DNA from: Phaeodactylum tricornutum CCAP 1055/1
Lineage: Eukaryota; Bacillariophyta; Bacillariophyceae; Surirellales; Neidiaceae
Reading direction: 5' to 3'
DNA: 37,193 nucleotides
Assembly: GCF_000150955.2 (NCBI RefSeq)
Contig: NW_002238030.1
Span: 1-37,193 of the forward strand
Part shown: positions 1 to 37,193 of the stretch, piece by piece
Position numbering within the stretch: position 1 is the first letter of the stretch
Layout of the letters: each line of letters starts with the position of its first letter
Notes under the pieces: model-generated
The model's input: only the letters and a program-made list of their open reading frames with translations
Told to the model about the DNA's origin: nothing
The model's database searches: none
Program-made: the position numbers and the translations under genes

Positions 1-60
1 CACTTATGCGCTATCAGCGTTAAGATCCTCCGACGAGGGAAAAAAAATCACAGACTGCAC

Positions 61-645
61 CAATTGCGGACTCTTGACGGACAATAGCTTTAAGCATCTT
101 GAGATACCATTTGCAATGGTGAGTGTGAACAACGTCGATTTAGACAGCTTGTGAATTGCGTGACGGCAACAGACATCATGGACCAGGATTCACAACGTTC
201 GCTGGGAAAAGGCTTCTTCGGAATAATCCTGTCTGGAAAGCTAAAGCAATTCCGTGAATCGGAAAGCATCCATTGTAATCGAACATTTGATTCAAGCCTC
301 CAACAGATAGCACATACGATGCAGCCTTTGCATGTGTACCGGGAGTGGAACGAACTGTTATTCCTCAAATGTTTTAAAGCATACAGTTATGGAGGGACTT
401 AGAAAAGTCCTGCAGAGAATTGGTACAAAGGAGAACGAGATTTGTTTGGCTTTTATGTCATTACGTTGGCGAAGAAGCTAAGGGAATGCGGTGTGTTTGG
501 CGTGTCGAGCGACGAGTCTTTGAACCATGCTACCAAAAATAGGATAGAATGGGAAAACCGAGAAAAAATTGGAGCTGGCATGGTTGAAAATGCAATTTCA
601 CGCTACGCTTGCCCCAGTATAACAGAAACTCAACCCATAGAATAG
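61..645 (+). pseudogene. Relic of a fourth cyclase/PDE copy (PDE C-terminus)
   Basis: This is a decayed copy of the C-terminal part of the PDEase-I domain found intact in the three downstream receptors. Matching blocks occur in order but in shifting frames: LLTDNSFKHL (LLLDDSFKDL in the intact copies), TATDIMDQD (MATDIMDPD), IAHTMQPLHVYREWNE (VAHTMQHWHIYRKWNE), WYKGERDLFGFYV, and LRECGVFGVSSDE (LKECGVFGVSSDE). A stop follows the segment at 399-401 and there are several frame changes, so no protein of this family can be made. The metal-binding HNxxH and HDxxH motifs lie outside what survives. It differs much more from copies A-C than they do from each other, so it escaped the homogenisation seen there. 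The left end runs into the window edge, so more of the relic may lie upstream. Confidence 0.85.
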
Positions 646-1814
646 GTCGATTGATTATTCGAAAGAAATTACCAGCAAGGGTGTCTCTTTTCCTTGATGA
701 ATTGAGCAGAAGACAACATTGGTAATTTATAAGGATTCTGGTGTTTGGTCGATAAAGCTGTCAGGGAAATCTTCATTCGACAAGCACTGGCGGTCGCTAC
801 AGACGAGCAGTTTGCGAACGCGTAGGATCTCGAACCGCATTCTCTTCTTAAGCTCAAACACGACGGTGAAGGTACCTCTATCCCTGTAATAGATCCTTCT
901 AGGGTAAATGGAGGTATGGTAGTCGAATTGGTTTGCTCTGTGATGGGACTAATGACGAAAGTAGCTGGCATGAGCAGCAACAAGATGTCGCCATATCTTC
1001 TCATATGGTATCGAAGGACTCAAAGGTTAGGTTGAACAGCGTTTTTGGGTGTTCTTGAATAGCTCTATTTGTCCAGTGCTTTCATGTATCAATATTTACG
1101 TTGAGTTCCTCTTGATTTTTTTCAAAAAGACTGAAGCAATTTGCAGATCCACATCCTCCCATGTGTAGTCGAAATAAAGTGAGGCCTCGAGTATTGTTAC
1201 GACAACTCCAGACAGAGTCAAAACTGCCTCACAATCTTGCGTAGGATTTTAAATAAACCATTTACTTCTTATAAACATACATTTCCCGGGCAAAAACCAA
1301 TGCTTCACGTGAACTGTAGAAAATTTCCATTTGCAGCGAAAATTTCTACTTCGCCCACAGCCATATAATTCTCGCAACATTTTTTATGGTAGCACACATA
1401 TTGTGATGACTAAAAGTACCGGGATAATCTAACATAAAGTCCATTCCTTGTTTACAGTTCATGCAAATTGTGACCAGCGAACTTCCATCTTGATCCAGCC
1501 TGATTTCTCCGTATAAATGCCCAGAATTTCGGAGTTTCTTTCTATAGACCTTGGTTGGATTTCCAATTACGTTCACAATGACCCGTAAAAACTCCGTACA
1601 GTCAGAGTTAAATTTGTGCGGTATGATTTGAGATGGTTGTCTCGTGGGTCACATTTCTGATATTCCTGTTAATTGCAAATGAAAAATAGCTGGAAGCAGT
1701 GGTAGTGTTCAAAACGAATGACCCAAAGATTTCAAGGAAACCGCAAGATTGTCACAAAACAAGGCGACAAATCTACAAAACACACTCACGGTCAATAATC
1801 AATATCCAACACAA
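646..1814. other. Intergenic, no gene recognised
   Basis: This 1.17 kb stretch between the PDE relic and receptor copy A holds only short open frames on both strands with no recognisable motif. It should contain the promoter of copy A, but I see no sequence I can defend as a core promoter element. Confidence 0.5.
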
Positions 1815-2090
1815 ATGAACGTAAACGACTTCAACAAGGACTATTCCGACGATGATTCAGTATCGGTAGACCTATCTTCGACCGGAACAAATACTGAAAG
1901 TGATCGGCAGGCCAAGTCCGACGAACGCGACGAAACCAAGGAAGTCCAAAGATTGGCTGCTTCGGAGACGGCACACATTCGTTTCTGGCGTTTGGTGGTT
2001 GTGTCTTTGCTACTCATATCAGGTGCCGTGCTTTCAACGTTCACCTACGTTTTCCTTAATGGCGAAGAGAAAGACGACTACGTAGATGCT

Positions 2091-2176
2091 GTAAGTGTCG
2101 ATGGTTAGGCTATGCGTCGCATTTTCACTTTCTTCCGCCAAATTTAAAATCTCAGCAGATCCCCTTTTGACTCCAG
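2091..2176 (+). other. Copy A intron 1
   Basis: A GTAAGT donor follows the VDA codons and a CAG acceptor precedes the TAC TAC codons. It is phase 0 and 86 bp, at the same position as the first introns of B (7818-7908) and C (17442-17526). The intron sequences themselves are not similar. Confidence 0.8.
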
Positions 2177-3178
2177 TACTACCTATTTGCAAACACTGTC
2201 CGTGACATTACACGCTTTCGGGCGGGTAATATGTTTGAGGCCTACCAGGGACTAGGAGAAACGTTGACGGCACACGCGACCAACATGAACTTGACCTTTC
2301 CGTTTGTCTCGTTGCCGATGTTCGAAGTCGCGGGTCGACATACTTTAGCCCAATCGCGCAACGAACTTCTATTTTTTGCGCCGTTTGTCGCGGGTGACCG
2401 AAAAGAGGAATGGGAGCAATATGCTGTTGAGCATCAGGGGTGGCTTGATGAGGGCCGAAAGATTCGACTGGAAGCGGATCAGACCTTACAAGTATCATCC
2501 TTCATCGAAGGCCCTATCCCCACTCGGATTTTTGAGCTTTTAACGGCGGTAGGAGATCTTGATCTATCGCCACTGGGGCGTGACTATCTGGCAGACATCT
2601 CCTGTTCCTTTCACCTCTTCTCTCCAGAATTTCAACGTGCGGTCGTTTGAAAATACGGAATTTGTCATGGACACCATGCGACTATTGAAAAGTACGCTAT
2701 TGCAAACAACATGACATCCGATGAAAGATTTGTCGTCTCACATAGATAGTATTTGGCCAACAAAACAGACTCGGTCTTGACCTGGGTGGAGGACGCGTCA
2801 CGAACCTCAGGAGCAGTATGGAATGAGAAAGACCACGATGCCTTCCATGCTCAATTTGTAACAAGTACCGGTAGTGAGAGTCCTCATGATCGCCCGCATA
2901 CATCAATATACACACCAATTTTTGAGCAACTGGGGAATCGCAATTCCAACATTGTCGGATTTCTTGCGGGAATTACAGCTTTTGATGCCTACTTGGCTGA
3001 TCTGCTCCCCGATAAAGTGAGCGGAATCAATTCCATCTTGGAAAATACTTGCGGACAACAGTAAGTAAAAAAGAAAAGGGGCTACCATTTTGTCTGTGCA
3101 GCAACAATCAATGTATTGAAAAAGCCATATTGCATATTCTCCTACGAATTGACCGGAAACCGCGCGTTGTATCTCGGA

Positions 3179-5554
3179 GACGGTGATCGACACGAAACCG
3201 CCTTCAACCAATACGAAGTCGTCGTTCCCTTCAACGCCTATCGAGACCCCGAGCTCGCTGCCAACACGGACGGGCATTGCCGGTACTCTCTACACATCTA
3301 CCCCAGTCAGCAGTTTGCTCAGGGATACAAGTCCAGCCTTCCCATCGTCTTCACTTCCCTCGTGGCAGCCACCTTCTTCCTCATGGCTCTGACCTTCTTG
3401 GTCTACGACCGCTTCGTCCACCGCCGTAACATCAAAGTGGTTAATGCCGCTGCTCGATCTAACGCCATCGTGTCATCGCTGTTCCCTTCTAATGTCCGTG
3501 ATCGCTTGTTTGAAGATGCCAAGGCAAGAAGCGACGTCAACCAGGCCGCCCACTCTCGTCTCAAGACGTTCCTGCACAATGGTGACTCCTCTGATACCGC
3601 CATCACTGACGAGAATGCGCATCACAGTGACTTCTTCAAGACCAAGCCCATTGCTGAGCTGTTTCCCCATACCACCATCATGTTTGCAGATATCAGCGGC
3701 TTCACGGCATGGAGCTCGTCTCGAGAGCCGGCACAAGTCTTCCAGCTGCTGGAGACCCTGTACCACTCGTTCGACGAGACGGCCAAGAAGCGTCGTGTCT
3801 TCAAAGTCGAGACGGTCGGCGACTGCTACGTTGCCGTTGCTGGACTGCCCGATCCGCGAAAGGATCATGCCGTAGTCATGGCTCGATTTGCCAAGGACTG
3901 CATGCACCAGATGCACTCGCTGACAAGAAAGCTGGAAGTATCTCTAGGCCCGGACACGGCCGACTTGTCCCTACGAATTGGGTTACACAGCGGACCTGTG
4001 ACTGCCGGTGTCCTGCGCGGGGAGCGGTCTCGTTTTCAGCTCTTTGGAGACACCATGAACACGGCAGCAAGGATGGAAAGCAACGGAATTCGCGGTCGCA
4101 TTCAGATCTCGCAGGAGACGTCCGATCTGCTTGCAGATGCTGGCAAGACCCAGTGGTTCGTTGCACGCGAGGATACGATTGTGGCCAAGGGAAAGGGCGA
4201 GCTCAACACGTTCTGGCTTTCAGTGGGAGATGTGGGTAAGGGGAGGTCGACAACCGACACAACGCACAGTAGCGACGATGTTTTTGCGCCCAACAACTAC
4301 AACAGCTCTGTAGCGTTGGATGGTCTGATGACGACCAGTGCCGAGTCAGATCAGCAGGTCTACAACCTCGTTTCGAATAAGACCTCGCGTCTCATCGACT
4401 GGAACGTCGATGTACTATCGCGATTGATCAAACAAATCGTGGCGCGTCGCAAGGCCTCCAAGGTACCAAAGAAGGACTCGTCCAAGCAATACTTCTGTCC
4501 CGGCGACAACCGAGGAGCCGGGACCACGGTCCTGGACGAGGTGACGGAGATTCTGGCTCTGCCGGAGTTCGACGCGGATGCTGCTCGTCGCCAGCAGGAT
4601 CCTGAGAACATCGAGCTAGATGACAGTATCACGTCACAGCTGCAGCAGTACGTGTCCAATGTGTCTGCCATGTACCGGAACAACCCCTTCCACAACTTTG
4701 AGCACGCCTCGCACGTGACCATGTCAGTGGTGAAGCTGTTGTCCCGTATTGTGGCTCCCGTGGATGTGGTGGTGTCGGACGGGAAGAACCAGAAGCGGTC
4801 CTTCGCCTCCAAGCTACACGATCACACGTACGGCATCACGTCGGATCCTCTGACTCAGTTTGCTTGCGTCTTTTCGGCACTCATTCATGACGTCGACCAC
4901 AGTGGAGTTCCCAACGCGCAGCTAGTGAAGGAGAACAGTAAGATTGCTACATTCTACCAGGGGAAAAGTGTTGCCGAGCAGAACTCCGTGGATCTAGCTT
5001 GGGACCTGTTGCTAGACGACAGCTTCAAAGACCTACGAGCCGCCATCTTTGCCACGGACGTGGAGAAGGCCCGGTTCCGACAGCTGGTAGTCAACTCCGT
5101 CATGGCAACGGATATCATGGACCCGGATCTCAAGGCTATTCGTAACGCACGCTGGGAGAAGGCCTTTTCAGCCTTCCCTAATATGCAGGAAGACCTGAAA
5201 GACGTGACAAACCGCAAGGCGACGATTGTAATCGAGCACCTGATCCAGGCCTCCGATGTGGCACACACCATGCAGCACTGGCACATATACCGGAAGTGGA
5301 ATGAGCGACTGTTCCTGGAGCTCTACCAGGCCTACATAGCCGGTCGAGCAGAAAAGAGCCCGGAAACATTTTGGTACAAGGGCGAGCTGGGCTTTTTCGA
5401 CTTTTACATCATTCCACTGGCTATGAAGCTGAAGGAATGCGGTGTATTTGGAGTGTCGAGCGACGAGTATCTGAACTACGCGATGCGCAATCGCAAGGAA
5501 TGGGAAGACCGTGGTCAGGAAGTGGTGCGCGAAATGATGGAAAAGATCAAAGGT
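3179..5554 (+). repeat. Homogenised signalling tract, copy A
   Basis: These 2376 bp align to 8929-11304 (offset 5750) and 18522-20897 (offset 15343) with no insertion or deletion and only scattered base differences. The tract starts about 43 bp inside exon 4 and ends a few codons before the stop. Sequence on either side is far more divergent. It covers the last part of the ectodomain, TM2, the cyclase and the PDE. Confidence 0.9.
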
Positions 5555-5563
5555 GGGACTTGA

Positions 5564-7541
5564 AAGCTTTGGCAATGAAGTAGAAGCTGCAATGTCTTAT
5601 TATTTTTAATATATGGAAAATGTGCTTGTTGCGTTTTTTTGTGGTTTGGTAGTAGGTTGATGAGAATCCGCTTTTTCTGTTCTCATGATTTTCCTTTTAT
5701 CTTGTACCTGCCACTGAACTTGTATAAGATTGAAAATGGACTTGTGGACCAAGGCAATCATATGCGAGGCTCTTTCTGACTGGTGTGGCCTTCGTGTTTA
5801 TGTGCTGAGTAGCGACGCTCCATATGCGGTTTTACTTTACTCCCACCTTGGCATCGGAGTGAGTAGCAGTCTGTAGAGTTCCTGTAGAATGCATATATCC
5901 ATATCCTTGCATCCTTTTTTTACAGCACCAGTAGGGATCTGACTTCCTGTGATTATCCCCTTAACCTTCGCCTTCCATCAAAAAGCCATCACGTTGGTCC
6001 TCCATCAACTTGATATTGCCGTCGGTACCTCGATTTGGCTCGCGACGACAACGGCTGGGAAGGACGTTTTAGGAGCGTCACAGGGTGTGACGACCAGACC
6101 GGACATTCGTCAAGCTATTGTTAAGGGCACGTGGGAGGATGGGCTTACAGGGAGCGTTTTTCCGAAGCATGCTTCGGATATTTGATCGCTTCTACCCTTT
6201 TAGTGTGCGGTTGCTCGTCTCCTGTTAATGTAAGCGACTTGCGCCCATGCGGAACGGTGGGTTTAGCGACATGGCAACGTCCAATGAAATCATAGTCCAG
6301 TCATCGACTGCAGAAGAATGGGTTCCCTTGAACATATCAGATGACCGTAACACTAACATCATCCGTTCTGGAAAAGATAACAAGTATAGCAATCAAAGTA
6401 TTTAAAATATTCAACACGAGTTTCTTTCACTCTATGTCACTTAAAAGGCAAGCGTTGATGGCTCAAACTACAAACTGAGTGTGAGATCTTTCCTCGCCTC
6501 TGATATAAGAAGTATCGTACATTTCGATAAATTCGCGGGTTTATGTAGGTCATTAGACAGTGCAGAAACATAGACGTTCATTGCTTCAAATTGTAAAGGT
6601 GACTTGATCCAATCCCGTTTCAGTTTGGACTCTGCTAGTATGCACAGTCAAAACACATTTCGGACCCGTACGTCCGTTTTCTGGGAATCTCGAAGCCGGA
6701 TATCGGGATCCACATGACAAAAAGTAGAGCCAGCTGCTCCATATCTACTACGGCTCAATGGGCATGCCAAATAGTGGATTAGCAGACAGCTAAACAATAT
6801 ATAAAAGGCAGCTGCATATTGATCCATGGTAGCAAAACATTCCGGAAAAGACAAACTTTTCCGAGTGGGGCGTTTCGATTCGAAAGACAAGAAACGCAAA
6901 GTCTTTCTTTATGTATTCAGTTCACAAGACTACCTACTTCCTAACTACCGATGTGTGTTGGTTTCTTATTGTAAATGACCGGGTTTTTTTTTCGATAGAC
7001 AAAGAAAAGATAGTATTAGGGGTGGAATGACTTTCCTGTCAGATCGGAAATTTATGTGCTACCAGCTTCATGCTAATCTACAATTAGATCCTTACATTGC
7101 TGATCGTTTTACAATTATCGGACACATTTTGTTTTCGCTTGCCTGTCTCTTAAGGTAGTGTCGTGAACGAGGGAACAAAGTTCTCACAAAATTATCTGTA
7201 ACTGTAAGCTAAGTTGGTGGCAAGGAATGCCTCACCGTCTTTAACTGTGAATGCCTTGCGTTGTCTTGGCCCTTGACCAAATCCAATGACTCGCGGGGTC
7301 GCTTTTTTTATTCTAGCACGTCCAACTTATTGTTAAGTGTAAACACGGAATTCAAATCGTAGTTAATTTTAACTGAGACATAGGACATCAGTATGGACTT
7401 AGTGAGGCGGAAAGATCCGTAAAAGGGACCTACTCGTAGCACGGATCACCTGAAGCTCCAGAAAAAACCAAAACCGCCAAATTAATCGAAGAGCCGAGGC
7501 ATATCGCCGTAGGAAGCTTTCATTGACAATAAAAATTAATC
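5564..7541. other. Intergenic, no gene recognised
   Basis: This 2 kb spacer between copies A and B contains short open frames without recognisable motifs, for example 5949-6185 (78 aa), which I would not call a gene. It is not similar by eye to the spacers flanking the other copies. A perfect palindrome at 6161-6178 is listed separately. Confidence 0.5.
6161..6178. repeat. 18-bp perfect palindrome
   Basis: TCCGAAGCATGCTTCGGA equals its own reverse complement. It could form a small cruciform or bind a dimeric protein, but nothing nearby supports a function. Confidence 0.5.
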
Positions 7542-10500
7542 ATGAATCTACGCAGCACCCGCAACGATTTTCGTGACGATGGTTCAGTATCAGTAGACTT
7601 ATCCTCTACGGGAACCAATACCGAAAGTGACCCACAGTTCAAGCCCGACGAACGCGACGAAACCAAGGAAGTCCAAAGATTGGCTTCCTCTGAGACGGCA
7701 CACATTCGTTTCTGGCGCCTGGTAGTTGTGGCTTTGCTGCTCGTATCAGGTGCCGTGCTTTCGACGTTCACCTACGTTTTCCTTAATGGCGAAGAGAAGG
7801 ACGACTATGTCGATGCGGTAAGATCAATCGCCTTTAAGAGGATTGTTGCAGCTGCAATCATCACCCTTCCCTCTTGGACTCACAAAATTGTTGACCTATC
7901 GTTGCTAGTATTTCTTGTTTGCGAACACCATCCGTGATATTACCCGTTTTCGGGCCGAAAACATGTTTGAGGCCTTTCAGTCATTGGGGGAGTCGATTAC
8001 AGCTCACGCGATCGACCAGAATTTGACTTTTCCGTTTGTCTCTTTGCCCATGTTCGAAGTCGCGGGCCGCCACGCCCTATCGCAGTCGCGCACCGAAATT
8101 GTCTTTTACACTCCGTTCGTAACAGGGGATGAAAAGGAGGCGTGGGAGCGGTATGCATGGGAGAACCAAGGTTGGCTTGAAGAGAGTCGCAAGATCAGAC
8201 TAGATAGTGACAAAACGTTGCAAGGAACCTCCTTTATCGAAGCAACTATTCCCTCTCAGATCTTTGAAAGTACAACAGAAACAGCTGCGAACGTGGATAT
8301 TTCTCCTCCAGGTCGGGACTTTTATTCGCCGATTTGGCAGAGTTCACCCGTGCCATTCTTTCCGTCTCTTCAAAATTTTAACCTTCGATCATTTGAAAAC
8401 ACTGAATTCGTCATGAAAACCATGCGGCTGCTAAAAGGTACGAGCTTTGTTACTTGAGAATGGTTGACTGTGAAGAATCGTGATCTCACATAATGCGTCC
8501 ACTATTTTGAATAGACTCTGTCATGTCATGGGTTGAAGATGCATCACTGATTTCGGGGTCTGTGTGGAATGAAAAAGATCATGACGCGTTTCACGCTCAG
8601 TTCGTTACAGGCAGCCCGGATGAGAGCACCTCATTACGACCCCATGCAACCATTTACAACCCAGTACACGAGCAGCTCGGGAACCGCGACTCTGAAATTG
8701 TGGGCTTCGTAACGGGTGTCATTGCCTTTGACGCATACTTGGCTGATCTACTCCCCGATACAGTCAGAGGCATTTACTCAGTGTTGAGGAACACATGTGG
8801 ACAACAGTAAGTTCCGAAATGACATCATGTTTTATCCCTCATATATTTTACGACAATCAACTCAGTAACAACTCTCATATTTCAGATTTTCCTACGAGCT
8901 AACCGGAAATCGCGCTGTGTACCTTGGCGACGGTGATCGACACGAAACCGCCTTCAACCAATACGAAGTCGTCGTTCCCTTCAACGCCTATCGAGACCCC
9001 GAGCTCGCTGCCAACACGGACGGGCATTGCCGGTACTCTCTACACATCTACCCCAGTCAGCAGTTTGCTCAGGGATACAAGTCCAGCCTTCCCATCGTCT
9101 TCACTTCCCTCGTGGCAGCCACCTTCTTCCTCATGGCTCTGACCTTCTTGGTCTACGACCGCTTCGTCCACCGCCGTAACATCAAAGTGGTTAATGCCGC
9201 TGCTCGATCTAACGCTATCGTATCATCGCTGTTCCCTTCTAATGTCCGTGATCGCTTGTTTGAAGATGCCAAGGCAAGAAGCGACGTCAACCAGGCCGCC
9301 CACTCTCGTCTCAAGACGTTCCTGCACAATGGTGACTCCTCTGATACCGCCATCACTGACGACAATGCGCATCACAGTGACTTCTTCAAGACCAAGCCCA
9401 TTGCTGAGCTGTTTCCCCATACCACCATCATGTTTGCAGATATCAGCGGCTTCACGGCATGGAGCTCGTCTCGAGAGCCGGCACAAGTCTTCCAGCTGCT
9501 GGAGACCCTGTACCACTCGTTCGACGAGACGGCCAAGAAGCGTCGTGTCTTCAAAGTCGAGACGGTCGGCGACTGCTACGTTGCCGTTGCTGGACTGCCC
9601 GATCCGCGAAAGGATCATGCCGTAGTCATGGCTCGATTTGCCAAGGACTGCATGCACCAGATGCACTCGCTGACAAGAAAGCTGGAAGTATCTCTAGGCC
9701 CGGACACGGCCGACTTGTCCCTACGAATTGGGTTACACAGCGGACCCGTGACTGCCGGTGTCCTGCGCGGGGAGCGGTCTCGTTTTCAGCTCTTTGGAGA
9801 CACCATGAACACGGCAGCAAGGATGGAAAGCAACGGAATTCGCGGCCGCATTCAAATCTCGCAGGAGACGTCCGATCTGCTTGCAGATGCTGGCAAGACC
9901 CAGTGGTTCGTTGCACGCGAGGATACGATTGTGGCCAAGGGAAAGGGCGAGCTCAACACGTTCTGGCTTTCAGTGGGAGATGTGGGTAAGGGGAGGTCGA
10001 CAACCGACACAACGCACAGTAGCGACGATGTTTTTGCGCCCAACAACTACAACAGCTCTGTAGCGTTGGATGGTCTGATGACGACCAGTGCCGAGTCAGA
10101 TCAGCAGGTCTACAACCTCGTTTCGAATAAGACCTCGCGTCTCATCGACTGGAACGTCGATGTACTATCGCGATTGATCAAACAAATCGTGGCGCGTCGC
10201 AAGGCCTCCAAGGTACCAAAGAAGGACTCGTCCAAGCAATACTTCTGTCCCGGCGACAACCGAGGAGCCGGGACCACGGTCCTGGACGAGGTGACGGAGA
10301 TTCTGGCTCTGCCGGAGTTCGACGCGGACGCTGCTCGTCGCCAGCAGGATCCTGAGAACATCGAGCTAGATGACAGTATCATGTCACAGCTGCAGCAGTA
10401 CGTGTCCAATGTGTCTGCCATGTACCGGAACAACCCCTTCCACAACTTTGAGCACGCCTCGCACGTGACCATGTCAGTGGTAAAGCTGTTGTCCCGTATT

Positions 10501-11322
10501 GTGGCTCCCGTGGATGTGGTGGTGTCGGACGGGAAGAACCAGAAGCGGTCCTTCGCCTCCAAGCTACACGATCACACGTACGGCATCACGTCGGATCCTC
10601 TGACTCAGTTTGCTTGCGTCTTTTCGGCACTCATTCATGACGTCGACCACAGTGGAGTTCCCAACGCGCAGCTAGTGAAGGAGAACAGTAAGATTGCTAC
10701 ATTCTACCAGGGGAAAAGTGTTGCCGAGCAGAACTCCGTGGATCTAGCTTGGGACCTGTTGCTAGACGACAGCTTCAAAGACCTGCGAGCCGCCATCTTT
10801 GCCACGGACGTGGAGAAGGCCCGGTTCCGACAGCTGGTAGTCAACTCAGTCATGGCAACGGATATCATGGACCCGGATCTCAAGGCTATTCGTAACGCAC
10901 GCTGGGAGAAGGCCTTTTCAGCCTCCCCAAATATGCAGGAAGACCTGAAAGACATGACAAACCGCAAGGCGACGATTGTAATCGAGCACCTGATCCAGGC
11001 CTCCGATGTGGCACACACCATGCAGCACTGGCACATATACCGGAAGTGGAATGAGCGACTGTTCCTGGAGCTGTACCAGGCCTACATAGCCGGTCGAGCA
11101 GAAAAGAGCCCGGAAACATTTTGGTACAAGGGCGAGCTGGGCTTTTTCGACTTCTACATCATTCCACTGGCTATGAAGCTGAAGGAATGCGGTGTATTTG
11201 GAGTGTCGAGCGACGAGTATCTGAACTACGCGATGCGCAATCGCAAGGAATGGGAAGACCGTGGTCAGGAAGTGGTGCGCGAAATGATGGAAAAGATCAA
11301 AGGTAGGGTGAAGCGTTATTGA
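7542..11322 (+). CDS. Receptor-type nucleotidyl cyclase / phosphodiesterase, copy B
   Basis: Exons 7542-7817, 7909-8437, 8515-8806 and 8886-11322 give 1177 aa; introns are 70-95 bp with GT-AG ends. The order is a cytosolic acidic N-terminus (1-57), TM1 (about 58-80), an ectodomain (about 81-433) of no family I can name, TM2 (about 434-456) and a class III cyclase (about 540-700). The cyclase has metal Asp551 and Asp595 and transition-state Asn674/Arg678. A PDEase-I domain (about 870-1160) has His885/His889 (HNFEH), His950/Asp951/His954 (HDVDH) and Asp1073. It would make a cyclic nucleotide and degrade it in the same chain, gated by an external signal. Cyclase Glu591 favours GTP, but the partner position normally Cys is Gln667, and the PDE glutamine-switch position is Glu1116. 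cGMP is therefore the likeliest product but not certain. Bifunctional GC/PDE genes respond to sex pheromone in the diatom Seminavis robusta. Confidence 0.9.
8929..11304 (+). repeat. Homogenised signalling tract, copy B
   Basis: This is the second member of the 2376-bp near-identical set (see 3179-5554 and 18522-20897). Against copy C I see about four amino-acid differences by eye over the tract: Asp/Glu in the pre-cyclase linker, Ser/Leu and Met/Thr in the inter-domain linker and early PDE region, and Met/Leu late in the PDE. Synonymous sites are also nearly all identical. Confidence 0.9.
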
Positions 11323-11419
11323 ATTGTCTAAGAAATGCAATGCAATGAGGCAAGGAAGGAGTTTGAAGTGATGAAGAGAGAAATCAATATTCGAGATGAG
11401 CAGGGATGAAAGTTGCACT
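11323..11419 (+). other. 3' flank of copy B before the gap
   Basis: This purine-rich stretch follows the stop codon of copy B. No polyadenylation signal is defensible. Confidence 0.4.
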
Positions 11420-11875
11420 NNNNNNNNNNNNNNNNNNNNNNNNNNNNNNNNNNNNNNNNNNNNNNNNNNNNNNNNNNNNNNNNNNNNNNNNNNNNNNNNN
11501 NNNNNNNNNNNNNNNNNNNNNNNNNNNNNNNNNNNNNNNNNNNNNNNNNNNNNNNNNNNNNNNNNNNNNNNNNNNNNNNNNNNNNNNNNNNNNNNNNNNN
11601 NNNNNNNNNNNNNNNNNNNNNNNNNNNNNNNNNNNNNNNNNNNNNNNNNNNNNNNNNNNNNNNNNNNNNNNNNNNNNNNNNNNNNNNNNNNNNNNNNNNN
11701 NNNNNNNNNNNNNNNNNNNNNNNNNNNNNNNNNNNNNNNNNNNNNNNNNNNNNNNNNNNNNNNNNNNNNNNNNNNNNNNNNNNNNNNNNNNNNNNNNNNN
11801 NNNNNNNNNNNNNNNNNNNNNNNNNNNNNNNNNNNNNNNNNNNNNNNNNNNNNNNNNNNNNNNNNNNNNNNNNNN
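11420..11875. other. Assembly gap (456 N)
   Basis: A continuous run of unknown bases. Open frames crossing it are artefacts. It hides the left boundary of the Copia element that follows. Confidence 0.99.
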
Positions 11876-14540
11876 ACTATGCTAGTTGAATGTTCCAACA
11901 ACAATAGCTATACCAAAACATGATCATATTGGTGCTGGTCAAATAATTGGACAAAAGAAAGATCAAGATGGTGATCCAATTGGGAGGTTGAATCCTGATC
12001 CAGTTTTGGACACTCGTATCTTGGAAGTTCAATTTCCAGACGGTGATGTACAGGAATACGGAGCTAACGTTATTGCTGAGCATCTTTATTCACAGGTTGA
12101 TGACAAGGGTCATCATTATCTTTTATTTGTTGATCACCGAAAGGACGGATCGGCTGTTGCTGCCGACGGACCTGTATTATACAGACAAACGTGGTGTGAA
12201 ACAAATGCGTCAAACAACGAAAGGTTGGCAACTTTTACTTCAAAGGAAAGACGGATCGCCTACATGGATTCCCTTGAAAGATCTGAAAGAGTTGAATCCT
12301 GTTGATGTCGCCGAATATATTATTGCAAACAAGTAAGTCCATAAACCAGCTTTTGCCTGGTGGGTACCGGGCGTATTACAGAAACAAGACAGAATCATTT
12401 CGGCGGTAAAGGCCAGATACCTCAAAAGGACTCACAAATTCGGTATTTGTATGCCGAAGTCAGTCAAAGAAGCTCTCGAAATTGATTGCTATACTAACAC
12501 TTCTATATGGTTGGATGCAATCAGAAAAGAGATGAAAAACGTTATGCCAGCGTTCAAAGTTCTCGAGCCCAATGCGTCGAAACCAGTTGGACACACTTGG
12601 ATACCTAGTCATATGATCTTTGATATCAAAATGGACTTCACTCGCAAAGCCAGATTCGTCGCCGGGGGACACGTTACAGATCCGCCGAGTTTGATTACTT
12701 ATGCTAGTGTTGTTTCGAGGGACAGTGTTTGAATTGCGTTACTTATTGCAGCATTGAATTTGATGCAAATACTTGATGCTGATGCACAAAATGCATATTT
12801 GAATGCCCCAGTTCGAGAAAAGGTATATACAACATGTGGTCCAGAATTTGGGATTTCGACAGAAGGTTGTTATGCAATTATTGTTCAAGTGTTGTGTGGT
12901 TTGAAGTCAAGTGGAGCTGCATGGCGTGCTCACTTAACTGCAACAATGGAAGAATTGATGTTTACCTCTTGTATTGCAGATCCAGATGTTTGGTTAAGAC
13001 CATTTCAGAATGAAGGTGGTCTCGAATATTATGAGTATGTGCTTATTTACACTGATGATTTCCTATGTATCAGTGATGATCCAAAGAAAATCTTGGATAC
13101 TATTGGAAAACATTTCAAGCTGCAGTCAGAATCAATTAAGATACCGGAGACATATATGGGAGCGAATCTTGGACATTTTTCACTTCCCAATAAGCCAGAT
13201 AAACCGCGATGGTCTATGAGTTCGACAAATTACGTCAAACAAGCTGTCGCAAACGTTGAGAAAGATTTGAGCGAAATCAAAAGAGGTTTGCCTAACAAAG
13301 CGTCATTGCCAATGTCGACAAAGTATCGACCGGAACTTGATGTTTCTCCTGTGTTGAATGCAGAGCGTGCTAACTATTTTCAGTCTCAGATTGGTGTTTT
13401 GAGATGGGCAGTTGAAATTGGTTGTATTGATATATGTGTGAAGTATCTATGCTTTCATCATTTCTCGCAATGCCATGAGAAGGACACTTGAGTGCTGTTC
13501 TTCATATTTTTGCTTATTTGAAATCTCACAACAGGTCTCAACTCGTCTTTGATGATTCTTATGCTGACATTGACAACCATTTTATTGATGGTGCAGACTG
13601 GACGGATTTTTATGGTAATGTGAAAGAACCTATTCCGCTAAATGCTCCGAAGCCACGTGGTAGGGCTGTGGAGATTACTGCTTTTGTTGACGCTGACCAT
13701 GCTGGAGACAAAGTCACTTGTCGTTCTCGAACAGGTCTTTTGATTTATCTCAATCGTGCTCCGATTATGTGGTTTTCGAAGTGTCAGAATTCAGTTGAAA
13801 CGTCTTCGTTTGGAAGTGAGTTTGTTGCATTAAAGATTGCTAAGGAGATGATACAGGGTTTAAGGTATAAGTTACGGATGATGGGTATTCCGATTGATGG
13901 TCCGGCTAGAGTTCTGTGCGACAATATGTCAGTGGTTCACAATACTACAGCGCCGGAGTCTGTGTTGAAGAAGAAGAGTATTCTATTGCATATCACTTTG
14001 TACGAGAGAATGTCGCAATGGGAGTCATCAAGATTGCTTATGAAACGTCGGAGACAAACTTAGCCAATGCACTAACAAAGGTTCAGTCAGCTCCAGTACG
14101 ACAGAATCTTATGCGTCAAATTTTATATTGATTCATGTGAAGAAGAGTTTGCCGACTTTTTCGTTTCGATGAAGCCAGTGTCGGAACAAATTGCATTTGC
14201 AATACTACCTGTCATTGCATGCAGTGTCGAAGTTTTATTTTACAAGTTGTGGATCCTTTTTTTCCCATGGTGGTTTTGAGGGGACACATCTCTCCATGTC
14301 CATATCTATATTTATGGTTTCGATGTGTGGGGACTAGAAAACCCGTACGTCAAGCAGTACATGAGGGGTTCATATCCCTAAGTCTATCTGACAAGTCTAT
14401 AATCTTATGTTTTTACGCCTTTGATTGTCTACGAAAGTATGCGGGATCTTTCGGGTCTTTAGACGATTCTAGCCCGTTATTGTTGCAGTTTTCTAGTTTG
14501 GAGGCCGAAATAGCGGTTTTCCTCCTACGAACTCAATTTT
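11876..14540 (+). mobile_element. Ty1/Copia-type LTR retrotransposon relic
   Basis: This is a broken element on the + strand, read as a fossil. Recognisable parts in order are a linker region typical of diatom Copia elements (NPDPVLDTR, QFPDGDV), reverse transcriptase with YTDDF in the catalytic block, RNase H with VDADHAGD, and a closing segment. A candidate 3' LTR begins near 14179. Gag, protease and integrase are not visible; they are either absent or hidden in or beyond the gap. The reading is interrupted several times (roughly four to six breaks), so it cannot be active by itself. The family order (RT after integrase, Copia-type RNase H) excludes Gypsy. Age cannot be dated because no second LTR is available; the preserved motifs suggest moderate age. 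Confidence 0.88.
14179..14540 (+). repeat. Candidate 3' LTR of the Copia relic
   Basis: It begins TGTCGGAACA, the usual style of a Copia LTR start, shortly after the end of the RNase H region. The right end is not defined because the matching 5' LTR is not in view. The limit given is where MULE-related sequence starts. Confidence 0.45.
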
Positions 14541-14555
14541 GAGGAAATTCACTAA

Positions 14556-15126
14556 AGGGGATGGGAAAAGGTGGAAAACTCTCAAAAGGGGACAGAACGT
14601 GTTCAGTCTAAGTATCATCATTTGGCGCTCGTATTTTAAAAAGTATTCAAACTATACCCCAAAAAATTGTGCCGGATGCCAACCGTTGCCGAAAGCTACG
14701 GGAAGCAGCTAACAGTAAACAACGCAGCTGAGCGAATGAATAGTGTCATTCAAGATCTACGGCATCAGCTAATCCTTGATTTACTTGTTGGTCTCTCCAG
14801 ATGGACAATTGGAAAAAATTTCGAGTGCAGGGAGAAATCCAAGAAATGGATTGAATCGGGGTGTAGGCTTACAGAATTTGCACAAGCGCACCACATCAAA
14901 TGCATGGAATTTTTGTCATGCAACGTCATGTTTTCGTTACTCACCATAAAGGGACTCAATGGAAAGCATACGTTTCACACTTAAGCTTATGCTCGGTCTA
15001 AAGTAGATGTTCAGGTGGATGGATTCCAGATTCAATGCCCATGCAAGTACAAGGAGGAGTATAGACAAGCCCGTTTCCAAGCTATGGCTCTGATTCACCA
15101 TGCCCAACTAGCACCTAAACAAAATT
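14556..15126 (+). mobile_element. MULE (Mutator-like) transposase C-terminal relic
   Basis: One frame can be followed from about 14556 to a stop at 15124-15126, with internal stops at 14637-14639 and 14982-14984. It contains WEKVENSQKGTERVQSKYHH, then TVNNAAERMNSVIQDLR, which matches the conserved NNxxEsxNsvixxLR block of MULE transposases. It ends with CPCKYKEEYRQA, the first half of a SWIM zinc finger (CxC...CxH). The second Cys and His appear as Arg and Gln (ARFQAMALI), so the finger is broken. The DDE catalytic part is not visible upstream, where sequence becomes Copia LTR-like. I see no terminal inverted repeats. It is a dead 3' fragment of a DNA transposon. A related fragment lies at 37118-37193. 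Confidence 0.65.
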
Positions 15127-15922
15127 AGTATTTTATATTTAGGCGGTCTCTCCGAAAAGCATGTCGATGACTGAATAAAATAAAAATACCAAACACAATT
15201 TTCAAATAGTGCAATTTTCGCCCCTCCTCATCCGAGATAGTGCATTTCCTCTAGATTTAATTTGTACTAACGGTAAAAGCACTGGCTCGTTATAGCTTGC
15301 TTCAACATGATTTCTTAATCTTCCGTTCTTACAGTTAATGATTTCCACGCATTTTATTGGAATGCTCTGCTGTGACAAGTCAGTGAATGTCATGGAAAAC
15401 CAATCAAAGCCTTGACAACAAATCAAACTTTAAGTAGCTTTCGTCTTCGCAAAAATGAATAGCAGAATCATCAAAAGTTACATAGTTGTTTGCAGGGCGG
15501 ACTGCGGGTCCATTGAATTTGCTACATAGCTAAAAGGTTGGCTCTACAGAGACGAGAATGTCAATCACAGAAAGTGTCATTATGAGCATCTCTTTCCAGC
15601 GGCAACCAGAATGATGCCACAGTTGCCTAGATTTGCCAAATTTGGATGGCTCTGCAATGACCAACAATGCCCTCTCAACCCTCTCTGTTACAATATACAC
15701 CAATGTACACCGTATGGACAGAAGCGCTGTTAGGAACAGAGCCTGGTAAACAAGAGAGGGCGTTATTACAAACGACTGGCAATACACCTAAGGGACTTAG
15801 GGACTGTAAAACTCTACTTGTTGGCAACGCTCCCCTTGGGTTAGGCAGCGGATACGAGGACCTATGCGTAAACTAGCAATGCGGATCAAAGAACTTATAA
15901 AACAACGATAGAAGATTAGATT
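15127..15922. other. Intergenic, no gene recognised
   Basis: AT-rich spacer with short open frames on both strands (for example 15530-15787 on the - strand) and no recognisable domain. Confidence 0.5.
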
Positions 15923-16674
15923 CTACAAACTAGTGCCTTTTGTCAGATCATATCCAAACTTGACTGCAGTCCTGGCAACTTCACCAACTAAACCTGAATC
16001 TTCCATGCTCACCATAGTATCCATATAATACAAAATCCGTTCTTGCATACTTATCAAGGAATTGTAAGTATCTCTTGTAACACACATGGTATGAAAATTG
16101 GGTCTTGTCAATTTGCATCCGTTTCCCTTGTGTTTCCATCCAAATGACTCTTTCCGTTGAATCCAATTTATTCCTTGGAGTTTTGGTGCAACTGAAGTCT
16201 CCATACTAACCAAGAGCCTTCTCAAAGTAAGTAGGGAATACTGCAAATCTGTGCCCATGTATCTTCTCACTATGCCATAATTACATAGGAATGCATATAA
16301 TAAGGCCAATTCCACTGACATGTACACAACTTGCAGTAAACATGTATACACTTGATTTCTGCTTGTGACACACTTGTTTTGAGATAAATGTCTCAAAGAC
16401 ACACGGGACGGGTATATACCGTGAGACTCTCGACAAACACAGAGACAATCAGCATATTCTTTCTGCCGTTTTGGTGGGCTGCCTCTACCTGATGCAACAA
16501 ATCAACTGGAAAATGGCCAATGCTGCGCGCTTTGACTGCCATTTCGGTGTTCTCGCCTGAAAGCGCCAAAGAAAGAAGAAAATCAGTGAATATATGAGCT
16601 CCCAAGGTGGAAAGAGAACAAGGAATCGTTGCGGAACTTAACCGATGTTGCCATCTTACATGAAAATTATTCAT
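15923..16674 (-). pseudogene. Decayed reverse-strand gene of unknown family
   Basis: A protein-like reading runs from about 16674 to 15923 in successive frames. The first frame (16674-16393) includes EMAVKARSIGHFPVDLLHQV and MLIVSVFVESLTVY. The second (16402 onward) includes RHLSQNKCVTSRNQ, YMGTDLQYSLLTLRRLL, SVAPKLQGINWIQRKE and FGWKHKGNGCKL. Around 16000-16100 the better reading slips to a third frame with FLDKYARTDFVLYGYYGEHG, then returns to DSGLVGEVARTAVKFGYDL. The even composition and phrase-like motifs suggest former coding sequence broken by about three frameshifts. I cannot name the family. It could be a duplicated host gene or the coding part of a non-autonomous DNA element. Confidence 0.45.
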
Positions 16675-17162
16675 CTTTCGGCTGTTCTACGTCTCCTGCC
16701 GCATCGATATGATCATCCTCCAGTGATGCGAGCACTAGCAGTAAGCCAGTTCTAGATACCGAGAAAAAAATATGATGTTGATTTATGTATCTCGGACATT
16801 TGCTTTAGCTGATGACACCCTCTCAGAAGAGTTCTGAAATCGCTGTGTGGGTGTGAGCGATATTGGCCAAACATGTTGAACAAAGCGCTAGAGTATAGTG
16901 AGCAAATTTTTCTCTTCGTTGCCAAGACTGTCGGGTCATTGCTCTTCTTTGCAATCTTTTTGAGGAAAAAATGACCACACTATTGACCTCATGTGTTGTC
17001 ACATCACGTTTTGGTATATTTAGAAAGGCGAAATGATCGGTAAACATCGACGGCCTGACCTCGATGTGTCATTCTACGACCCAATAAACCGCCATAAAAT
17101 AAATTGAAATCTATGTATGGTCACAAAAGCCACACTGATCTGAAGACTTGCAAGAATTTTGT
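16675..17162. other. Upstream region of receptor copy C
   Basis: About 490 bp between the decayed gene and the ATG of copy C. It must hold the promoter of C if C is expressed. No motif is shared by eye with the regions upstream of A or B. Confidence 0.4.
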
Positions 17163-20100
17163 ATGATGGAAAAGAGTAGTACCCGCAGCGATGGTCGTGA
17201 CGATGATTTGATTTCGGTTCAGCCGTCTTCGAGCGGAACCAACACCGAATTCGACCAAAACACCTTACAAGATGAACGCGATGAAACCAAGGAAGTTCAC
17301 AGATTGGCTGCTTCGGAAACTGCACATATTCGTTTTTGGCGATTGGTGGTCGTGGCTTTACTGCTCGTATCAGGTGCCGTGCTTTCTACGTTTACTCACA
17401 TATTCCTCAAGGGCGAAGAAAAAGATGACTACGTCGACGCGGTAAGACCCGACTGCAGAGCACACATCTTGAACTGCATTGCACATACCACAACTCAACG
17501 TCTTTCCGCGGATGCATCTTTGATAGTATTACCTATTTGCGAATACTGTTCATGATGTTACAAGGTTTCGTGTGGAGAACATGTTCGAGGCCTTCCAGGG
17601 ATTGGCAGAAACGTTGACAGCGCACGCGATTGTCAAGAACCTGACCTTTCCGTTCGTCTCGTTGCCTATGTTCGAAGTTGCGGGCCGACATACTTTAGCC
17701 CAATCGCGCAACGAACTTTTATTTTTTACGCCATTTGTCACAGGGGACCAGAAAGAGGAATGGGAGGGCTATGCGTGGGAGAATCAGTGGTGGCTCGGCG
17801 AAGGCCGCAGTATTAGATTAGAAAACGACCAAACTTTGCAAACAACGTCTTTCCTTGAAGGAAACATTACACCTCAGATTTTTGAGTTTGCGACTGTTTC
17901 TCCTCCGGGACGTGATATCTATTCCCCCGTTTGGCAGATGTCGCCTGTTCCATTTTCCCCCTCTATTCAAAATTTTGACTTCAGGTCATCAGAGACTAAC
18001 GCATTTGTCATGGACGCCATGCAGATTGTGAAAGGTACGATATTTTGTAGAACCTTGTCAGGATAGTACCAGTCGTCTAACATGGCTACGCCTTGGCGAG
18101 ATAGACTCGGTCATGTCCAGGGCTGCCAACACAGCAAGAACCTCCGGATTGGTTTGGAGTGAGAGAGATCATAACGTCTTCCATGATCAATTTGTTACTG
18201 GCACCGGGGATGAGAGTCCTCACGAGCGCCCTCATGCCGTCCTGCATACGCCCGTCTACGAGCAACTGGGAAATCGTGATTCTAAAATAGTGGGGTCACT
18301 TGTCAGCACCATCGCTTTTGATGCTTCCTTTGCTGATCTGCTTCCCGACAAAGTGAGGGGTATATACTCCGTCCTAAAGAACAGTTGTGGTCAACAGTAA
18401 GTTCCGACGAATGACAGCATACTTCATCCTTCATTTATGCGACGTCAGCAATGGAAACTAACAAAAGACATATTGCAGATTTTCCTACGAATTGACCGGA
18501 AACCGCGCGGTGTATCTTGGCGACGGTGATCGACACGAAACCGCCTTCAACCAATACGAAGTCGTCGTTCCCTTCAACGCCTATCGAGACCCCGAGCTCG
18601 CTGCCAACACGGACGGGCATTGCCGGTACTCTCTACACATCTACCCCAGTCAGCAGTTTGCTCAGGGATACAAGTCCAGCCTTCCCATCGTCTTCACTTC
18701 CCTCGTGGCAGCCACCTTCTTCCTCATGGCTCTGACCTTCTTGGTCTACGATCGCTTCGTCCACCGCCGTAACATCAAAGTGGTTAATGCCGCTGCTCGA
18801 TCTAACGCTATCGTGTCATCGCTGTTCCCTTCTAATGTCCGTGATCGCTTGTTTGAAGATGCCAAGGCAAGAAGCGACGTCAACCAGGCCGCCCACTCTC
18901 GTCTCAAGACGTTCCTGCACAATGGTGACTCCTCTGATACCGCCATCACTGACGAGAATGCGCATCACAGTGACTTCTTCAAGACCAAGCCCATTGCTGA
19001 GCTGTTTCCCCATACCACCATCATGTTTGCAGATATCAGCGGCTTCACGGCATGGAGCTCGTCTCGAGAGCCGGCACAAGTCTTCCAGCTGCTGGAGACC
19101 CTGTACCACTCGTTCGACGAGACGGCCAAGAAGCGTCGTGTCTTCAAAGTCGAGACGGTCGGCGACTGCTACGTTGCCGTTGCTGGACTGCCCGATCCGC
19201 GAAAGGATCATGCCGTAGTCATGGCTCGATTTGCCAAGGACTGCATGCACCAGATGCACTCGCTGACAAGAAAGCTGGAAGTATCTCTAGGCCCGGACAC
19301 GGCCGACTTGTCCCTACGAATTGGGTTACACAGCGGACCCGTGACTGCCGGTGTCCTGCGCGGGGAGCGGTCTCGTTTTCAGCTCTTTGGAGACACCATG
19401 AACACGGCAGCAAGGATGGAAAGCAACGGAATTCGCGGTCGCATTCAGATCTCGCAGGAGACGTCCGATCTGCTTGCAGATGCTGGCAAGACCCAGTGGT
19501 TCGTTGCACGCGAGGATACGATTGTGGCCAAGGGAAAGGGCGAGCTCAACACGTTCTGGCTTTCTGTGGGAGATGTGGGTAAGGGGAGGTCGACAACCGA
19601 CACAACGCACAGTAGCGACGATGTTTTTGCGCCCAACAACTACAACAGCTCTGTAGCGTTGGATGGTCTGATGACGACCAGTGCCGAGTCAGATCAGCAG
19701 GTCTACAACCTCGTTTCGAATAAGACCTCGCGTCTCATCGACTGGAACGTCGATGTACTATCGCGATTGATCAAACAAATCGTGGCGCGTCGCAAGGCCT
19801 CCAAGGTACCAAAGAAGGACTTGTCCAAGCAATACTTCTGTCCCGGCGACAACCGAGGAGCCGGGACCACGGTCCTGGACGAGGTGACGGAGATTCTGGC
19901 TCTGCCGGAGTTCGACGCGGACGCTGCTCGTCGCCAGCAGGATCCTGAGAACATCGAGCTAGATGACAGCATCACGTCACAGCTGCAGCAGTACGTGTCC
20001 AATGTGTCTGCCATGTACCGGAACAACCCCTTCCACAACTTTGAGCACGCCTCGCACGTGACCATGTCAGTGGTAAAGCTGTTGTCCCGTATTGTGGCTC

Positions 20101-20912
20101 CCGTGGATGTGGTGGTGTCGGACGGGAAGAACCAGAAGCGGTCCTTCGCCTCCAAGCTACACGATCACACGTACGGCATCACGTCGGATCCTCTGACTCA
20201 GTTTGCTTGCGTCTTTTCGGCACTCATTCATGACGTCGACCACAGTGGAGTTCCCAACGCGCAGCTAGTGAAGGAGAACAGTAAGATTGCTACATTCTAC
20301 CAGGGGAAAAGTGTTGCCGAGCAGAACTCCGTGGATCTAGCTTGGGACCTGTTGCTAGACGACAGCTTCAAAGACTTGCGAGCCGCCATCTTTGCCACGG
20401 ACGTGGAGAAGGCCCGGTTCCGACAGCTGGTAGTCAACTCCGTCATGGCAACGGATATCATGGACCCGGATCTCAAGGCTATTCGTAACGCACGCTGGGA
20501 GAAGGCCTTTTCAGCCTCCCCAAATATGCAGGAAGACCTGAAAGACTTGACAAACCGCAAGGCGACGATTGTAATCGAGCACCTGATCCAGGCCTCCGAT
20601 GTGGCACACACCATGCAGCACTGGCACATATACCGGAAGTGGAATGAGCGACTGTTCCTGGAGCTGTACCAGGCCTACATAGCCGGTCGAGCAGAAAAGA
20701 GCCCGGAAACATTTTGGTACAAGGGCGAGCTGGGCTTTTTCGACTTTTACATCATTCCACTGGCTATGAAGCTGAAGGAATGCGGTGTATTTGGAGTGTC
20801 GAGCGACGAGTATCTGAACTACGCGATGCGCAATCGCAAGGAATGGGAAGACCGTGGTCAGGAAGTGGTGCGCGAAATGATGGAAAAGATCAAAGGTGGG
20901 GCAAAGGGTTGA
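17163..20912 (+). CDS. Receptor-type nucleotidyl cyclase / phosphodiesterase, copy C
   Basis: Exons 17163-17441, 17527-18034, 18105-18396 and 18479-20912 give 1170 aa, with intron positions and phases identical to copy B. The ATG at 17163 is preferred because the frame extends upstream only to a TTG; a second ATG follows at 17166. The N-terminal cytosolic motif DERDETKEV and TM1 (around FWRLVVVALLLVSG) are kept almost unchanged, while the ectodomain differs substantially from B. Examples are SRAANTARTSG versus SWVEDASLISG and the loop before the LADLLPD-like segment (FADLLPD here). Exon 4 carries the same cyclase and PDE residues as B: FADIS and GDCY aspartates, E...Q purine pair, NTAAR, HNFEH, HDVDH, KGELGFFDF. 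The role should match B with a different ligand or affinity. It is separated from B by 5.8 kb of transposon debris and gap, yet its signalling exon is nearly identical. Confidence 0.9.
18522..20897 (+). repeat. Homogenised signalling tract, copy C
   Basis: This is the third member of the 2376-bp set. The 5' limit is GACGGTGATCGACACG, shared exactly with A and B. The 3' limit is AAAGATCAAAGGT, after which the three genes use different last codons (GT, RVKRY and GAKG tails in A, B and C). Confidence 0.9.
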
Positions 20913-21370
20913 AAGAAATAGTCGTTGTTGGGGCACCCTAAACGCCCAGACACTAGAGATAGAACTGCTTTCCAAAGTGCACCTCTGAATATTGTTCGAT
21001 CACATATGTAAGAAAGACGATAAATGGATATAAACTATTGACCATTGATGCCTGTACTTTTCCATCAAGCTTTCTCGACCCTAGCTAGTCTGTCCTCCGC
21101 CACGGGCAAACCTCTCGCGTCGTTCGTCTACCTGCAGGGAAACCCCTCTCTCGACACGGATTGCAGTGCCCTCTAATTGGAAGTCTCAAAAGCGCAAGCT
21201 TGATCTTTAGACGATCGAGCCCAGCTTCGGTAAACGAGGAGCCTACAGCGTGTACCTGGACTAGCCAGAATTTTGTACATTCCTGCAAAAGCTAAGAAGG
21301 GGACGATCCAATTACCCTCGGAGTACCGTTTTTGCGTTGACTCCCTTCCTTTCGTTCGGTCAACATAATT
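20913..21370. other. Intergenic between copy C and the aminotransferase
   Basis: About 460 bp holding the 3' flank of copy C and the 5' region of the next gene on the same strand. No gene or regulatory motif recognised. Confidence 0.5.
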
Positions 21371-22750
21371 ATGGGTAGAGTCCTAGTCGCATCCGCCCTT
21401 TTCTTTGGCTTGACGTCATCCTTTGCACAAGCTTGGATTGCCAGATCGCCTTGGGGAGCTGTACTCTCCACAAGAAGAACGCCTCGCTGTTCTTGTCGTC
21501 TGGGCTCTTCTTCGAAAGAGCTACTTGACACAGACGCAGAATGTAGCAGCGTCCAATCGCCAGTGGCTTTGAATCCGCTGCTGGATCAGATCCAGCCTAG
21601 CAAAACCGTAGAGATCTTTTCACTAGTCAAACAAATGCAAGCCGAAGGTATCCAAGTCACGAGCTTGTGTGTCGGTGAGCCTGATTTTCTTCCGTCGCAA
21701 GTTGTGCTGGACGCCATTGTCCAAGCCGTACAAGACGGCGAAACGAAATACACTGCCGTCACAGGAACCTTAGAGCTCCGTCAAGCCATTGCCGTGGATC
21801 TCCAGCGACGCAAAAATGTTTCGTACGACCCACAGTCGGAAATTGTGGTCGGGAATGGTGCCAAACAGTGCGTGTATCAGGGTATTCTCGCTACGGCCGG
21901 TGTGGGGGACACCGTCCTGGTACCCGCCCCCTACTGGCCGTCGTATCCCGAGATGGTCCGCTTGGCAGGCGCCACACCGGTGATTGTGGAAAGTCGTGCC
22001 GAAACGGGCTTTTTGCTCACACCCGACGAGCTCCGCACTGCGTTGCAAGCGCACGCGGAGACGGTCAAACTGCTCATTTTGTGCAATCCGTCCAATCCGA
22101 CGGGTGGAGTCTACAATGAATCGCAGTTGCGCGAGCTCGTCGCCGTACTCCGGGACTACCCCCAGGTTGTGGTCTTAGCGGACGAGATCTACGAGCGCTT
22201 GACGTACAGTAGCGGTACGGACGGCGGTTGTCCCTCGTTTGCGGCCCAGCCGGGTATGTGGGAGCGGACCTTGACGGTAAACGGTTTTAGCAAAGCCTAC
22301 GCCATGACGGGCTTACGTTTGGGGTACATTGCGGCACCGCAAGCGCTCGCCAGGGCTATTACGACGATTCAATCGCAGTTGACGAGTTGCGCCGGATCCT
22401 TGTCCCAAGCTGCCGGTGTGGCGGCGTTGACTCTGGTGTCCGATGACGAATTGTCCAGGAACGTGGTGGAAATGCGAGCCAAACGCGATTTTGTTCTCGC
22501 ACAACTCGCGACCATGCCGGACGTCCAGGTGCAGGTGCCTCCACAGGGCGCCTTTTACGTGTTGCCGGACATGTCCGCGTACGGCGACGATGTGCAGTTG
22601 TGCCTGGACTTGTTGAGCGAGCAACGGCTGGCGTTGGTTCCGGGATCATCCTTTGGTGCCCCGGGGACGGTGCGGATCAGTTACGCCACAAGTTTGGAAG
22701 AATTGCAAACCGCCATGGACAAACTACGAGCCTTTTTGGAATCCAAATGA
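21371..22750 (+). CDS. Class I aminotransferase (aspartate/prephenate type Ib), plastid-targeting presequence
   Basis: A single-exon 459-aa PLP enzyme that should transfer an amino group between aspartate or glutamate and a 2-oxo acid. Fold-type I landmarks are all present: NPSNPTGG (Asn242), LADEIYE (Asp271, Tyr274), NGFSKAY with the Schiff-base Lys308, GLRLGY (Arg316) and RISYA (Arg435) for the substrate carboxylate. The best match is the prokaryote-like Ib subgroup, which includes aspartate aminotransferase and plastid prephenate aminotransferase. Residues 1-65 precede the catalytic domain: a hydrophobic signal peptide (VASALFFGL) followed by SSFAQA, which resembles the diatom ASAFAP motif with Phe18 at +1, then a Ser/Arg-rich transit stretch. 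Plastid location is therefore likely. A role in aspartate-family or phenylalanine/tyrosine synthesis is inferred; substrate preference cannot be read from sequence alone. Confidence 0.88.
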   Translation: MGRVLVASALFFGLTSSFAQAWIARSPWGAVLSTRRTPRCSCRLGSSSKELLDTDAECSSVQSPVALNPLLDQIQPSKTVEIFSLVKQMQAEGIQVTSLCVGEPDFLPSQVVLDAIVQAVQDGETKYTAVTGTLELRQAIAVDLQRRKNVSYDPQSEIVVGNGAKQCVYQGILATAGVGDTVLVPAPYWPSYPEMVRLAGATPVIVESRAETGFLLTPDELRTALQAHAETVKLLILCNPSNPTGGVYNESQLRELVAVLRDYPQVVVLADEIYERLTYSSGTDGGCPSFAAQPGMWERTLTVNGFSKAYAMTGLRLGYIAAPQALARAITTIQSQLTSCAGSLSQAAGVAALTLVSDDELSRNVVEMRAKRDFVLAQLATMPDVQVQVPPQGAFYVLPDMSAYGDDVQLCLDLLSEQRLALVPGSSFGAPGTVRISYATSLEELQTAMDKLRAFLESK

Positions 22751-22866
22751 TTGTAGCGTAGAAATCGTAAATCGAACGTAACAAATAAACGACGACTAAA
22801 AAAGCCTGGCAACGAGGGGAGGAGCGTCACGCCCACGCTAGTCATGCTAAAGGTGCGTTGGTATGT

Positions 22867-23844
22867 TTAGGCGCTATCCATGGATTTGAGTTGTGCGACG
22901 GTACGATGCAAGCGATGCTGCATTCCGTTACAGAGATCGAGATTGGTCTTGCCGACCTTTTGAAAGGGCATGGCGAGTACGGTTTTGACGTCTTGGAGGG
23001 CGAATCGGTATCGTTCGACGCCTTCAAAGGCCTGTGCGCGTCGGATGAGTGCCTTGACGTTGTCCGGTTCGACTTCGAGGACGGCAGTGCAGTCGCTGAT
23101 GGTTCCGTCAAAGTTGGAGATTTGCTTGTAACAAGCGGCGCGGTTTGCGTATGCCTTGAGCGCGAGTTCAGATTGTCCCTGTCCGGACTTTTTGAGGGCG
23201 TCGAGTGCTTTGGTGTAGAATTCGACGGCGGTTTCGAACTGTGCCTGTTTGTAGGCGTCGTCACCTTTCTCCTTGGCGATTTCCGGTCCCGTGAGATTGG
23301 CCTTACGCTTGGCTTCCATGGCGTCATACTTGGGCTTGACGCGTTTGGTGAGAGCTTGGATATCGGGGTTGCCGGCGTCGAGTCGGGAGGCGAGATCGAG
23401 CGTCTTGTAGGCGCCCACGACGTCACCGTTCTGCAACTGTTCGTTGGCCTTGGTGCAGTAGGCGGCGACTTGTTCGGCCCGCTGGAGCTCGATGAGATCC
23501 TTCTTCATCTGCTTGAGATCCGCGTTGGAGGACTGCACGGCCAAACCCGACTCGAGCGTCTTGACGCAGCCCTCCAAATCGTTGAGCGCCTTTTGCGCCG
23601 TCGCGAGACGGAAGTAACCCTTGACAAAGGTCCGATCCGCCTTGATGCAGGAACGTCCGGCTTCCGCCATTTCCTCGTACTTGCCCAGCTTTTCGTAACA
23701 CGCCGCCATGTTGGACCAGTACGCCGGGACGGAAGGGTCCAACTTGGTCGCCGCCAAGTACTTGTCAATGGCTTCCTGGTACGAACCCGCCTTGAAGAAG
23801 GCGTTGCCTTCGCCTTTCAATGCTTCAGCTCCCGCGTGCGGCAT
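22867..23844 (-). CDS. HOP/Sti1-like TPR co-chaperone
   Basis: A single-exon 325-aa protein made of two TPR arrays joined by a helical, lysine-rich linker (about 120-185). The ATG at 23844 (MPHAGAEALKGEGN) is chosen because the longer frame begins at a TTG and adds a basic low-complexity stretch. The first array has the complete two-carboxylate clamp Lys10, Asn14, Asn45, Lys75, Arg79, with spacing identical to TPR1 of Hop. It should bind the C-terminal EEVD of Hsp70 or Hsp90. The second array (about 188-295) has Lys191, Asn234, Lys264 and Arg268, but Asp195 replaces the first Asn, so binding may be weaker or altered. It lacks the third TPR array and DP domains of full-length Hop, so it is a shorter relative. 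It converges on the aminotransferase with a 116-bp spacer. Confidence 0.82.
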   Translation of the reverse strand: MPHAGAEALKGEGNAFFKAGSYQEAIDKYLAATKLDPSVPAYWSNMAACYEKLGKYEEMAEAGRSCIKADRTFVKGYFRLATAQKALNDLEGCVKTLESGLAVQSSNADLKQMKKDLIELQRAEQVAAYCTKANEQLQNGDVVGAYKTLDLASRLDAGNPDIQALTKRVKPKYDAMEAKRKANLTGPEIAKEKGDDAYKQAQFETAVEFYTKALDALKKSGQGQSELALKAYANRAACYKQISNFDGTISDCTAVLEVEPDNVKALIRRAQAFEGVERYRFALQDVKTVLAMPFQKVGKTNLDLCNGMQHRLHRTVAQLKSMDSA

Positions 23845-24599
23845 TGTGTGTATGGCTTTGTATGTGTTTAAGGGTTCGTGTACGTGTATATGGGTACGCG
23901 GTTGGTGTGTAAGAGTCGGAATGCCTTGGGAGTGTGATTTGCGTGCGAGTCGCTCGGTGTGGCTCTTTCTCCTTCCTCGTGGTATTCTTACCAATATATT
24001 TACTACTACTACGAACAGCTACAGCTACTACTAGAGTAGCTTTTTTTTTTCGCCGTCGGAATGACCGACTCGCCAGCATCGGTAATGGGCGCCCGTCCCG
24101 TTTGGTACTGCACCGTGCCGAGGATTCGGGACCCGTACGACCGACGAGAGCCACGCATTTTCGACAATATACCGAAACCACCGCTTCGAATACTCTGTGT
24201 CGTTGCAAATGTCGTCGTCCAATCCAAAACGTCCACGACACACACCGTCCTCGCTGACAGAGGAATCCAAGTCACCGACCACCCTACCCTGATCTCTCTC
24301 TTCGCAAGATGGAGGGAGGGACCACGGATCTACCCAGCACCATAACCACACCTACACGGATCACACCAGTTCCTTCTACTACAGCTATTTCCCCCCCTCG
24401 ACAACATCCGTGTCGTTTTTATCCAAACACCAACCTTCCAAAATGGGGAGCAGAAAAAGTTCTATAGAGCATAATTCAAGTTATAATCGACTCCGAGACG
24501 CCTGACGTGCCACGCTCCGCGGCGCGTCCATACTCGTTGCTATGGCCCATTCTTGGGAGTGGTGTCGCCACCATTCCATTTTACAAATCCGTTAGTTAG
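23845..24599. other. Intergenic, low-complexity stretches
   Basis: This 755-bp region lies upstream of the TPR gene and downstream of Tim17. It contains GT-rich and TAC/CAG-rich runs near 23850-24040 and a T-run at 24040-24050. Open frames here overlap one another and show no domain. Confidence 0.5.
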
Positions 24600-25501
24600 T
24601 TAGGAGGATCCACCACCAAAGGGCCACCATCCGGAACCACCGTCGGAATGCTCGGGGGCGCTCGGTTCGGTCGAAAATGTCGTGGTCCCGTCCGTTTCCA
24701 GGAACGGTTCGGACGACGATGGTGGCGGGGGCGGTGCACTCGATGCCTGTGGCGACCGCGCGTTCCCACCGCCGCCACCACCACCCATCAAACCCGACGG
24801 AAACAAGCCACCAGCCGTGGGCGGTGCCGTCGAGTCATTCTGCATGGCGGCGTAGTCGTCCGCCGTTGGTACGGGTGGAGCCATCATGCGATTTAACCTG
24901 TTACACGCCAAAGCAACACACACATAAACACAAGAGTGAATGAGTTTTACCGTAGTACAACGTCGGTATTGCAAAAAAGTTCGCATAGTATCAACATCCA
25001 CAACCACAGCAACATATACACATTTCCAGCAACAGTAACATCCACAGCAGCATATACACATCCAACAACAGCAACCTCCAATAACAACAACCCAACGTAC
25101 ATGATTCCCATGCCTTCAATGAGTGCGAGCAGGACGCCGCCGACCACGGCGGCACTGGCCATGGCCCGGGGTCCCGCCCGCGCCGCGAGCACACCGCCCG
25201 TCGCTGCACCCGACACGATACTGTTCCAGGGATCTTCCTTTTGACGAATTGCCGTGAGACTGCAGTCGCAGCACGCAAAGATACCGCCCCATACGGCGAA
25301 TTGTCCACCCAGTACGGGGGCGCGGGCCTGTACGGCGCTTACGGAACCCGCCAAGCGGGCTCCAGACGGGGCGAGTCGGGCTCCGCGAATCGTATGCCAC
25401 AAACCTCCGCCAATCGCACCCATGCAAAAGGCACCGCCAACATCATCCACTATACGCCAGGGACACGGCTCCCGATCCGCCATGCCACTTTGACGAGGCA
25501 T
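24600..25501 (-). CDS. TIM17: Mitochondrial inner-membrane translocase subunit Tim17
   Basis: Exon 1 is 25501-25101 and exon 2 is 24897-24600; the 203-bp intron has a GTACGT donor and a CAG acceptor. This gives 232 aa from the ATG at 25501, or 226 aa from the second ATG at 25483 (MADREPCP), which is the more family-like start. [19 protein letters not shown], the GGLW and RGAR segments, [24 protein letters not shown] and [17 protein letters not shown] are hallmark Tim17 sequence covering four membrane spans. Splicing restores EGMGIMLNRMMAP. Tim17 is the channel-forming core of TIM23, which imports presequence proteins. Residues after about 145 form a tail much longer than usual, rich in Gly, Pro and Ser, with [11 protein letters not shown] and a terminal [10 protein letters not shown]. 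The family call is very secure; tail function is unknown. Confidence 0.93.
24898..25100 (-). other. Tim17 intron with GTTGCTG-type repeats
   Basis: This intron is longer than the others in the window. Read on the - strand, it holds imperfect repeats of GTTGCTGTTGTTGGATGTGT-like units. It contains no coding motif. Confidence 0.7.
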
Positions 25502-26121
25502 TGCTGGATTGCTTGCTGCCGTGTTGGGAGAGAAGGCTTCCTTTTGTTCTTCACACAATCAAGCGCGTTTCGAAATCTTGCCCGTATAGACGTTGCTTTG
25601 TTTCCTCTTGCAGACTATAAAGGGTGCACTGAATTGCACTGTACCAAGCAATCCAAGGAGCTTTAATGTAAGATCACCACGTTTCTTCCACAGACAGAGC
25701 AGGCAGGCGGCTCGGGTCTTGTATATACATATATGCATCTACTAGTAGTAGAGAGGAGCTTTCTCTCTGCTCGTGTGCTTTTGGTCGTTGTCGGCTGGTA
25801 TGTCTCCGCCCGTCCGTCGCGACGCTTGGTGTTCGAAAGAAGCACAGTAAACACCCAGTAGAAACATATCTGACCCAATCGCGTGGCGGGGAAAACGTTG
25901 GTCGGCCACAAAGAGATTCGGAACCGGTGACAGAGGGATTCTATAGTACCCGGAAACTCTTCGTCTCGCACTGGTACTCTGTTTACGATTGATCCGCGCT
26001 CGCGGTTGCCAAATCTTTGAAATTACTATTAGTTGTAATCATTGTACGCACAGTCACATATCCTACCTACTATACACATGGAATGCTAGCTAGGTTACTC
26101 TCCAGAAAGCTGCGTAAGACA
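25502..26121. other. Intergenic, no gene recognised
   Basis: This 620-bp region is upstream of Tim17 and downstream of the hydrolase. TATATACATATATGCAT followed by CTACTAGTAGTAG near 25720-25755 is a small AT-rich, partly palindromic patch. No gene seen. Confidence 0.5.
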
Positions 26122-27534
26122 TCACGACTCATGCTGGTCTCTAGCGCACCACATGATTGGTTGCTCGATCCACTTGAGAACAAGGTCACTGGTGGCACCA
26201 CCAAACATCAAATGTAGCACAGTTTCAGCGTGTTCCACCATAGGCAAGATCGATAGCCTCCGCTCCAAGCGGCTTTGGTTTGTAGCTTGTTGGAGTGCTT
26301 CGTAAAGCCTCAAGGAAGATGTATACGGTACGGTGGTATCTTTCGCTCCGTGTAAGATCAACAGTGGCGGTAACGTCGTATATAGAAATTCTTCCCCTGC
26401 GGTAGTATGTGACCGTTGCTGTAAGATCTGATACGTCGGCGACAAACGCCGCCACCGGGTCAAGCTACCACCACCGGCTGGTGCCAAGGGAGAAATACGC
26501 TCCACCCCTCGTCCCGCTTCGAAGCGGTAGTGCGAGGCCAAGTCGTACACTCCCGATATCCCAATCCAGCGATCGATGTCGACGTCCATTGGATTGGTAC
26601 TATTCAGCAATCCGAGTAGCGAAATATGGGCTCCCGAAGAATGTCCAATCAGAGTTATGTCGTCGTATTGGGTATACCGTTGTTGGAGCGCCCGCAAGGC
26701 ATTTCGCACGTCCAGGACTTGGCCATCCACATCCGTCGTTGGGTAGGTGCGATAGCCAACAACCGCGACCGCCCGATCAGTTTGAACAAATGGACGAGCA
26801 ATTAACCGGTACAAAGCCGGAAAACCAGATCCCCAGGCTCCGCCGTGTACAAAGACAATCAATGACGAATTAACTTTCAAATTGGAAGTAGGAGCAGTAG
26901 AAGCCGGCTGGATTATGTCAATGACTTGTTTCTTGTCCGATCCGTAAGAAAACGATTCCAAGCGCGTTTCTATCGTAATCTGGCTTGGGGAATTGCTCAT
27001 AAGAGGGGACACATACTTGGAAAGTAATGTTGCTAGGGAGGATTTTCCGCTGTTGGAAAGGTGCCAAAAATCGGACCAAGCCGTCGGGTACTCGCGCAGA
27101 ATGGGACGTATGCCCAAGAGGACGGAACCATCAACAAGCCACCTCAACGCCCCCGAATCACGGAACCAGTACTGTAACGGTTTGGGCCAACTTTGACGCA
27201 GCGAACGGAAAACATCGTCTGCTGAGTTTGCTGTCGGATCCGCAGGTGGGGGCAAGCTATGGATTAAAGGAGGTTGCGGCCCGTACACTTTCGGACGTTG
27301 GGCATGAAAATTCGGTGCATCGTTCGATTCTTTTGTTGTGACCGCATCCGAGTCGTGTGGAGAGGACGAAGAGTAAAGTACCTGAGGACTACATCGGTCA
27401 GAGAGTTTGCAGTTCAGTGCGACTGCTCTTGGGCTGGGTGTGACAACGATGAACGAGTTTGCGATCCAAATCGGGCCGTTCTGCACCGCGAACAATAGTG
27501 CTGTACCCGTCCATAACGCCCTCTTGGTCTTCAT
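26122..27534 (-). CDS. Alpha/beta hydrolase, ICME/BD-FAE-like esterase, with N-terminal signal
   Basis: From the ATG at 27534 the protein is 470 aa. An upstream in-frame ATG at 27684 would add 50 aa, but the downstream start gives a textbook signal sequence (KR, then ALWTGTALLFAVQ) ending at IANSF, similar to a diatom ASAF cleavage motif. I therefore prefer it. The catalytic half begins near residue 215: oxyanion motif HGGAWGSG (230-237), nucleophile Ser299 in GHSSGAH, Asp399 in HGAKDTTVP and His435 in VEHAET. The HGGxW box and spacing fit the isoprenylcysteine methylesterase / arylformamidase group of carboxylesterases. The true substrate cannot be deduced. Residues 50-200 are a variable, Pro/Ser-rich region followed by a helical segment. 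Location is secretory pathway or plastid by inference. Confidence 0.82.
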   Translation of the reverse strand: MKTKRALWTGTALLFAVQNGPIWIANSFIVVTPSPRAVALNCKLSDRCSPQVLYSSSSPHDSDAVTTKESNDAPNFHAQRPKVYGPQPPLIHSLPPPADPTANSADDVFRSLRQSWPKPLQYWFRDSGALRWLVDGSVLLGIRPILREYPTAWSDFWHLSNSGKSSLATLLSKYVSPLMSNSPSQITIETRLESFSYGSDKKQVIDIIQPASTAPTSNLKVNSSLIVFVHGGAWGSGFPALYRLIARPFVQTDRAVAVVGYRTYPTTDVDGQVLDVRNALRALQQRYTQYDDITLIGHSSGAHISLLGLLNSTNPMDVDIDRWIGISGVYDLASHYRFEAGRGVERISPLAPAGGGSLTRWRRLSPTYQILQQRSHTTAGEEFLYTTLPPLLILHGAKDTTVPYTSSLRLYEALQQATNQSRLERRLSILPMVEHAETVLHLMFGGATSDLVLKWIEQPIMWCARDQHES

Positions 27535-27857
27535 TTCATGAGTACACGCAACAGCCTGAGCAGGGCAGCACTTCGCTCTGCTTATCAAACGAAAGTTAGC
27601 CGGACTGTGAATGTTGTGAGAACTACCGCAAGACTTGGCGATTCCGCTTTTTCCAAATTTCGAGTTCGATGTGACCAAATCCATCCAGGATGTTCGTCAA
27701 AATGCTGGGAAAAAAGTCCAGCTAATGTAAACTAGGTTAAGACTGGACCGCAACCAATATCGATTAAAACAATTAGCTAATGATAGAATGATTGGCATAC
27801 TGCACTTTCGCAATTACAGCGGGGCGTGGAGACATAGAAATTATCAAGGGAGCATAA
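27535..27857. other. Spacer between hydrolase and apyrase
   Basis: About 320 bp that contains the alternative upstream ATG of the hydrolase (27684) and the 3' flank of the apyrase. Nothing else seen. Confidence 0.5.
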
Positions 27858-29816
27858 TCATTCGTCTTCGAAGGTAGAACGATATTCCGTTGCTCCGTAG
27901 TTTTGAGGTTGACGTCGACCAATACGGGGCGTCGCCAGAGAGGCAGACTCGGGAGCAAACGCGGTAAGCCTAGTATTGCGGTAACTTCGACGGCGGATCT
28001 TTGTAGCTGCCCAAACGCTAGCGGATAGCACCATACCTACGACAAGAATCACTAAAACCCATTCGTGCGGTTCGAAGTCATCTTCAGGCATTGCTGAACC
28101 TAGTAACTTCGGCGCAATCTTTTTCAAGGTATGCTTGCTCTCAAATGCCCACGGTAGCGTATTGATTTCATAAAGCATGGAACCCAGGGCCCATCCTAGT
28201 TTCAGACCATTCACTTGATCAACCGATGTAATATGGTAGTCCCCCGGAAACCCCCACCCTCGAAAAAGCTCGGCGACAAAGGTAGCCCGGAAACAGTACT
28301 GAATCAGGTCGTCGTCGGACAGAGGCTTCGGACGATTCTGATTGTAAGCATCAAGTTTCGTAATGTTCATGGTACATACATGTCTGGCCCCTTCAAGCAC
28401 TTCATCTACTGTAGACCGTTCTTCCAGGCCGAGAAAGTCCCACACGTGGTAAAAATTGGACGTCGCAATAAATTCGCCAAAGTCGTACTCATTGATCGGT
28501 AGCGGAGGCTGATAAATGCCAGCAAAAGAACAATCGCGATCATGCGAAAAATTACTGACAGAGAACAACATGCAAAAAAGACAAGACTGAAGCGTGAGCA
28601 AGGAACTTCCAAGAAACCGGTGAAAATGTTGGTTGTAGTTTACGTACCACCAGCTATTCGCTTCCATCCTTAACAATAGCTTGACCATGCTAACGCATTG
28701 ACCAAAATCCGCGCTTTCTTTGTTGTTGCGCATTATTGCGGAATAGAGCTTAGCTTCAATTGTGCTGGCATTCTCGGGGCTTGACAAGGGCAAGAGGGAC
28801 CCATCCGGTAACACATGAATTCGTGACGTAAAACGATACTGACTCCCCACGGGTAAGCAAGGGTTGTACACGCCGTCTATCGGCCCCGGCAATACCCTGT
28901 CCTGATTGAGCTCGGCTTCTTGGACAAGTTGCGCGTTGAGGCGCGAAAACGCACCGTTGACACCAAAGTACAGGAACGAATGGGCGTACACGTTCCAGTG
29001 TTTGGCGGCCCCAATCTGTAGCTTGAACAAATTCGCCATGACGTCCCCATTGGGTTCAAAAAAGCCGATCTGCGTACTGGCTCCTCCCATTTCCAAGACA
29101 CCATACGTTACATTTGGGGCGAGAACTTCGCCAGATCCTTCGGAGTTCGCAATCAATGTGTTCGTTACAAAGTTAACGGCCGCCCAACCGTATATGGCCT
29201 CTTCTTCTCCGGATATAACTCGGGCGTGTTCGTCTTCAAAAAAGAATGGATTGAAAGTGGAATTACGAAAGAGAGAGCGCGTGGTTTCCACCAAGCGTGT
29301 ACGATACGGGCGAGGTAGGGTTCGCAATCCACCTGTAGCTTTGAGGTAAATTGGATACGAAAGCCAGTGATGGCGTTTCGTTTCCAACACTTCCTCGGCA
29401 AAGCCGATTAGTGGTTGCAAATAGGCTCGCACCTGTTCTCGACGGGATCCTTCGTCTTCAATAAAAGCAAATGCGTCCAATCCAGGCTTAAGACGATCCG
29501 TCCAACGAGAGTCCGTACTCGGAAACGTGAGCTTGCGACCTTGAACAACATGCTTGACGTGATTGCGGTGTGTCAAGACGCGGGCGGGAAACTCATAGAC
29601 GTGTATCCGCGTTCCCTGCGATCCAGCGTCAATCATCATACCATGCTCGGTATCCTCTTTAACCTTGTGGAGATCGGAAGAATCAGTTGGATGCCCTTTG
29701 AGCAGTCGGTGAGCTGTGCTCCCACGTCTTCTACTGAAAGCCGTTCCCCCCAATGGACCTTCTCCGCGAGCCTGGAAGAGCTCCCACGAAGTGCTCTCTT
29801 CCACCGAAGATTTCAT
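27858..29816 (-). CDS. GDA1/CD39-family apyrase (NTPDase)
   Basis: The best model splices 29816-28648 to 28554-27858 (621 aa). The 93-bp intron has a GTACGT donor and CAG acceptor, and splicing gives SWCNFSHDRDCSFAGIYQPP. The enzyme removes phosphates from nucleoside tri- and diphosphates in the Golgi/ER lumen or outside the cell. All five apyrase conserved regions are visible: MIDAGSQGTRIHVYEF (about 61-76), YLKATGGLRTL (158-167), ISGEEEAIYGW (201-211), LEMGGASTQIGF (241-252) and VNGLKLGWALGSMLYE near the C-terminus. A C-terminal membrane span (about 553-573) is followed by a 48-aa basic tail. No N-terminal anchor or signal peptide is seen from the ATG at 29816. Either the protein is a C-terminally anchored type or a 5' exon is missing from my model. 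Confidence 0.87.
   Translation of the reverse strand: MKSSVEESTSWELFQARGEGPLGGTAFSRRRGSTAHRLLKGHPTDSSDLHKVKEDTEHGMMIDAGSQGTRIHVYEFPARVLTHRNHVKHVVQGRKLTFPSTDSRWTDRLKPGLDAFAFIEDEGSRREQVRAYLQPLIGFAEEVLETKRHHWLSYPIYLKATGGLRTLPRPYRTRLVETTRSLFRNSTFNPFFFEDEHARVISGEEEAIYGWAAVNFVTNTLIANSEGSGEVLAPNVTYGVLEMGGASTQIGFFEPNGDVMANLFKLQIGAAKHWNVYAHSFLYFGVNGAFSRLNAQLVQEAELNQDRVLPGPIDGVYNPCLPVGSQYRFTSRIHVLPDGSLLPLSSPENASTIEAKLYSAIMRNNKESADFGQCVSMVKLLLRMEANSWWYVNYNQHFHRFLGSSLLTLQSCLFCMLFSVSNFSHDRDCSFAGIYQPPLPINEYDFGEFIATSNFYHVWDFLGLEERSTVDEVLEGARHVCTMNITKLDAYNQNRPKPLSDDDLIQYCFRATFVAELFRGWGFPGDYHITSVDQVNGLKLGWALGSMLYEINTLPWAFESKHTLKKIAPKLLGSAMPEDDFEPHEWVLVILVVGMVLSASVWAATKIRRRSYRNTRLTAFAPESASLATPRIGRRQPQNYGATEYRSTFEDE
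28555..28647 (-). other. Apyrase intron, in-frame length
   Basis: The 93-bp intron has good splice signals but is a multiple of three with no in-frame stop, so retention would add 31 residues, including a hydrophobic stretch (SLLTLQSCLFCMLFSV), without breaking the protein. Confidence 0.65.
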
Positions 29817-31381
29817 GGCAAAACCACCTTAGCTGTGAGAACCGTTGCTAGATTGCAAGGTTGGCAAGGGTCGGTGTCAAATGTCAACTACCTGACCGAC
29901 TGTGACCGACGGATGCTTTGACGACAGGACGGATTTCGTGTTTCTGTTGGAGAAATTCGCATCCCGTGAATGATCGGAATATAAAAGATACCAGCGCTTG
30001 TACCTATTTGATCTATTAGCGTACAACGGCCAGATGGACACTAACACGGGAGAAATTGTATAATCTGACTTTGAACCATTGGGTAGCGGTAAATTTTTGT
30101 TTGAGTGTTTGACCAACTCGATTCGTTCAATACCGAGACGGTAACAACGGTAAACGCTTCATCATCTTTCTTTCATGACTAGGCATACCATTTACTAGTT
30201 TCCGGAAATATGGACATGCATTTGCCTTCCCGATTGTCTCTCCAAAGGATCATGGTAGTTATGCATATTCATTTTTACCAGCCCCGGCAGTCTGGATAGC
30301 AATCAGGTACTACTGCCGATCTAGGAAGAATTGGAAACAACAATTCCAAAAAAAATCAGCAATCGAAATGTTCCAAGGATGCGCCAAATCGAAAGCACGA
30401 AGTAGGCTGCAGTCCTACTATTGTATGTAAGATTGCTCAAATGGACGACTTGTCTGATTGCCGGCTTCTCCAACTGCATTCTCTCGCAGGAGCAATTAAT
30501 CTCGTACGCATACTGGCTGTTGCGACCAAAATATTATTTGGAAACTGTGGACTCGTAAAGACTACCTGGATATCACTTTCTCCGGCCATTTGATAAAATA
30601 TGCTCTTGCTGGTCTTAGCCATTGGATTCGAAAGAATTCTTCAGGAAAGGCCTTGTGTGCAGCATTTCACAATCCAAGCCAGTGGGGCTAGCAAAGCAAC
30701 TTTGGCCTAAAAAATGATATCAATGGGCGAGGGCAAAGTTGTGGACATTATTTCTGGAATTGTCAACGTCAAGATCTTGCTGCCCTCCAACTTTGCTATC
30801 AACGCTGGATATCTATCAAAGCATTGTTTAGTTTCAGACAAATCAAGCTCGTCGCAAACAGCTTGGATGGCATTCTAACAGTTCACTATACAAAGGGAAA
30901 GACGTAGAATTCATAGTCAACAAACGGCGTTGTTGAAAGGCTAAGTCAGTTGTACTGGGATTTTTGGTTGGCCTCTAAATCAAGCTAGACATTTCTCGAG
31001 AGAATATTGTGAGAAAGGGCTACATTAACAGTTAGCATTTCAGCACATGCTATGAGTTATGCTGACAGTACTGTTGGGGAGCAATTGACTGTGAATGAGT
31101 AAAATAAGTACAACTCTTATCAAAATTTTTGGTTGTAAAGCGGCCTCTCTCAACCAACCAAATGGAGAGAAAGATTGCGATTTTCTAATATTTTTCCACG
31201 TTCAGGACACTTGTCACGTTGTAGTTTCGGCTGTCCAAACAGGACTACCACTAGGGCAATGATGAATGTGTGTTGCGTATTCTCGTAGGCAAGTACCAAC
31301 CTGAGCGCAAAGACAATTCCGCAAAGGCAATGTGCACCGGACCTTTACCCTAAAAGGACTCTACAACATTTCCAGACATTG
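29817..31381. other. Gene-poor region with possible coding debris
   Basis: This 1.57 kb region has no complete gene. On the - strand, short phrases read like former protein, for example AVCDELDLSETKQCF and LIAKLEGSKILTLTIPEIMS around 30735-30870 and FPNNILVATASM around 30505-30540, separated by stops. They are too weak to assign to a family. Confidence 0.35.
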
Positions 31382-32140
31382 CTAAGCAGCTGAAGCTGCC
31401 ATTGTACAATACAATTCGACGTCGCCAACATCAAGAACTGCACCTTGAAGGTCTAACATGCGCTGAAAGAATGCCTTCGCTTCTCGGAGGCAGCCGCTTT
31501 CGTGAAGAACTGAAACAAGAGTTTTAAGCGTTGCCAGCGTAGCAATGAACAAGCTGGTTTCTTGCAGCACTTGTCCACAAAAAGTGGCCTCATTGTCGTC
31601 CAATATCAATTTTGCCAGAGTTTTGTTCGCGAGGCAGCCGACCTTATACGCGCCATCCCTAAGTTTTTGAGCGCGATTCGGCGACAATTCCGGGAGCCGA
31701 GAGAGGCAGAGATGCGCAGTGGAGAAATTGTGGAGAACTATTCCTGAATGGAAATCAAGACAATGCATATCAGAGTTAAAGGAATCGATGCGAATGGGGT
31801 AGCATATTGAGAAATTTGAAGAATGAGTAAGATTTTTTTTCAGATTCTTGATAGAACAGAAACCGTCGTCGTCTGCAATCACCTCAATAGAGATTGAGAC
31901 AATTTCCCGTTTGCCTTGTGCTAGTCGTCGATACGCCCGTTTTACTTCATCAGCAAGGGGGACAGGCACATCATGTTCATTTTGTGAGCGACATCGCTGA
32001 GAACCGTAAAGCCCCTTGATTGCAACGACAGAATCTTTTATTGTTTCAAGAGCCTCGCGGTACAAGCCTTTTTCTAGAAGAGAGACTCCCATGTTGCTCA
32101 ATGCAATGGCTTGTCGATGCTCAGCGAGAAGGTTCGACAT
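31382..32140 (-). CDS. TPR-like hypothetical protein, diatom type
   Basis: The ATG at 32140 gives 252 aa; the longer frame begins at a TTG. The N-terminus (AIALSNMGVSLLEKGLYREA, about 12-31) has the spacing of one TPR helix pair. A central part with CYPIRIDSF and HNFSTAHLCLSRL is followed by a predicted helical C-terminal half (LANKTLAKLIL, ATLKTLVSVLHESGCLREA). The combination of one N-terminal TPR unit and a later (N/H)x(S/G)xAHLCLS block looks like a diatom-expanded family of unknown function, judged from memory rather than a search. No catalytic motif is seen. An acidic, charge-mixed stretch around 90-120 may be a linker. It could be part of a longer multi-exon gene. Confidence 0.55.
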   Translation of the reverse strand: MSNLLAEHRQAIALSNMGVSLLEKGLYREALETIKDSVVAIKGLYGSQRCRSQNEHDVPVPLADEVKRAYRRLAQGKREIVSISIEVIADDDGFCSIKNLKKNLTHSSNFSICYPIRIDSFNSDMHCLDFHSGIVLHNFSTAHLCLSRLPELSPNRAQKLRDGAYKVGCLANKTLAKLILDDNEATFCGQVLQETSLFIATLATLKTLVSVLHESGCLREAKAFFQRMLDLQGAVLDVGDVELYCTMAASAA

Positions 32141-33486
32141 GATTGAATGGTTGCTTTTTAGATCATGAAGGTCAGTCAAAAGTGATAGTTTAGCATGTAA
32201 GAATTTTTTTGAGATCTACCACCTTTCAGTTTTCGGAAGAATTAGAGTCATCTATTCTGACGTATGCCATATATCCTTGAACCATTCCTCGTTGTCGCAG
32301 TGATCGGCAGAGAAACAAGGACCCACTGCGGAACGCATTTTTGTATAAGACTTTTCGGACTAATATTAAACGAAGCGATAGCAGATTTCGCTTTTTGTAT
32401 TGATTCAAGTTGAAAAAAATTGACTCCTTCAAGAATATTTGTACGATCAGCTGTATAACAAAAGCGATGAACAATATATATAGCAACTTCAATGCTGTCG
32501 TCTAGAGTGTAAGAAGAGAGTCCCTTTGCGTAAAGCCCACATTCGGCCAGCTTCGGTGTTGTCCAGGCCGTAAATTCCTGAAAATCCACATCGCGGTTAT
32601 TCATGTTTTATCACATCAGTCATAAGTCATAATTAATTTCTGTTTATATAGCATACCTTGACAGAGCTCTTTCTTAGTATACGACTGTTGTTCTCCAGAC
32701 CCCTTGATTTCTATTCCAAACAGAATATCGAGAGGGGCACGATTCACCATAACTTGATCCCTTCAAGTCCAGACCCGGCAATAAACATAAATGACAGAGT
32801 GCCATTGTCGAGATTAGGATCCATATTCTTCTTTGCAATATTGCGGTGAAGTTTTTTCTGTGGCGAGAGTTATTTCCGCGAAGTCGTATTAAGTTTCGTA
32901 GTTATCTCCTTCTAGTTTGCGGTTGATTCTGATCGGATTTTATCAAAATTTTGATGCGATTCAATTTCTCCGTTTAACGAAATATGGATTTGATTCCAAT
33001 AGCATTTATAAGTGACCAAAACTCGATATTCTATGGTCACCTTTACCCTGTCCCGGAGAAGACGATGGAACAAACGGGTCATAGTCAGAACCATCGCGCT
33101 CGAATTCCTGGTCATGCGAATGTCCACAATCAAAAGTGTAGAAGGCCATCCTCATTGTTAATAGCTCCGTCGGCCGCTGAGTCTTCGCTTGTCAACACGC
33201 GAAGGAAGTGCCACATCGGATTTCGCGGTCGGTCAACAAGCAATGGATTGCCAAAGTAATTGATGTAACACTAACATGACGAAACGGATGAGATGATAGG
33301 TGACCGTTCCCTGGTATGTTTTGCGATAAAACATATTTTAGAAGGAATCCAGAATCCTATGAAAGCGAAACATGTCTCCATGCTTTTTCTCGCGTTGTAC
33401 AACGATTTCGTGACGCGCAGCACAGGTTTTTGGCGCAGTGATGTTAACACAATCGTACCAAATAGTTTCCCCATTTGCTCGAAAAG
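32141..33486. other. Intergenic, one doubtful small ORF
   Basis: About 1.35 kb. The only frame of note is 32248-32604 on the - strand (118 aa from an ATG), with no recognisable domain. It may be a spurious frame or a 5' exon of the neighbouring TPR-like gene. The rest holds nothing I can identify. It must include the promoter of the dehydratase-like gene at 33487. Confidence 0.4.
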
Positions 33487-34647
33487 ATGAGGTTGGCTTA
33501 TTCATTATCCGTGACCTTCTCGATCGTTGCTTTCGGTAGAATTTCACCTACCTCGTCCCTTTGTTGGTCCCACAAACGTACACGGAGGCTTCGTGTCAGT
33601 CAAGGTCCAAGTGGAGTGCAAGGCATGACGACGCAGAATGAAAATCAGCTTCAAGCTTCGGTTGCAGATGAAGCTCGCCAGCAACAGCTGTTTCATAAGA
33701 CTCCCTTGATTAAATCTATTCCAATCTCCAAAATCGTCGGTAAAGATGTTTATATCAAATTAGATGCCCTGCAGGCATCCGGATCTTTCAAAGACCGTGG
33801 TATGGGACACTTGTGTTCGACGCTGCAAGCGCAAGGCGTACGCAAAGTTATTTCGAGTTCTGGTGGCAACGCTGGATTGGCCGTCGCGACAGTTGGACAA
33901 AAGCTCGGCATCGAAGTCTCTGTGATTGTTCCGACTACCACGAAGCCTATGGTGATCGAGAAACTCCAATCTCTAGGAGCGCAGGTGACAGTACACGGTG
34001 AAAACTGGAATGCTGCGGATTCCTTGGCGAGACAAAAAGTGGCAGAGAGTTCGATGAATACTGCGTATGTATCGCCGTACGACAATCCACTCTTGTGGAC
34101 GGGACATTCGACCCTTGTTGATGAGGTTTTAGACCAGCTTGAACGTAATTTGGGTGCGATCATCGTGAGTGTGGGCGGCGGTGGCCTACTTTGCGGGATT
34201 TTGGAAGGTCTGGCGCGACGAGGTTGCCCGCCGACCACCGTGATTGCGGCAGAAACGCAGGGCGCTGCTTCGTTTGGAAAAGCCCGGCAACAAGGGAAAA
34301 TTGTCCGACTGAAGGCCATTGACAGTATTGCAACTTCCTTGGGCGCCCTGGAAGTGGCGCCGGCCGTTTTGAAACTCTCGAAAGAGCACGAAGACGCTGG
34401 TGGCAGAGTTTTAGATGCGCTCTGTACGGATGCCGAAGCCGTTGATGCGTGTTTACGTTTCGCACAAGATCATCGGATTTTGGTGGAACCAGCTTGTGGT
34501 GCGGCTTTGGCCGTGGCATACACGGAACGTCTGCGCAACGAATGCTTGTCGCAAATCACCGATGGCCCGATTGTTCTGGAAGTTTGTGGGGGCAGTGGAG
34601 TCAGCGTTGACTTGCTACACCAATGGAAGGCTCAATTCCTACTTTAG
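33487..34647 (+). CDS. PLP-dependent L-serine/threonine dehydratase-like enzyme
   Basis: A single-exon 386-aa protein from the ATG at 33487; the frame reaches 33475 only with a TTG. Fold-type II (tryptophan-synthase beta) features are clear: ASGSFKDRG with Schiff-base Lys102, SSSGGNAG (123-130) for the substrate carboxylate, glycine loop SVGGGGLLCG (228-237) for PLP phosphate, and EVCGGSGVS (365-373). The Cys-containing end motif and the lack of a C-terminal ACT regulatory domain fit mammalian-type serine dehydratase (serine to pyruvate and ammonia) better than biosynthetic threonine deaminase. Residues 1-48 are a presequence: MRLAYSLSVTFSIVAFGRI is a hydrophobic signal with a VAF site resembling the ASAF motif, then an Arg-rich stretch. 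That hints at plastid or secretory targeting. Serine racemase is an alternative, though its key motifs differ. Confidence 0.85.
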   Translation: MRLAYSLSVTFSIVAFGRISPTSSLCWSHKRTRRLRVSQGPSGVQGMTTQNENQLQASVADEARQQQLFHKTPLIKSIPISKIVGKDVYIKLDALQASGSFKDRGMGHLCSTLQAQGVRKVISSSGGNAGLAVATVGQKLGIEVSVIVPTTTKPMVIEKLQSLGAQVTVHGENWNAADSLARQKVAESSMNTAYVSPYDNPLLWTGHSTLVDEVLDQLERNLGAIIVSVGGGGLLCGILEGLARRGCPPTTVIAAETQGAASFGKARQQGKIVRLKAIDSIATSLGALEVAPAVLKLSKEHEDAGGRVLDALCTDAEAVDACLRFAQDHRILVEPACGAALAVAYTERLRNECLSQITDGPIVLEVCGGSGVSVDLLHQWKAQFLL

Positions 34648-35162
34648 CTTAGGATCAGAGCGAGCACACTGGATTGTTTACACCATAAATTGACCTAACG
34701 TGTTTATCGCAGGTAATCACATTGTGTTCCGAGGAATTGGGAATGCACAGCATATATTTTAGAAAGGGTCATCGAGACTAGAGATAGTAAATTGAGGGCC
34801 AGTCTGCGATTGTGTTTCCAGCTGGCCAGGTACTTTTGCTCGATGCTCTTTACTTTGGGTGCTGAGTTTGTATTACGTACAAGAAAAGAGACACGACTCA
34901 ACTACCCAACTCTCTTGCGGAGCCGAAAGACGGAAACAGCAACACAGTTTGGCTGTGTTAGAGTGTATCGTGTACCTTCGAGCGGAAAGTAAGCACGAAT
35001 AGATACTACTAGTTAACCAACTATAAGAGCAAGTTGTCCAGTCAATAAAATCGGAAACTTCCGATACTTTGTCACATTCTTCAGGTGCACAATATCGCTT
35101 CAAGCATAGACGAGAACACACGAAACGTCTTTCCATGTTTGAGCGCTCTCATTTAAGTCATG
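34648..35162. other. Convergent spacer, no gene recognised
   Basis: About 515 bp between the 3' ends of the dehydratase-like gene and the transporter relic. Only short overlapping frames are present. Confidence 0.5.
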
Positions 35163-37107
35163 CTAATCCAGCCCTTCGAGTACCACAGTCCCATCATACG
35201 CACTAGATTGCCTTTGGCGATGCCGCATGCTGTGATTGTGTAGTTCGTGCAAGCTGAGAAGCTCAGGGTGATTGGCTGGGCCTTCGTATTCGCCCTTGCA
35301 CCCATTCAAGATCATGCGCCATTTCCGATCAATTTCGTACAAATCCAATCCAGCCGTGTCCGGAACGGTCTAAAAGGTCACGACACATGCAACAAATGAA
35401 GCGTAGCCGCTTAAGAGGAAAATATTTACGTCGCCGACGTAGTGAAAGAGAACGGCTGCAAGCAGGGCGCCGCATTTTCCTGAAGCGGCGGCAATTCCGT
35501 GGCACATGGTGCGTTGGGACGTCGGGAAAATTTCGGCCGGTACCAAAAATGTCGTGCGAAAAGCGATGATCCCAAGTACAATGCAATCAACATGGTGGAC
35601 GATAGCTGTTCGTACAAGAATCCACAGGCCACAAACAAAGTTCCTGTGAGTAAGAATCCGAACTGCTGAAGTTTCCTTCGTCCAACCACATCCAACAAAA
35701 TCGCGGCACCAAAGTACCCGAGCAAGGCCACAGCCGCGTTTAGGGTGGCCGCCAATGCAAACTCTAGCACGGTTGTGTCGGGTCCTGTCAGAGCGATCAA
35801 AATGAGCTCTGAAAGAGTTTGTTTCCGTAAAAGGCAATATCCCAAAGCATCCAAGACAAACTTGCTCCAAACAGGCGGACGCCATAGTTGCGCAAAAAAA
35901 GGGCGGTCGAAGTCGCTCGTAAATTACGTTCGGTATCGATAGAGGGAGCATCGCGGATCGATAAGGAATCGTTAGCCAGCAAGGACGGTACCGAAAGAGA
36001 CGAAACTGATGTGGCAACTGAAATTTCGGATTTGGAGGGCGACAGCGTTGTATACAGCTGTGATTGTGCCGCTGGAGAGCTCTTACTGTATCCGGTGATA
36101 GCGCTTACCATCTGCTGCTGGTGATGCTGCCGAAGAGCGTCGCGAGCCAATTCTTCAAGGTGATCCTTGTCTTGTTTCCAGACGGTCGATTCGGGAAGGT
36201 GTCGTATTCGGGACAGCCATGCACAAGTAAGCACGACAGCACCAAGGATATATGTCCACCGCCAAATGCTGAGGAGTGCATTGTGATTGTAGCTGTAGGA
36301 GATGCCGGCATCATCGTCATAGTTATTTGTGTCGCGGATAGCGTCACCCGTTTGGTCAAAGACGATGATAAGTGTAGTGATTATAAGTGAGTTGCAAAAG
36401 ATCCCCACCCCCTGCATGGTAAACACGAGTTGGACCTGCCGTCCACGGTTGGGAGAGGACGTTGGCAGAGGGGACTTGATGCTGTCAATTTCCTCTGCGT
36501 GCGTATGATGGCGTATATCGTTGTCGTCTTCCATGACGGTATACAATCCATCCATGGTAGATTCCGATCTGCCGCGCTCTTGTTGTCTGGGTGTTAGTAG
36601 TCGGCGCTGGGAAGACGAGGAAACCATGGCCTTTTCCGAAGCCGAGGAGGCGGACAGGGGATACTCGCCACCGACGCCAACCCCAAAAACAAACAGCACG
36701 CAGCTCATGCATCGAAACAAGTTTGGCGACGAGAGTGCCGTGTAAGAAAGAAGCGTCAACGCAATGGAGGCGCCGCTCATGAGAGATGCCGTGAGAATGG
36801 AACCTTTCCGACGTCCTATCACATTAGCGGCATAGCCAATCACTAGCATACCCGAGATCACATCGAGGACGATAGAGTACGTTAAGGATTGCCGCAGCCG
36901 CGGTCGACAGACACTCGCGTCGGCGGTCTCGTGGTCGTCGCTGCTGCTGGTGAAGCATTCCGGGTACACAATGTTCCAAAAAGGCTGCAACGTTCCGATG
37001 CTGAAGAGGAAATAGGACTCACCGAACAAACCCATTATTCGCATACAGCGTTTGTAGAGCCAATTAATGCTTGCGACGTTCCAGCCGAAGGTAAGGTCTG
37101 ATTTAGA
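35163..37107 (-). pseudogene. MFS transporter (phosphate/sugar-porter-like), broken
   Basis: Read from right to left, the first half is open: GLFGESYFLFSIG (TM1), AANVIGRRKGS (MFS loop 2-3 signature), GVGVGGEYPLSASSASE (TM4-5, Pho84-like), then a long cytosolic loop. The reading then breaks three times. After AFYGNKLF near 35810 the frame stops; one T fewer in the run there than expected explains it, since the next frame continues [10 protein letters not shown]. Near 35540 a short stretch, where relatives usually have FGPNTTT, is missing and the frame shifts into [23 protein letters not shown] at 35370-35372 interrupts VVTF/TVPDTAGLDLYEID. The rest runs open to a stop at 35163. The family normally imports phosphate or sugars across a membrane. 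The coding frame extends upstream of the first ATG (37044) to about 37107, so the true start is not in view. Confidence 0.78.
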
Positions 37108-37117
37108 GAAAATACGC

Positions 37118-37193
37118 TTAAGGAGATGGGAAAAGGTGAAAAACTCGCTAAAGGGGACAGAACGTGTTCTCTCTAAGTAGCTTCATTTGCTGC
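37118..37193 (+). mobile_element. Second MULE fragment at the window edge
   Basis: This segment is similar in sequence and frame to 14559-14634. Both read W-E-K-V followed by N-S-x-K-G-T-E-R-V and an L/Q-S-K block, sharing GGGGACAGAACGTGTT exactly. It is cut off by the end of the window, so the rest of the element may lie to the right. It starts about 10 bp beyond the transporter coding frame. Confidence 0.55.

Follow-up and report, generated by a model that had tools for sequence, protein, structure and literature searches.

Ectopic recombination as the probable cause of near-identical catalytic exons in a tandem array of diatom cyclase/phosphodiesterase genes

Background

The window analysed here, the 37,193-nucleotide unplaced contig C54 of Phaeodactylum tricornutum, carries, near a chromosome end, diatom receptor-type cyclase/phosphodiesterase (PDE) genes in tandem, termed A, B and C; this array is distally positioned, preceding a 40.8-kb gap and a telomere. 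The catalytic exon is nearly identical between the copies, whereas the sensor exons differ far more, both as protein and as DNA. A preliminary description of the locus ascribed this pattern to ectopic gene conversion.

Receptor-type cyclases of this kind have been studied in other diatoms. For instance, PMC4726125 implicates the GC/PDE family in the pheromone response of another species, and tandem duplicates described for Seminavis in PMC7335047 include cyclases, with a cGMP-biosynthesis family responsive to many conditions. For P. tricornutum, 38 of 55 unplaced sequences were assigned positions in a published study based on long reads. No earlier report of the C54 array was found by title or abstract start in a literature search covering few subscription journals, and the words 'cyclase' and 'gene conversion' are absent from the main text of a 17-accession P. 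tricornutum paper (PMC10833087).

Results

Gene structure and domain architecture

Genes B and C, as well as an off-array paralogue on contig C14 (81% identity), are complete four-exon genes, the models of B and C having GT..AG introns and encoding full proteins of 1,177 aa and 1,170 aa, respectively (Table 1). The locus had been described as three receptor genes, but only B and C are intact: gene A has a frameshifting 11-bp deletion in exon 2 (at ~2583) and has lost the acceptor of intron 3, which is AT in place of the AG found in B, C and the C14 gene. Both lesions are common to D, the fourth copy, which is full-length and lies on contig C29, adjoining an allele of gene A; allele D is without gene A exon 1, window positions 1587-2103 being absent. 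The open reading frame of gene A exon 4 is unbroken.

Table 1. Positions of the array genes, the homogenised tracts and neighbouring features in the window
Feature	Position	Strand	Content or basis
Gene A exon 1	1815..2090	+	Predicted cytosolic N-terminus and first transmembrane segment; frame, homology to B, C and C14 gene
Gene A exon 2, ectodomain	2177..2691	+	Alignment of A/B/C/D/C14, three-frame translations; broken by 11-bp deletion
Gene A exon 3, ectodomain	2769..3060	+	
Gene A intron 3, lost 3' splice acceptor	3134..3135	+	Alignment, raw flanks
Gene A exon 4	3136..5563	+	Predicted end of ectodomain, second transmembrane segment, class III cyclase, PDE
Homogenised tract, copy A	3179..5554	+	
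Gene B exon 1	7542..7817	+	Gene model
Gene B exon 2, ectodomain	7909..8437	+	Gene model
Gene B exon 3, ectodomain	8515..8806	+	Gene model
Gene B exon 4	8886..11322	+	Predicted second transmembrane segment, cyclase, PDE
Homogenised tract, copy B	8929..11304	+	
Gene B 3' flank, to N gap	11323..11419	+	
N gap	11420..11875	.	456 N, directly 3' of gene B
Copia-type retroelement remnant	12063..14355	+	Between B and C; RVT_2 (PF07727) match in 12733-13491
Gene C exon 1	17163..17441	+	Gene model
Gene C exon 2, ectodomain	17527..18034	+	Gene model
Gene C exon 3, ectodomain	18105..18396	+	Gene model
Gene C exon 4	18479..20912	+	Predicted second transmembrane segment, cyclase, PDE
Homogenised tract, copy C	18522..20897	+	

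The translated window segment 3065-5563 matches the class III nucleotide cyclase profile PF00211 (165.5 bits, E 1.3e-48), with the class I PDE PF00233 (100.5 bits, E 1.5e-28) in the same chain. Simple hydropathy places two membrane spans in B, with peaks at 61-79 (2.22) and 436-454 (2.30), and the order predicted for the full genes is a cytosolic N-terminus, the first span, an ectodomain made up of exons 2-3 and the start of exon 4, the second span, the cyclase and the PDE. A weaker, unexplained hydropathy peak in B lies at 330-348 (1.80). A Pfam scan of exon 2 of A, B and C gave no match, CHASE included; when eight homologues were scanned for CHASE (cut-off 25), P0014 passed at 27.2, P0035 fell below at 22.3 and six were without it. 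Similarly, the best 60 of 190 matches in a profile search against solved structures were cyclases and PDEs only, with none on the ectodomain. The array proteins are putative signalling receptors.

Extent of the near-identical tract

The three tracts, each of 2,376 bp, align without indels and differ at scattered sites, as had been noted from the outset: 16 between A and B, 14 between A and C and 13 between B and C. Differences number 0-3 per 100-column window within the tract and 10-44 upstream of it, and downstream the similarity between copies ends past the stop. The strong divergence reported for exons 1-3, introns and flanks was likewise borne out, the sensor parts being ~70% identical and the introns diverged. 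The tract starts 43 bp inside exon 4 (8886 to 8929 in B; 18479 to 18522 in C) and ends two codons before the stop in A, five in B and four in C. Breakpoints that were sharp and common to all copies had been claimed; their positions stand, but the 5' edge is softer than this implies, since A and C differ at just 4 of the last 42 bp before the tract (A-B, 10/42; B-C, 6/42). The tract contains 36 variable sites, nine of them non-synonymous against ~77% expected under random change.

Synonymous divergence and selection

Exon-4 dS between the array genes A, B and C amounts to 0.027-0.040. By contrast, nine A/B/C comparisons of exons 1-3 gave values of 0.49-1.67 or saturation, exceeding 1 in eight, with dN of 0.11-0.24. 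These figures bear on the suggestion that whole genes duplicated recently and that their sensors then diverged rapidly under diversifying selection. Such a history would account for sensors that differ far more than exon 4, but silent sites in the sensors are more diverged than amino-acid sites and the introns have diverged as well, neither of which selection on amino acids can bring about; a recent whole-gene duplication is therefore ruled out unless sensor dS is overestimated more than tenfold, and we regard it as extremely improbable. Moreover, of 18 A/B/C/C14 comparisons in exons 1-3, 12 have finite dS and give an average omega of 0.09-0.22; the other six are saturated for dS, with dN of only 0.18-0.25. 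The sensors are old, constrained and under purifying selection on average, and the 'diversifying ectodomains' of the preliminary description are not upheld: as an exon-wide average, diversifying selection is ruled out by these values of omega.

Alternatively, the exon-4 DNA itself might be held constant by extreme purifying selection, through an overlapping signal, RNA structure or codon use. Exon 4 is indeed the more constrained part, with dN against C14 of 0.070-0.075, compared with 0.135-0.264 for the sensor, yet the paralogue on C14, which is intact and codes for the corresponding part of the protein, stands at an exon-4 dS of 1.24-1.27 from the array copies, so silent sites in this exon are free to evolve outside the array. 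Selection could explain the tract only if it were special to the array, for which we see very little likelihood, and the original judgement that purifying selection is insufficient was sound.

Third positions of exon 4 favour GC in the array over C14 (171 vs 114; p 0.0009 for A, with A, B and C not independent of one another), and no such bias against C14 is found in exons 1-3 (p 0.25-1.0). GC-biased conversion in exon 4 is hinted at.

Tests for recombination

The proposed GENECONV-type check was run as a scan of 1,213 polymorphic columns from A, B, C and the C14 paralogue. It recovered the tract as the best fragment, in copy A coordinates 3179-5553 for A-B and 3179-5557 for A-C, and none of 2,000 permutations reached the scores of the A-B, A-C and B-C pairs (observed 360-382; permutation maxima 30.5-33.1). 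The best scores involving C14 were 5-7.5, and no weight was given to these fragments: a short C-C14 sensor fragment scoring 7.5 was reached by 8 of 2,000 permutations, the A-C14 fragment by 51 and the B-C14 fragment by 596.

A single recent replacement, in which three older genes simultaneously received one exon 4 and exchange then ceased, would leave all three pairs similarly diverged, as their 13-16 differing sites are. Several observations point instead to repeated exchange. All four gametes occur in four of the six pairs formed by four 2:2 tract sites, although recurrent mutation is possible at these, as the signal comprises four of 36 variable sites. The metagenome protein P0002 is a mosaic with the tail of C and, in tract residue numbers, Leu434 of C and Phe666 and Val676 of A. 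In addition, a related array on contigs C55-C57 has a patchwork indicative of similar exchange, in the same assembly: C57 and C55 copy a are alleles that differ at 144 of 1,017 sensor-side positions, but C57 is identical to C55 copy b across 199 bp in which copy a differs at eight. A single replacement is accordingly thought unlikely, and repeated recombination is preferred.

At the protein level, no near-identical block was found in five same-species pairs from other diatoms (Epithemia P0007/P0008 and P0007/P0012; Nitzschia sp. P0018/P0022 and P0022/P0025; Seminavis P0014/P0035), the top 100-column window reaching 88%, in a database clustered at 90% that would hide near-identical pairs.

The allelic copy on C29

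Copy D combines the 5' flank of A with the 3' flank of B, from which it differs at 0 of 115 positions between tract end and gap (D-A, 37/76; D-C, 57/98), and C29 also has a 71% similar copy of the Copia-type remnant. In 1,035 sensor columns, the site pattern AD|BC occurs 132 times, AB|CD three times and AC|BD once, and the sensor tree groups A with D with 100/100 support; in the 2,376 tract columns, the respective counts are 0, 2 and 2. Within the tract A differs from its own allele D at 28 sites, more than from B (16) or C (14), although the allele pair in itself looks ordinary, since A-D divergence in the tract (28/2,376) resembles that upstream (12/1,069).

Clustering of exon 4 by strain, with sensors clustering by orthologue, had been put forward as a sign of conversion, and for this one allele it is partly seen: the sensor groups A with D and the AU test modestly rejects that grouping in the tract (p 0.0216), but a clade of A, B and C apart from D is rejected too (p 0.0297). 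Clean contig-specific clustering of exon 4 is thus not obtained, homogenisation confined to the contig alone is unsupported, and copies have apparently been exchanged across haplotypes also. At the 16 sites that distinguish A from B, D resembles B at ten, A at five and neither at one, with no single switch point, so a history of one crossover within the tract is unsupported. D is either an unequal-crossover hybrid or an assembly mis-join; as it may be recombinant, purifying selection on its own exon 4 is inseparable from recent exchange.

The near-identity of the exons could itself be an artefact, should the reads of one exon 4 have been reused, or those of several copies mixed, in a Sanger-era contig. 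A Sanger read is shorter than the 2.4-kb repeat, C54 is unplaced and interrupted by Ns next to copy B, and D may join two flanks because the assembler linked copies through the repeat. Likewise, PMC8147415 calls the P. tricornutum reference a haplotype mosaic with bottom-drawer gaps that long reads left unresolved. Against this, the copies are not identical, and the first and last 500 bp of the tract, which a single read could tie to diverged flank, show roughly the homogeneity of the middle (first/last differences: A-B, 3/6; A-C, 2/4; B-C, 3/3). D differs from B at eight of the last 500 bp, and therefore this end of D was not assembled from B reads. Both P0002, an independent metagenome protein with the C tail, and the second array, albeit from the same assembly, also speak against an artefact. 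Assembly collapse is unlikely at the tract ends, copy order and linkage across the tract are provisional, and an artefact as the overall explanation appears quite improbable.

Discussion

Recombination-driven overwriting of the enzyme half is the most likely explanation of the near-identity, and the array can be understood, with a probability of roughly 0.85, as undergoing concerted evolution confined to the catalytic exon, by ectopic recombination. The original proposal of ectopic gene conversion is well supported by dS, permutations, site patterns, four gametes and GC3, with unequal crossing-over as an alternative mode. We infer that homologous recombination is the agent. The genes duplicated long ago, and their sensor exons are near or at synonymous saturation; exon 4, a long, intron-free and strongly constrained block, would have stayed similar enough between copies to pair, and would have been reset repeatedly as neighbouring genes, and also haplotypes, underwent gene conversion and unequal crossing-over with each other. 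The sensor exons may have escaped because they are short, split by diverged introns and faster evolving. The tract edges would mark the limits of the pairable block, with intron 3 upstream and non-homologous 3' flank downstream, and copy D would be the apparent deletion product of one unequal crossover.

The array is a new example of a known process, and its mode of evolution is familiar from other receptor families. Trypanosome receptor adenylate cyclases have one membrane span and, to our knowledge, no PDE in the same chain. Like the diatom genes, these proteins (ESAG4/GRESAG4) are described in PMC6027212 as a multigene family with a variable ectodomain and a conserved class III cyclase; 'gene conversion' and 'recombination' do not occur in the main text of that article. 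In Fugu and other teleosts, clustered protocadherins are tandem receptors with 3' regions >99% identical and diverged 5' ectodomain regions, a pattern ascribed to regional gene conversion, with raised GC3 (PMC1852091). The diatom array differs in that its homogenised part is mostly enzyme and its sensors are without average diversifying selection. Furthermore, splicing joins the variable exons of protocadherin alpha and gamma to constant exons used in common, whereas each array gene has its own exon 4; on the complete gene structures of B and C, a constant exon of the protocadherin type is rejected.

Among diatoms, the Seminavis robusta GC/PDE has the same domain order and topology, with two spans N-terminal to the cyclase and PDE (PMC4726125), and the full-length Seminavis relative P0014 is 45% identical over 99%; the P. 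tricornutum genes differ in that they are arranged as a short array and their catalytic exon is homogenised. Gene conversion was one possibility suggested for the identical Synedra paralogues SuSIT1 and SuSIT2, which encode silicon transporters, in PMC6114903 (2018), which states that no non-crossover gene conversion had come to light in diatoms and whose accessible text has no tract analysis of the kind made here. With the array, interlocus recombination has been quantified for a nuclear gene family of a diatom.

In practice, exon-4 reads, probes and guide RNAs scarcely separate the array genes, and haplotypes differ in how many copies and which sensors they carry. Care is therefore needed when expression, knock-outs or SNPs of the family are studied. 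More speculatively, the distal end of chromosome 29 might be a sensor-shuffling locus, in which the homogenised cassette of second span, cyclase and PDE acts as a permanent crossover platform, allowing haplotypes to gain, lose and re-link old, divergent sensors with the enzyme undamaged; we consider this unlikely, but if true every clone would possess a distinct set of receptors, which might serve to recognise mates, kin or partners. The locus also offers a natural test of homology decay against recombination, as exon 4 has been exchanged within the array and the sensors (~70% identity) and the off-array paralogue (81%) have not.

Extent and silent-site divergence of the shared exon

As the preliminary description claimed, the catalytic fourth exons of three receptor-like genes (A, B and C) share 2,376 bp tracts without any indel, differing at 16 (A-B), 14 (A-C) and 13 (B-C) positions, which begin 43 bp into the exon and end 2 (A), 5 (B) or 4 (C) codons before the stop. 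In 100-column sliding windows there are 10-44 differences 5' of the tract versus 0-3 within it, and similarity collapses past the stop codon.

Purifying selection was rightly judged an insufficient explanation: exon-4 dS is 0.027-0.040 within the array versus 1.24-1.27 against an intact paralogue on a separate contig (C14), which means that synonymous positions there can change freely and that copies within the array have been reset. In exons 1-3, on the sensor side, the nine comparisons among A, B and C give dS of 0.49-1.67 or saturation. The tract was the top fragment for all three pairs in a permutation test (0/2,000 permutations each), scoring 360-382 versus 5-7.5 in pairs with C14.

Since a Sanger read is shorter than the tract, its middle could have been mis-sorted among copies during assembly. 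At either end, however, the outermost 500 bp can be read jointly with diverged flank, and homogeneity there is similar to that of the remaining tract: the two ends show 3 and 6 (A-B), 2 and 4 (A-C) and 3 and 3 (B-C) differences.

Probable exchange within the tract

A fourth copy, D, is an allele of A on C29, a 384,256 bp contig that is most likely chromosome 29. The split A+D versus B+C is found at 132/1,035 sensor columns, the other two splits together at 4; in the tract it is found at 0/2,376, each other split at 2. These four 2:2 tract sites display all four gametes in 4/6 pairs. Trees group A with D in the sensor (support 100/100) and reject this grouping in the tract (AU p 0.0216), as anticipated by a proposed comparison between strains, for which D was used; the tract clade of A+B+C apart from D, also anticipated, is likewise rejected (AU p 0.0297). 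With C14 to set polarity, the change lies on D's side at 12 of its 15 private differences, so that its distance is in part that of its own long branch, and shared sites are scattered (A+B+C 2, B+C+D 2, C+D 2, B+D 1, A+C 1, A+D 0). Given this scatter and the rejection of A+B+C, exchange between haplotypes seems to have occurred too.

The 3' flank of D is that of B (0/115 different, versus 37/76 from A), although this hybrid structure is less safe, and may reflect an unequal-crossover deletion or a join within the second haplotype. A metagenome protein (P0002), which may itself be an assembly chimera, has the tail and Leu434 of C, yet Phe666 and Val676 of A (tract numbering). Exon-4 third positions of A favour GC over AT relative to C14 at 171 sites versus 114 in reverse (p 0.0009; A, B and C are non-independent), while those of exons 1-3 exhibit no GC bias against C14.

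Ectopic recombination, as originally proposed, is thus backed by the dS contrast, the permutations, the conflict between sensor and tract site patterns and the four-gamete pairs. Strong constraint on a long, intron-free exon would leave identity sufficient for pairing, which short sensor exons split by drifting introns would lack; this passive account explains the tract edges without special design. The closest precedent found is the fugu protocadherin cluster, in which, according to excerpts of PMC1852091, 3' regions are >99% identical, 5' regions divergent and GC3 raised. Little prior documentation of such recombination in diatoms was found in the literature; the homogenised exon is real and well explained, a new case of an already known process.

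Gene integrity and architecture

B (1,177 aa) and C (1,170 aa) are intact four-exon genes. A, previously counted as a third receptor gene, does not appear intact: relative to B, C and C14, exon 2 has an 11 bp deletion and intron 3 ends in AT rather than AG. Sequencing errors are unlikely, as D carries both lesions. D also lacks exon 1 and has one additional in-frame stop, with the exon 4 frame open in all four copies. A single-base difference 5' of exon 4 in D creates an in-frame ATG, at which the deposited protein P0001 (816 aa) begins; a sensorless TM-cyclase-PDE is a possible product.

Exon 4 encodes class III cyclase (PF00211) and PDE (PF00233) domains. A guanylyl cyclase-type Glu preceding VGD and a Gln at the Cys position of animal guanylyl cyclases suggest what we presume to be a GTP preference. 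Hydropathy indicates two strong membrane spans in B (61-79 and 436-454) with the ectodomain in between. Several diatoms harbour full-length relatives, such as that of Seminavis (45% identity across 99% of B), where excerpts of PMC4726125 describe a GC/PDE of the same topology that goes up following pheromone treatment. The ectodomain may be CHASE-like: among eight homologues scanned, P0014 scored above the Pfam CHASE cut-off, P0035 below it and six had no match, and no Pfam domain matched exon 2 in A, B or C. These ectodomains had been described as diversifying, a reading that the data do not support; they are old and constrained, with omega of 0.09-0.22 in the 12/18 exon 1-3 comparisons among A, B, C and C14 with finite dS (in the other six dS is saturated and dN 0.18-0.25).

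A related array

In a second array, copies a and b on contig C55 are 97.9% identical across 1,916 bp of catalytic exon. Contig C57 is allelic to copy a, its sensor side differing at 144/1,017 positions; across 199 bp it matches copy b exactly, with copy a differing at 8 sites. Sequence 5' of part of exon 3 is unrelated in copy b, which also lacks ~235 bp around the second span while keeping a ~710 aa frame, and is therefore a partial duplicate that does not exactly repeat the pattern. The C56 copy, whose upstream part lies beyond the contig, has the same deletion and a ~710 aa frame.

Genomic context

Coordinates of features in the window and on other contigs
Feature	Window	Other contig	Remarks
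Allelic left end	16-5557	C29:328483-333502	96.0-98.6% identity
Decayed PDE-type remnant	71-561	C29, ~328.5 kb (allele)	Directly upstream of A; frameshifts, stops; 47% to B over 158 aa (tblastn)
Absent from D	1587-2103		Includes exon 1
Tract, A	3179-5554		
Tract, B	8929-11304		
Tract, C	18522-20897		
D (L023)		C29:331081-333517 and just upstream	
Inverted match	15685-16426	C56:18445-19181	94% identity
Right half	21341-34647		Class I/II aminotransferase, TPR protein, alpha/beta hydrolase, GDA1/CD39 nucleoside phosphatase
PLP-dependent enzyme	33466-34647	C55 (part)	78% identity
Stretch with sugar-transporter-like gene	34731-37035	C55:13863-16153	91% identity
Short dispersed repeat	14536-14624; 37101-37189		~85 bp
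N run		C29:342735-383578	40,844 bases
C55 copy b (L030)		C55:20001-26752	
C56 copy (L031)		C56:1-10000	

The array is distal on its chromosome, as the N run on C29 is followed by terminal TTAGGG repeats. The genome totals 27.45 Mb in 88 contigs; excerpts of PMC8147415 give 33 chromosome-level and 55 unplaced scaffolds, the present contig most likely being one of the latter. According to the same paper, long reads placed 38 of the 55, but the gaps in them were unresolvable because these scaffolds lacked obvious homology to that study's contigs; excerpts of a telomere-to-telomere paper (PMC9266582) report strong haplotype variation. Between 21.2 and 31.2 kb of the window, the assembly matches listed include no second copy bar one 133 bp match at 71%, so either the haplotypes differ strongly there or the second is concealed in the gap. 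The four right-half genes likewise have no second copy among the matches listed. The 91% stretch suggests that C55 and the present contig are haplotypes of one hypervariable region.

The ~85 bp repeat is mobile-element-like, recurring in at least 42 further places on many contigs at 78-96% identity, several of them as inverted pairs.
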